Origin: a virus
Virus record (IMG/VR): IMGVR_UViG_3300028615_000077
Coordinates: 1-43,153 of that record
Length of the DNA: 43,153 bases
Reading direction: 5' to 3' (one strand)
Shown here: positions 1-43,153 of the stretch, in pieces
Position numbering within the stretch: the first letter of the stretch is position 1
Layout: every line of letters starts with the position of its first letter
Translations under genes and position numbers: made by a program
Notes under the pieces: generated by a model
The model's database searches: none
The model's input: the letters and a program-made list of their open reading frames with translations, nothing else
What the model was told of the DNA's origin: nothing

Positions 1-561
1 ACCCTCCCCCTCCGGGGAGATGACGTCGTGACCGTACCCTTCGCGGCCACGCAAATACTCGGCCACACGCCAGGTTGACATCCATGGCCTCTGGTACAAA
101 ACCCGCTCGCCCGGTTTCGGGGTCCAGGGCTTGAGCCGTGAAGTACGCACGAAGTAACCGCAGCCGCCGCCCAACGGCCCCGCCGACCAGCGCTCAAGAT
201 GCGGCTCCCAAAGACCTAGGCGCAATACTCCGTACTCCATGTGCCGCACGTAATCCCCCGGCTTGAACTCGGGCTTCGCCGCCGCCCCGCCCACGTGCAC
301 ATCGCGCTTGCCGAGCGCATCGATTCGCTTTTGCAAGCACGCCTCGCACGCGGTGCGTGGCAAAAGCACCGTTGCGCCGCAGTACTGACACGCGTATTCG
401 TTCGGAGGGCACGCGCAGCGCTGGTAACCACAATGCGTGCATGGCGCCACTTCGGGGGCCCGTAGATGCGGCGTAGCGGGCTGCATCGGCCCGCGCATGC
501 GTGGCTTGCCGTACAGCGGGGTGCGGCGGTTGCTTAGCGGGTATTTGGTGTAGCTAGGCAT
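1..561 (-). CDS. Partial zinc-ribbon-like protein in GC-rich DNA (3' end off the left edge)
   Basis: An open frame of at least 187 codons starts at the ATG at 561..559 and is still open at base 1. A good ribosome binding site, AAAGGAG, lies just upstream of the ATG. The protein has a Cys-rich segment at residues 41-75 (C41, C44, C49, C51, C58, C61, C72, C75), in which C58-x2-C61 and C72-x2-C75 look like a zinc ribbon. Two short related segments follow, one around KPGDYVRH and one around KPGERVLYQ, which may be small beta-barrel repeats. I do not recognise the family. The G+C content is about 65%, unlike everything to its right, so horizontal acquisition or a chimeric assembly are both possible. 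The reading frame is clear; the function is not. Confidence 0.7.
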   Translation of the reverse strand, partial: MPSYTKYPLSNRRTPLYGKPRMRGPMQPATPHLRAPEVAPCTHCGYQRCACPPNEYACQYCGATVLLPRTACEACLQKRIDALGKRDVHVGGAAAKPEFKPGDYVRHMEYGVLRLGLWEPHLERWSAGPLGGGCGYFVRTSRLKPWTPKPGERVLYQRPWMSTWRVAEYLRGREGYGHDVISPEGEG

Positions 562-637
562 TGTCACTCTCCTTTTGAAGCGGGCAGGGTCTTGCGAATT
601 TGTCTATTGTTTTATATATTTCTTTTAGGTGTTTCAT
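554..637 (-). pseudogene. Truncated family A paralog fused to GC-rich DNA
   Basis: The frame starts MKHLKEIYKTIDKF, which matches the N-terminal helix of the family A proteins next to it (MKYQNKIYEAIDKFSK). After about 14 residues the match ends abruptly and the frame reads into GC-rich sequence (ARPCPLQKESDNA), stopping at 556..554. The stop overlaps the start codon of the gene at 561. The break lies near base 597, exactly where base composition changes. The 5' end sits 6 bases after the preceding paralog, so this was a normal member of the array before its 3' part was replaced or lost. A 27-residue product is possible but it is read here as a remnant. Confidence 0.75.
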
Positions 638-643
638 AAGGTG

Positions 644-886
644 TTACTCTACATAAGTTGTAATAATATGTTTAACTTTGACAGAAATCTTTATATCTCC
701 CACGGAGACGCAACAATACGAATTACCAAATATACTAGGTAGAATATAATCATTAGTCGTTATACAGTCAACATAGACAACAGAAGCGCATTCTTTCTGG
801 TAATATATGTCTTCAACAGTTAAAAAAGTTTTTACTGCTTTAGAAACATGATCTACCGCTTCATAAATTTCTTTATCGTGTTTCAT
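644..886 (-). CDS. Family A small paralog (helix plus beta strands)
   Basis: This 80-residue protein starts MKHDKEIYEAVDHVSKAVKTFL, the amphipathic helix that defines family A, followed by strand-like segments (TVEDIYY, SVVYVDCI, ISVKVKHIITTYV). No catalytic motif, signal peptide or membrane segment is visible. It starts 6 bases after the stop of the preceding paralog and ends 6 bases before the next start, so it is one link in a co-transcribed minus-strand chain. The family is not one I can name. Small size, high copy number and rapid divergence would fit a phage host-takeover or anti-defence role, but that is inference. Confidence 0.75.
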   Translation of the reverse strand: MKHDKEIYEAVDHVSKAVKTFLTVEDIYYQKECASVVYVDCITTNDYILPSIFGNSYCCVSVGDIKISVKVKHIITTYVE

Positions 887-892
887 AGAATA

Positions 893-1141
893 TTACCACG
901 TGTAATAATTTGTACCTATACTCCAAGGAAATGAAAGAGATATATTACGAAAATGAAGATTTACATAATTTATAGTATAACGAGCTAATAGTCCTTTGGA
1001 TGCTATAAATCCCACGTATACAGACCAATTTGGCAGATTATAATAGATCTCTTCAATGATTAAAAAAGTCTTTAGTTCTTTAGATAAGTTATCTATTGCC
1101 TGGTATATTTCATATTCATATATTTTATTTTGATATTTCAT
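893..1141 (-). CDS. Family A small paralog
   Basis: The start at 1141 is chosen because its ATG overlaps the TGA of the upstream gene (ATGA) and gives the family-typical N-terminus MKYQNKIYEYEIYQAIDNL. A longer frame upstream is open but not needed. The helix carries a short internal duplication, KIYEYEIYQAID, instead of the usual KIYEAID. Strand-like segments follow (FLIIEEIYY, WSVYVGFIAS, LHFRNISLSF). The protein has 82 residues and no recognised function. The neighbours on both sides belong to the same family. Confidence 0.75.
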   Translation of the reverse strand: MKYQNKIYEYEIYQAIDNLSKELKTFLIIEEIYYNLPNWSVYVGFIASKGLLARYTINYVNLHFRNISLSFPWSIGTNYYTW

Positions 1142-1362
1142 ATTATTAGCTGACAATTATCCACAATATAAATAATGAAAGAGCCAAACCCATATCTGTG
1201 AGTATCATCAAGCGGGAGTGAAGAGCCTATATAAATCCATATTCCTGGTCTCCCAAAATTAGCATAATCATCCGTAAACTCAATTTCTAAGACTACGAAA
1301 CTCGTTTTATTCTTTTTAGAAAATTTGTCTATTGCTTCATATATTTTATTTTGATATTTCAT
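1138..1362 (-). CDS. Family A small paralog
   Basis: The start at 1362 is fixed by an ATGA overlap with the stop of the gene upstream and by the typical N-terminus MKYQNKIYEAIDKFSKKNK. Its own stop overlaps the next start in the same way. The first dozen residues are nearly identical to the gene at 1141 (MKYQNKIYE), pointing to recent duplication of at least the 5' part, while the C-terminal halves differ strongly. The protein has 74 residues. Strand-like parts are SFVVLEIEF, IWIYIGSSL and SFIIYIVDN. The function is unknown. Confidence 0.75.
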   Translation of the reverse strand: MKYQNKIYEAIDKFSKKNKTSFVVLEIEFTDDYANFGRPGIWIYIGSSLPLDDTHRYGFGSFIIYIVDNCQLII

Positions 1363-1601
1363 ATCCAGTCCTGGTAATAACCACAAGAAACTATAACACT
1401 CACAATAAAATATTCATGTTCATAGTTAAACTCAAAAGACCTGTAGTTTATAGGTGGGCGCAGGTCAATAAGTATGATTTTCTCATCACTAAACTGATCA
1501 CTTTCTCTATTACGGATTAATACTCTGACAACCGTTATAGACTGTTTAAGTTCTTTACTAACTTTGTCTATTGATTCATATACTGCATTTCGGTAGTTCA
1601 T
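1359..1601 (-). CDS. Family A small paralog
   Basis: An 80-residue protein beginning MNYRNAVYESIDKVSKELKQSI, the family A helix with its conserved Y-x-x-ID-x-x-SKEL pattern, followed by strands (TVVRVLI, KIILIDLRPP, EYFIVSVIVS). The stop overlaps the start of the next paralog as ATGA, indicating translational coupling. A plus-strand frame here is a shadow. No enzymatic residues are evident. Confidence 0.75.
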   Translation of the reverse strand: MNYRNAVYESIDKVSKELKQSITVVRVLIRNRESDQFSDEKIILIDLRPPINYRSFEFNYEHEYFIVSVIVSCGYYQDWI

Positions 1602-1617
1602 AAGATGTTACTTACAG

Positions 1618-1848
1618 CTAACAAAGCATGGGAGAATTATGGTAGTCTACCCAGTAGGAATAATTTACAATAACGTGGAACTTTTTTATCTGATATGAAT
1701 ACAACCTACCATCGGGCAAATCAGATGCTGCCTCTATCCATATAATTTTTGGATCGTCTGCATAATAAATGCGCATAATTAACAAAGAACCTGTAGTCTC
1801 TTTACTAGCGTTGTCTATTGCTTGGTAAATTATGTTTTTATGTTTCAT
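1618..1848 (-). CDS. Family A small paralog
   Basis: The ATG at 1848 gives MKHKNIIYQAIDNASKETTGSL, in register with other members; a TTG one codon upstream is an alternative. The protein has 76 residues. The strand segments LLIMRIYY, KIIWIEAAS and FHVIVNYSYWV follow the same order as in other copies. The IWIEAASDLPDGRLY stretch resembles IWIYIGSSLPLDDTHRY in the gene at 1362, so these two are probably close relatives. The function is unknown. Confidence 0.75.
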   Translation of the reverse strand: MKHKNIIYQAIDNASKETTGSLLIMRIYYADDPKIIWIEAASDLPDGRLYSYQIKKFHVIVNYSYWVDYHNSPMLC

Positions 1849-1889
1849 CAAAAAATCTCATCCTCGGATATCTTACATAAAGAAGTATC

Positions 1890-2075
1890 TTATATATTTA
1901 TAAGTACAGAACCTTTTTCGATTTTCCAGGCCCCTTCATAAAGATGTTCGGACCCTAAAGTAATAAAGATATGCTGGTGGTTATCCTGGACATAAATGTC
2001 TAATACTATAATGGAAGTTTGTTGTTTTTTACCTATACCATCTATAGCAGAGTATATTTCGTTTTTATACTTCAT
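1890..2075 (-). CDS. Family A small paralog
   Basis: The start at 2075 gives MKYKNEIYSAIDGIGKKQQTSI, the family-typical N-terminus. A TTG at 2114 would add 13 residues but also lies just after the stop of the broken copy upstream, so it cannot be excluded. The protein has 61 residues, shorter than most members. Strands IIVLDIYV and HIFITLGS are followed by a shortened C-terminal part (WKIEKGSVLINI). The function is unknown. Confidence 0.7.
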   Translation of the reverse strand: MKYKNEIYSAIDGIGKKQQTSIIVLDIYVQDNHQHIFITLGSEHLYEGAWKIEKGSVLINI

Positions 2076-2110
2076 CTTACTGGATAAGAGATAAATTTCA
2101 TTTGGAAGAG

Positions 2111-2374
2111 TCAATAATATTGTGTTATTGAACCTAAGTGATTCCTTACAATAGAGTAGCCACCTTCATTATCCCAAATCTCTACAACTACTGTAATATC
2201 CTCACAAAAATATGTTAAAGTATCCTGACCTAGTTTAGAAATATCATTTTTGTCTACGGCCACGTCAACATAACATCAGTTTATTGTAGGTATCTCTGTT
2301 ATCTGAATGGTGACTAAGGGAGCTGATAGACTCTGAGAGACTTGTTCTATGGCCCAGTATATGGATCTCTTCAT
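2111..2374 (-). pseudogene. Family A paralog interrupted by an in-frame TGA
   Basis: From the ATG at 2374 the frame reads MKRSIYWAIEQVSQSL (a family A helix) for 32 codons, meets TGA at 2278..2276, and then continues in the same frame for about 54 more codons (CYVDVAVDKNDISKL...) to a TGA at 2113..2111. The part after the stop aligns with the second strand of other copies (compare VYVDCITTND in the gene at 886). The gene is therefore complete except for one nonsense codon. Readthrough cannot be excluded, but other TGA codons in the window clearly act as stops, so a decaying copy is the simpler reading. Confidence 0.7.
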
Positions 2375-2417
2375 GGGGTCAGTGTATAGCAATCTGTGGC
2401 CTTGTGGAGCCCTTGGG

Positions 2418-2609
2418 TTAGTTCTCATAAATAGACATATAATAAATGGGTGAAGATGTACTTCTTTCTATAATAAAAGAGACACCTATGTCTTTATTTA
2501 TTGTTATGTTAGTAATAATAACAAAACATATACAGCCTGTAGTGAAATTTTCTTTAATATCACGAACAGACTTCTCAATTAGTCTATAAATTCTCTCAGA
2601 AGTCCCCAC
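2418..2609 (-). CDS. Family A small paralog, short (GTG start)
   Basis: The frame begins at GTG (2609..2607) with VGTSERIYRLIEKSVRDIKENF, a diverged form of the family A helix (IY-x-x-I-x-K-x-x-x-x-x-K). Strand-like segments CICFVIITNITI and GVSFIIERS follow. With 63 residues it is among the shortest members and may be C-terminally shortened. The assignment to the family rests on the helix pattern, length and location inside the array. The function is unknown. Confidence 0.6.
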   Translation of the reverse strand: MGTSERIYRLIEKSVRDIKENFTTGCICFVIITNITINKDIGVSFIIERSTSSPIYYMSIYEN

Positions 2610-2639
2610 TCAGTTATTATTACCATCTGAGAGACATTG

Positions 2640-2875
2640 TCAATGTGGTAGATAAACGGACCTTAGTTTTACTTTGATAAGTATTAATTGTTCTTTAGTT
2701 TTATATACAGTTAAATCCACGTCATATTCTGGGTATCTTATTTTTGTTTCCTCAAGTTCAATATGCCTATCCAAAAGGTTTTTAACATGAGCGTCAATAA
2801 CACTGTAAGTGTAGTCTGTTAATGGAGAATTGTATTTTATCAAACTGACCGGCGGCGAATGGGACTATACTTCAT
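2640..2875 (-). pseudogene. Family A paralog, probably frameshifted near its 5' end
   Basis: An open frame of 67 codons ends at 2640 and can start only at a TTG at 2843 (IKYNSPLTDYTYSVIDAHVKNLLDRHIELEE...). Just upstream an ATG at 2875 overlaps the stop of the preceding mini-gene as TAATG and starts MKYSPIRRRSV before stopping in another frame. Since MKY is the usual family start and TAATG coupling is the usual spacing here, the original gene probably began at 2875 and has since acquired a small indel. If the TTG is used, a 67-residue protein is still made. Confidence 0.55.
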
Positions 2876-2937
2876 TACTTTTTCACTTTTTTAGTGAACT
2901 TCTCTAATAACTCGTACACTTTATTGTCAATTATCAT
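2875..2937 (-). pseudogene. Truncated family A mini-gene (20 residues)
   Basis: The ATG at 2937 begins MIIDNKVYELLEKFTKKVKK and a TAA follows at 2877..2875. This is only the N-terminal helix of family A with none of the strand region. It overlaps the end of the upstream gene by 11 bases, and its stop overlaps the next ATG as TAATG, so ribosomes could still pass through it. It may be a remnant, or a helix-only peptide kept as a coupling element. Confidence 0.5.
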
Positions 2938-3244
2938 ACTTGAATTCTATTGTTGTGGAAGAGGAAGTTTCATAAGGCTTCACTTCCCACTGCTTTAAAT
3001 TAAGACTATAAAATACTATTGTGTTATTCATTGTATTTAGTAAAGCTGTAGTTAATTCTGTTTTTAAATAAGGATGTAGTTGAGCGGTGGGTATATATAA
3101 ATATATATCCATTAAAACCGTGTTTAAAATCCCCTGCGGGACTGGAGTAATAAAGACATAACAAAAAATACGGTAAATTTCTCTACGATATAATTCATGC
3201 TTAAGAAAAGTAATAAAATCTTCTATTTGCTCATAAACTTTCAT
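2927..3244 (-). CDS. Family A large paralog (105 residues)
   Basis: The start at 3244 is set by an ATGA overlap with the upstream stop and gives MKVYEQIEDFITFLKHELYRR, a diverged family A helix. Strands follow (IFCYVFITPV, LMDIYLYIP, NTIVFYSLNL), then a 30-residue C-terminal extension rich in Ser and Thr. At 105 residues it is longer than the typical 75-90. It aligns best with the split gene at 4103..3749 (compare LMDIYLYI with LISIELYI), suggesting a subfamily. The function is unknown. Confidence 0.7.
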   Translation of the reverse strand: MKVYEQIEDFITFLKHELYRREIYRIFCYVFITPVPQGILNTVLMDIYLYIPTAQLHPYLKTELTTALLNTMNNTIVFYSLNLKQWEVKPYETSSSTTIEFKYDN

Positions 3245-3513
3245 ACTTCTGGGTACCAAGAAGGATATTTGTTTTGAAGTCCTTCCATTACAGATCCAAT
3301 GTCTTTTTCATTCCATACCATTATAAAAACAATAATATCCCCATATAAATACTTGAAAGTATCCAGCTTTACATGCTTTGTGTTTACCACTACATCTATA
3401 TAAAAAATGTTATGGCTATTTCGAAAAAATGATATATTAAAAATAATAATTGAAGAGTCTAACTTAGTACTAACTCTATCAATAGCAGAGTAAATTTTAT
3501 TTATAGTGGACAT
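3241..3513 (-). CDS. Family A small paralog
   Basis: A 90-residue protein starting MSTINKIYSAIDRVSTKLDSSI with the canonical helix (KIYSAIDRVS). Strands SIIIFNISFF, IFYIDVVVN and DIIVFIMVW follow, then a short basic/aromatic tail. The stop overlaps the next start as ATGA. This is the last uninterrupted family A member before family B genes begin to alternate upstream. The function is unknown. Confidence 0.75.
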   Translation of the reverse strand: MSTINKIYSAIDRVSTKLDSSIIIFNISFFRNSHNIFYIDVVVNTKHVKLDTFKYLYGDIIVFIMVWNEKDIGSVMEGLQNKYPSWYPEV

Positions 3514-3543
3514 TCCGACACAAATTCAAGATAATTAGATGAG

Positions 3544-3771
3544 TCATATAGTAGTGGACTGTATTTCATATAAAGTAAAATGAGGGTGTGTTCTACATTC
3601 TTTACATGTGACATCCTGTATATATTCTAAAGAAGTCCAATGTTCATTCTCGTTTCGAAAGTTTTCCCATTCTTGACTAGACTCAACAATTAACCCACAT
3701 AAAGTTGTAATCTTCCCTTCATGGTATGGCGTCAAGTCTAAATGGATTTTATCTGGCGTCCAAACTGGCAT
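3544..3771 (-). CDS. Family B small zinc-binding paralog
   Basis: The start at 3771 gives MPVWTPDKIHLDLTPYHEGK; a longer frame upstream is open. The protein has 75 residues and shows the family B signature: H in KIHLDL, C in TLCGL, and C-x2-C in VTCKEC, followed by a shortened LYEIQ ending. The spacing H...CG...CxxC suggests one zinc ion bound by His and three Cys. Many small actinobacterial and phage proteins have a similar arrangement, mostly of unknown function. The start overlaps the upstream gene by about 20 bases. Confidence 0.7.
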   Translation of the reverse strand: MPVWTPDKIHLDLTPYHEGKITTLCGLIVESSQEWENFRNENEHWTSLEYIQDVTCKECRTHPHFTLYEIQSTTI

Positions 3772-4103
3772 ATTTAAAACCCCTAACTGACAAAGTATGT
3801 ACGTACACATTTGTAGTTGCGTTAGGAGAAATAATGGAACAAGTTATAATTATTCCATATAACTGTAATAAATTTTGATTGGTCAAAAACTGACCTATTT
3901 TATACCTATACCTAGAACTCAAATGTTTTTGAATATACAGTTCTATACTTATTAGTTTTACTGGTTCTTGACCCTCAAAAGTCGCGAAGAGCCCATAAAT
4001 ATCCGATACATCATCAAAAGTCATTATTTAAATACACTAAACCTCTGATATAATTGATACTATCATTTATAAGACTATAAACTTCTTTTTTAATTGAGTT
4101 CAT
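3749..4103 (-). pseudogene. Family A paralog split into two overlapping frames
   Basis: A 29-codon frame starts at 4103 (MNSIKKEVYSLINDSINYIRGL, stop ending at 4014) and a second frame of 91 codons starts at 4024 and ends at 3749 (DIYGLFATFEGQEPVKLISIELYI...). The first supplies the family A helix and the second the strand region that aligns with the gene at 3244. They overlap by 11 bases in different frames. The best explanation is one ancestral gene with a frameshift. Production of two separate peptides, with reinitiation at the second ATG, remains possible. The first ATG overlaps the upstream stop as TAATG. Confidence 0.6.
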
Positions 4104-4318
4104 TACAATCCGGCTTTATTTATTTCCCATAGTGGGTACAACTCTAAACACCGCTTACAGCTTATTTTTGATAAATGATATGGATATAGTTTTATGTCCT
4201 TAGCATCATAAGAAACATGAATGTACTCTGAAAATGACCGTGGTTTATCCCCACATAAATAACAAAAGTTGTCGAAATTAGTTATATGAATGATTTGTTT
4301 TACTAATGGAGTTTTCAT
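4103..4318 (-). CDS. Family B small zinc-binding paralog
   Basis: This 71-residue protein starts MKTPLVKQIIHITNFDNFCYLCG and ends with ISCKRCLELYPLWEINKAGL. The proposed zinc ligands are H11 of IIHI, the Cys of LCG and the C-x2-C pair. The conserved tail LELYPLWEI is nearly complete. The MKTP start is shared with an internal Met of the gene at 4891. Its TAA overlaps the ATG of the next mini-gene (TAATG). The exact function is unknown; a nucleic-acid or protein-binding zinc ribbon is a guess. Confidence 0.75.
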   Translation of the reverse strand: MKTPLVKQIIHITNFDNFCYLCGDKPRSFSEYIHVSYDAKDIKLYPYHLSKISCKRCLELYPLWEINKAGL

Positions 4319-4320
4319 TC

Positions 4321-4520
4321 TTATATAGTTTTCATACTATGTAAAACAGACAGTTCTAAACACCGTTCACAATCAATTAGTCTTTCATATTGTGTGTTTT
4401 TATAAGAGCCCCTAAGGACACACATAAGGTATAGTGATGAAATACTTCACCACAAATAGCTTTCACCATATATGTACCAGGTTCCGTGTCTTCAACAATG
4501 TGTATACATTCTTTTACCAC
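4321..4520 (-). pseudogene. Frameshifted family B paralog
   Basis: From a GTG at 4520 the frame reads VVKECIHIVEDTEPGTYMVK then AICGEVF and stops at 4379..4377. A different frame then continues with YERLIDCERCLELSVL to a TAA at 4323..4321. Together the two parts supply the family B features in order (CIHI, ICG, CERCLELS). A one-base frameshift around the run of A residues near the end of the first part has therefore split a once-intact copy. The GTG overlaps the upstream stop by 7 bases. Confidence 0.7.
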
Positions 4521-4891
4521 AGACTAGCCTCTTTAATCTCATACAAAGGCAATAGTTCCAAGCACCTATTACAATAATTCCAATGTTCTTCATAACCAAA
4601 TTTAATAGGTACACAAAAAATCTGTTGTGTTGAGTCCTCTAGGTCAGTCTCTAGTCCACAAAGAGTTGGTTGATTAGTCTTATATCTAAGATGTATAATA
4701 CTATTATTAAAACATTTTTTACAATTTGCTAATATTGCATATCTAGTATAACTGTTTTTTCTTTTCCAGTGACCGTATGAACTAAGGTAAACTTGTTGAT
4801 TACACTGAGTGATAATCAAAGCTGTGCTTTGTACTTCTCGTATGTCTTTAGGAGTTTTCATTTCCCGTACATAGCCTAGATGAGTGGTCAT
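4514..4891 (-). CDS. Family B paralog, longer, probably a fused or doubled unit
   Basis: At 125 residues this is the longest family B member. The C-terminal half has the full signature: SIIHLRYKTNQPTLCGLE, then NYCNRCLELLPLYEIKEASLW. The N-terminal half ends in ILANCKKC, which looks like the CxxC end of a degenerate first unit, with a lone Cys (ITQC) earlier. An ancient fusion of two adjacent family B genes would explain length and pattern. An internal Met (MKTPKDI) resembles the start of the gene at 4318. The start at 4891 lies 6 bases after the stop of the upstream gene. Confidence 0.75.
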   Translation of the reverse strand: MTTHLGYVREMKTPKDIREVQSTALIITQCNQQVYLSSYGHWKRKNSYTRYAILANCKKCFNNSIIHLRYKTNQPTLCGLETDLEDSTQQIFCVPIKFGYEEHWNYCNRCLELLPLYEIKEASLW

Positions 4892-4896
4892 AACTA

Positions 4897-5076
4897 TTAG
4901 TCTCTTATATATTTTCTTTTCTTTTTTTCTTTTTTATATTCTTCCTCTAATCTTTTTTCAATCTCTTGAGTATCTTTTTCTAGTTCATCTAAGATACATT
5001 TATTTTTATAACAAGGACCTCCCTCACTATGGTGGGTCCAACATTTTTCACAAAATACTCTTACACAGCCTTGCAT
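4897..5076 (-). CDS. Small Cys-rich protein with charged coiled-coil tail (59 residues)
   Basis: The ATG at 5076 follows the upstream stop by two bases, and the frame runs 59 codons to a TAA at 4899..4897. The N-terminal half has a Cys-rich knuckle, C-V-R-V-F-C-E-K-C-W-T-H-H followed by C-Y-K-N-K-C (Cys at 4, 9, 12, 22, 27). The rest is a highly charged helix rich in Glu and Lys (DELEKDTQEIEKRLEEEYKK). It lacks the family B tail, so it is treated as a separate small zinc-binding gene within the same operon. The function is unknown. Confidence 0.7.
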   Translation of the reverse strand: MQGCVRVFCEKCWTHHSEGGPCYKNKCILDELEKDTQEIEKRLEEEYKKEKKKRKYIRD

Positions 5077-5078
5077 AG

Positions 5079-5306
5079 TTATAGGTCCTTTAAACCAAAT
5101 TTTATCTCATACAAAGGTAATAACTCTAGGCATCTACTACAAGTTACCCCACTTTTCACATTTGTATTTTCGCAGACACCTTTTATCCAATAGCTACTAT
5201 CCTTAGATTCCCAAAATTCATCAGAATCAGTGTCTATGCCACACAATGTCATATTTCTATTACCTGAATCATTATAATATAGATCGATATGCATAGTTCT
5301 TGACAT
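5079..5306 (-). CDS. Family B small zinc-binding paralog
   Basis: The start at 5306 overlaps the upstream TAA as TAATG and gives MSRTMHIDLYYNDSGNRNMT then LCGIDTDSDEFW. The C-terminus is VTCSRCLELLPLYEIKFGL. Proposed ligands are His of MHID, Cys of LCG and the CxxC pair. An in-frame ATG 30 bases upstream would only re-read the end of the previous gene. The protein has 75 residues. Its C-terminal motif is almost identical to those of the genes at 5766 and 4891. Confidence 0.75.
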   Translation of the reverse strand: MSRTMHIDLYYNDSGNRNMTLCGIDTDSDEFWESKDSSYWIKGVCENTNVKSGVTCSRCLELLPLYEIKFGLKDL

Positions 5307-5554
5307 TAGTCTTTCAAGTTTTCTTGAATCTCCCATAGCGGTAACAAGTTTAAACAATCCTCACATGTTATATATTCTGTTGACGTAGTTGCAGAATGAC
5401 GAAAGCCTTTTTTATATTCTTCCAACGTATCACATTTATTCTTACATAAAAAATCAGGTTTTCTAATTCTAGGTTGTCGTAGCATTCCAAGAGGAGGATA
5501 CTTTGCAACATTAAAATGTATTATATCTATATAGATTTTATTTTTGTAGAACAT
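5306..5554 (-). CDS. Family B variant with altered first zinc half-site
   Basis: The start at 5554 overlaps the upstream stop as TAATG. The N-terminus MFYKNKIYIDIIHFNVAKYP resembles family A at its first residues (YKNKIY) and then has the family B IIH. The usual LCG is missing; instead FLCKNKC supplies two Cys. The end, ITCEDCLNLLPLWEIQENLKD, is standard. This could be a hybrid that took a family A 5' end by recombination, or chance resemblance. It has 82 residues. Confidence 0.7.
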   Translation of the reverse strand: MFYKNKIYIDIIHFNVAKYPPLGMLRQPRIRKPDFLCKNKCDTLEEYKKGFRHSATTSTEYITCEDCLNLLPLWEIQENLKD

Positions 5555-5766
5555 TACAATACCGATAATTGTATTTCATACAAAGGTAATAACTCCAAAC
5601 ACCGATTGCAAGTAATAGTATTTGAATCTTTATCTAACAATGCTGAGTTTAACGAGATGTATCCATTACCTTGTCTTTTCCATTTTCTAATTTTAAAAAA
5701 ACGTAACGATTCACCACATAACATATGAAAGTCTTTATTATTACTTTCTTTTAATATATGTATCAT
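5554..5766 (-). CDS. Family B small zinc-binding paralog
   Basis: The start at 5766 overlaps the upstream TGA as ATGA and gives MIHILKESNNKDFHMLCGES. The C-terminus is ITCNRCLELLPLYEIQLSVL. The full signature is present: His3, Cys of LCG, and C-x2-C followed by LELLPLYEI. The protein has 70 residues. The 3' end of the upstream gene and the 5' flank of the gene at 5306 share the sequence GGGAGATTCAAGAAA, because each upstream copy ends in WEIQE. Confidence 0.75.
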   Translation of the reverse strand: MIHILKESNNKDFHMLCGESLRFFKIRKWKRQGNGYISLNSALLDKDSNTITCNRCLELLPLYEIQLSVL

Positions 5767-5984
5767 TCTTTCAAGCTTTCTTGAATCTCCCATAAAGGTA
5801 ATAGCTCTAAGCACTGATTACAAGTAACAAAATCTTTTAAAAAGACAAAAACATGATATGGATGCTTCCCCGTATGCCCACATATAGCTTTTCTCCAATA
5901 GACAGGCGCACTAGTGTCACGAACTACAGTTTCGTAATCCAAAGCACAAAAATGACGAATTGTGGGATCAAACTGACTGGTCAT
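5763..5984 (-). CDS. Family B small zinc-binding paralog, first gene of the main operon
   Basis: The ATG at 5984 is preceded by GGAG at 10 bases, one of the few clear ribosome binding sites in the array, in keeping with its position as first gene after a 188-base gap. The protein has 73 residues. It shows IRHFCALDYE, then KAICGHTGKH, then VTCNQCLELLPLWEIQESL. The stop overlaps the next start as ATGA. The downstream chain, without gaps larger than about 40 bases, runs to about 554, so promoter activity for most of the array should lie just upstream of here. Confidence 0.75.
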   Translation of the reverse strand: MTSQFDPTIRHFCALDYETVVRDTSAPVYWRKAICGHTGKHPYHVFVFLKDFVTCNQCLELLPLWEIQESLKE

Positions 5985-6172
5985 GTCATTACAACTCCTA
6001 AGTTTTTTACCCCATGTATTTTAAACGTCCTAGAACGGTTTGTGTGACGAGTTTATAGGGTTGTGGTACCTAGGACATGTCTTGGTGTTTGAGAGCCTTA
6101 GAGAGCTATTTCGAGTTAATTTATTTAATCTTAATTCTTTGTTCTTATAATTAGATAAAAATTATTAAAAAT
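5985..6172 (-). promoter_or_regulatory. Gap upstream of the main minus-strand operon
   Basis: No frame of note crosses this 188-base gap. Near 6065-6085 it holds three small palindromes close together (GGTACC, CCTAGG, GACATGTC). On the minus strand two possible -10 boxes occur (TATAAA near 6055, TAAAAT near 6022) but neither has a good -35 partner. A promoter is expected here from the gene layout, but the sequence alone does not fix it. No hairpin terminator for the gene ending at 6173 was found. Confidence 0.3.
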
Positions 6173-6514
6173 TTAATCTTTAAGACCTAATTCTGCAATT
6201 TCTAATAACATATGTCTAGGAGCCATTTTTTGATAATACTTTGACTTTAAACACTTCTGACATGGACGGTAATCTGTAAATGTTTTTATAGAAGAAAGAG
6301 AATTTATTACTTTTTGAATGTCTTTTTCAAAACATACATGAATACCATTCCAATCAATTTGGAATAGGGCATCATCTAATTTGTTCGGAAGATTCTTAAG
6401 CTTAGACCCGCAAGCTGTTCGTGGATAAATTGTTCTGTTAGAATAATGTATAATTCTATCATACTGTATGACTCTATTATTATGTATAATTCTATTCCAG
6501 GACTTACGCATCAT
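6173..6514 (-). CDS. Diverged family B paralog
   Basis: This 113-residue protein begins MMRKSWNRIIHNNRVIQYDR and has a near repeat of its own start (RIIHNNRVIQYD, RIIHYSNRTIYP). The zinc signature is recognisable: IIHYSNRTIYPRTACGS, then YRPCQKCLKSKYY, and a late LLEIAELGL replacing LELLPLYEI. It stands alone between two gaps and has its own promoter facing that of the plus-strand gene at 6591. The gene starts about 8 bases after its proposed -10 box, so the mRNA may be nearly leaderless. The second ATG (6511) is an equally possible start. Confidence 0.7.
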   Translation of the reverse strand: MMRKSWNRIIHNNRVIQYDRIIHYSNRTIYPRTACGSKLKNLPNKLDDALFQIDWNGIHVCFEKDIQKVINSLSSIKTFTDYRPCQKCLKSKYYQKMAPRHMLLEIAELGLKD

Positions 6515-6522
6515 TCTATTGC

Positions 6523-6550
6523 AATATAATCAGTGAACAACAATAGTCAA
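6523..6550 (-). promoter_or_regulatory. Sigma70-like promoter for the gene at 6514
   Basis: On the minus strand TTGACT (6550..6545) and TATATT (6528..6523) are separated by 16 bases. The -10 box ends 8 bases before the ATG at 6514, predicting a very short or absent 5' leader. Its -35 box forms one half of an inverted repeat shared with the opposing promoter. Confidence 0.5.
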
Positions 6551-6553
6551 GGG

Positions 6554-6582
6554 TTGACTCCTGTAGACATAATACTTATAAA
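6554..6582 (+). promoter_or_regulatory. Sigma70-like promoter for the gene at 6591
   Basis: TTGACT (6554-6559) and TATAAA (6577-6582) are separated by 17 bases, close to the bacterial consensus. The -10 box ends 8 bases before the ATG at 6591, so the transcript would be almost leaderless, as on the other strand. The two -35 boxes together form the inverted repeat AGTCAA-GGG-TTGACT (6545-6559). Confidence 0.55.
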
Positions 6583-6590
6583 AGTAAAAT

Positions 6591-6857
6591 ATGTTACTTA
6601 GCCCCGGAAAAGTTCATGCATATGGACAACACTATTTTTCTATTATTGAAAATAGTTATTATACTAATATCCACATAAAAACACTATGTGGCTTACAAGA
6701 ATGTTTTCTAACTTCTATTAAAAATAAAACAGAAAATCCAAAAGAATTACAAATACCTACAAATTTTATAACCAAAGAACCTTCAAAAATAACATGTAAA
6801 CGTTGTAGGGGAACAAAAAAGTACTCATTATTTCTCTTATATTTCAGTAACTTATAA
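6591..6857 (+). CDS. Divergent family B zinc-binding paralog
   Basis: The only plus-strand member of the family has 88 residues. It shows NIHIKTLCGLQE, then KITCKRCRGTKKYSLFLLY, giving the His, CG and CxxC ligands in order, but the LELLPLYEI tail has diverged. No other start codon precedes the conserved part and no Shine-Dalgarno sequence lies before the ATG, in line with a leaderless transcript. It faces the diverged member at 6514 across a symmetric promoter region. Confidence 0.65.
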   Translation: MLLSPGKVHAYGQHYFSIIENSYYTNIHIKTLCGLQECFLTSIKNKTENPKELQIPTNFITKEPSKITCKRCRGTKKYSLFLLYFSNL

Positions 6858-7353
6858 AAAAGTTATAGTATTATCCCTTGACAACAAAGTATTATGAGCT
6901 ACATTAATACAGACCGTTAAGATATGGGTTAGATCGGTTATAAGATCTAATAAGAATTAATAATATAATTACAATATTTATATAATTTATTTAATAATAG
7001 TAGTAATTACAGTATAACTTTAATAATTTTATTAAATGTACATAATTTACAGTATTTATAAATTCTATAAGATCTATTACAGTTATACTGTTAATAAGAT
7101 TAGATGTACATACTTTGTTTAAGGTATGGTAAAACAGTATGAAAAATATCTCTAGTATGGATTCGTTCTGGTATAGTAGGTTGGATTCTTTATGTAAAGA
7201 ATTATTTCAGTATTATGAGAAGTTTCTAAGTTGGTACGGTAATATATAAAATGTACTAGAAAGGTACTGCTGGAGTTTCCTAATGATTCTGTATGGTTAG
7301 AAATCGACGATTTTTACCTTCTACTAATTCCATAAATTTCAAGTTTAGGAGGA
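6858..7353. promoter_or_regulatory. AT-rich gap with short repeats, no convincing gene
   Basis: This 496-base stretch separates the paralog array from the plus-strand operon. It contains TATAAGATCTA twice (6939-6949, 7066-7076), three TTACAGT elements (near 7007, 7046 and 7077), the inverted repeat ACAGT-TAT-ACTGT (7079-7091), two TGTACAT words (near 7037 and 7110), and an inverted repeat TAGAAATCG-a-CGATTTTTA near 7298-7316. A 30-codon frame at 7157-7249 (MDSFWYSRLDSLCKELFQYYEKFL) has no ribosome binding site and is not called as a gene. The region could be a regulatory hub or a replication origin; nothing seen decides between them. Confidence 0.4.
6878..6905 (+). promoter_or_regulatory. Candidate promoter upstream of the plus-strand operon
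   Basis: TTGACA (6878-6883, perfect consensus) is followed after 16 bases by TACATT (6900-6905). It would produce a leader of over 400 bases before the gene at 7357, or an RNA confined to the gap. The -10 match is moderate. Confidence 0.35.
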
Positions 7354-7356
7354 GTG

Positions 7357-7839
7357 ATGACTGAGTTTATTGTTGCTGTGTTTGTTTCCATTGCTTTTTG
7401 TTTGGGGTGTGTATCTGTAGCCTTTGCTATAGCCCGCAGGACTACAGAGGCGGTGGGTAAGCAATTCTTAGAAGAAATGCATAAAATAAAGATAGAAGGG
7501 CTTAAATCTGTTTTAGATCAATTTGAAGAAGAAAAGAAGAATATTAAAAAGTATGAAGAACAGTCTTTACAGGATCAAGCTAAAGTCTTAGATCAGCAAC
7601 TTAGAGAGGCTCAGAACCAGCTACAGCAGATAACTAACTATTTTTATGATTCGTTGAACGATAATGTGACTGCTACTCTTCTTGCTGCTGCATATAGGTT
7701 TGTAGGGACTAAGCTGCCCCCTAGGAATACTGAAGAATCAGATCTCATTGCTGCGGTTTTAAATCATGAGAAAGCTGGACATCCATATTTGTCTAAGAAA
7801 CCTAGTGTGTCTTTGCCTAATAATAATGGCATGAATTAA
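7357..7839 (+). CDS. Membrane-anchored coiled-coil protein
   Basis: The ATG at 7357 has a perfect AGGAGG 4 bases upstream; the GTG three bases earlier is too close to it. The 160-residue protein has one N-terminal hydrophobic helix (about residues 3-25, FIVAVFVSIAFCLGCVSVAF) and then a long charged helix, about residues 35-90, rich in Glu, Lys and Gln, that should form a coiled coil. The C-terminal 60 residues are less regular. It resembles anchored cytoplasmic or periplasmic helper proteins in shape only. It is the first gene of the plus-strand block, and its TAA overlaps the next ATG (TAATG). Confidence 0.8.
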   Translation: MTEFIVAVFVSIAFCLGCVSVAFAIARRTTEAVGKQFLEEMHKIKIEGLKSVLDQFEEEKKNIKKYEEQSLQDQAKVLDQQLREAQNQLQQITNYFYDSLNDNVTATLLAAAYRFVGTKLPPRNTEESDLIAAVLNHEKAGHPYLSKKPSVSLPNNNGMN

Positions 7840-8093
7840 TGGACTATTATCTTTTAGATAAATATTTGAAAATTGTTGGTCCCTATCTGGTTGATTGTTG
7901 TGACCCGGTTATAGTGGTCATAGGTTTTATAGATATTAAGTTGGGTTCCTCTAATGAGTTTATTGATGTAGTTTTTCAATTTTATAAAAAAAATTTTAAA
8001 GCGTGTGAGAAATTGGTTGAAATGTGTGGGGAAGAAAAAGGGTTTTATGTTTTGCCTAAGGTGACTTATGTTGATTTTATGGATGCCCAATGA
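7839..8093 (+). CDS. Small unknown protein, first of a coupled quartet
   Basis: The 84-residue protein starts at an ATG overlapping the upstream stop (TAATG). It has an N-terminal helix (YYLLDKYLKIVGPYLVD) followed by strands (PVIVVIGFIDIKLG, EFIDVVFQFYKK) and a short helical end. Both ends overlap neighbours, as with the next three genes. The helix-then-strands layout and size recall family A on the other strand, but no conserved residues prove a relationship. The function is unknown. Confidence 0.7.
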   Translation: MDYYLLDKYLKIVGPYLVDCCDPVIVVIGFIDIKLGSSNEFIDVVFQFYKKNFKACEKLVEMCGEEKGFYVLPKVTYVDFMDAQ

Positions 8094-8338
8094 ATTATGA
8101 ATTGGTGAATAAGTTTATTAAAGAATCTATGTTAATCTTACGTGGAGAGTGTTTATTTGTTACTATAGACAGGTTTTCGAGGAAAAATGATCTTATTCCG
8201 GTAATAAAGTTTCACATATCTCAGGATATACTTTGGTCTCCCACTTGGGATAAGGTTTTAACACTTTATAGTAGTTCTGATAAGTTCCGAAATTTTGTTC
8301 TGAGTTATTTTATTGAACCACACAGAATTTTTTATTGA
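8090..8338 (+). CDS. Small unknown protein, second of the quartet
   Basis: An 82-residue protein whose ATG overlaps the upstream TGA (ATGA). N-terminal helix NYELVNKFIKESMLILRG, then strands CLFVTIDRF and PVIKFHIS, then WDKVLTLYSSSDKFRNFVLSYFI. The element order is the same as in the neighbouring quartet members. No known motif is present. Confidence 0.7.
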   Translation: MNYELVNKFIKESMLILRGECLFVTIDRFSRKNDLIPVIKFHISQDILWSPTWDKVLTLYSSSDKFRNFVLSYFIEPHRIFY

Positions 8339-8668
8339 GTGGATATGAGTTTATTTATGTCTAAATCTTTAGATATATCTAAGTATATGTATGATTATTT
8401 ACAGGATATTATAGATGCAATGGTGGAGGTATATGGAGATGAATTAGAAAACTGGGTGTTTATAGACTATACTGATATTATTGGTCCTGGACCTCAAATT
8501 ACATTTTTATGTAGATTTGATAATTTAAACCTTCAGACTGAGAGTCTTGATTATGGTAAGATTTTAAATCTACTAAATGATATCAATTTGGCAATATTTC
8601 CTTTTTGTATTGGGTTTGTGTTCCTGAGTTCTCAGGATTATGGAAAAGGTCTGTATTTTTTTGAATGA
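8339..8668 (+). CDS. Small unknown protein, third of the quartet
   Basis: The frame begins at a GTG directly after the upstream TGA; an ATG at 8345 is the alternative and neither has a good ribosome binding site. The 109-residue protein (GTG start) has helix KSLDISKYMYDYLQDIIDAM followed by strand-like WVFIDYTDII and QITFLCRFDNL, then helix and strand. It is acidic overall. The stop overlaps the next start (ATGA). The function is unknown. Confidence 0.65.
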   Translation: MDMSLFMSKSLDISKYMYDYLQDIIDAMVEVYGDELENWVFIDYTDIIGPGPQITFLCRFDNLNLQTESLDYGKILNLLNDINLAIFPFCIGFVFLSSQDYGKGLYFFE

Positions 8669-9003
8669 GTCTTCCTAATCTTGTAGTTGAATCTATACAC
8701 AATGTACTATCTCAAGTGTTCAGTCAGTACGGGAAGCATTTGTACCCGGTGGCTATAGTTAGAAATTTGGGGTTTGTTAATATAAATCAAATAGGTGTGG
8801 TGTTAGAGATTGTATTTTACACCTCTCAGTGTTCTGCCGATGCTCATGATATGTTAAAAGATTTATATCGACAGGATATTACTCATCAGTACAATAAAGA
8901 CCTAACCCGTTTAGTGTCTCCTTATCTATTGACTGTTTTTTACAAATGCGTTGATCCTATATTGATTGATTCTAGCGGTTGTGTCATAATGTCTCAGGTG
9001 TGA
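8665..9003 (+). CDS. Small unknown protein, fourth of the quartet
   Basis: This 112-residue protein starts at an ATGA overlap. An N-terminal helix (LVVESIHNVLSQVFSQYG) leads into strands YPVAIVRNLGFV and GVVLEIVFYTS, a central helix (DAHDMLKDLYRQDI) and a final strand pair. The topology parallels the longer family A proteins. Its TGA overlaps the GTG start of the following lipoprotein gene. The function is unknown. Confidence 0.7.
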   Translation: MSLPNLVVESIHNVLSQVFSQYGKHLYPVAIVRNLGFVNINQIGVVLEIVFYTSQCSADAHDMLKDLYRQDITHQYNKDLTRLVSPYLLTVFYKCVDPILIDSSGCVIMSQV

Positions 9004-9617
9004 GGATCCTGTTTTTACTTTGTGTATTGTTCGGTATTTTTATAGGCTGTGGTTCATCTCAGTCTTGGAACGTGGATGTATCTAAAAAGAATTATTTAGG
9101 ATGTACTATTTTCTGGAAAGATACTAATTTTCCTATACGGGTTCTTCCTGGTCCAGATTTTGATGAGGCTGAAACAGACTTAGTTGAAGTGAGTCTGCAG
9201 CAATGGAATATTAGTACAGGTAGTTACGTTTTTAGTATAACTGATAAATTTGATCATAAACAAGCTACAATTGTTCTATCTCATCATGATTTACCTAAGA
9301 ATTTGATGGGGTACGCGGTGGCCGTACCTGAAAATAATTTACAAGGTCGCTTAGGGTCATTACAATATGGTTTAATTTTGTTGGATATGCCAGCAATTAA
9401 AGACTCTTATAGGTATGTGAAGACTTTAGTACATGAATTAGGGCATATCTTGGGATTTTCACATGATGAAGATGATTTGTCTATTATGTACAAAAATATA
9501 CATCCTAGAAAGCAAGAAATTTTAGAACATCATATAAGAACTATACATCTGATGCAGGGTGGTGTATTTAAAAAACCTTCTATGTTTGGTGATGTCCCCG
9601 CTTGTTTTTCGTTGTAG
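9000..9617 (+). CDS. Matrixin-like zinc metalloprotease, predicted lipoprotein
   Basis: The GTG at 9000 overlaps the upstream TGA (GTGA) and gives a lipoprotein signal peptide, MRILFLLCVLFGIFIGC, with the lipobox FIGC at Cys17. The mature part contains HELGHILGFSH (His145, Glu146, His149, His155) followed by SIMY, the Met-turn. This is the HExxHxxGxxH signature of metzincin proteases, closest to matrixins (M10-like). The 205-residue length fits a bare catalytic domain. It would sit on the outer leaflet of a membrane or be released on lysis. Possible roles are superinfection effects, host surface processing or virion entry; the sequence does not tell which. Confidence 0.85.
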   Translation: MRILFLLCVLFGIFIGCGSSQSWNVDVSKKNYLGCTIFWKDTNFPIRVLPGPDFDEAETDLVEVSLQQWNISTGSYVFSITDKFDHKQATIVLSHHDLPKNLMGYAVAVPENNLQGRLGSLQYGLILLDMPAIKDSYRYVKTLVHELGHILGFSHDEDDLSIMYKNIHPRKQEILEHHIRTIHLMQGGVFKKPSMFGDVPACFSL

Positions 9618-9661
9618 AGGTTCTTGCATATGAAATGAGGGGTGTTACATTAGAGGGACAT

Positions 9662-9734
9662 TCCAGTGTAGCTCAGTTGGTAGAGCGGGTGGCTGTTAAC
9701 CACTTGGTCGGAGGTTCGAGCCCTTCCGCTGGAG
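9662..9734 (+). tRNA. tRNA-Asn (anticodon GTT)
   Basis: A complete cloverleaf can be drawn. The acceptor stem is TCCAGTG with CGCTGGA, the D arm contains GCTCAGTTGGTAGAGC, the anticodon loop CTGTTAA carries GTT, and the T loop is TTCGAGC. The discriminator base is G, usual for Asn. The CCA end is not encoded. It lies between the metalloprotease gene and a HEAT-like gene, in the direction of transcription. Confidence 0.95.
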
Positions 9735-9761
9735 CTGCTAAAGTGTAGAGGAGGGGAAGTA

Positions 9762-10121
9762 ATGACTGAGGAACAACTAGATGCTTTGGCTATGGAAGAC
9801 CCTGAAACTCTTATTAATATGCTGGTTGATGGTAGTTTGAATACTAGTATGTTGTCTTTTGCTGCAGAGTTGGCAGGAAGAGAAATTGAGAAGGTAGAGT
9901 TTAGAGATAAGCTTGTTTCTAATCTTTTGTCTTTGTTACAGCATGAGTCTTCTTTGGTTCGAGAAGGGGCTGTGATGGGCTTGGATTACTTATATTATTA
10001 TTTTCCTAATGTGCAGAAAGAGTTGAAGCAGAGGATGGACCCAAAGGTTGAACCTAGTGAGGGTGTTCGAGATGCAGCTGAAGAAGCTGTGGATTTTTGG
10101 ACTGCTATGGGAGTTAAGTAA
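9762..10121 (+). CDS. Helical HEAT-like repeat protein
   Basis: The ATG follows GAGGAGGGG. The 119-residue acidic protein appears all-helical. The segment LLSLLQHESSLVREGAVMGLDYLYYYF resembles one HEAT/Armadillo repeat (a helix with the pattern L-x-x-x-x-x-x-V-R-x-x-A), and VRDAAEEAVDFW looks like a second. Such folds usually bind proteins. It lies between tRNA-Asn and a small unknown gene that begins one base after its stop. Confidence 0.75.
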   Translation: MTEEQLDALAMEDPETLINMLVDGSLNTSMLSFAAELAGREIEKVEFRDKLVSNLLSLLQHESSLVREGAVMGLDYLYYYFPNVQKELKQRMDPKVEPSEGVRDAAEEAVDFWTAMGVK

Positions 10122-10424
10122 ATGGATCGTTTACGTTATTTTTTAAAAGTAGCGCGGAATTATGGGTTGTTGAATGGCCGCATTAGCGTAGGGATGGATG
10201 ATGTTTTGCATGTAACTTACACTCGTGATTCGTTATATGCATTCTTTGATTTTGGGAAAAAAGGTAGTTTGACAATGACATTGTCCCAAGGAAATTCCAT
10301 GGATATGATTACTAGGCAAGTTCCTCCTGGAACTGAGAATGCGGCTCTTAAAGAAGCGGCGGAATTCTTTGACCAGTTGAATCAAGGTGGGTTGATCCCA
10401 CATTATGATCGTAGTACAGATTAA
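10122..10424 (+). CDS. Unknown small protein
   Basis: A 100-residue protein starting directly after the upstream TAA. An N-terminal helix (DRLRYFLKVARNYG) is followed by strands RISVGMDDVLHVTYT, SLYAFFDFG and SLTMTLSQG and a C-terminal helix (ALKEAAEFFDQLNQGG). No membrane segment or metal site is visible. Its TAA overlaps the next ATG (TAATG). Not recognised. Confidence 0.7.
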   Translation: MDRLRYFLKVARNYGLLNGRISVGMDDVLHVTYTRDSLYAFFDFGKKGSLTMTLSQGNSMDMITRQVPPGTENAALKEAAEFFDQLNQGGLIPHYDRSTD

Positions 10425-10738
10425 TGATTATGTTTGCATTTTATTTTTCGTTAGTTTCTCTAATAATTATGGTTTTAATGCGTTTGGCGTTAGAATTGAT
10501 GACTAAAGAAAAGTATATATCTGATCTTTTTAATAGGGTTTATCCACCAGAAACTATTGCAGAGGATATGGCTAATGGATTAGATGTTGTAAGCATAAAA
10601 CGTAGGATGTATGAAGATTTTGGTGAAAAGTTTGATCGAACTAAGGAGGACTTATCTAAGATTCTTAATTTGTGCCTTTTTGCTAGTTTTGCCTTTTGGG
10701 TTATTTCCTGTATTCTTCTTATGATTTACTTGTTATAA
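10424..10738 (+). CDS. Two-TM membrane protein, paralog of its neighbour
   Basis: The 104-residue protein has a hydrophobic helix at about residues 3-25 (FAFYFSLVSLIIMVLMRLAL), a soluble loop of about 50 residues with Glu, Asp and Lys, and a second helix near the end (LCLFASFAFWVISCILLMIY). The layout is the same as in the gene at 10750, so the pair probably arose by duplication. Phage holins can be this size, but the long soluble loop is atypical. The function is unknown. Confidence 0.75.
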   Translation: MIMFAFYFSLVSLIIMVLMRLALELMTKEKYISDLFNRVYPPETIAEDMANGLDVVSIKRRMYEDFGEKFDRTKEDLSKILNLCLFASFAFWVISCILLMIYLL

Positions 10739-10749
10739 AAATGTGAAAT

Positions 10750-11073
10750 ATGATGCTTTACTTTACATTTATTTTATCCTTAATAATGTTTGTTGTATGT
10801 TTAGTTCTTTATGCCGGAAGTAAACAATTGTTAAAGCAAGGTCCCACACAAGAAGAAATAAATAAACTTGTGGATGGTTGTTATTCATATGAGCAACGAG
10901 AAATAGACCTACAGAAGGGGTTGCCAGTTGACGAAAGAGTAAGAAGACTGGGAGAAAAGGCTCCTGATGTGTATATGAAAATGTATGCTAGTCTTAGTAT
11001 GTGGAGTGCGATTGGATTTTGTTTTTTTGGCGTGGTTTTACTTTCTTCTGGGTTGACCTTATTGTTATTTTAA
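10750..11073 (+). CDS. Two-TM membrane protein, paralog of the preceding gene
   Basis: A 107-residue protein with a first hydrophobic helix (LYFTFILSLIMFVVCLVLYAG), a charged loop of about 55 residues, and a second helix (AIGFCFFGVVLLSSGLTLLLF) at the C-terminus. The loop sequence differs from the neighbour (PTQEEINKLVDGCYSYEQ), but both carry an acidic-helical stretch of similar length. Either of two adjacent ATGs (10750, 10753) could be used. Confidence 0.75.
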   Translation: MMLYFTFILSLIMFVVCLVLYAGSKQLLKQGPTQEEINKLVDGCYSYEQREIDLQKGLPVDERVRRLGEKAPDVYMKMYASLSMWSAIGFCFFGVVLLSSGLTLLLF

Positions 11074-11120
11074 AATTTGTCAAGACTGTTTTTTTGGGTA
11101 TTTTATGTTACTCTGTTTTT

Positions 11121-11288
11121 ATGCGGGAGAAATCTGAGCATATAGCGTCTTTGCGATATTTATCTGCATTGCTACGTGAAAGGCAGAGTTGGGGATGGTT
11201 GAAGGATGAAGAACGACAATTATGTAGAGAAAGTATTGTCGCCCTCGATCGTGCTGTGGAAGCGTTAGAGATGCAGGTGCAAGCATGA
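11121..11288 (+). CDS. Small charged protein (start uncertain)
   Basis: The frame is open from 11001 but overlaps the previous gene heavily. The first sensible ATG is 11121, giving 55 residues (MREKSEHIASLRYLSALLRERQSW then GWLKDEERQLCRESIVALDRAVE), all helical and charged. No clear ribosome binding site precedes this ATG. A start further upstream within the hydrophobic stretch would add a membrane helix (FVKTVFLGILCYSVF), giving a third membrane protein in a row. Its stop overlaps the next start (ATGA). Confidence 0.55.
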   Translation: MREKSEHIASLRYLSALLRERQSWGWLKDEERQLCRESIVALDRAVEALEMQVQA

Positions 11289-11857
11289 AGCTAGTACATA
11301 TATTTGATATTGATGTTACAATAGCAAATAATACTCACAGGGCTCGAATATTGGAGGCTTTCTGTCCTATATGTTTATTCGAATTAGGCACTAATGAGAA
11401 AAATAACTATTGTAGTGTATGTGATAGGACAGTGGACAGATTTGTTCCTTCTGCGTATTGGGAAGAGTTTTCAGATCCACAATTGGTAGCTCAAGATACT
11501 CCGGTTTCTAAAGCTATTGCTTATATGAATAAGATACGAAAGTATGATAATAATGATATCTTATTTGTGACTGGACGAGATGAGAGTTTGCGAGAAGTAA
11601 CAGATTGGTGGTTGCGTAATTATTTCAATATAGTTGAAACAGGGACTTTATATATGAGGTCTCCAGGGGATGAAGGTATTCCCGCCCCTATATTCAAATC
11701 TCATACTATAAACCGTATTATTAAAGAGCATAAGTATAAAATTCAAGAAGATATTTTTATGTTTTATGAAGATGAGATTGAAACTTTAAAGGAATATCAG
11801 AAGATGGGTATAGTTTTTAAATGCCCTCAAGCCTGGGATGTTTTAGTGATTGATTAG
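11285..11857 (+). CDS. HAD-family phosphatase with inserted zinc ribbon
   Basis: The 190-residue protein has HAD motif I as FDIDVTIANNTHR (Asp8, Asp10), motif II as FVTGRDE (Thr96), a candidate motif III Lys at 138 and motif IV as FYEDE (162-164). The arrangement resembles the 3'-phosphatase domain of phage polynucleotide kinases, where TGRDE-like motifs are common. Residue 11 is Val where most HAD proteins have Gly or Thr. After motif I there is an inserted C27-P-I-C30 ... C43-S-V-C46, a zinc ribbon not found in the basic fold. It likely hydrolyses a phosphate ester, possibly on a nucleotide or nucleic acid end. Confidence 0.8.
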   Translation: MKLVHIFDIDVTIANNTHRARILEAFCPICLFELGTNEKNNYCSVCDRTVDRFVPSAYWEEFSDPQLVAQDTPVSKAIAYMNKIRKYDNNDILFVTGRDESLREVTDWWLRNYFNIVETGTLYMRSPGDEGIPAPIFKSHTINRIIKEHKYKIQEDIFMFYEDEIETLKEYQKMGIVFKCPQAWDVLVID

Positions 11858-11901
11858 TAAAAAGTTGAATAATAATCATTTCGGGTTACATATTTTTATT
11901 A

Positions 11902-11907
11902 TATAAT
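11902..11907 (+). promoter_or_regulatory. Possible -10 box upstream of the reductase gene
   Basis: A perfect TATAAT lies in the 122-base gap before the reductase gene. The region 17 bases upstream (TTTCGG) is a poor -35 match. In AT-rich DNA such a box can be accidental, so the call is weak. Confidence 0.3.
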
Positions 11908-11937
11908 AGAATCTTTGGTTCATTTTTCATCTTACTG

Positions 11938-11956
11938 GGAATTATTCAATAATTCC
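11938..11956. repeat. Inverted repeat before the reductase gene
   Basis: GGAATTATT-C-AATAATTCC is a perfect 9-base inverted repeat with a one-base centre, 23 bases upstream of the reductase start codon. No T run follows, so it is not an intrinsic terminator. An operator is the most natural reading. It does not resemble the NrdR box consensus. Confidence 0.5.
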
Positions 11957-11979
11957 TTTGGCAGGGATTTTGCATACTT

Positions 11980-13938
11980 ATGAGTGAGACTATCCGTTCT
12001 TTCAAATTGTCACCAGGTTTTATTAAAGAATATGAGAATCAGCAGCCAGATTGGGGTCCTGTCGGATATGTAACGTATAAGCGTACGTACGCGAGGATGA
12101 ATCCTGATGGGCAATTGGAGGAATTTTGGGAAACCGCTCAGAGAGTTGTAGAGGGATGCTACTCTATTCAGAAAGAGCACTGTAGGTCCCTAAAACTGCC
12201 TTGGGACAATCAGAAGGCCCAACGTAGTGCTCAAGAGATGTTTCGCCGTATGTGGGCGTTTAAGTGGCTTCCTCCGGGGCGTGGTTTGTGGATGATGGGG
12301 GCAGATCATGTGGATAAAGTAGGATCAGCTGCTTTACAGAATTGTGGTTATATATCTACGGCTGGTGTGAAAGAAGACTTGGCTGAACCGTTCTGTTGGA
12401 TGATGGACATGTTGATGCTTGGTGTCGGCGTAGGGTTCGATACTAAGGGAGCTGGATTAGTTAAGATACAGTCTCCACGGTATGGAGATCACACGTTTGT
12501 AGTTGAGGATTCAAGGGAAGGGTGGGTTGATTTAATTCGAAATACTATTCTTCCTTACTCGGGTAAGGGCAGCTTACCAGAAGTTGTTGATTATTCTAAG
12601 GTGCGTCCATTTGGTGCTCCAATCCGTGGGTTTGGTGGCACGGCTTCTGGTCCTGGTCCGCTAGATGATTTAATAAAGAATATTCGTCGAATTTTTAATG
12701 ACCGGGTTAATGATTATCTTACTTCTGAAAATATTGTAGATATTTGTACTTTGATTGGCAGATGTGTAGTTGCGGGTAATGTACGAAGGTCTGCTCTTAT
12801 TGCATTGGGTGGTAGTTCTGATAAAGACTTTTTATCATTAAAAGACCCGGATTTGTATGCTAAAGAATTAGAATACAATCGATGGGCTTCTAATAATTCT
12901 ATTTTAGCAGATGTGGGAATGGATTATACGGATGCAGCGACTAGGACATCTATTAATGGTGAGCCAGGTTATATGTGGCTTAAAAATGCCCAAGATTATG
13001 GGAGAATGAATGGTAAACCAGATTATAGGGATAGGCGTGTCGTTGGTACAAATCCATGTTCTGAACAGTCATTAGAAAGTACGGAAACCTGCAATTTAGT
13101 TGAAACATTTCCTTCTAGGCATGAATCATATGAAGATTTTGAAAAAACTTTGAAGTATGCTTATCTTTATGCTAAGAGTGTTACGTTATTACCAACACAC
13201 AATGAACGAACTAATATGGTAATGCAACGTAATAGGCGTATAGGTACCTCAATGTCTGGAATAGTCCAGGCCATGCAAAAACACGGTACTAGAGAATTTT
13301 TGAATTGGTGTGATAAGGGGTATAATTATCTTCGATCTGTGGATGAGTCTTATTCAGACTGGCTTTGTATACGGACTAGCATAAAAATCACTTCTATTAA
13401 ACCTTCTGGTACGGTTAGCTTGCTTCCTGGTGTAACACCTGGTATACATTATGCACACTCTAAGTATTATATTCGTCGGATTCGATTTCAAGAGCATTCT
13501 GAGTTAGCACAGTCTTTAAAATTGGCTGGTTATAATGTAGAAAAAGATGTTTATAGTCCTAACACTGTTGTGGTGGAATTCCCTATTAAAGAAGAATATT
13601 TTGACCGACCTAAGGCATCAGTATCTATGTGGGAGCAATTGGAGCTGGCTGCTCAAATTCAACAGTATTGGGCAGATAATCAGGTGTCTATTACTGTGAC
13701 TTTTAAGCCCGAAGAAGCTCAGGATATTAAGAGGGCTCTAGAACTCTACGAAACTAGACTTAAAAGTGTATCTTTTCTTCCGTTAACTGACCATGGGTAT
13801 AAACAGGCGCCCATGGAAGAGGTTGCTCAAGAAGTATATGAAAGTATGGTTAGCAAGATAACACCTTTAAAGGCTGTCGAAAAAGCTTCTCACGAACAGA
13901 CAGAGAGGTTTTGTGACGGCGAAGCCTGTATGATATAA
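11980..13938 (+). CDS. nrdJ: Adenosylcobalamin-dependent ribonucleoside-triphosphate reductase (class II, monomeric type)
   Basis: Converts ribonucleotides to deoxyribonucleotides for phage DNA synthesis, using vitamin B12 coenzyme to form a thiyl radical. The 652-residue protein has the key residues of monomeric class II enzymes: Cys122 in QNCGYIS, the active-site loop TNPCSEQ (Asn358, Cys360, Glu362), Cys371 in TETCNL, and the C-terminal redox pair Cys645/Cys650 in ERFCDGEACMI. Other landmarks are LPPGRGLWMMG, GVGVGFDTKG and KPSGTVSLLPGVTPG. The Cys360-Cys371 spacing of 11 and the terminal spacing of 5 match the Lactobacillus leichmannii enzyme (C408/C419, C731/C736). It is somewhat shorter than that enzyme. 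No second subunit is encoded nearby, as expected. Confidence 0.95.
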   Translation: MSETIRSFKLSPGFIKEYENQQPDWGPVGYVTYKRTYARMNPDGQLEEFWETAQRVVEGCYSIQKEHCRSLKLPWDNQKAQRSAQEMFRRMWAFKWLPPGRGLWMMGADHVDKVGSAALQNCGYISTAGVKEDLAEPFCWMMDMLMLGVGVGFDTKGAGLVKIQSPRYGDHTFVVEDSREGWVDLIRNTILPYSGKGSLPEVVDYSKVRPFGAPIRGFGGTASGPGPLDDLIKNIRRIFNDRVNDYLTSENIVDICTLIGRCVVAGNVRRSALIALGGSSDKDFLSLKDPDLYAKELEYNRWASNNSILADVGMDYTDAATRTSINGEPGYMWLKNAQDYGRMNGKPDYRDRRVVGTNPCSEQSLESTETCNLVETFPSRHESYEDFEKTLKYAYLYAKSVTLLPTHNERTNMVMQRNRRIGTSMSGIVQAMQKHGTREFLNWCDKGYNYLRSVDESYSDWLCIRTSIKITSIKPSGTVSLLPGVTPGIHYAHSKYYIRRIRFQEHSELAQSLKLAGYNVEKDVYSPNTVVVEFPIKEEYFDRPKASVSMWEQLELAAQIQQYWADNQVSITVTFKPEEAQDIKRALELYETRLKSVSFLPLTDHGYKQAPMEEVAQEVYESMVSKITPLKAVEKASHEQTERFCDGEACMI

Positions 13939-13967
13939 TACTTTAGTGTTGATGAAGGAGTAATATT

Positions 13968-14309
13968 ATGGCGGCTAAGCCCCTTAACCCCAATTTACAA
14001 ACCCTTAGAACTGCCTCAGAGTCAGCTGGTAGGATTTCAACGACTGTTAATATGTCGTTTGGTAGTGACCCACTAACATTACCTGCGAATGAAGCGTTGG
14101 ATGTGCAAGGATTTCCATTTGTTAGGGTGTACAACACATCTATTTCTGCGGCAAATCCGTCAGTGTCTTTAAATCGTGTTGATTTTTTGGCATTACATGA
14201 AGGTGGTTCTGCTGTAACTGTGGCTGCTAGTGCTTCTCAATTACTTAATGTTAGAGGTGTTAAGTTTTTACGGTTTGATCAGGAAGTGGATGTACAATTA
14301 GTTGTGTAA
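13968..14309 (+). CDS. Unknown beta-rich protein
   Basis: The ATG follows GAAGGAG. The 113-residue protein is rich in Ser, Ala and Val, with beta-type segments (FPFVRVYNTSI, VSLNRVDFLAL, GVKFLRFDQEVDVQLVV) and no charged helices. The composition suggests a small structural domain, perhaps a virion decoration or minor structural protein, though it lies among metabolic genes. No family recognised. Confidence 0.7.
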   Translation: MAAKPLNPNLQTLRTASESAGRISTTVNMSFGSDPLTLPANEALDVQGFPFVRVYNTSISAANPSVSLNRVDFLALHEGGSAVTVAASASQLLNVRGVKFLRFDQEVDVQLVV

Positions 14310-14318
14310 GGATTGTAG

Positions 14319-14780
14319 GTGTCTGAAGAGCTTAATTATATTAAGCGCCGTCTAGATGATCTGCAGTTAGATTTTGGTAGGCGTTTTGGGGAGATTCAGC
14401 GAGATCTTCATTCTATTTCTACTAAAGTAGATGGGTATTTGAAAGATGCACATATCCAAGGAGCTAAACTTGAAAATCTAAAAGATCGTTTAGAGGGGCA
14501 TGATCGATTGTTAGTTACTGGTAATGGCCAACGTTCGGTGACTGTTCAACTTAATGATGTTCAAAATTCTACTAAATCGGCTATTTTTCAAATAAATGAA
14601 ATTAGGGGACAATTAAAAGACTTAGAAAGTAAAATTTCTGGAGTTACTGATTCGTTTGATGACACTGGTAAGTTTCAGTCCGTTAGGGTACAAAAAGCGA
14701 AGCAGTTAGGGAAAGTTGGAATGTTTGTAGCTCTTGTAATTTCACAGGTTATACAGTGGTTTTTGGGCATTCAATTGTAA
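14319..14780 (+). CDS. Coiled-coil protein with C-terminal membrane anchor
   Basis: The gene starts at GTG (14319). The 153-residue product is largely a charged helix with heptad-like spacing (residues 1-130, e.g. LNYIKRRLDDLQLDFGRRF, AKLENLKDRLEGHDRLL) and ends in one hydrophobic helix, KVGMFVALVISQVIQWFLGI. The shape recalls XhlA-type haemolysin/holin accessory proteins, which have a coiled coil followed by a C-terminal membrane helix. That comparison is by shape only. A role at the membrane during lysis is possible. Confidence 0.75.
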   Translation: MSEELNYIKRRLDDLQLDFGRRFGEIQRDLHSISTKVDGYLKDAHIQGAKLENLKDRLEGHDRLLVTGNGQRSVTVQLNDVQNSTKSAIFQINEIRGQLKDLESKISGVTDSFDDTGKFQSVRVQKAKQLGKVGMFVALVISQVIQWFLGIQL

Positions 14781-14786
14781 TTTTCC

Positions 14787-14815
14787 TTGACGGGGCGTAT
14801 GCCATACCTTATGTT
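14787..14815 (+). promoter_or_regulatory. Promoter with palindrome in the spacer
   Basis: TTGACG (14787-14792) and TATGTT (14810-14815) are separated by 17 bases. The spacer holds the palindrome GTATG-C-CATAC (14797-14807), a plausible operator. It would start transcription near 14822, just before the ribosome binding site GGAGGG of the next gene. Confidence 0.5.
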
Positions 14816-14834
14816 TACATGATGGAGGGACTCT

Positions 14835-15230
14835 ATGGATACTAAAATATGTTTGGGCTGCTTTTATCAGTTGCCTTTATCTGCGTTTCATAAAGACAGC
14901 CGCCGTAAAGATGGCCATAGAGCAAGATGTAAAAAGTGTAGGTCTGATAATGACTATGTTTTGGATTCATATTCATCTCAAGATGATATGACCGTCCTTG
15001 GCAGTAGCGACCAGGACTTGGAATTATCCAACAATCTTATTAACCATTACTGGAAAAAGGTGAACACAAAGGCTAATCATGTTTTTCCAAAACCTTCGTC
15101 TTGGTCTTTTACTAAAAATTCTGATGAGCTGCCTCCAGTGGATAAGTTACCCGCTGCGTATCTTAAAGAAGCTCATGACTATTGGGTTGAATTGGTTGGG
15201 ACCGGGGATGTTACTACGAGGATTGCATGA
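14835..15230 (+). CDS. Zinc-finger protein of unknown role
   Basis: The N-terminus has C6-L-G-C9, a segment LPLSAFHKDSRRKDGHRA, and C32-K-K-C35. This is the zinc-binding module seen at the start of many phage HNH endonuclease-like and recombination-related proteins. The remaining 95 residues contain no HNH motif. They include an acidic stretch (SYSSQDDMTVLGSSDQDLE) and a helical C-terminus. The 131-residue protein ends with an ATGA overlap into the metallophosphoesterase gene, so the two are probably made together. DNA binding is likely; catalysis is not supported. Confidence 0.75.
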   Translation: MDTKICLGCFYQLPLSAFHKDSRRKDGHRARCKKCRSDNDYVLDSYSSQDDMTVLGSSDQDLELSNNLINHYWKKVNTKANHVFPKPSSWSFTKNSDELPPVDKLPAAYLKEAHDYWVELVGTGDVTTRIA

Positions 15231-16015
15231 GCAAAAAGAAAAATAAAAAGTCTGAAATTGTAGCTATAGTAAGTGATATACATTTTGATTTACATGATGT
15301 GCCTACATGGAAGGCTTTTCGATATTGGCATAAAGATGTTCGGCCGGATAAAACAGTAATATTAGGAGATTTTTTAGATTTAGGAATGGTTAGCCGTTAT
15401 ACGATTGGTAAAGAACAACCATTATATGCTATTGATCAAGTTAAGTGTTTTGTTGAAGAAGCAAATTCATTAGAGAAAGAGTGTAACGAATTAATAGTAG
15501 TTTCTGGAAATCATGATGAACGGTGGGATAAGTATGTTCATGGTAATTTGCCTTTTGTGTTAAAGGACTCTTTAGGTCTAACCATTAAAGACCAATGTTA
15601 TGCTCAGGGTCTCAGTAAGAAGGTCTCATGGGTTCAGGAGGATTTAACGGTTAAGGGAGTGAAGTGTGGACCGTATATGTTGAGACATGGCCACAATCAA
15701 CAGAAAGGTCGTTTTGGGGGAGGTAAGCATTTAGCTGCTAATCGTGTTGCAAAGACTCTAGGACAGAGTGAAATTTTTGGTCATTTTCATCGAGCGCAGA
15801 TGTTTTGTCAAACTGCATCAGGGAAGACTGCTGTAGCTATTTCAAATCCTTGCATGACCGGAAATCATGAGTATGATTTTGATCCTGACTGGCAACGTGG
15901 ATTTACGGTGTTGGAATTATATGGACCTAATAAAAAGTATGCAACACCTTATGTTATTCTAATTGATAATGGATGTTTTTCTTATGGTGGTAAGATTTAT
16001 GATGGTAATAAATAG
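15227..16015 (+). CDS. Calcineurin-like metallophosphoesterase
   Basis: A 262-residue protein with the complete dimetal phosphoesterase signature: SDIHFD (Asp17, His19), GDFLD (Asp48), GNHDER (Asn95, His96, Asp97), RHGHN (His154, His156) and GHFHRA (His186, His188). It could act on a nucleic acid end, a cyclic nucleotide or a phosphoprotein; many phages carry such enzymes and substrates differ. It is coupled to the zinc-finger gene upstream by an ATGA overlap. A ribosome binding site at its 3' end serves the next gene. Confidence 0.9.
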   Translation: MSKKKNKKSEIVAIVSDIHFDLHDVPTWKAFRYWHKDVRPDKTVILGDFLDLGMVSRYTIGKEQPLYAIDQVKCFVEEANSLEKECNELIVVSGNHDERWDKYVHGNLPFVLKDSLGLTIKDQCYAQGLSKKVSWVQEDLTVKGVKCGPYMLRHGHNQQKGRFGGGKHLAANRVAKTLGQSEIFGHFHRAQMFCQTASGKTAVAISNPCMTGNHEYDFDPDWQRGFTVLELYGPNKKYATPYVILIDNGCFSYGGKIYDGNK

Positions 16016-16026
16016 AGGAGATAAAG

Positions 16027-16197
16027 ATGGAATTAAACACAGAAAAGAATGTTAAGGTTCGAACTTCAATTACAATTGACCCGCGTTTGCTTTCACGTAT
16101 GCGAGAGGTTGTGAAGGCTCCTGATTCGAAGTATCGAAGTGTGTCTCAGTTGATTGAGCAGTCGGTGATGCTTGAAATTGGTGATCAGAATCCATGA
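16027..16197 (+). CDS. Ribbon-helix-helix (CopG/Arc-like) regulator
   Basis: The ATG at 16027 is preceded by AGAGGAG, and the 56-residue frame ends with TGA overlapping the next ATG. The sequence fits the ribbon-helix-helix fold: a strand KVRTSITIDP, a helix LLSRMREVVKA, a turn with KYRS, and a helix VSQLIEQSVMLEI. The strand normally inserts in the DNA major groove as a dimer. It is the most convincing DNA-binding transcription regulator in this block. Its target is not evident; the palindromes at 11938 and 14797 are candidates worth testing. Confidence 0.8.
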   Translation: MELNTEKNVKVRTSITIDPRLLSRMREVVKAPDSKYRSVSQLIEQSVMLEIGDQNP

Positions 16198-16583
16198 ATC
16201 TATATGAAGAATATATAGCTCTGTTAACTGACCAAAAGACAAATGATGCATTAGAAGCTTCTTGTGATGCTTTGGCGTTTGCGGCTTCTTTGCATAATTA
16301 CTTTGTAGACCAGGGGGTGTTAGATAAAGATGAGGAGCCCAATCTTTCTAAATTAGAGAATTTAATCGATGCTTATTTTGGGGAGTTTATGGTTTCCCTT
16401 CTTTATATGGGTAGGATTCCTGGTATCAAAAATCAATTATTAGCTTCTTATGAGGAGTTAAAAGATACTGAAGAAGTTCCTTTTGTTATTCGGGAAGGGT
16501 TTAAGAGATTAGCTACTAGGTTGGATGCGTTTCGTAAGCAGCAAGAACAGTTGATGGAGTTAGCTAAAGAACAAAATGAGTGA
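16194..16583 (+). CDS. Unknown all-helical protein next to the ClpP-like gene
   Basis: A 129-residue acidic protein that appears helical throughout (EEYIALLTDQKTNDALEASC, LENLIDAYFGEFMVSLLYMG, EGFKRLATRLDAFRKQQEQL). It starts by ATGA overlap with the regulator gene and its stop overlaps the ClpP-like start by 8 bases. Tight coupling suggests it may be a partner or adaptor of the protease, but no motif supports that. Not recognised. Confidence 0.7.
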   Translation: MNLYEEYIALLTDQKTNDALEASCDALAFAASLHNYFVDQGVLDKDEEPNLSKLENLIDAYFGEFMVSLLYMGRIPGIKNQLLASYEELKDTEEVPFVIREGFKRLATRLDAFRKQQEQLMELAKEQNE

Positions 16584-17274
16584 GATTAGTCATAATATAG
16601 ACCGCACTATACGGTATAAAACTGACGATCCTATTTTTCAAATACATGAGTATAACTTAGATATTAAAGCAGGGCATATTTACTTGTTTGGAGAAGAGTC
16701 TTATATAGGAGTTGTCGAAGAAGATGAACCGGGTGTGGAATATTCTATGTCTAATAGGTTTATAAAGAACCTCAATATATTATCTAGAAACTCTACTGAT
16801 GATACTATTTTGATTCATATGAAAACTTGTGGAGGTGATTGGCATGAGGGTATGGCTATGTATGATGCCATTAAAGCTTGTCCAAAGCATGTATGTATTT
16901 TGAATTACACCCATGCCCGATCTATGAGTTCTATTATTTTCCTAGCTGCAGATAAAAGAGTAATGATGCCTCATTCTAGATTTATGTTTCATGGTGGGAT
17001 TCATGGTTACTATGGGACTCATAAACAGTTTCAAACTGAGGCGAAAGAAGGTCAAAAAGCATATGATACTATGGTTGAGATTTATGTTGAGTCTCTAAAA
17101 ATAAAAGGCAAATATAGTAAATGGTCTAAAAAAAGAATTAAAGATTGGGTACAGCAGCAGATGGATAAAAAAGAAGAAGTATACTTAGATGCAAATGAAG
17201 CTGTTGACCTTGGATTTGCGGATATGGTGTTTGGACGAGACGGTGTGTACAATTGGTCGTCCTTGTGTGAATAG
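16576..17274 (+). CDS. clpP: ClpP-like serine protease
   Basis: The 232-residue protein has the ClpP fold signatures: oxyanion region KTCGGDWHEGMAMYDAI, nucleophile Ser116 in HARSMSSIIFLAA, and general base His139 in MPHSRFMFHGG. In E. coli ClpP the third triad member is Asp171; the aligned position here is Glu201 in KKEEVYLDANEAVDLG, a conservative change. An N-terminal extension of about 30 residues precedes the first strand. It probably forms a barrel that degrades or matures proteins; phage ClpP-like proteins often serve as capsid-maturation proteases. Here a separate prohead protease exists, so a role in proteolysis of host or phage proteins is more likely. Confidence 0.85.
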   Translation: MSEISHNIDRTIRYKTDDPIFQIHEYNLDIKAGHIYLFGEESYIGVVEEDEPGVEYSMSNRFIKNLNILSRNSTDDTILIHMKTCGGDWHEGMAMYDAIKACPKHVCILNYTHARSMSSIIFLAADKRVMMPHSRFMFHGGIHGYYGTHKQFQTEAKEGQKAYDTMVEIYVESLKIKGKYSKWSKKRIKDWVQQQMDKKEEVYLDANEAVDLGFADMVFGRDGVYNWSSLCE

Positions 17275-17277
17275 ATT

Positions 17278-17351
17278 GCTGGTGTAGCTCAATTTGGAAG
17301 AGCATCTGTTTTGTAAGCAGACGGTTGGGGGTTCAAGTCCCTCCATCAGCT
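17278..17351 (+). tRNA. tRNA-Thr (anticodon TGT)
   Basis: The acceptor stem GCTGGTG pairs with CATCAGC, allowing one G-T pair. The anticodon arm TCTGT-TTTGTAA-GCAGA carries TGT, and the T loop is TTCAAGT. The discriminator base is T. CCA is not encoded. It sits 3 bases after the ClpP-like gene and before a gene with its own ribosome binding site. Confidence 0.95.
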
Positions 17352-17368
17352 CTGTACGAGGGGAATTT

Positions 17369-17701
17369 ATGAATAAAACTAAGAGGGTTGCTCTTTGGTG
17401 TGACTGTATAGACCCTTCTCATCAGGCGTTGGTGGAGTTGGATTATTATCATCCTTATGATGATCCAATATTTACTTTAAGATTAACTCTTAATACTCAG
17501 GTTTCGTTTTGGCATAGATTGGTTATTGCTTTTCGCTATTTGTTTAAGAGGAAGTCTTATAATCATTCTTGGGATGGTTTTAATGATGTGCAGTTGGATG
17601 AGGTAGAAATTGATAAACTATCTAAGATGATTATTCAATATCGTTTATTGTATAAATTAAAAAGAACAAGGCGGGAAAAACAACGATACAAGGAAATTTA
17701 G
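17369..17701 (+). CDS. Unknown small basic protein
   Basis: The ATG at 17369 follows GAGGGG; an open frame further upstream runs through the tRNA and is not used. The 110-residue protein starts NKTKRVALWCDCIDPSHQAL, then has strand-like PIFTLRLTLN, a hydrophobic/aromatic stretch FWHRLVIAFRYLFKRK, and a Lys/Arg-rich helical C-terminus (YRLLYKLKRTRREKQRYK). It may bind membrane or nucleic acid. Not recognised. Confidence 0.7.
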   Translation: MNKTKRVALWCDCIDPSHQALVELDYYHPYDDPIFTLRLTLNTQVSFWHRLVIAFRYLFKRKSYNHSWDGFNDVQLDEVEIDKLSKMIIQYRLLYKLKRTRREKQRYKEI

Positions 17702-17711
17702 GGAGATACAT

Positions 17712-18050
17712 ATGAAGAGGGTTATTGTAGAGTCACCATATGCAGGTAATATATTAGAAAACGTCACTTATGCCCGTAGGTGTTTGAGAGACTGTATTTT
17801 GAGGGGGGAGACTCCTTATGCTTCTCATTTGTTGTATACACAGGATGGCGTTTTAGATGACTCTGTTCCTAATGAACGTAAATTAGGGATTGATGCTGGT
17901 TTTCATTGGAGAGAGGTAGCGGAAAAAACGGTTGTTTATTGTGACTATGGTATAACTGATGGGATGGAGAATGGTATTTCTCATTCTCAGGAGTTAGATA
18001 TTCCAGTAGAATATAGAACTATTGGCCGAAATATGGATTTGGATGCATGA
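17712..18050 (+). CDS. Deoxyribosyltransferase-like (DUF7768/DUF4406-type) protein
   Basis: The 112-residue protein begins VIVESPYAGNILENVTYARR and continues with RGETPYASHLLYTQ, PNERKLGIDAGFHW and VVYCDYGITDGMENG. These match the pattern of a widespread small phage protein related to nucleoside 2-deoxyribosyltransferases, with an SPYAG nucleotide-binding start and a late D-x-G-x-T-x-G-M motif. A role in nucleotide metabolism fits its position directly before the IMPDH/GMPR-like gene, which it overlaps by ATGA. Enzyme activity has not been established for most relatives. Confidence 0.75.
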   Translation: MKRVIVESPYAGNILENVTYARRCLRDCILRGETPYASHLLYTQDGVLDDSVPNERKLGIDAGFHWREVAEKTVVYCDYGITDGMENGISHSQELDIPVEYRTIGRNMDLDA

Positions 18051-19096
18051 GAACCGTTTATTCCTTTGATGATGTGTTACTTACCCCCAAAGAAAATTCT
18101 TTGGAGAGTAGGTCTGATGTAGACACGAGTACCATATTAGGACCACTATCGTTAAAAATTCCTATTATTGCGTCTAACATGCCTACTATTTGTCAGGGTT
18201 ATATGGCGTATACCATGGATAAGATTGGTGGGTTAGGTATTGTACATAGAATGCAGTCTATTCAGGACCAGGTTGAGCAAATTTTATTTGTTACTAGAAA
18301 TAATGACACTACCCCTGGTAATGTAGGTGCTGCTGTTGGTATAGGTGAGGATTCCATGGAACGGGCTGTGGCATGTTGGGATGCTGGAGCTAACGTGTTA
18401 TGTGTGGATGTTGCTCATGGTCATGATTTTAGAGTAGCTGATTTAGCCAGAGTGTTATTGTCTGAATATGGTGAAATAGCTACAATTATTGCGGGTAATG
18501 TTGCAACTCCTGAGGCAGCGGACTACATTTGTAATTATATAGTTAGAGCGGCTCCTAAGGCTCCGTTATCTTCTTTGATACTTAAGGCGGGTATTGGGGG
18601 TGGTTCTGTGTGCACTACTCGTGTACGCACTGGCTGTGGGATCCCAACATTACAGTCTATATTAGATATTTCGGACTCTGTGGATGTTATGTTAATTGCT
18701 GATGGGGGTATTCGTACTTCCGGCGATATTGTGAAGAGTCTAGCGGCAGGAGCTAGTGCCGTGATGTTAGGTAACATGCTATCGGGTACTACTGAGACAC
18801 CTGGAGATTTAATATATAATAATGGAGTTTTGAGTAAGGTGTATCAGGGAGCTGCATCTTCTTTTTCTAAAAGGGCTTTTTATGGTAAAGCTGAATACGT
18901 GGAAGGTGAATCTACAATTGTTCCTATTAAGGGATCTGTCGTGGATGTTATACAGTATATTATGCAAGGGGTTAGATCTGGTTTTTCTTATTGTGGCTCA
19001 GCATCTTTGGAAGACTTGTGGGATAACGCTGAGTTTGTAAAAATGACTAATTCTGGTTTGTTAGAATCACACCCACATTTATTGGTAGGTAAGTAA
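18047..19096 (+). CDS. IMP dehydrogenase / GMP reductase family enzyme
   Basis: A 349-residue beta-alpha barrel enzyme of purine nucleotide metabolism. Landmarks are YSFDDVLLTP at the start, IIASNMPTI, the catalytic loop GGGSVCTTRVRTGCG with Cys189 and Thr191, ADGGIRTSGDIVK, GASAVMLGNMLSGT, and the flap-region GESTIVPIKG. CBS domains are missing, and the length equals that of GMP reductases (about 346) rather than most IMP dehydrogenases (about 490). GMP reductase would convert GMP to IMP; a CBS-less IMPDH would do the reverse oxidation toward XMP. The motifs do not settle which. With the reductase gene upstream it fits purine pool remodelling. Confidence 0.9.
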   Translation: MRTVYSFDDVLLTPKENSLESRSDVDTSTILGPLSLKIPIIASNMPTICQGYMAYTMDKIGGLGIVHRMQSIQDQVEQILFVTRNNDTTPGNVGAAVGIGEDSMERAVACWDAGANVLCVDVAHGHDFRVADLARVLLSEYGEIATIIAGNVATPEAADYICNYIVRAAPKAPLSSLILKAGIGGGSVCTTRVRTGCGIPTLQSILDISDSVDVMLIADGGIRTSGDIVKSLAAGASAVMLGNMLSGTTETPGDLIYNNGVLSKVYQGAASSFSKRAFYGKAEYVEGESTIVPIKGSVVDVIQYIMQGVRSGFSYCGSASLEDLWDNAEFVKMTNSGLLESHPHLLVGK

Positions 19097-19097
19097 T

Positions 19098-19634
19098 ATG
19101 GCTGTTAGACCTGTTTTAGTATATCCTCATGAGAAGTTGAGGGAAAAGTGTGTGGAAGTTGAAGATGTGCGATCTGATTTATCCAAGCAGGTGGTTCGGG
19201 ATTTATTAGATACTGCTATAGCTGAAAAAGCACATGGATTGGCAGCCCCTCAAATTGGGGAGAATGTGCGGATTTTTGTAGTAAAAGATAAGACCATTAC
19301 TACAGACGGTCGTAATAATGAGTTTAAGGTTTATATTAATCCTTCTATTAAAATAGAAGAGGAGTCGGAGGATATTAAGAGTAAGGAAGCCTGCTTATCT
19401 TTTCCTGGAGTCGATGAAATTTTGACTCGAAAAGAAGACATTGTAGTGTCTTATAAAGACGAGAATAATAATCAGATGGTTTTATGTTTGGATGGTTTAG
19501 ATTCAGTGGCCTTTCAACATGAAAATGACCATTTGGATGGAGTTCTTTTTATAGACCGAATGTCTAAGTTAAAGAAGAAATACCTCTTAAAGAGGTTTAA
19601 TAAACTCAAAAAGCGAGTGTTGATACGTAGATAA
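19098..19634 (+). CDS. def: Peptide deformylase
   Basis: Removes the N-formyl group from nascent proteins. The 178-residue protein has all three family motifs: GLAAPQIG (47-54), EACLS (97-101) and QHENDHLDG (140-148). The metal ligands are Cys99, His141 and His145 and the catalytic acid is Glu142. Motif 2 has Ala98 where bacterial enzymes have Gly (EGCLS); this variation occurs in some phage and organellar forms. A basic tail (KKKYLLKRFNKLKKRVLIRR) follows. It starts 2 bases after the preceding gene. Confidence 0.95.
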   Translation: MAVRPVLVYPHEKLREKCVEVEDVRSDLSKQVVRDLLDTAIAEKAHGLAAPQIGENVRIFVVKDKTITTDGRNNEFKVYINPSIKIEEESEDIKSKEACLSFPGVDEILTRKEDIVVSYKDENNNQMVLCLDGLDSVAFQHENDHLDGVLFIDRMSKLKKKYLLKRFNKLKKRVLIRR

Positions 19635-19636
19635 TT

Positions 19637-20011
19637 TTGTATCTATTTGATATTATTTATAATGGTTGGTATAATTATCAGTGGTTTCTTTGTACCCCAG
19701 TTGGTATTATGCTAATTGTTGAATGGCCTAGTGTAGTTGCTCAGTTTGTTGAGGTGTGGAGACTTTTAGACCTTAGTGGTATGACTAAAAGTGTTCGTGA
19801 GTCCCGCAACTTTACGAGGGCGGGATATGTGTATCTAAATGGAAACCATATTACTACACTTCGTCATACAGCAAGGGTAGGAGATTTTCTCGTATTAGAG
19901 ATAAGATTTCCGAATGGGAAGGTGCGATCTGAGGAGATGAGAGTAGTAAATCGTCAGATTGTACGTAATCCTAGGCAGAATACCCCAACTCAAATTAACT
20001 ATAGAGGATAA
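19637..20011 (+). CDS. S4-like RNA-binding domain protein
   Basis: The frame starts at a TTG (19637); an ATG at 19709 (MLIVEWPSVVAQF) is an alternative that keeps the domain. Residues about 38-95 show an S4 fold: LDLSGMTKSVRESRNFTRAG, YVYLNGNHIT, and ARVGDFLVLEI. S4 domains bind structured RNA in ribosomal protein S4, pseudouridine synthases and Hsp15. The N-terminal part is hydrophobic, the C-terminus basic and disordered. Placed after the deformylase, it may act in translation or ribosome handling. The domain call is moderately sure. Confidence 0.7.
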   Translation: MYLFDIIYNGWYNYQWFLCTPVGIMLIVEWPSVVAQFVEVWRLLDLSGMTKSVRESRNFTRAGYVYLNGNHITTLRHTARVGDFLVLEIRFPNGKVRSEEMRVVNRQIVRNPRQNTPTQINYRG

Positions 20012-20188
20012 ATGTATACTCCTATTGTTACATGTGAATACTGTGGTTCTACGTTGAAAGTGGATCTAATTAGTGAGGATAGGGGGATAATGCACAGTTG
20101 CGGGTGTGAAGAGTCATTTAAGAATTGGGAAAAACAGCATCATTTAGAAATTGAACGACGTAAACGTTTACGAAGAGGAGGACAGTAA
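20012..20188 (+). CDS. Small zinc-ribbon protein (58 residues)
   Basis: The ATG at 20012 directly follows the upstream TAA and has AGAGGAT before it. The protein has C8-E-Y-C11 and C30-G-C32, a compact zinc ribbon, followed by a basic helix (FKNWEKQHHLEIERRKRLRR). The last codons contain the ribosome binding site GAGGAGG for the next gene. It likely binds nucleic acid. Confidence 0.75.
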   Translation: MYTPIVTCEYCGSTLKVDLISEDRGIMHSCGCEESFKNWEKQHHLEIERRKRLRRGGQ

Positions 20189-20189
20189 T

Positions 20190-20870
20190 ATGGTAGCAAA
20201 GAGATCTAGACAAAGGAAAGTTATTCAAATTGATCCTAAGACTATTAAGAAACATTCTGATATTGCGAAGGTTAATAACAATAATGCGTTAGTGGCTGGG
20301 GATCGAGAGAAAACAAAGACTGGTTTTATTGTGCCCGGGTACACAGGTCCTGGGTTTGAGACTTATTTTGAAGTTTTAATGCCGGGGGCGGTTTCGGATA
20401 GACTTAGGCACGCTAAAAAGAATCGAGTACTCCGTGTGGTGTCTGGGGTTGGTTTTGTTATCTCAGAAACTGAAGGTGAGCAGAAGGAAATTAAGATTAA
20501 GCCTGGGGATGAGTTTGTGTGTGAGGCTGGTTCTGCTTATAGGGTTTGCACTACTAATAAAGACCCATTAAGTCTATTCGTGGTGCAGGATTCTAAATAC
20601 TTGGCTCGGTTGGAAGTATTAGAGGAGTCTACGCTGACTGATGCTAGTTCAATTGATGAGTTTGTGTCTAATATGAGAACTCAGTCTTTTCAGGATACAA
20701 CCACGGCTCGAAAAGGGTCTAAAGCCAAAGAACAGTTAGTGGCCTTTAGAAAGGGTTCTCCAGTAGCAACTACAGAGACGGCAAAGGCTAAGGACTCGGT
20801 AGCTACAGTGGTTCAGTCACATAATGTGCGCCCATCTATGGGTAATTTTGATGCAGAAGGGGCTGGGTAA
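20190..20870 (+). CDS. Cupin-fold protein
   Basis: The ATG at 20190 has GAGGAGG upstream; an earlier in-frame ATG lies inside the preceding gene and is not used. The 226-residue protein has a basic N-terminus (AKRSRQRKVIQ), then a cupin-like core, residues about 55-150: GFETYFEVLMPGAVSDRL, RVLRVVSGVGFVI, IKPGDEFVCEAGSAYRV. The usual metal His residues of enzymatic cupins are not evident, so this could be a structural barrel. A Ser/Thr/Lys-rich tail follows. It opens the head-associated block. Confidence 0.7.
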   Translation: MVAKRSRQRKVIQIDPKTIKKHSDIAKVNNNNALVAGDREKTKTGFIVPGYTGPGFETYFEVLMPGAVSDRLRHAKKNRVLRVVSGVGFVISETEGEQKEIKIKPGDEFVCEAGSAYRVCTTNKDPLSLFVVQDSKYLARLEVLEESTLTDASSIDEFVSNMRTQSFQDTTTARKGSKAKEQLVAFRKGSPVATTETAKAKDSVATVVQSHNVRPSMGNFDAEGAG

Positions 20871-20875
20871 TAAAA

Positions 20876-23020
20876 ATGGAGCTGGGGCTTTATATTTCTG
20901 ATTTAAGAAAGGCGTTGGTTACTTCTTCTCCTAAAGCCCCAGAATCTCCTAAACCCAAGGGTCAGACAGGTCCGGGACCAACGACCCCTACTGGACAGGG
21001 TCGAGTGGGTAGACCTCCGTCTGGCGGTGGGTCTCAACCTGCTGGGGAAGGGTGGGAATCTACTTCGACTCCTTTACCTGAAGGCGCGTCTCATGAAGAC
21101 TATGAGTACGTAGCTGGATGGAGGCGTAAGAAGGGCGCTGGTGGTCCTGTTGGACGTCCCGAAGAGCCAGGTTCAGATAAGGATGCAAAAGGAGCCCCAG
21201 AAAAACAGGAAAGTCGAGTTACACCAGATGTAGAAATACCTACTATTATGGAGTCATTTTCTACTGACCCAGCAACATTTGCTGAGGATGACCCTCTTAG
21301 ACATTACATGCATCTGCGTAATATCGAAAGTTTAAGTGGAGAGAGACCTTCAGATCAATTAACTCATTTGCATCATAGTATGATTAGTCAAAAGACGGCT
21401 GATTATACGGCAGAAGAGCATGATCAGCTTGCAGAGCAGTTATTGGGTATGGACCGAGCTGTGGATTCCCAAAAGCATGCTGATGCAGCGGCTAGTATTA
21501 GAGCAAATAGTGCATTTACGTCTGCAGAAACTGATCAGGAAACGTTGGAGTCTCAAGCTGCAGAAGCGAAGGTAAAGGCACAGTCTGAAGCTGTACAGGA
21601 TAAAGTGGGTCAGGCGGAGCAAAAACACACTGAAGCACAAGAGGCTCATAAGAAAATTGAAGAGGAAATTAAAGAACATGATGAAAAGATTTCTTCTTTA
21701 GAGAAAGATGTAGAGAGTAAGGGCAAAGAGGTCGAATCTTTGCAAGATAAAGTTCGTAGGTTTTCAAATAAGCTTAAGGAAAAAGTTGGAGATTTGTCTG
21801 AAACTCAGGAATCTTTAAAGGCTTTTAAAGAAGAGAAACAAGAAAAAATCAAGAATCTTAAAGATGAGAGAACTAAAGCATTAGAAGAGCATAAAGGTAA
21901 GAAGCCAGAAGAGTCTTTGCCAGCTGGGGCCCAAAAGAAACTAAAGTCAGAGAAACCAGGTAGTGTTGAAAGTGCTAAGGCTAAAGTAACACAAGCTAAA
22001 AACAAAGCGGCGTCTAAAAAGGCTCATGTTGGTAAGGCTGAGAAAAGGATTAAAGAAACTAAGACCAAGTTAAACAGCTTACAAAAAGAGGCTGATTCTG
22101 TTGCTAATAAACGGGCTAAAGTTAGTTCGGATGTTGTGTCTTTACAGTCTAAATTATTAGACCATAAAGAAAATAAACCCAAGCATTCTGAGTATGAGAA
22201 GACTACTCAATATCAAAAAGACTTAAAGAAATATAAAGCGGATGAAAAGAAGATTAGGGATACGCTTAAGAGGAAACAGTTAGAGAAGCAAAAATTAGCT
22301 GTGGAACATAAGTCTATTAATCAAAAATTAGCCCCGGTTAAAAATAAGATGAAAGAGCACCAGCAGAAGCTTAAACAAGCGCATCAAGCGCACAAAGAAG
22401 CTGAAACAGATATAGCTGTCGCTAAACATCGGGAATGGCTTGCTGGTCAGAATGAGATTGAACAGAAATTTGATTCTCAAAGAGAAGCTTTAGAGCAAGA
22501 ATTAGGGTCTAAGCAAGCAGAACTAGAAAATAAGTATTCTGATGCCCAGAAGGAATCCAAAGACTTAGCGGATGAGTATAAAAATCTCAGTTCTGAGTTT
22601 AGTTCGGCTGAAAAAGAACACAGTAAGTTACAGAAAGACTTAGAGTCTGTTCAGAAGAAGAAAGAACAATTAGCTAGTAAAAAGGAAAAGGCAGCTAAAA
22701 AAGCAGAACAAGCTGCTGCTAAAGTAGAGCAGGCCAAAGCTAACCAGCAGAAGCAAGAGCAAAAACAAGCGGAACGAGAAAAAGAACAAGAGGAACGAGA
22801 AAAAGAACAGAAAAAGGATCGTGCACGAGGCATTTTTAGTCATGTTTTGGCTGGAGCTAGGTCGGGAAGAGCTGTGGGCGAACAAGTTGGTTCTGCTGCA
22901 GCGAGCAATTCAGGAGAATCTGCGTTGGCTGCTCAATCTGTTGGGTATGCTACCACTGGACCAGTGACCGCTGGACATTATTTATTGTATCCTAGAAGAC
23001 TTAGACCATCGGGAAGGTAA
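20876..23020 (+). CDS. Long coiled-coil protein of the head region
   Basis: A 714-residue protein. Residues 1-12 (MELGLYISDLRKAL) match the start of the next gene's product (MRLYIEDLNKAV). Residues 15-125 are Pro/Gly-rich and disordered. From about 190 to 650 the sequence is a nearly unbroken Lys/Glu/Gln-rich helix with heptad-like spacing (e.g. EEIKEHDEKISSLEKDVE, KAEKRIKETKTKLNSLQKE). A Gly/Ala-rich tail follows. The position before the portal suggests an internal head, ejection or scaffold-core protein rather than a tape measure, which would lie after the sheath. Not identified by family. Confidence 0.8.
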   Translation: MELGLYISDLRKALVTSSPKAPESPKPKGQTGPGPTTPTGQGRVGRPPSGGGSQPAGEGWESTSTPLPEGASHEDYEYVAGWRRKKGAGGPVGRPEEPGSDKDAKGAPEKQESRVTPDVEIPTIMESFSTDPATFAEDDPLRHYMHLRNIESLSGERPSDQLTHLHHSMISQKTADYTAEEHDQLAEQLLGMDRAVDSQKHADAAASIRANSAFTSAETDQETLESQAAEAKVKAQSEAVQDKVGQAEQKHTEAQEAHKKIEEEIKEHDEKISSLEKDVESKGKEVESLQDKVRRFSNKLKEKVGDLSETQESLKAFKEEKQEKIKNLKDERTKALEEHKGKKPEESLPAGAQKKLKSEKPGSVESAKAKVTQAKNKAASKKAHVGKAEKRIKETKTKLNSLQKEADSVANKRAKVSSDVVSLQSKLLDHKENKPKHSEYEKTTQYQKDLKKYKADEKKIRDTLKRKQLEKQKLAVEHKSINQKLAPVKNKMKEHQQKLKQAHQAHKEAETDIAVAKHREWLAGQNEIEQKFDSQREALEQELGSKQAELENKYSDAQKESKDLADEYKNLSSEFSSAEKEHSKLQKDLESVQKKKEQLASKKEKAAKKAEQAAAKVEQAKANQQKQEQKQAEREKEQEEREKEQKKDRARGIFSHVLAGARSGRAVGEQVGSAAASNSGESALAAQSVGYATTGPVTAGHYLLYPRRLRPSGR

Positions 23021-23021
23021 T

Positions 23022-23555
23022 ATGCGTTTATACATAGAAGATTTAAATAAGGCTGTTTCTCAAACACCTTCTACAGGAACTGATACAAAAGATGAGAGTC
23101 AGAGTATTGTTTCTGATAAACGTTCGTATACTACTAATCCTGTAGGAGTGATGGGGGGTGGAGGTAGTGTTTCTTACGATGACCCTGATTCGGGTAAAGA
23201 TTGGAAGCATGATAAAGACAGTTCTGTGGAAAATGCGTTAGAAGAGGAACGACAAAAACGTAATAAAGAGGCTCAGGATCGTAATTTAGTACCTACAGAA
23301 GAAGAAGTTAGTATGACTAAGTCTCTAGACGAGTCTGCTAATGATATGATAAAATCTTTGAATAATAAATTTTCAGCAGAATTGAATAGATACAGACTTA
23401 GTGATTCTGAAAGGTCTTTTCTTAAGTCTGAATTAGGATTATCCGAGGATGATATCCGTAAGGGTAATATTAGTGTGGGTCCTAAGGAAAGAGCAAAATT
23501 CTGTAATTGGTTACAAGACCAGTTTGAAAAGTCCTTAGAGGCATTGCGGAGTTAG
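23022..23555 (+). CDS. Head-region protein with shared N-terminal motif
   Basis: This 177-residue protein begins MRLYIEDLNKAVSQTP, almost the same as the start of the coiled-coil protein upstream. A disordered Gly/Ser/Asp-rich part (about 15-70) is followed by a charged helical region with two KSL tripeptides (MTKSLDESANDMIKSLNNKF) and a C-terminal EKSLEALRS. It starts two bases after the upstream stop. The shared N-terminal peptide suggests common targeting or assembly. No known family. Confidence 0.75.
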   Translation: MRLYIEDLNKAVSQTPSTGTDTKDESQSIVSDKRSYTTNPVGVMGGGGSVSYDDPDSGKDWKHDKDSSVENALEEERQKRNKEAQDRNLVPTEEEVSMTKSLDESANDMIKSLNNKFSAELNRYRLSDSERSFLKSELGLSEDDIRKGNISVGPKERAKFCNWLQDQFEKSLEALRS

Positions 23556-23557
23556 TT

Positions 23558-25279
23558 TTGACGGCTTCAAACAACGATTGGACAGACCAGGTACGGCAGT
23601 GGCTAGCAGATACTAGTTCTATTCCGGCTATGGTAAGAGAGGACATTTTAAAGAGCCATGTAAAGTATGATGAGCCTAGGAAAGGATTTCGTTCTTTGTT
23701 GGAAGATCCCTTGTCGGTTCAGTATGCTATGGGGTATAAAGATCGTAAGTATTCCTTAACTTATGATTTATTAAAGCGAATGCCTCATCAAGTTAGTATT
23801 GTAGCAGCTATTTTGCAGACTCGGTGTAATCAGGTAGCGGCATTTTCAGTACCTTTTAGAGCGTCTAAGTCTGTTGGTTTTGTTGTGAAGCATAAGGATC
23901 CTTCTCATCTTACTTCAGAGGGGGAGATGGAGTTTATTAAAGATTTAGAGAAGTTTATTTATAATTGTGGTGCTCCTAAGCCTAATCCTCACAATCAGTT
24001 TAAACGGGATGATTTTGAAACCTTTTTAAAGAAGATTACACGGGATTCACTAATTTATGATCAAGCCTGTGTGGAAGTGGTGGAAGATCGAAAAGGACAG
24101 CCTTATGAGTTCGTGGCTGTAGATGCATCCACTATTAGAATAGCGGCAAAAAATTTTATTTTTGGTCCAAACGAGACTTATCATAATAGAACTCCTAATT
24201 TTGCTAATCATTTTGCGTCGGGGGATTTAACTAGAGGTCCTTTTAGGATTTTAGATTTATACGAAAAAAGAGCCCGAGATGAAATTGATTATGTCCAGGT
24301 GATTAATGGACAGATTGAGAATGTGTATAGTCGTGAAGAGCTAATATTTGGGGTTCGTAATCCTCGCACTGATATTTATATACAGGGTTATGGATATGGT
24401 GAGCTGGAGCAGTTAATCACTATTATTACTTCATATCTGTATGCGGAGCAATATAATCAGCGTTATTTCTCTCAGGGTAGTGCTCCTAAAGGTCTTTTGA
24501 ATATTAGAGGTGAAAATTTTACACCGGACATGTTAGAGGGTTTTCGGAGGCAGTGGAGAGCTAATTTAGAGGGTGTCGAGAATGCTTGGAAAACTCCTAT
24601 TTTACAAGCTGAGCAGGGAGTTGATTGGATTGAATTAACCAAATCTAACCGAGACATGGAGTATGGTTCTTGGCTTGAGTTCTTGATTAAGATTGCTTGT
24701 GCTGTTTATTTGATTGATCCTGCTGAATTAAATTTCGATTTACATGGTGGCGTGCAGCAAACTCCATTATTTGAGTCTAGCCAGGAGTGGAAGTTAAAGG
24801 CTTCTCGTGACCGTGGCTTAAAGCCTCTGCTTAGGTTTATTGCTAAACAAATTAATCAAAATATTATTAGCAAGATTGATGATCATTTTGTTTTTGATTT
24901 TGTGGGGTTAGATGAGTTAACTGAGCAAGAGAAACATGAGTTGAGACAGGAGCAGGTTGCTTCTTATATGACTCTTAATGAGATTCGTAGGGCTGAGGAT
25001 TTGCCAGACATTCCGGATGGTGATGTGATTCTTAATCCTACTTATTTGCAAAACCGACAGGTTAATATGCAAATTGAGCAACAGAAGATGCAGATGGAAC
25101 AACAGGATGCGCAAATGAATCAAGAGGGTGGTGCTCCCCCACCAGCTGGTCAGCCTGCTGAACAAACCAGTCTCCAGCAAAGTCCTTCTCCTGAATATAC
25201 TGGGACGTTTAGAAAGTCTCAGAATAATGTTATTGAGATTGATTTAGATTCATATAAAGAATTAGCCACACAAACTTAG
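23558..25279 (+). CDS. Portal protein
   Basis: The frame starts at a TTG (23558), two bases after the upstream stop. The 573-residue protein matches tailed-phage portal proteins in length and pattern: a helical N-terminus, HQVSIVAAILQTRCNQVAAF, a segment RDSLIYDQACVEVVED, YGELEQLITIITSYLYAEQY and a conserved NIRGENFTP region typical of portal cores. The C-terminus is Gln-rich (VNMQIEQQKMQMEQQ) and then Pro-rich. It forms the dodecameric channel through which DNA enters and leaves the capsid. Placement upstream of protease, scaffold and capsid genes supports the call. Confidence 0.85.
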   Translation: MTASNNDWTDQVRQWLADTSSIPAMVREDILKSHVKYDEPRKGFRSLLEDPLSVQYAMGYKDRKYSLTYDLLKRMPHQVSIVAAILQTRCNQVAAFSVPFRASKSVGFVVKHKDPSHLTSEGEMEFIKDLEKFIYNCGAPKPNPHNQFKRDDFETFLKKITRDSLIYDQACVEVVEDRKGQPYEFVAVDASTIRIAAKNFIFGPNETYHNRTPNFANHFASGDLTRGPFRILDLYEKRARDEIDYVQVINGQIENVYSREELIFGVRNPRTDIYIQGYGYGELEQLITIITSYLYAEQYNQRYFSQGSAPKGLLNIRGENFTPDMLEGFRRQWRANLEGVENAWKTPILQAEQGVDWIELTKSNRDMEYGSWLEFLIKIACAVYLIDPAELNFDLHGGVQQTPLFESSQEWKLKASRDRGLKPLLRFIAKQINQNIISKIDDHFVFDFVGLDELTEQEKHELRQEQVASYMTLNEIRRAEDLPDIPDGDVILNPTYLQNRQVNMQIEQQKMQMEQQDAQMNQEGGAPPPAGQPAEQTSLQQSPSPEYTGTFRKSQNNVIEIDLDSYKELATQT

Positions 25280-25283
25280 TGTT

Positions 25284-26348
25284 ATGGGATATTATAAGCT
25301 TCATTATCGTACTGAGTTTCAAGGATTACCTATCTCTGTTGAGAATAGGAAGGGGTCTAAAAGGTCTTGGTATGACCCTCATACAGAAGAAGAAGGTCAC
25401 ACCAAGATGTTGTATCCTTATGGGTATATTAGGGGGACTATTGGAGCGGATGGGGACGAGGTAGATGTATTTGTGGGTAATAATAAAAAGTCCAATAAGG
25501 TGTTTGTTATTACTCAGAAGAAGGCTCCTGACTTTAAGACCAATGATGAGCAAAAAATCATGTTAGGTTTTGATTCGGAGAAGGAAGCAAAAACCGCGTA
25601 TGCTAAGCACTATGATAATCCACGGTTTTTTGGCTCTATAAAAGAAATGTCGCTGGACAAATTTAAAGAGAAGGTATTTGATAGCAAAGGTCGCTTTATT
25701 AAAGGGGCATTGAACAAAGAAGGTAATTCTGTTAAACTAGGTGATATTATGGAGAAAAATAAGAAAGACACTGTCTCGGCTATTGATGAAGACGAGATGG
25801 ATGTCAAAAAGAAGTTTCGATCCGATTCACAACGTAAATATATGTATGCTGCGGCGGACCGAGGCGAGATTCCTAAAGATGTAGTAGAGGAATTCTCTGA
25901 TAAGACTCCTAAGAATGCGGATTTGCCTGAAAAGGTTAAGAAAAAGAGGACTATGGATAAAGCTATTAAGGATTTGAAACAAGCCGAAGAACTATTCAAG
26001 GCTCTATCTAGTCGTGTGGTGTCGGGGTTGGCTAAGCGCGCGCGTATGCAGCAAGCTGTTGCTGAGTATGTTTCTCCTACGACGTATACTCCGTTTGATA
26101 ATACAGAGGTTGGGCAAGCGGGTTCGGCCGATGAGCAGCCACTAATTGGCACAAATCGCACTCGTAATATACATGAACCTCCAGTAGTGCCAGTACGGTC
26201 CATTGATAATGCAGTTTTTTCGGCTACACCTTGTCAGCCGGAAGTGTATAAGTCATGTGATGGTTGTGGTTATATGTATAAGAGTATTAATTGTCCAAAG
26301 TGTAGTGCTGGAAATTTTGGTGAGTCTGGTCCTTATTGGAAGCGGTAA
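25284..26348 (+). CDS. Inorganic-pyrophosphatase-like domain protein with C-terminal zinc ribbon
   Basis: Residues 1-130 (KLHYRTEFQGLPISVENRKG, YPYGYIRGTIGADGDEVDVF, KIMLGFDSEKEAKTAYAKHY, NPRFFGSIKEMSLDKFKEKV) match a domain of phage and polyvalent proteins classed as inorganic pyrophosphatase-like (InPase). The middle has FRSDSQRKYMYAAADRG, a short motif common in phage head-region proteins. The C-terminal 40 residues have CDGCGYMYKSINCPKC, a zinc ribbon. Total length is 354. It lies directly after the portal, so it may be a minor head protein; pyrophosphatase activity is inferred from the domain only. Confidence 0.75.
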   Translation: MGYYKLHYRTEFQGLPISVENRKGSKRSWYDPHTEEEGHTKMLYPYGYIRGTIGADGDEVDVFVGNNKKSNKVFVITQKKAPDFKTNDEQKIMLGFDSEKEAKTAYAKHYDNPRFFGSIKEMSLDKFKEKVFDSKGRFIKGALNKEGNSVKLGDIMEKNKKDTVSAIDEDEMDVKKKFRSDSQRKYMYAAADRGEIPKDVVEEFSDKTPKNADLPEKVKKKRTMDKAIKDLKQAEELFKALSSRVVSGLAKRARMQQAVAEYVSPTTYTPFDNTEVGQAGSADEQPLIGTNRTRNIHEPPVVPVRSIDNAVFSATPCQPEVYKSCDGCGYMYKSINCPKCSAGNFGESGPYWKR

Positions 26349-26350
26349 TA

Positions 26351-26779
26351 ATGGATATTTATCTTCATAAGTCTTTAGTCAAAGCTAATAAACAGTCCAA
26401 AAAACTGAATAGGGAATCTTCGGAGGCAGGTTCTAAGTCGGGGGGACGATTGCCTAGTAGTGCTGATCGAGGAGTTGGTGGTCAGCGTGGTGGCAAGTAT
26501 GTGGCTAGGGTGCAGGTGGGATACACTAAGGATAACAAGCCACAGTATAAGTATTTTACTTCTGTCGAAGATTATAGAACGTATTTAGAGAACAAGGGTA
26601 AGACTAAAGGGGAAAAGAAAGAACCTGATAGTGGTACTTCAGATAGTTTAAAGCGAAAGAAGACTAAAGAAGAGAAGAAAGAACGTAAGCTTCGTAGTGA
26701 AGGTATAGGGGCATTTATTAAGGATAAAGACAAAAAGAAAAAAGTAGAAAAGAGTTTGTCTTTATTTATAGAGGTTTAA
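26351..26779 (+). CDS. Small basic head-region protein
   Basis: The ATG at 26351 gives MDIYLHKSLVKANKQSKK, another variant of the shared N-terminal type. The 142-residue protein is rich in Lys, Gly and Ser. It contains a compact core GGKYVARVQVGYTKDNKPQY then KYFTSVEDYRTYLENKG, and ends with EKSLSLFIEV, again with a KSL peptide. Overlap with the preceding gene is avoided by this start. Not recognised. Confidence 0.7.
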   Translation: MDIYLHKSLVKANKQSKKLNRESSEAGSKSGGRLPSSADRGVGGQRGGKYVARVQVGYTKDNKPQYKYFTSVEDYRTYLENKGKTKGEKKEPDSGTSDSLKRKKTKEEKKERKLRSEGIGAFIKDKDKKKKVEKSLSLFIEV

Positions 26780-26780
26780 T

Positions 26781-27305
26781 ATGAGCGGTAGTGACAATTC
26801 GTCGAAGGTGCCTGTTAGGTTTATTGAAGGGAATCAGGAGCTTCTAAAGTCCATGGGCACGGATTATAGCAGTGTTAAGGGTAAGACTGACTATATTAAT
26901 GATGTTCATGCTAATGTGGAAATGGCTCGTATTGAGGAAAATTATAGGACTCCCACAGGGAGAGTAAACGGTAATGAGCTGTTTCGTCGTTATTTAGATG
27001 GGCGGCTAGATATTAAGTATGCAGTTCATAAGGTTGTGGATGCCCTACATAAATATAGGGAACATGCAGTTCCTCTTTACACACAAGAGTTAGTTGCTCT
27101 ACAGATTCTGTTTCCTGAGGTGATTTCTGATGGGCTTATAGATCCATCTATGGTGAGCGCTGTGGCGGGAGTTAATGTTAAGATTACTCCTCAAGAGCGA
27201 GAGTTAATACGCATAAAAGTGGCAAGCCATATTGCTGAGGAAATAAACTGGAATGCTGGCATGGGTGGGGGAAGTGTTCCAGGAAGGCATCAAACTAGGG
27301 CCTAA
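26781..27305 (+). CDS. Unknown head-region protein
   Basis: A 174-residue protein with LLKSMGTDYSSVKGKTD near the N-terminus and a central helical part (GNELFRRYLDGRLDIKYAVH, KVVDALHKYREHAVPLYTQE), ending with HIAEEINWNAGMGGG. It starts two bases after the preceding stop, and its TAA overlaps the next ATG (TAATG). The function is unknown. Confidence 0.75.
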   Translation: MSGSDNSSKVPVRFIEGNQELLKSMGTDYSSVKGKTDYINDVHANVEMARIEENYRTPTGRVNGNELFRRYLDGRLDIKYAVHKVVDALHKYREHAVPLYTQELVALQILFPEVISDGLIDPSMVSAVAGVNVKITPQERELIRIKVASHIAEEINWNAGMGGGSVPGRHQTRA

Positions 27306-27502
27306 TGAAAATTAAAACTGACGCTAATATTTCTTCTGAGGACTTGCCTTCTATTAATTTGGGGCTATACCATACTATTAAAAAGTCCACTACAGAGAAT
27401 ATGCCACAGTTGAGTGGGTTAGAAAAAAAGTTAGAAAAAGAAGCTAACGATGTTTTTGATGTTTTTATTTCTAATTTGTTGGGAGAAATAATAAATGAAT
27501 AA
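27305..27502 (+). CDS. Unknown small protein
   Basis: A 65-residue protein whose ATG overlaps the upstream TAA. It contains SEDLPSINLGLYHTIKKS and a charged C-terminal helix (LEKKLEKEANDVFDVFISNL). The stop overlaps the next start by 8 bases. No motif beyond the hxKS peptide common in this block. Confidence 0.65.
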   Translation: MKIKTDANISSEDLPSINLGLYHTIKKSTTENMPQLSGLEKKLEKEANDVFDVFISNLLGEIINE

Positions 27503-27791
27503 TTGGAATCCAAAGCCATTACGGCCAAAGGCAAAAGATGATTTATTTCCTATGGAGGAAAATGTTACAATCACTAAGGGAGCTTTGGAGCCTTTGCAAG
27601 CTCAACGACGTTTAGATGGGACACCACTAACTAGACATGCTCGTACTGCCTTGTATCCTAAGGGACCTGAGCTATACTTAGGTGAGGAGCATGTTAGTAA
27701 GGGGAGTCTAAATGCGAAGGACGAGAATGATAGTCCTCCTAAGTTAGATCCAGATGAAGTGGTTAAGGCGTTTCTGAGTATTAATGATTAA
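27495..27791 (+). CDS. Unknown small protein
   Basis: A 98-residue, mostly disordered-looking protein rich in Pro, Lys and Asp (NNWNPKPLRPKAKDDLFPME ... VSKGSLNAKDENDSPPKLD). It overlaps both neighbours by 8 bases. Possibly a short linker or accessory protein for the large gene that follows. Not recognised. Confidence 0.65.
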   Translation: MNNWNPKPLRPKAKDDLFPMEENVTITKGALEPLQAQRRLDGTPLTRHARTALYPKGPELYLGEEHVSKGSLNAKDENDSPPKLDPDEVVKAFLSIND

Positions 27792-30075
27792 TGATTTTAG
27801 TATCTCTGAATTTCGGCGTATACTCAAACTACATGAAGACTGGTTGCTTTATGTGTTTGTAGGGACAGATTTATTATCTCATCAAGATCTTTCTAATTTA
27901 TATTTATATGATAAGTTACCAATAGAGGGACATTTAAATCTAATAACTCAGTTTTATACTTTAGGTAAGTATAAGTCTCATTTGAAGACAGCGGATTATC
28001 AAAATCTCACTGGTATTCCTTTTATGGAACTGTCATCGGTGGAAAGAGAGTCTTTAATGGAATTAAAATTAAAGGCTTCTTTAGAGATTAGGTCTTTTAT
28101 ACAAATTTTATTAGATTATTTACAGCCTTATATATTGAAAAAGGATGTCGAGGGGTTACAGTATAAGTTAGATAATCTTAAAGCTTTGTTTAAAAAAGTT
28201 TATAAGTCTTTTGTGTTGGATTATCTTTATTCTGCTTTAAATACTGCTATGGTGGATACGGCTAGACAACATGAAGGTATTTATGTAGAGGGTTTAGAGT
28301 CTAGGTTTTTAGTAAAAGGTCAGTATACATCCAATGTGAAAACTGCTAGGGAATTATTAGATCTCTCGTTATCTGGGTTGTCGTTGTATTATTTACCACC
28401 TGGGACAGAGTGGCTAGACAATAAACTTGTTATTAATGATCAAACTAAGTTTACATCTTCTTTAATGAAGGCTGCTACTCCGAAACCTTCTCCAATTATT
28501 AAGCCTCCTGGCCCTCCTCAAGCTTTTAAGCCAGCAAGTCCACCTAGTATGCCGGGTGTGGCTGCTCCGGGTAATAATCCTGGTCCAGGTCGTCCACAGA
28601 ATCCATCAACTCAGTCTTCTACTGTACCGGCGATGGCAGATCCGAATGCACCTAGTCCTGGGGTTGAATATGACAAGTGGCTTGGTCCTAATGATCCTAA
28701 ACCTAAAGACATGACTGGATGGGAGCAAACTAGCACTGGAGGGTACAGGCATATTAAAGGATCAGGTGGGTTTTCGGCTCAGGGAGAGAATGAGCAGACT
28801 ATTGGGCAATATTTGAAGGAATGGAATGACCGACCAAAGAGTTCGGTTGAAGTCGCTTATTCTTTATCCCATGGTAGTATTGATAAAATGGCAGAGTTGT
28901 CTGATGATGAGGCCGGTGTTTATCAATCTTATAAAATTACAATTCAAGGCAATGGTCAAGGATTAATGAAGCCTAGATTTTCTGATTTGTCAGACTTTGA
29001 GAATCGTATTGGTAGTGGTTTGGGCTCTATTCCTTTGGGTAATGAACATAATAGGGAAGTAGCGGCCCACAAGTTGGATACACTATTAGGTGGGAATAAT
29101 ATTCCTGTGACAGTCACTAGATCGTTTGGAGGCGAGTCTCATTCTGTTCAGGAATGGCAAGAGAATCATACTATCCCCTACTTGTATTTAGGTGAGTCGT
29201 CTGAACAGAATGTGACAAAGGATTTGTTATCTAGGGTTCCGGAAAAATTTAAAGGGGTATTTGAGGAAAAGATCCATAACATGGTGGTCTCAGATATCAT
29301 TATGAATCATAATGATAGACATCATAATAATACGGTTATAAAACGGGATTCTAGCTCTTTTGCTGCGATTGATAATGCTTTTTCTTTTGGGATTGGTATG
29401 AAAGGAATTAAAAATGACTTTCATAAAGATCTTCATCAAATGGGAAAACCTGTTAAAATTCCTGCTGATATGAAGCATCGTTTGGAGAACACAACATTAG
29501 GGGATTTTAAAAGATCGCTGCAGGATCATTTGTCTGATTGGGAAATAGGACAGACTTTTCTCAGGTCTAGATATGTTTTGTATCTACAGAACAATGAGGG
29601 TCACTTGGATTATAATAAGTTTCTTCCTACAATTGACAAATTTGGGGAAGATAGTGAGATGCCAGGACTAGTACCTGCCTCTTCGCCTGGTGAGGGAGAA
29701 TATGGTAATTTTGATTTAGACTCTGCTTGGAAGGTTAATAATAGTTCTGAAAAGGGGTTAGAAGAGTTTCGTCGTAGGAAAGAGGAAAAAACACTACCTA
29801 ATGACTTGTTTAATTCCTGGGCTAAGCATTTTATTGGAGAAGCAAAAGCTAATGAGAATCATCCGGATCATCAAGCTGCGAAGGAATTAGATAAAATTGG
29901 GGTATTTATGGCCCCCGAAAGTGTGAAGAATCCGTTTGAGTATAGAAAGAATGGCCGACATAGGGAGTATGAGGAAACAATTGAAGCTAAACTTCCTTCT
30001 GCGAATGTTGGGCATAGGAAGCCTGTTTTGAACCCCAAGGCGTATACTAGTACGGTTAAGGTGGATAATGATTAG
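27784..30075 (+). CDS. Large head-region protein with kinase-like catalytic core
   Basis: A 763-residue protein in three parts. Residues 1-230 are helical. Residues 231-295 form a Pro-rich linker. From about 375 to 540 there is a kinase-like core: GLMKP (candidate ATP-binding Lys396), NREVAAHKLDTLLG (candidate Glu425 of the C helix), IHNMVVSDIIMNHNDRHHNN (catalytic loop with Asp511, His513 and Asn515/516) and AIDNAFSFG (metal-binding Asp530). The order K, E, DRHxxN, D is that of atypical kinases of the PI3/4-kinase and HipA type. The remainder is acidic and disordered. A phage kinase in the head-gene cluster could be packaged and injected; this is inference. Confidence 0.75.
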   Translation: MINDFSISEFRRILKLHEDWLLYVFVGTDLLSHQDLSNLYLYDKLPIEGHLNLITQFYTLGKYKSHLKTADYQNLTGIPFMELSSVERESLMELKLKASLEIRSFIQILLDYLQPYILKKDVEGLQYKLDNLKALFKKVYKSFVLDYLYSALNTAMVDTARQHEGIYVEGLESRFLVKGQYTSNVKTARELLDLSLSGLSLYYLPPGTEWLDNKLVINDQTKFTSSLMKAATPKPSPIIKPPGPPQAFKPASPPSMPGVAAPGNNPGPGRPQNPSTQSSTVPAMADPNAPSPGVEYDKWLGPNDPKPKDMTGWEQTSTGGYRHIKGSGGFSAQGENEQTIGQYLKEWNDRPKSSVEVAYSLSHGSIDKMAELSDDEAGVYQSYKITIQGNGQGLMKPRFSDLSDFENRIGSGLGSIPLGNEHNREVAAHKLDTLLGGNNIPVTVTRSFGGESHSVQEWQENHTIPYLYLGESSEQNVTKDLLSRVPEKFKGVFEEKIHNMVVSDIIMNHNDRHHNNTVIKRDSSSFAAIDNAFSFGIGMKGIKNDFHKDLHQMGKPVKIPADMKHRLENTTLGDFKRSLQDHLSDWEIGQTFLRSRYVLYLQNNEGHLDYNKFLPTIDKFGEDSEMPGLVPASSPGEGEYGNFDLDSAWKVNNSSEKGLEEFRRRKEEKTLPNDLFNSWAKHFIGEAKANENHPDHQAAKELDKIGVFMAPESVKNPFEYRKNGRHREYEETIEAKLPSANVGHRKPVLNPKAYTSTVKVDND

Positions 30076-30295
30076 TGATAAGTATGATATTTATTCGGAT
30101 ACTAAGAAGGTTGCTTCTGTGTGGTGGGATGAAGAGTCTGGCCAAATTGAGAGTGACTCGGATCATATATTAAGTCTAATTAAGCGTAAGTATTATGGGA
30201 AGTTGACATTTCATGATGGGCCTAAGTTTTTGAGGGTTTTACCTAAATTGTTATCATCTGGGTATTTCTCAGCAAAAAGGAGTAAAGATAAGTAA
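30068..30295 (+). CDS. Unknown small protein after the kinase-like gene
   Basis: A 75-residue protein overlapping the upstream gene by 8 bases and the next by TAATG. It contains strand-like KKVASVWWDEESGQIESDSD and a C-terminal part with FLRVLPKLLSSGYFSAKRSK. Overlap on both sides makes it a probable partner or chaperone of the large protein. Not recognised. Confidence 0.65.
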   Translation: MISDKYDIYSDTKKVASVWWDEESGQIESDSDHILSLIKRKYYGKLTFHDGPKFLRVLPKLLSSGYFSAKRSKDK

Positions 30296-30687
30296 TGACA
30301 ATATTTCGTAATGAGGATATTTCTCCCCCAATAAGTGATTCGATTTTATTGCCTGAAAAGCAACTACGTACGGTGGAGGTGCCTTTGGAAGTAGACAATT
30401 TTGATGAATACACAGCTGAACAGATATTAAGTTTGGACCCATCTACTTTGGTTAATTCTGCGGATTTCATGTTGAAGTCGATGTACGATTTTGATCTTGA
30501 GACGGATGAGGGTGTGAATAAATTGTTGTCTTTATTACCAATATTGGACTCTGATATTGTTAGAACAGTGGTTCAGGAAATTTGGCCTGGGTATGATGTT
30601 TCGTCGGAAACGTATAATCCTGATTTAGCTAGGTTAGAAGTTCGAGGTTTTCTGTTAGATTATTTAGAGAATTATGAAGGAAGCTAG
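30295..30687 (+). CDS. Unknown acidic protein
   Basis: A 130-residue acidic protein, mostly helical (YTAEQILSLDPSTLVNSADF, VNKLLSLLPILDSDIVRTVV, LARLEVRGFLLDYLENY). It includes LKSMYD, another hxKS peptide. It overlaps the next gene by 14 bases. The function is unknown. Confidence 0.7.
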   Translation: MTIFRNEDISPPISDSILLPEKQLRTVEVPLEVDNFDEYTAEQILSLDPSTLVNSADFMLKSMYDFDLETDEGVNKLLSLLPILDSDIVRTVVQEIWPGYDVSSETYNPDLARLEVRGFLLDYLENYEGS

Positions 30688-30910
30688 ATTAACAGTAGAG
30701 GAGGCTTTATCTATTGTGCCTTTAGAGCATCTTCGTTTTCTAAAGGATCTTCATGAGTTGGGTCCATTGAGTAAGCGGAGAATAGTGAAATTAGGATTAT
30801 CCTATGATACAATACGAAAGTTAGAACAGATAGGGATTTTGGAGCAGGTAGACCACCCTACTTTGGTGAAGTACAAAGTATCGGATAAGATAGTAGATGT
30901 GGGATCTTAA
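30674..30910 (+). CDS. Small winged-helix-like protein
   Basis: A 78-residue protein with pattern RFLKDLHELGPLSKRRIVKL then GLSYDTIRKLEQIGILEQVD and KYKVSDKIVDVG. The order helix, helix-turn-helix, helix, then a short strand pair resembles winged-helix DNA-binding domains. It may be a regulator or a structural use of the fold. It overlaps both neighbours by 14 bases. Confidence 0.65.
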   Translation: MKEARLTVEEALSIVPLEHLRFLKDLHELGPLSKRRIVKLGLSYDTIRKLEQIGILEQVDHPTLVKYKVSDKIVDVGS

Positions 30911-32171
30911 TAAAGCAGTAGGATTACCTTTAGAGGCGGATTTAGACCATAAATACTCTTATGTGTCTGGGTTCTATGGTATTAAGAATTTTTGGTATAC
31001 CGATAAGTTAGGTAATTACTGGAGGTACACAAACGCTCCTGTTGATCATAAGGATTATGATGAGAGATTGGGAGAGCCTTTAATTCATCCAGTGCAGCCG
31101 TTACCTCACACTAATCCAGAATATTTTACACCGGAGGGGTATAAACGTAATCAAGCTGTGGCGGAAGGGTTGTTACCACAGAGGAATCAGGATTATAATC
31201 CTGCTAGTAATAAACAGGTATGGTTTGAAGTTGTTCAATCTGGGGACCTTATTAGATATATTTATAAGGATTCGGATGTGAGAGAAAGATTAGACCTGTG
31301 GGTACAATATCAGTTGAGGCTGGCGGATTCTAGTTTATTGTCCTATAGACAGTATTATTATAATTTGTTTAATAACTCACAAAATATCAAAGATCGTGTT
31401 CTGGGGGCTATTTTAATTTTAGTGGATCAGTCTTTGTACTTACCGGAAGAGCTGGTTAAGGCGACAGTAGGGGATATTGAATTTATTGACCAGACTGTAA
31501 AGTTATTAGGTAAGAAGTTTACGTGCGACCTTAACTTTTATGATTTTATAGCTAGTTTAACTCAAGATAGAAAGAAAGATGATCCTTTGTTTATTGTACC
31601 TACGGTGCATGGTAGACAATCGTTAGGGTTTAACTATATATATTCAGTCCTTGAGTTTTTAAGGATGAATCCTTATTATTTGATTGCTTGGCACGCTAAT
31701 CATATGTTTTCCCGTATTGTTCATAGAATGTCAATTATGGGTGTTCCTAAAGAAAAAGCGGAGGCTGAAGCGTATATAGAGTTATCGAAGGCTATGTCGT
31801 CGGAGGATGATGTTAGTTATTTTATAGACCAAAAAGTTCATACTGTTTTATTTGATAATTATGGAGAAACTCAGGAAGTTTCAAAAGCTCTAACAGACCA
31901 GGAGCATGATTCTTTTGGGGTGTTTCATGTAGTATCTGATTTAGTGGAGCGAAGAACTGATGAACTAGAGTTTTCTATGTGGCTACATGCTGAGCCCATG
32001 CATTCAGTCTCGGATGAAGAGGAAGAAGAGATTCAAGAGATTTTGTCTGAAATTGCGGAGCAGCAAGAACCGGTAGAAGAGGAACAGCAAGATACTGGAG
32101 GCGCCGAGACTGCGGCTCCTGTAAACACCCAACCTGGTAGGGAAATCCCAGGGGTAAATCCGTCGGCTTAA
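30897..32171 (+). CDS. Large head-region protein, possibly a degenerate recombinase/topoisomerase-like fold
   Basis: A 424-residue protein starting MWDLNKAVGLPLEAD. Its N-terminal part has YSYVSGFYGIKNFWYTDKLG. The middle (about 155-290) has the shape of tyrosine-recombinase or topoisomerase IB domains: helix RVLGAILILVDQSLYLPEEL, then TVGDIEFIDQTVKLLGKKF, then AWHANHMFSRIVHRMSIMG. The catalytic Arg/His/Tyr set is not intact (WHANH replaces H-x-x-R), so enzyme activity is doubtful. The C-terminus is acidic and Glu/Gln-rich. The fold call is weak. Confidence 0.6.
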   Translation: MWDLNKAVGLPLEADLDHKYSYVSGFYGIKNFWYTDKLGNYWRYTNAPVDHKDYDERLGEPLIHPVQPLPHTNPEYFTPEGYKRNQAVAEGLLPQRNQDYNPASNKQVWFEVVQSGDLIRYIYKDSDVRERLDLWVQYQLRLADSSLLSYRQYYYNLFNNSQNIKDRVLGAILILVDQSLYLPEELVKATVGDIEFIDQTVKLLGKKFTCDLNFYDFIASLTQDRKKDDPLFIVPTVHGRQSLGFNYIYSVLEFLRMNPYYLIAWHANHMFSRIVHRMSIMGVPKEKAEAEAYIELSKAMSSEDDVSYFIDQKVHTVLFDNYGETQEVSKALTDQEHDSFGVFHVVSDLVERRTDELEFSMWLHAEPMHSVSDEEEEEIQEILSEIAEQQEPVEEEQQDTGGAETAAPVNTQPGREIPGVNPSA

Positions 32172-32172
32172 T

Positions 32173-33276
32173 ATGGAAGATGTTTTTAAAATTTTTACTG
32201 CTTGGGAAGAGCTTTATAAAGCGAGGAAAGCTAAAGGCTTAGATAAGTGGGAAAGATTGCAACACTTAGCTGAGAAATTAGCTGGTAAACACTCTAAGCA
32301 TATAACTTTTTCTTGTATTCATCCTAAGCATGAGGGTTCTGTAGAGAAGCATAATTTAGGATCGACTGAGGGGAATCTTCATTTTTTGTTGGGTTATGTT
32401 AATCCAGGCTTTCATTTAGCTCCTTATCATTGGCAAATTATTTATCCGGATTTAAGTGATGATGAAGTAGAAAAATTTCAGGTTACTATGGGTCATCCTA
32501 GTAAGCCTGAATTTTGGATTAAGTCTAATGAATATATTATACCAGAAGGGGATTTAGATGAAGGTCAGCCCCATCCTGGTGCGGACTCTGCAATAAAGGA
32601 ACATGAGTCTAAAAAGCGAAGAATGAATGCTAAGTCTAAGTATGGGTCGTATTCAGTAGATCCACAGACTGGTATTATTTATGGTAAAGACCGTAAGTAT
32701 AAATGGGAGTTGGTAGAAGATTCATACTTTGCGGCGCAGAATGAGGATATAGAAGCAGAGGTTAATACTTCTAAAAATAATAAGGTGAAAAAGGCTTATT
32801 CTTTGCCTGAAATGATTAATCATTTACGTCAAGTAGGGCAATTTGAAGAGGATGTTTACCCACTAGTGAAGTCTATTTTTCCTTCTCCAGGTTCTGTAAT
32901 ACAAATGAATGGAAACTCTGAAAGTGTCTATGGGATTATAAGAAAGGCATCTATTGATTTTTATGATGAAGTTGGTAATCCAGTAGCGTTTCCGGTCTAT
33001 GATGAGTCGTATTCTTCATTTGATCTAACTAAGGATGGTAACACTCATCCTAGTATTATTTTTAGTTTTGCTAAGTCTTATTTAGGTGTAGATGCTCAAT
33101 ATTATGAGCAATTTATTACTGGTACACAAGAAACTGAGTTGATGAAGGGACTTCCTACTAAGGTGGTTGGTAATCCATCTCCAGGATTTGATGACGTACC
33201 TTCTGAAAATGTGCCAGATTTGTGTAAATCTATTATTCATTTAGATGATAATACGTATAGATTGGTAGTAGAGTAA
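32173..33276 (+). CDS. Unknown head-region protein
   Basis: A 367-residue protein, start 2 bases after the upstream stop. N-terminal helix (FKIFTAWEELYKARKAKGLD), then KHITFSCIHPKHEGSVEKHN and a mixed alpha/beta body. The middle has a basic, disordered region (KEHESKKRRMNAKSKYGS), a strand-rich part (GSVIQMNGNSESVYGIIRKA) and a C-terminal segment with LMKGLP and CKSIIHLDDNTY. No catalytic set is visible. It is probably virion-associated by position. Confidence 0.7.
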   Translation: MEDVFKIFTAWEELYKARKAKGLDKWERLQHLAEKLAGKHSKHITFSCIHPKHEGSVEKHNLGSTEGNLHFLLGYVNPGFHLAPYHWQIIYPDLSDDEVEKFQVTMGHPSKPEFWIKSNEYIIPEGDLDEGQPHPGADSAIKEHESKKRRMNAKSKYGSYSVDPQTGIIYGKDRKYKWELVEDSYFAAQNEDIEAEVNTSKNNKVKKAYSLPEMINHLRQVGQFEEDVYPLVKSIFPSPGSVIQMNGNSESVYGIIRKASIDFYDEVGNPVAFPVYDESYSSFDLTKDGNTHPSIIFSFAKSYLGVDAQYYEQFITGTQETELMKGLPTKVVGNPSPGFDDVPSENVPDLCKSIIHLDDNTYRLVVE

Positions 33277-33279
33277 GAT

Positions 33280-33504
33280 TTGGATTATCTATTAACATGT
33301 CAATGTGGGGAGGTTGTAGTCAAAGAATCGGTTTCTGAGACTAAGATCAGGGGAAAAGTATTAATAGCCAAGGGTAATTCTGTCTACTCTGTCTGCCGTA
33401 GATGTGGAGAAGAAGTTGCGGTTCCTGTTAGGATTGACCAGGATTTGGTTAAGTCTTTGAGAACAAATCCGAAATTGTTTATTAAAAGTCAAAATTATAG
33501 ATAA
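33280..33504 (+). CDS. Small zinc-ribbon protein ending the operon
   Basis: The TTG at 33280 starts a 74-residue protein with C7-Q-C9 and C38-R-R-C41 as likely zinc ligands (LLTCQCGEVVVKE, SVYSVCRRCGEEVAV). The C-terminus LVKSLRTNPKLFIKSQ has two hxKS peptides. It is the last gene before a gap containing a promoter and a hairpin. Confidence 0.7.
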   Translation: MDYLLTCQCGEVVVKESVSETKIRGKVLIAKGNSVYSVCRRCGEEVAVPVRIDQDLVKSLRTNPKLFIKSQNYR

Positions 33505-33510
33505 TTTATA

Positions 33511-33539
33511 TTGACACAAAAATTATTGTGTAATACACT
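33511..33539 (+). promoter_or_regulatory. Sigma70-like promoter before the capsid block
   Basis: TTGACA (33511-33516, perfect consensus) and TACACT (33534-33539) are separated by 17 bases. Transcription would begin near 33547, about 25 bases before an intrinsic-terminator-like hairpin. It therefore drives either a short RNA or an attenuated message for the prohead protease gene. Confidence 0.6.
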
Positions 33540-33572
33540 AATATAAATATTTGCACGCATGACGCGATCTCC

Positions 33573-33616
33573 AAAAAGGGAGTAGGTGGCTTGAGGCTAC
33601 TAGCTCCCTTTTTTAT
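33573..33616 (+). terminator. Intrinsic-terminator-like hairpin upstream of the protease gene
   Basis: AAAAAGGGAGTAG (33573-33585) can pair with CTAC (33597-33600) and CTCCCTTTTTT (33604-33614), with a T run at the 3' side. It would end transcripts from the upstream operon and from the promoter at 33511. A competing short helix, CTCC (33569-33572) with GGAG (33579-33582), overlaps the same bases, as seen in attenuators. Confidence 0.7.
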
Positions 33617-33622
33617 TGTATT

Positions 33623-34375
33623 ATGACGAACACATTACCAAAAGGTTGGACAGATAGTGAAACATTCCATTGTTGGATGCCTGCTCAAGCGGTCTTAGTA
33701 AAAGGCGGCAAGAAGGGGGCAGATGCTAGTGGCAAACGCTGGATTCAAGGGATTGCCTCCACAAGTTCCAAAGATTTGGAAGGAGAGGTTGTTGAGCCTT
33801 CTGGTATTGATTTTTCTTATTTTCTTCGGCACGGATATTTAAATAATGACCATAAGCCTGGGTTTGAGAATAAGGTAGGACAGCCTACTGAGTGCCGATT
33901 AACCAAGAATGGTTTGTGGATTAAAGGATATCTGTTTCAAAACCATAAGACTGCAGACGCTATTTGGGAGCTAATGAATTCTCTGGATTCGTCTGGTTCA
34001 AATCGTAGGATTGGTTTTTCCATTCAAGGAAAGGTGAAAAGACGAGAAGGTCATAGGATTGCGGAATGTTGGGTGCAGGATGTTGCTGTTACCACAGCCC
34101 CAGTAAATACCACTACTTGGGCTGAAATTGTGAAGTCTTTATCATCTCAAACATGGGATGTTAATAAAAGTGAAAATGATAATAACGAAGATGAAGAGAA
34201 AGCTTTAGCAGCTTCTGGTAGCCCGTTGGTGCCCGAAAGTTTGCATGGAGAGAAAAAAGAGGATCGTACCTCTAAGTCACTAAGCTTTGATGAGGCTGTA
34301 TCTTATTTGGTAGAACGTGAATTACCAAAAGATATGGCTGAGTCAGTAGCTAAAGTTATTTTTTCTGTTTTTTAA
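33623..34375 (+). CDS. HK97-type prohead protease
   Basis: Processes the scaffold and capsid proteins during head maturation. The 250-residue protein has residues 40-175 matching the family: WIQGIASTSSKDLEGEVVEP, the catalytic His77 in NNDHKPGF, and Ser133 in RRIGFSIQG. The C-terminal third is acidic and Ser-rich with two KSL peptides (EIVKSLSSQ, TSKSLSFDEA), a pattern expected of self-cleaved tails. No good ribosome binding site lies before its ATG, which is unusual in this block. It starts about 9 bases after the hairpin upstream. Confidence 0.9.
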   Translation: MTNTLPKGWTDSETFHCWMPAQAVLVKGGKKGADASGKRWIQGIASTSSKDLEGEVVEPSGIDFSYFLRHGYLNNDHKPGFENKVGQPTECRLTKNGLWIKGYLFQNHKTADAIWELMNSLDSSGSNRRIGFSIQGKVKRREGHRIAECWVQDVAVTTAPVNTTTWAEIVKSLSSQTWDVNKSENDNNEDEEKALAASGSPLVPESLHGEKKEDRTSKSLSFDEAVSYLVERELPKDMAESVAKVIFSVF

Positions 34376-34389
34376 TTTAGGAGTTGATT

Positions 34390-35121
34390 ATGAGCGAAGA
34401 GAAGAGAATTGATCAGGAGGCTTTCCAAAAGGCTCTTGAAGCACTCCAGAATTTGTCTAAGGGTCACAACTCTCGCGGTACTGCTTCTACCCAGGTGGAT
34501 TCGATGCGTGAAGGTTCGGTTGGTGCTGGATCGGGCGCGGGTTCTACTCAGGTGCATCACACGGAGAACAATTCGGATCCGGGTGGTTGGGCAGGCTCGA
34601 CAGAGCGTTCGTGCCCAGAAGATGGTGCTACGGACGCGGTTCAGTCGGATGGTACTGATTATAAGGGTGGGGCTGCTAAGTTTGCGAAGTCGATTCTGGA
34701 TAAGCTGAGCAAGGGTCAGCCACTTACGAACGAAGAGTTTGAGTTCGTGAATAAGGGTGGCATGGCCTATGCGATGAAGGATGGTGACGATGAGAAGAAG
34801 TCTGTGTCCAAGGCTAAGGATGAGGATGAAGAGAAGTCCGTGTCCAAGGCTAAGGATGAGGATGATGACGACGAGAGCGTTGGTAAGTCCCTTGGTGATT
34901 TTGCCTCGGAGTCGGAAGATATCCGTAATGGTATGGAGATTTCTCCGTTCTTGGCGGATTTCGTGGGTGCGGTGAATAAGTCGCTTCGTGCGATGGAGCA
35001 TCGTGTTGTGGAGCGTGTTGTTGGCGCTCTCGCCTCGGAAGCTGGTAAGAATGAAGAGTTTAATAAGAGTCTTGCTTCGGCACTGGGTGCTCTTGGCGAA
35101 GGATCAAGTGGTGCCGGTTGA
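34390..35121 (+). CDS. Scaffold-like acidic protein
   Basis: The ATG at 34390 follows AGGAG. The 243-residue protein is acidic, Ser/Gly-rich in the first 85 residues and helical at the end, with repeats of KSVSKAKDEDEEKSVSKAKD in the middle. The position between prohead protease and major capsid protein, and the acidic helical nature, fit a capsid scaffold. Codons are richer in G/C at the third position (TCG, CGT, CTT) than in genes to the left, as in the capsid gene. The frame stops at TGA (35119-35121), but a +1 frame continues; see the next entry. Confidence 0.75.
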   Translation: MSEEKRIDQEAFQKALEALQNLSKGHNSRGTASTQVDSMREGSVGAGSGAGSTQVHHTENNSDPGGWAGSTERSCPEDGATDAVQSDGTDYKGGAAKFAKSILDKLSKGQPLTNEEFEFVNKGGMAYAMKDGDDEKKSVSKAKDEDEEKSVSKAKDEDDDDESVGKSLGDFASESEDIRNGMEISPFLADFVGAVNKSLRAMEHRVVERVVGALASEAGKNEEFNKSLASALGALGEGSSGAG

Positions 35122-35302
35122 GAAGTCATTTGCTGGTTCCACAGCAGTTGAAAATCTGACAAAGAGTCAGATTTCGGATTCGCTGGTGGATATGGCTAAG
35201 AGTAATAAGATTCACCCAACTGAGGTTGTTCGATTTGAATCCAGTGGAGAGATTTCGGATGACCTGATGTCGAAGGTCGTTGCTCATCGCAATGGTCAGT
35301 AA
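35111..35302 (+). CDS. Continuation of the scaffold frame or separate small protein
   Basis: This frame runs 63 codons from a GTG at 35111, which has AAGGA seven bases upstream, to TAA at 35300-35302. It has the same codon preference as its neighbours and contains EKSFAGSTAVENLTKSQISD and HPTEVVRFESSGEISDDLMS. It is in the +1 frame relative to the scaffold-like gene and overlaps its end. It may be a separate gene, a product of +1 frameshifting at GGT-TGA, or the true C-terminus separated by an indel. Confidence 0.6.
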   Translation: MPVEKSFAGSTAVENLTKSQISDSLVDMAKSNKIHPTEVVRFESSGEISDDLMSKVVAHRNGQ

Positions 35303-35322
35303 TTTAAAGGAGTTAAGAAATT

Positions 35323-36774
35323 ATGCCTACAGGTCTTAGAGCAATACAGGGAAGCCAGAACGGGTATGCCGGCTTTGGTGCAGATTCCCAAGAAACTGTT
35401 GCAGAGTTGTCGAAGGCTCTTGAAGCTGGTTATCAGGTTGGCGCGGGTCGAACAGGTGGTTCGGCTCTCCGTGTTGAGTCTCTGGAAGGTAGCCTCAAGG
35501 TTTTGACATACACGAGTTCGCATATTCGCTTTTGGAAGAAAATCCCCAAGAGTCCAGCGTACTCGACTAACGAGGAATACAACCAGTTAACGGATTACGG
35601 CGGGAATCAAAATGCGTTCGTTCAGGAAGGTGAGCTTCCGCAGTCGAGCGATACGTCGTACATTCGTCGAAATCAGTTTGTGAAGTTCATGGGTACAACC
35701 CGTGAGATCACACATCAGGCTTCGCTGGTTCACCCTGCTCATGGCGATCTCATCGCTCTGGAAAATCAGAGTGGTATTTTGTGGTTGCTTGAGCAGATTG
35801 AGCGTAACCTTTTCGTCGGTGATAGTTCGCTGGCGTTTGATGGTGAGGCTGAGCAGTGGGATGGTTTGGATGCCCAGGTTGATGCTACTTCGCTTCTGGA
35901 TCTTGAAGGCAATAGCATTCAAGAAGCAGACATGGAAGAAGCTTCGAATACTATTCTGGAGAACTATGGTTTTCCGACGGATATGTACCTTGGTTTCCGC
36001 ACTATGTCGGATCTCGTGAAGACATTCTACCCACGTGAGCGTATTCAGCTGCCTGCTCCGATGAACGGCCAGGTTGGTAACACCGTTCAGACCATTGCCA
36101 CTCAGGCTGGTGTGATCGAGTTCAATCCGGACGTTTTCATTCGACGTCGGCCAACGCCTCCGGCAACAGCCACTTCGGCTAATGCCCCGGCAACTCCGGC
36201 TTCTATTGCGGCTGCTGCTGCGGCTGGTACAGATGGAGACCATAATAAGGGTGCTCCGGCTGGTACTACTAATTTTAATTATGTTGTGACGGCGGCTAAT
36301 CGTTTTGGTGAGTCGGCTCCTACAGCAGTTCAGGGCAGTGTTGTGGCTTTGAGCCAGGGTGAGAAGGATGCGGGTAACCACGTTCCTCTTACTATTACTA
36401 ATCCTGGTACTATTGGAGCTTTCCCTCCAGAGTATTTCCGCATTTACCGTTCGGTGGCACGCACAGCTTCGGGCGTTCCGGCTGATCTTTCGAGCTATAG
36501 CTTGATTGCTCAGGTTCCTGCTTCTTCGCAGGCTGCGAGTGGTACTACTACGTTTAATGATGTTAATCTATACCTTCCATTTACTTCGACGGCTTACATT
36601 GGTGAGCTTACGCCAAGTGTGCTGACTTTCCGTCAGCTCATGCCGATGATGAAGCTGGATCTGGCGGTCTTAGCACCAGCTTACCGTTGGATGATTCTTC
36701 TGTACGGTACGCCGATTCTGTTTGCGCCGAAAAAGTGGCTTCGTATGATTAATATCGGTCAACTAACTACTTAA
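35323..36774 (+). CDS. Major capsid protein with an inserted fibronectin-III-like domain
   Basis: The ATG follows AAAGGAG. The 483-residue protein shows capsid-family features: an acidic N-terminal arm, LRVESLEGSLKVLTYTSSHI, an EEYNQLTDYGG strip, THQASLVHPAH and a final NIGQLTT. Residues about 285-415 look like an inserted Ig/fibronectin-III domain (TNFNYVVTAANRFGESAPTA), with Ala/Pro linkers on both sides; such domains decorate the outer capsid surface in several phages. Codon use is strongly biased, as expected for the most abundant protein. A hairpin terminator follows. The assignment rests on pattern, gene order and codon bias. Confidence 0.85.
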   Translation: MPTGLRAIQGSQNGYAGFGADSQETVAELSKALEAGYQVGAGRTGGSALRVESLEGSLKVLTYTSSHIRFWKKIPKSPAYSTNEEYNQLTDYGGNQNAFVQEGELPQSSDTSYIRRNQFVKFMGTTREITHQASLVHPAHGDLIALENQSGILWLLEQIERNLFVGDSSLAFDGEAEQWDGLDAQVDATSLLDLEGNSIQEADMEEASNTILENYGFPTDMYLGFRTMSDLVKTFYPRERIQLPAPMNGQVGNTVQTIATQAGVIEFNPDVFIRRRPTPPATATSANAPATPASIAAAAAAGTDGDHNKGAPAGTTNFNYVVTAANRFGESAPTAVQGSVVALSQGEKDAGNHVPLTITNPGTIGAFPPEYFRIYRSVARTASGVPADLSSYSLIAQVPASSQAASGTTTFNDVNLYLPFTSTAYIGELTPSVLTFRQLMPMMKLDLAVLAPAYRWMILLYGTPILFAPKKWLRMINIGQLTT

Positions 36775-36783
36775 GTTGGATGA

Positions 36784-36826
36784 GGTATAAGTAGGGATAG
36801 ATTTGTACCCTGTCCCTACTTATACC
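36784..36826 (+). terminator. Hairpin terminator after the capsid gene
   Basis: GGTATAAGTAGGGA (36784-36797) is a perfect inverted repeat of TCCCTACTTATACC (36813-36826), with a 15-base loop. The flank CCTTTGTT has a weak T run. It lies 9 bases after the capsid stop codon, where a terminator would set a high capsid-to-downstream ratio. Confidence 0.75.
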
Positions 36827-36839
36827 CCTTTGTTATATT

Positions 36840-37433
36840 ATGCACGAGGAGGACGATAATAAGTCACTTGATTTATCTTATTTGGGAGATGAACAGTCAC
36901 CAGGTAAGGTATCAAAAACGGAGGTATCGGGTCATTTAGGTAAGGATTTTTTTACTTCTCCTAGATATTCCCATCTTGGTAAAAGTCAAACTGATGTTAA
37001 GGCTCAGTTATCTAGCTTAGGTCATTTACCTACCCCTCCTAAGAAAGAGGTGTTCATGCCCTTTGTAAAAGTACGTTGTACTAGTTCTAAAAACAAGGCG
37101 GAAGTTTTAGCGGGCGGCGAAATTATTCTTACTTTTGATGAAAATGGTATCGCTCAAATGCCTGCTCATTTGCTGCCTTTGTTTAAGAAAATTCAGAATT
37201 TGAGGCCAGGACGTTATACTATAGTTGTACCAGAAGTTGTTGTTCCAAAAGCTGTCTCGGCTCCTAAGGTTGATCCGAAGCTAGAGCCAGTTAAAGAATC
37301 TGTGTCTGTGGAATCTAAAGTACATTCTGAGCCGGAAGAAGAAGATACTCAAAAGTTTGAGGTTAAAAAAGAAGAAACACCTAAGTCGCGTAAAAGTGGC
37401 AGAAAGTCCAAAAGGACCAAATTAGGTGAGTAG
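36840..37433 (+). CDS. Unknown protein downstream of the capsid gene
   Basis: The ATG at 36840 is followed at codons 3-5 by GAGGAGG, which resembles a ribosome binding site, so a downstream start was considered; no suitable in-frame codon was found. The 197-residue protein has disordered acidic ends and a compact core (VKVRCTSSKNKAEVLAGGEI then ILTFDENGIAQMPAH). The C-terminus is Lys-rich (SRKSGRKSKRTKLGE). It may be a neck or head-completion protein. Not recognised. Confidence 0.7.
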   Translation: MHEEDDNKSLDLSYLGDEQSPGKVSKTEVSGHLGKDFFTSPRYSHLGKSQTDVKAQLSSLGHLPTPPKKEVFMPFVKVRCTSSKNKAEVLAGGEIILTFDENGIAQMPAHLLPLFKKIQNLRPGRYTIVVPEVVVPKAVSAPKVDPKLEPVKESVSVESKVHSEPEEEDTQKFEVKKEETPKSRKSGRKSKRTKLGE

Positions 37434-37450
37434 TTTGTTGGAGGTTTTAC

Positions 37451-37756
37451 ATGGCTAAGGGTCGTAAAGTAGTTTCAGATGTGTCGTCGGAAGAGGTTGA
37501 TGCTCTTCGTCGGACGGTGCATACACTGATGTTAGTCCTTAGAGGTTTTGCTGATGATTTGTCGAATGCGGCAGCGGCGAGCAATATTAATAACGTTGGC
37601 GCTGGTCTTCGTGACGCAATTGACAATGGTGTGGATTCGGCTGGTACTGATTACACCGGTACAAATCTGTTAGTGGAAGGCGTTGTTCCCACACCTAAGC
37701 ATCCAAAGCGTCGGCAGTCGGGCACGGTTGTTGACTTAGATTCGCAAGATCTTTAA
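37451..37756 (+). CDS. Unknown small protein
   Basis: The ATG at 37451 follows TTGGAGG. The 101-residue protein has a helix (EEVDALRRTVHTLMLVLRGF), an Ala/Asn-rich turn (NAAAASNINNVGAG) and a Ser/Thr-rich, Pro-containing C-terminus. Codon use leans toward TCG and GCG as in the capsid gene. Position suggests a head-tail joining role. Not recognised. Confidence 0.7.
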   Translation: MAKGRKVVSDVSSEEVDALRRTVHTLMLVLRGFADDLSNAAAASNINNVGAGLRDAIDNGVDSAGTDYTGTNLLVEGVVPTPKHPKRRQSGTVVDLDSQDL

Positions 37757-37776
37757 TCATTATCTTATATTAGCTT

Positions 37777-37829
37777 ATATATAAGCATTATAGTCATCCT
37801 TTAGGGGATATGCTATAATGCTTATATAT
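37777..37829. repeat. Large inverted repeat between head and neck genes
   Basis: ATATATAAGCATTATAG (37777-37793) and CTATAATGCTTATATAT (37813-37829) are perfect inverted repeats of 17 bases. The loop contains ATCC/GGAT, extending the hairpin. There is no T run, so it is not a standard terminator. Both arms carry TATAAT with a TGC extension upstream on each strand, so the element could hold back-to-back -10 boxes. It may block transcription, protect mRNA, or be a processing site. Confidence 0.65.
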
Positions 37830-37845
37830 TATATAGGATAAATGT

Positions 37846-38463
37846 ATGACAACTCCAATCCTTATTCAAGATTCCGCTGGCAGTGTTACGGTTTTTTTAG
37901 AAAACACGGCTGACGGAAGTCCTGCTACAGGATTAGTAGATACAGATGTTACAGCGGATATAAAGAAAGCCGGTGCCGGTTCTTTTTCAGCTCATGCATT
38001 AACTTCTAGTAATTTTACAGAGATTAGTGGTGGTTATTACGAAGTAGATTTTGCGGCTGCTGATACAGATACGTTAGGTAATTTATATTTACGAGTACAG
38101 GGAGCTTCTATACGTACTGCTTTATCAGTAGCGTACGTTGTAGCAGCAGCTCCGGTTAATCCTCCATCTGTAACACCTCCTTCTGTAGTTCAGATTTTTG
38201 GATACGTATATGGTGCAGATGCTTCTCCATTAGTAGGGGCTTCTGTATCTGGACGTATTTTGTCGTCTCCTACGGTATTATTTCCTGGGGATGATGGCAT
38301 TTTGGTGAATCAAGAGTTAGTTACAGTTAAGACTGATAATGATGGATTTTTCACTATTGGCTTAATATCGGGGTCTAATGTTGATATCCTAATACCAGCT
38401 GCAAATTATAGACGGACTATTTTAGTACCCACGACATCGACTAGCTTGTTTGATATCTCCTAA
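37846..38463 (+). CDS. Ig-like domain protein of the neck region
   Basis: A 205-residue protein with beta-rich composition. Residues 1-95 form one domain (PILIQDSAGSVTVFLENTAD, LYLRVQGASIRTALSVAYVV). After a Pro-rich linker, residues 120-200 resemble a carboxypeptidase-regulatory or Ig-like fold (IFGYVYGADASPLVGASVSG, DNDGFFTIGLI). Such domains occur in phage neck whisker, decoration and baseplate proteins. It starts after the large inverted repeat. Confidence 0.75.
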   Translation: MTTPILIQDSAGSVTVFLENTADGSPATGLVDTDVTADIKKAGAGSFSAHALTSSNFTEISGGYYEVDFAAADTDTLGNLYLRVQGASIRTALSVAYVVAAAPVNPPSVTPPSVVQIFGYVYGADASPLVGASVSGRILSSPTVLFPGDDGILVNQELVTVKTDNDGFFTIGLISGSNVDILIPAANYRRTILVPTTSTSLFDIS

Positions 38464-38472
38464 AGGTAAATT

Positions 38473-40284
38473 ATGGGCGCACCTACTGCTATTACAGTAT
38501 CCGTTGATAGGACTGAATATAGTCGCTATGAGACAGGTAGAGATACTGTCAGTGCCACAGTTGTTATTCAAGGTGGGGCAATTTACTCCTCAGAGGAGGT
38601 TTTAGTTGAGTTAGTTAAGGCCCGCCGGGGTCGGGATGCGGTAGTTGCTACTATTACTTTATCGTTTAGTGGTAATGAGGACCCACAAGAAGGCCTAGCG
38701 GAATTTTATATTCCGGATATTGTAGATCAAGATCTTATTAATTTAGTAAGACATGGTAGGTATTTTGTTAGGGCCTCCAGTGTTACCACCCCTACAGTTA
38801 TAGGGGAGTCTCCAGACTTTAATATTAAAGTAGTCACTTCGGCTTTACTTAAGAGTGATTATTTATTTGGTATTAATTTATTAGCTACTGAAGTTCTGGC
38901 TCCTAAATTTCAGCCGACAGCTATTACAGGAGTGACCATAGATGATGTTTCTTTGGGTCATCCGGTAGGATTCCACACATTAACCTATAATTATCACTTA
39001 GATCCTGTAACTAACGCCACAGCATCTATTGGTTCTGGTGCTAATGGCACGGTGAATATTACAGCAGAAGGGGCGGTAGCTGGTGATGCGGGTAATGCGG
39101 TAGCAGTGCAGGTGTTGGTTCCTGCTTCTGGTACTACCCCCTTATTAGTGTCATTTGATGGTGTTACGTTAACAGTTCAATTAGCTGTGAATGCGGGAGT
39201 TTTAGATAATGCCGCAAATACGGCTACATTAGTTGCAGCTGCAATTGATTCGGACGCAGATTTTTCAGCCACAGCTAGTGGTTCGGGTGTGGACCCTCTA
39301 ACAGCAGCAGAAGGTCCGACTTTGTTTTCTGGTGGTACTACAAATACTATTCGGAATCTTTCTTGGAATGGTGGGACGGCTGTGTCTATAACTAAGGCTG
39401 GTACTTATATTTTGCCTCGTGGGGAATCGGGTCCTAAAGCAGCTTGTGAAGGGGGATCTACTGCAGATTATATATGTGTAACTATTTCTAGTCTTTTGTT
39501 ATTACCCACCCAGAATGTGACTGAATCTATATTAGTCCAAAAGAAAAAGATAGATGACGAAACATTGTGTATGTTTATTGACAAGGCTACCGCTTGGGTT
39601 GAGAACCAGGTAATTGCTGGATTTGTGGAACCTACTAATGTGGTAACAGATAGAGATCCTACCACAATACAGTTTGCTGCCGGTATTAATGCTCCTACTC
39701 CATTATTTACAGACACTGATTATGACTTTTTGGTGTCCCCATTAACCTATTTTGTACCTCGAACTACAGGTTCCTGGGTGCAAATACAGACTCCCTATCC
39801 TCAATTATTAAGGGTGGATAGTTTGTTTGGTGCAATAGCTAATACTAGAGTTATTGATATTGATTTAGAGTGGATTGAAGTTGCTCAGCAAGGAGGTCTG
39901 ATACAATTAGTTCCTTTTAATCAAGAGATAGCTTTTGACTTTGTAGGCTTAATCTGGGTGAATGCTCTAAGAGGCGCTGCTGAATTGCCAAATTTTTGGC
40001 ATTTTAATATTATCGCGGGGTTACGTGATTGCCCAGATGATTTGAGAGAATTAATAGCGAAGAAAGCTGCTATTGATGCTCTTACTATTGCAGGGATGGC
40101 TTTACGACCGGGTGTTGGTTCTATGTCTCTATCTCGGGATGGTGTTAATCAGTCTATCTCTTATATTAATTCTGCAGAGTTTGGTATCTATACTGGGACT
40201 ATTAATGCATATAAACAATGGATTGATGATCATCTTAAGGACGTTAAGGGGAAGTACCGTGGTCCTACCATGGTAGTGGTATAA
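38473..40284 (+). CDS. Neck/connector candidate with inserted beta domain
   Basis: A 603-residue protein. Residues 1-120 are beta-rich (ITVSVDRTEYSRYETGRDTV). Around 180-285 there is a Gly/Ala/Thr-rich domain (NGTVNITAEGAVAGDAGNAV, VSFDGVTLTVQLAVNAG) that looks like an inserted surface module. The C-terminal 280 residues contain IDIDLEWIEVAQQGGLIQLV and LRELIAKKAAIDALTIAGMA, the latter a helix typical of head-tail connector subunits. Its place between capsid and tail-completion genes fits a neck protein. Not identified by family. Confidence 0.65.
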   Translation: MGAPTAITVSVDRTEYSRYETGRDTVSATVVIQGGAIYSSEEVLVELVKARRGRDAVVATITLSFSGNEDPQEGLAEFYIPDIVDQDLINLVRHGRYFVRASSVTTPTVIGESPDFNIKVVTSALLKSDYLFGINLLATEVLAPKFQPTAITGVTIDDVSLGHPVGFHTLTYNYHLDPVTNATASIGSGANGTVNITAEGAVAGDAGNAVAVQVLVPASGTTPLLVSFDGVTLTVQLAVNAGVLDNAANTATLVAAAIDSDADFSATASGSGVDPLTAAEGPTLFSGGTTNTIRNLSWNGGTAVSITKAGTYILPRGESGPKAACEGGSTADYICVTISSLLLLPTQNVTESILVQKKKIDDETLCMFIDKATAWVENQVIAGFVEPTNVVTDRDPTTIQFAAGINAPTPLFTDTDYDFLVSPLTYFVPRTTGSWVQIQTPYPQLLRVDSLFGAIANTRVIDIDLEWIEVAQQGGLIQLVPFNQEIAFDFVGLIWVNALRGAAELPNFWHFNIIAGLRDCPDDLRELIAKKAAIDALTIAGMALRPGVGSMSLSRDGVNQSISYINSAEFGIYTGTINAYKQWIDDHLKDVKGKYRGPTMVVV

Positions 40285-40299
40285 GAAAGGACTATTATT

Positions 40300-41091
40300 A
40301 TGTCTTTTCCGAATATAGATTGGGACTTCCCCAAGCTGCAAGAGTTGATCGATGCCCGGGGGGATGAAGTTATTGTTGAGACTGGTGTCGCATGTACTTG
40401 TCGTAGAGAAGATGTATTGGCAAGCATGGTTGAGCGAGAGAATCAACCTTCTTCTATTAGACAATTATATTGTATCAAGTGTCAGGGAGACGGTTATATT
40501 TATAGAAATGCACGGTGTATTAAAGGATTAATTACAAGTATCGAGGCAGGGCCAGCTAGGAAGTTGTTAGAAAGCGGGTATGCCGTTCAGGGTGATGCTA
40601 TTTTTTCTCCAAGTTTAGATATAGATCCTTTATCTGATTTTGATAAAATTACTTTTTTACATGATAATACGGTAGGAGAAGGACAAGTTATATTACGTAA
40701 TGCAGCTAATTTAGGCGAAAATGCCACTAGAACAACTGGTGTATCTAGAAGTGAAGATCGGTTGTGGTATCAGGCTGCTTGTTCCTATTGGTGTGAGGAT
40801 GAAAACGGAGTAGTTTATTCGCAGGATACTGATTTTATTCTCAAAGATAGGTTAATTCGTTGGATTGGTAATAAACCAGCTGATGGTATATTTTATACTT
40901 TGAAGTATTCTGCTTACTTAGAATGGATTATTTATAATACTCCATTACAAAGGATTGATAGAGATCGTAGTTTGGGCCAGAGAGTTTTGATACGTAAAAA
41001 GCATGTAGCATTATCAGTGGGGTCACCTGCTGATACTGTCGAAAAGAGAATAGAGGAACAAGAAACTCTTACTACCAGGGTGAAGATTTAA
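40300..41091 (+). CDS. Neck-region protein with Cys motifs
   Basis: The 263-residue protein has C32-T-C34 and C58-I-K-C61 in the first 65 residues (CTCRREDV, LYCIKCQGDGY), which may bind one zinc. The rest is mixed alpha/beta with DRLIRWIGNKPADGIFYTLK then YSAYLEWIIYNTP, a pattern seen in head-closure or stopper-like proteins. It overlaps the next start by one base. The specific role is inferred from position only. Confidence 0.65.
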   Translation: MSFPNIDWDFPKLQELIDARGDEVIVETGVACTCRREDVLASMVERENQPSSIRQLYCIKCQGDGYIYRNARCIKGLITSIEAGPARKLLESGYAVQGDAIFSPSLDIDPLSDFDKITFLHDNTVGEGQVILRNAANLGENATRTTGVSRSEDRLWYQAACSYWCEDENGVVYSQDTDFILKDRLIRWIGNKPADGIFYTLKYSAYLEWIIYNTPLQRIDRDRSLGQRVLIRKKHVALSVGSPADTVEKRIEEQETLTTRVKI

Positions 41092-41600
41092 TGTCTGTTT
41101 TGTCTCCACTAGCTCTTAGGGTGTATCTCAGTGGTGTGTACGAAGTTGCACAGGATATGGACTTGACTGAGGATGAGATAGAGGAGGCGGCATATAAATC
41201 TGCTCAGGAGGCGTTAGAGTTTTGGCGAAATGAAGCTAGTAGGAGATTAGATAGTACGCGTGATAGGTATGTTGATGCTATTTACATTTATGAGGATTTT
41301 GGAGAAGGTGTAGTAATAGGTCTTTCTGAGACTGATGAGATGGTTATACACTTAGAACAGGGCTATGGTCGGTTTGATATGAAGCCTGGGTTGTTACAAG
41401 GTCGGGATTCTAGGGTAATCCCTATTAGAGAGCGATCCTATATGCCTGTTCATTTCCGCACCGTGACTAAAAGACAAGGCGCTGATAAATGGATTCATCC
41501 TGGATGGGAAGGATTACATTTAGTTGAAGAAGTAGACCGAGAATTAGATAATAAGATTGTGCCAAAGTATATAGAAGAGTTAGTGAGTAATAAGATTTAA
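41091..41600 (+). CDS. Tail-completion (gp10-like) protein
   Basis: A 169-residue protein with an N-terminal helical part (DMDLTEDEIEEAAYKSAQEA), GRFDMKPGLLQGRDSRVIPI, and RTVTKRQGADKWIHPGW then EGLHLVEEVDREL. The KPGLL-VIPI-F-x-T-V-x-HPG pattern is typical of small tail-completion or minor capsid (HK97 gp10-like) proteins. Both ends overlap neighbours by one base. Reasonably sure by pattern and order. Confidence 0.75.
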   Translation: MSVLSPLALRVYLSGVYEVAQDMDLTEDEIEEAAYKSAQEALEFWRNEASRRLDSTRDRYVDAIYIYEDFGEGVVIGLSETDEMVIHLEQGYGRFDMKPGLLQGRDSRVIPIRERSYMPVHFRTVTKRQGADKWIHPGWEGLHLVEEVDRELDNKIVPKYIEELVSNKI

Positions 41601-42616
41601 TGTCAATTTTACCAGAGATAATTCTACAGAAGGCGGTTATTAGAGGCTTTTCTTTATTAAAGAGGGACCCTCGACTTGTAGATGTTCTGTTTAAGAATCA
41701 ATCTCAGGCTATTTTGTCTCAAATAAAAGCCTATCTGCAGTACCCTATTGATTTTAATGTGAATTACCCTCGTCAGGGTCAACTGAATCTTCCTGCTATT
41801 ATATTATTATTACGTAGTGAATCTGAAGATGATGGGTTTTTAGGGGATGTTATGGGTCTTTCTCCTTTTTTTGACACTCCAGACCCTGATGTGGTAGCGG
41901 ATACAGTTGGGGGACATGCTGGGTCAGTTTCTGACTTGAGTGGGTTAGGACAAAAAGTAGCAGAAGGTTTGAGTGTTACTTCTTCAAGTGGTTCAACTGT
42001 TTCTATTGCAGATGCGTCTTTAGATGACTTTCAAGAGATAGCTTTTATAATACAGCAGGGTAAAGGCCATAAATTGTATGTAGTTAGTGGTACTGGAGCT
42101 GGACAAGTTCGTATTATTCAGTCGGCTTCTTTTACTACTCTTGACACAACCGAGGCTTTAGATGTACAATTAGATAGTACAAGCGTAGTAGACATTCGTG
42201 AGGCGAATGTTTCTGAGCTAGCAGAAGGCGAACCTTCTCGTGTATATGATCCAAATGGGATTTATTGGCGATTAGGTGCAAATTATTCTGTACAGTATCA
42301 GCTACAGATATTAGCTGGTCATCAAGACGGGGTTTTATACCTGTATTCCATACTTAAGGCTTTATTATTGTCGCAGAGACCTTTTCTGGAATCTCAAGGT
42401 ATAATGGGTTTTAAACTTAGTGGGTCAGATTTCGCTCCCAAGAGTGAGTATCTGCCCACCGAGGGTTTTATGAGATCCTTGAATATTGAGTTTATCTATC
42501 CATTTTCATTCCTTCAAGAGGCTGAAACAGCATCGAGTATACAGTTATGTCTCACCCCGGAAGATGTGGTTGGGTCTGGTGACGAGGTATTAGTTGGTAA
42601 TTTTACCATTGAATAA
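41600..42616 (+). CDS. Tail terminator/neck candidate
   Basis: A 338-residue protein. The N-terminus has helix FSLLKRDPRLVDVLFKNQSQ and strands typical of tail terminator proteins (LPAIILLLRSE). A Ser/Gly-rich domain of about 100 residues (GHAGSVSDLSGLGQKVAEGL, LYVVSGTGAGQVRIIQSAS) is inserted, and a C-terminal part (RSLNIEFIYPFSFLQE) closes the fold. Position directly before the sheath gene supports a terminator role. The fold call is tentative. Confidence 0.65.
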   Translation: MSILPEIILQKAVIRGFSLLKRDPRLVDVLFKNQSQAILSQIKAYLQYPIDFNVNYPRQGQLNLPAIILLLRSESEDDGFLGDVMGLSPFFDTPDPDVVADTVGGHAGSVSDLSGLGQKVAEGLSVTSSSGSTVSIADASLDDFQEIAFIIQQGKGHKLYVVSGTGAGQVRIIQSASFTTLDTTEALDVQLDSTSVVDIREANVSELAEGEPSRVYDPNGIYWRLGANYSVQYQLQILAGHQDGVLYLYSILKALLLSQRPFLESQGIMGFKLSGSDFAPKSEYLPTEGFMRSLNIEFIYPFSFLQEAETASSIQLCLTPEDVVGSGDEVLVGNFTIE

Positions 42617-42628
42617 TGGTGTGAGATT

Positions 42629-42883
42629 ATGCCCAAGAAGAAAAATAAAGATACAGAAGATATTGTGGTTTCTGACTTAGTGGAATCTAAGGAGGAGGCT
42701 CAGGTGACTGTGCCTAGTTCTAGGCCAAAGAAAGTTAAGCCTGCTAAGAGGTTTACGTTTGACCAATACGCAAGAAAAAAGGGTTTTCGAGAGCAGCATG
42801 TGCCTGGGCTAAGGGCGTTTGTGAAGAATCCTCGTATGCGAAAAACAGTGGAAGAGTGGGACGATCTTCTCAAGGATTACTAG
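42629..42883 (+). CDS. Small basic protein before the tail sheath
   Basis: An 84-residue protein with a charged disordered start (PKKKNKDTEDIVVSDLVESK) and a folded C-terminal part (FTFDQYARKKGFREQHVPGL, MRKTVEEWDDLLKDY). The latter helix pair is common in small proteins placed between neck and sheath genes. Not recognised. Confidence 0.7.
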   Translation: MPKKKNKDTEDIVVSDLVESKEEAQVTVPSSRPKKVKPAKRFTFDQYARKKGFREQHVPGLRAFVKNPRMRKTVEEWDDLLKDY

Positions 42884-42894
42884 GAGTATAGACT

Positions 42895-43153
42895 ATGGCT
42901 CGTTTTGTAACGTTTGGGGGAATTACCCGATTTAAGCCAGGCGGAATAACAAAGATTAATGCTGAAGCATTGAACCAGGTTCTGCTGTCAGATAACAGTA
43001 TTGTAGCGTTAATTGGTGAGGCTGAAGGTGGTGCTCCTGGGTCGGTATCTGGGATTATCACACATTTTGATCCTAGCCGGGCGGTGACGGAGTTTCGGTC
43101 GGGTCCGCTTGTTGATGCTATCCGTACGGCATTTCAGCCGTCGAATGATCCGG
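42895..43153 (+). CDS. Tail sheath protein, 5' part only (runs off right edge)
   Basis: The ATG at 42895 opens a frame to the window end (86 complete codons). The sequence has the sheath N-terminal pattern: FVTFGGITRFKPGGITKINA, a segment NSIVALIGEAEGGAPG, then FRSGPLVDAIRTAFQPSNDP. ALIGEAEGG and FRSGPL.DA..AF.PS are typical of contractile tail sheaths. It forms the outer tail tube that contracts to drive DNA injection and identifies the phage as myovirus-like. GGAG lies 11 bases before the ATG. Confidence 0.85.
   Translation, partial: MARFVTFGGITRFKPGGITKINAEALNQVLLSDNSIVALIGEAEGGAPGSVSGIITHFDPSRAVTEFRSGPLVDAIRTAFQPSNDP

What the first reader, a model, noticed from the sequence alone, without database searches (positions are those of the whole stretch)
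554..4103. Family A: about 13 tandem copies of a tiny, fast-diverging protein
Nearly every gene in this stretch starts with MKYKNxIYxAIDxxSKEL or a variant, followed by strand-like segments that differ greatly between copies. Copies are co-directional, coupled by start-stop overlaps, and range from 20 to 105 residues. A conserved N-terminal helix with variable bodies suggests a common docking element presenting different surfaces, for example a bank of anti-defence or host-takeover inhibitors. I know of no named family with this layout.
Basis: partly seen in the sequence, partly recalled or inferred. Interest (0 to 1): 0.85.

Follow-up and report, generated by a model that had tools for sequence, protein, structure and literature searches.

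The report
Phage array with one shared helix
An uncultured SPO1-like phage carries a tandem array of about ten tiny proteins that share one short starting helix while the rest of each protein has diverged beyond recognition; the array lies where SPO1-like phages keep their host-takeover genes, and two related phages carry their own, different arrays in the same part of the genome.

Summary
The observation largely holds. On the minus strand of 554-4103, N-terminal helix homology is statistically firm for ten copies: seven intact (A2-A7, A13), one interrupted by an in-frame TGA (A8), one 20-residue stub (A11), and one broken at a GC junction (A1). Four further proposed copies (A9, A10, A12, A15) are unproven. 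Only the first ~24 residues are conserved (25-48 bits in leave-one-out, 0/300 shuffles); most bodies score no better than shuffled sequence. Two AlphaFold2 models (pLDDT 83 and 85) give the same alpha-beta-beta-beta-beta fold, so this looks like one fold with a fixed helix and a hypervariable sheet. No relative was found in Pfam, PHROGs, NCBIfam, PADLOC, PDB, phage records, IMG/VR or 47 related virus records. The array lies where SPO1-like phages carry their minus-strand host-takeover block. Two relatives have different tandem arrays in the same region: an all-helical family (14 to ~20 copies) and a Cys-rich family. Best reading: a clade-specific bank of early host-takeover or counter-defence effectors made by tandem amplification, inter-copy recombination and decay. 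Location, modularity and recombination are shown; function and docking role are inferred. Rivals: T4-internal-protein-like injected proteins; near-neutral duplication.

The parts
554..637 (-). A1: N-terminal helix copy, broken at ~590 by the high-GC segment
   Evidence: helix score 21 bits, 0/1000 shuffles; GC switch
644..886 (-). A2: intact family A copy, 80 aa
   Evidence: leave-one-out E 1e-11
893..1141 (-). A3: intact copy, 82 aa; first 27 nt identical to A4, then a second start-like segment (recombinant 5' end)
1138..1362 (-). A4: intact copy, 74 aa; AF2 model alpha-beta4, pLDDT 85
1359..1601 (-). A5: intact copy, 80 aa
1618..1848 (-). A6: intact copy, 76 aa
1890..2075 (-). A7: intact copy, 61 aa
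2111..2374 (-). A8: copy interrupted by an in-frame TGA at about 2276-2278
   Evidence: both halves lie in one frame; helix 0/1000 shuffles, body 6/300
2418..2609 (-). A9: possible copy (GTG start), homology not shown
   Evidence: helix 312/1000 shuffles
2640..2843 (-). A10: possible copy, homology not shown
   Evidence: 145/1000 shuffles
2875..2937 (-). A11: 20-residue helix-only stub
   Evidence: 9.7 bits, 0/1000 shuffles
2927..3244 (-). A12: 105-aa possible member with a longer body
   Evidence: 1/300 with a longer N-terminal stretch, 60/1000 with the helix alone
3241..3513 (-). A13: intact copy, 90 aa; AF2 model alpha-beta4-alpha, pLDDT 83
3544..3771 (-). family B (Cys-rich) member inside the A run
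3749..4024 (-). A14: small ORF, membership not shown
4014..4103 (-). A15: 29-residue helix-like ORF, borderline
   Evidence: 30/1000 shuffles
4103..6514 (-). second tandem array, family B: Cys...CxxCLELLPL[YW]EI proteins, one frame-disrupted copy at 4321-4520
7839..9003 (+). divergent run of four small genes (C1-C4) next to the arrays; not shown to be paralogues

Best explanation
A lineage-private bank of small early effectors (host takeover or counter-defence) in an SPO1-like phage. Shown: tandem copies with one conserved N-terminal helix and bodies diverged beyond recognition; a common predicted alpha-beta4 fold for two copies; a trace of recombination between copies (27 identical bases shared by A3 and A4, followed by a second start-like segment in A3); decaying copies (nonsense A8, stub A11); the position of the SPO1 host-takeover block; different tandem arrays in the same region of two relatives. 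Inferred: an early effector gene was amplified in tandem under pressure from host defences; copies then diverged in the sheet and loops that touch fast-changing host targets, while the helix was held fixed because it packs the fold and offers a conserved stripe (Y8, D12, S15) to a shared partner, such as self-assembly or one host hub.
For: Helix-only conservation: 25-48 bits in leave-one-out, 0/300 shuffles for all seven copies, against body scores mostly at shuffle level. In the helix, of 132 pairwise identical residues only 63 keep the same codon, so the peptide is kept although synonymous sites have changed. Models. Synteny: arrays (-), divergent small genes (+), tRNA-Asn, RNR, portal, protease, capsid in the same order as Exiguobacterium phage vB_EalM-132 and Bacillus phage Goe2, whose corresponding minus-strand block is the takeover module. 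Relatives: family D, 14 copies by pairwise search and about 20 by alignment, at L080:3491-8097, and family B at L097:1136-5287 and 9350-11000. A and D are unrelated (hhalign probability 0.3%). The same scan of the two cultured SPO1-like phages found no comparable array. SPO1's takeover module consists of mostly small early genes, eight of which attenuate host growth (PMC6873191). Tandem amplification of a small counter-defence gene under selection is demonstrated for T4 tifA (PMC9391042).
Against: No expression, target or phenotype data; host unknown. No early-promoter signal clearly beyond chance (61 found, 47.6 +/- 8 expected) and weak ribosome-binding sites in the array, unlike SPO1's strong signals. 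Family A is known from one fragmentary record only. No sequence similarity to proteins of two SPO1-like phages. The two models share alignment rows, so they are not independent. Broken copies show that part of the array is not maintained.
Confidence: 0.5

Rival explanations
1. T4-internal-protein-like: the constant N-terminal helix is a capsid-targeting signal and the variable bodies are injected counter-defence proteins.
For: [quoted passage not shown] A13 is predicted as helix, four strands, helix.
Against: The helix is confidently predicted as part of the fold, not a separate leader; no shared cleavage-site motif follows it in the alignment; the array lies in the early-type region, on the strand opposite to the head genes.
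Confidence: 0.12
2. Near-neutral or selfish birth-and-death: tandem duplication in a hypervariable part of the genome, most copies without function and drifting.
For: A8 has a nonsense codon, A11 is a stub, one family B copy is frame-disrupted; bodies are as dissimilar as codon-shuffled ones after realignment.
Against: Seven intact frames with a strongly retained helix peptide despite changed codons, and confident predicted folds; arrays of other families in relatives point to recurrent selection.
Confidence: 0.2
3. Subunits of one hetero-oligomer or a dosage array, in which copies form a mixed assembly through the helix rather than acting on different targets.
For: One constant element and one predicted fold; some copies overlap by 4 nt and may be translated together.
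Against: Bodies and lengths differ strongly, and relatives have different families in this region.
Confidence: 0.12

Closest known systems
[quoted passage not shown]
   Same: Same place in the gene order, including the minus-strand block followed by divergent small genes, tRNA-Asn, RNR, portal, protease and capsid; small proteins.
   Different: In the two SPO1-like phages scanned, module genes do not form a paralogous array; no sequence similarity; the strong early promoters known for SPO1 (PMC6873191) were not seen here.
T-even internal proteins with capsid-targeting sequence (IPI, IPII, IPIII)
   Same: Constant N-terminal element with highly diverse bodies of similar size; IPI* also has sheets flanked by helices (PMC3012670).
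   Different: No evidence of packaging or processing; the helix is part of the predicted fold; location in the early-type region.
T4 tifA/dmd segmental amplification (gene accordion)
   Same: Tandem amplification of a small counter-defence gene is a shown route to such arrays (PMC9391042).
   Different: There the copies are recent experimental repeats; here they are old and diverged. No homology claimed.
Nucleotidyltransferase fold (ANT(4'), CD-NTases, RsfS)
   Same: Both models rank such chains first among PDB entries.
   Different: Z 6.3 and 5.2 only, within the range of a chance arrangement; no catalytic motif.

Membership tests
SPO1-type host-takeover module | Position in the genome order at the minus-strand block before tRNA-Asn, RNR, portal and capsid genes | tested here: met
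SPO1-type host-takeover module | Cluster of small genes | tested here: met
SPO1-type host-takeover module | Strong early promoters and ribosome-binding sites | tested here: inconclusive
   promoter-like sites near chance level, weak SD; other promoter types not covered
SPO1-type host-takeover module | Lies in the long terminal redundancy | not testable with these tools
   fragment record, no end repeats
SPO1-type host-takeover module | Sequence homology to module proteins | tested here: not met
   no hit for family A or B in the Goe2 and vB_EalM-132 regions
SPO1-type host-takeover module | Growth inhibition of the host when expressed | not testable with these tools
   needs experiment
T-even internal proteins | Conserved N-terminal element with diverse bodies | tested here: met
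T-even internal proteins | Capsid-targeting sequence removed at a prohead-protease site | tested here: inconclusive
   no common motif after the helix in the alignment; this phage's protease specificity is unknown
T-even internal proteins | Present in the virion | not testable with these tools
   needs virion proteomics
Nucleotidyltransferase superfamily | Overall fold | tested here: inconclusive
   best VIA Z 6.3 (A13, rmsd 3.4, 85 residues) and 5.2 (A4, rmsd 3.5, 67 residues)
Nucleotidyltransferase superfamily | Catalytic G[GS]...[DE]x[DE] motif | tested here: not met
   no such conserved columns; only M1, Y8 and D12 are invariant

The most novel reading that the evidence does not exclude
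In an uncultured SPO1-like clade the host-takeover locus works as a diversity bank: each phage lineage amplifies its own private family of tiny proteins, each family keeping one short constant element (N-terminal helix in A, LVxE...LFD core in D, CxxCLELLPL[YW]EI end in B) while the rest diversifies by duplication, recombination and decay, giving many effectors that share one docking mode.
Probability: 0.35. Interest if true: 0.8.

Novelty: new variant of a known kind. Interest (0 to 1): 0.62.

Why it matters
Phage host-takeover and counter-defence genes are usually studied as single, unrelated orphans. A locus where each phage carries 10-20 diversified copies of its own private family offers natural panels of related candidate inhibitors for mapping targets, and suggests that amplification followed by diversification, seen so far as a short-term response in T4, can persist as a long-term genome feature.

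Tried and rejected
Known-family searches gave nothing above chance: PHROGs, Pfam, NCBIfam, PADLOC, PDB sequences (best E 0.15), phage tblastn (best E 7). Family A profile in 47 related virus records: no hit at E <= 1. A first DNA pattern scan had a wrong spacing and shows nothing; the corrected one matches four copies in the window, none in IMG/VR, and eight places in bacterial genomes whose ORFs do not match the profile. Stop-codon recoding (TGA=W) as an explanation of A8: rejected, since TGA ends several intact copies and six late genes. Homology of A to D: not supported. Homology of C genes to A: not supported. Similarity of the codon-aligned bodies looked significant at first but vanished when shuffled bodies were realigned. 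Foldseek: no match at E <= 0.001. Literature searches found no description of such arrays, but the library is partial.

Full report
The window is a complete IMG/VR virus record of 43,153 bases with no end repeats, most likely a fragment. Its capsid protein is closest to Herelleviridae of the SPO1 type (about 45% identity), and it encodes a ribonucleotide reductase, portal protein and two tRNAs. The first ~590 bases are about 66% GC and the following array about 30%; copy A1 runs into this border and is broken there. The high-GC piece has no match in phages, Pfam or the related loci, so a chimeric join cannot be excluded.

Observation. On the minus strand between 591 and 4103 the start motif of the family occurs 12 times, never in the other 36 kb, and 0.12 times on average in shuffles. 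Leave-one-out profile tests recover seven intact copies (A2-A7, A13) and the interrupted A8. Splitting the proteins gives the main result: the first 24 residues alone score 25-48 bits with no shuffle out of 300 as good in any copy, while the bodies alone score as shuffles for A2, A3 and A13, weakly for A4 and A5, and clearly only for A6 and A7. The helix test adds A1 and the 20-residue A11 as members, but not A9, A10, A12 or A15. In the helix, 132 pairwise identical residues include only 63 with identical codons, which points to selection on the peptide rather than recent copying. One recent exchange is visible: the first 27 bases of A3 and A4 are identical, and A3 then continues with a second start-like segment.

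Structure. AlphaFold2 on A13 with ten rows gives helix, four strands, helix (pLDDT 83, pTM 0.69); on A4 with seven rows, helix and four strands (pLDDT 85, pTM 0.74). The alignments share rows, so agreement is supportive rather than independent. Comparisons with PDB rank nucleotidyltransferase-fold chains first for both (Z 6.3 and 5.2), within the range that unrelated models reach, and the catalytic motif is absent. I do not assign a fold family. On a helical wheel (by hand, no coordinates were available) I7, I11, residue 14 and L18 form the likely buried face and Y8, D12 and S15 a second conserved stripe beside it; that this stripe docks a partner is inference.

Surroundings. A second array, family B, with conserved cysteines and a CxxCLELLPL[YW]EI end, follows on the same strand to 6514 with one member inside the A run. 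After a divergent AT-rich stretch come four small plus-strand genes, a matrixin-like metalloprotease, tRNA-Asn and the ribonucleotide reductase. In Exiguobacterium phage vB_EalM-132 and Bacillus phage Goe2 the order is: terminal module with its right part on the minus strand, divergent small genes, tRNA-Asn, RNR, portal, prohead protease, scaffold, capsid. [quoted passage not shown] The protease and scaffold assignments in the window (33623 and 34384) rest on gene order and were not tested by profile.

Relatives. Among records with a similar ribonucleotide reductase, G004 has 14 copies by pairwise search (about 20 by alignment) of an unrelated all-helical family D in the same region and on the same strand (all-helical is judged from sequence, not modelled), and G001 has two runs of family B. 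Family D was found in no other record with a single-copy query, and family A in none. The same scan of the two cultured SPO1-like phages found no comparable array, and the larger records G003, G012 and G018 gave none of this size. So the property that recurs in the close clade is an array in this region, while the family differs.

Mechanism. The best-supported reading is an early effector bank: tandem amplification, as shown for T4 tifA under defence pressure (PMC9391042), then divergence of the target-facing part with the helix held constant, with exchange and loss of copies. Steps shown: modularity, common predicted fold, a trace of recombination, decay, location. Steps inferred: early expression, targets, docking. 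The main rivals are T4-internal-protein-like injected proteins, which share the design of a constant N-terminal signal with diverse bodies (PMC3012670), and near-neutral birth and death. Promoter and ribosome-site scans gave no support for strong early expression.

Limits. One record carries family A; close records may have been withheld; the host is unknown; no functional data exist.

Noticed in passing
4103-6514 (-), 3544-3771 (-), 6591-6857 (+); L097:1136-5287 and 9350-11000: Family B: tandem array of small proteins with an invariant Cys and CxxC, probably metal-binding, with a conserved CLELLPL[YW]EI end; a related array occurs in G001.
   Followed up: partly
L080:3491-8097 (-) (IMGVR_UViG_3300027917_000019): Family D: 14 (about 20 by alignment) tandem, apparently all-helical proteins with an LVxE...LFD core in the same region of a relative; found in no other record.
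   Followed up: partly
L080:8386-13853, both strands: Five otherwise unlike small proteins end in the same peptide E[GA][ED]W[SN]LL or close to it, like a shared C-terminal tag.
   Followed up: partly
4321-4520 (-): A family B copy is split between two frames, as if frame-shifted.
   Followed up: no
1-590: High-GC segment (66%) with an open minus-strand frame containing Cys pairs; no relatives found; possible chimeric join.
   Followed up: partly
27784-30075 (+): 763-aa protein with a PI3/PI4-kinase-like match (Pfam E 1e-6) among head genes.
   Followed up: no
8979-9617 (+): Matrixin-like metalloprotease, possibly with an N-terminal lipoprotein-type leader, kept next to the variable locus in relatives.
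   Followed up: no
L013:3694-9864: Ribonucleotide reductase frame of 2056 aa with several intein-like insertions.
   Followed up: no
7839-9003 (+) and L080:10996-12191 (+): Runs of small genes just before the metalloprotease in both phages; paralogous in the relative, not shown to be so in the window.
   Followed up: partly
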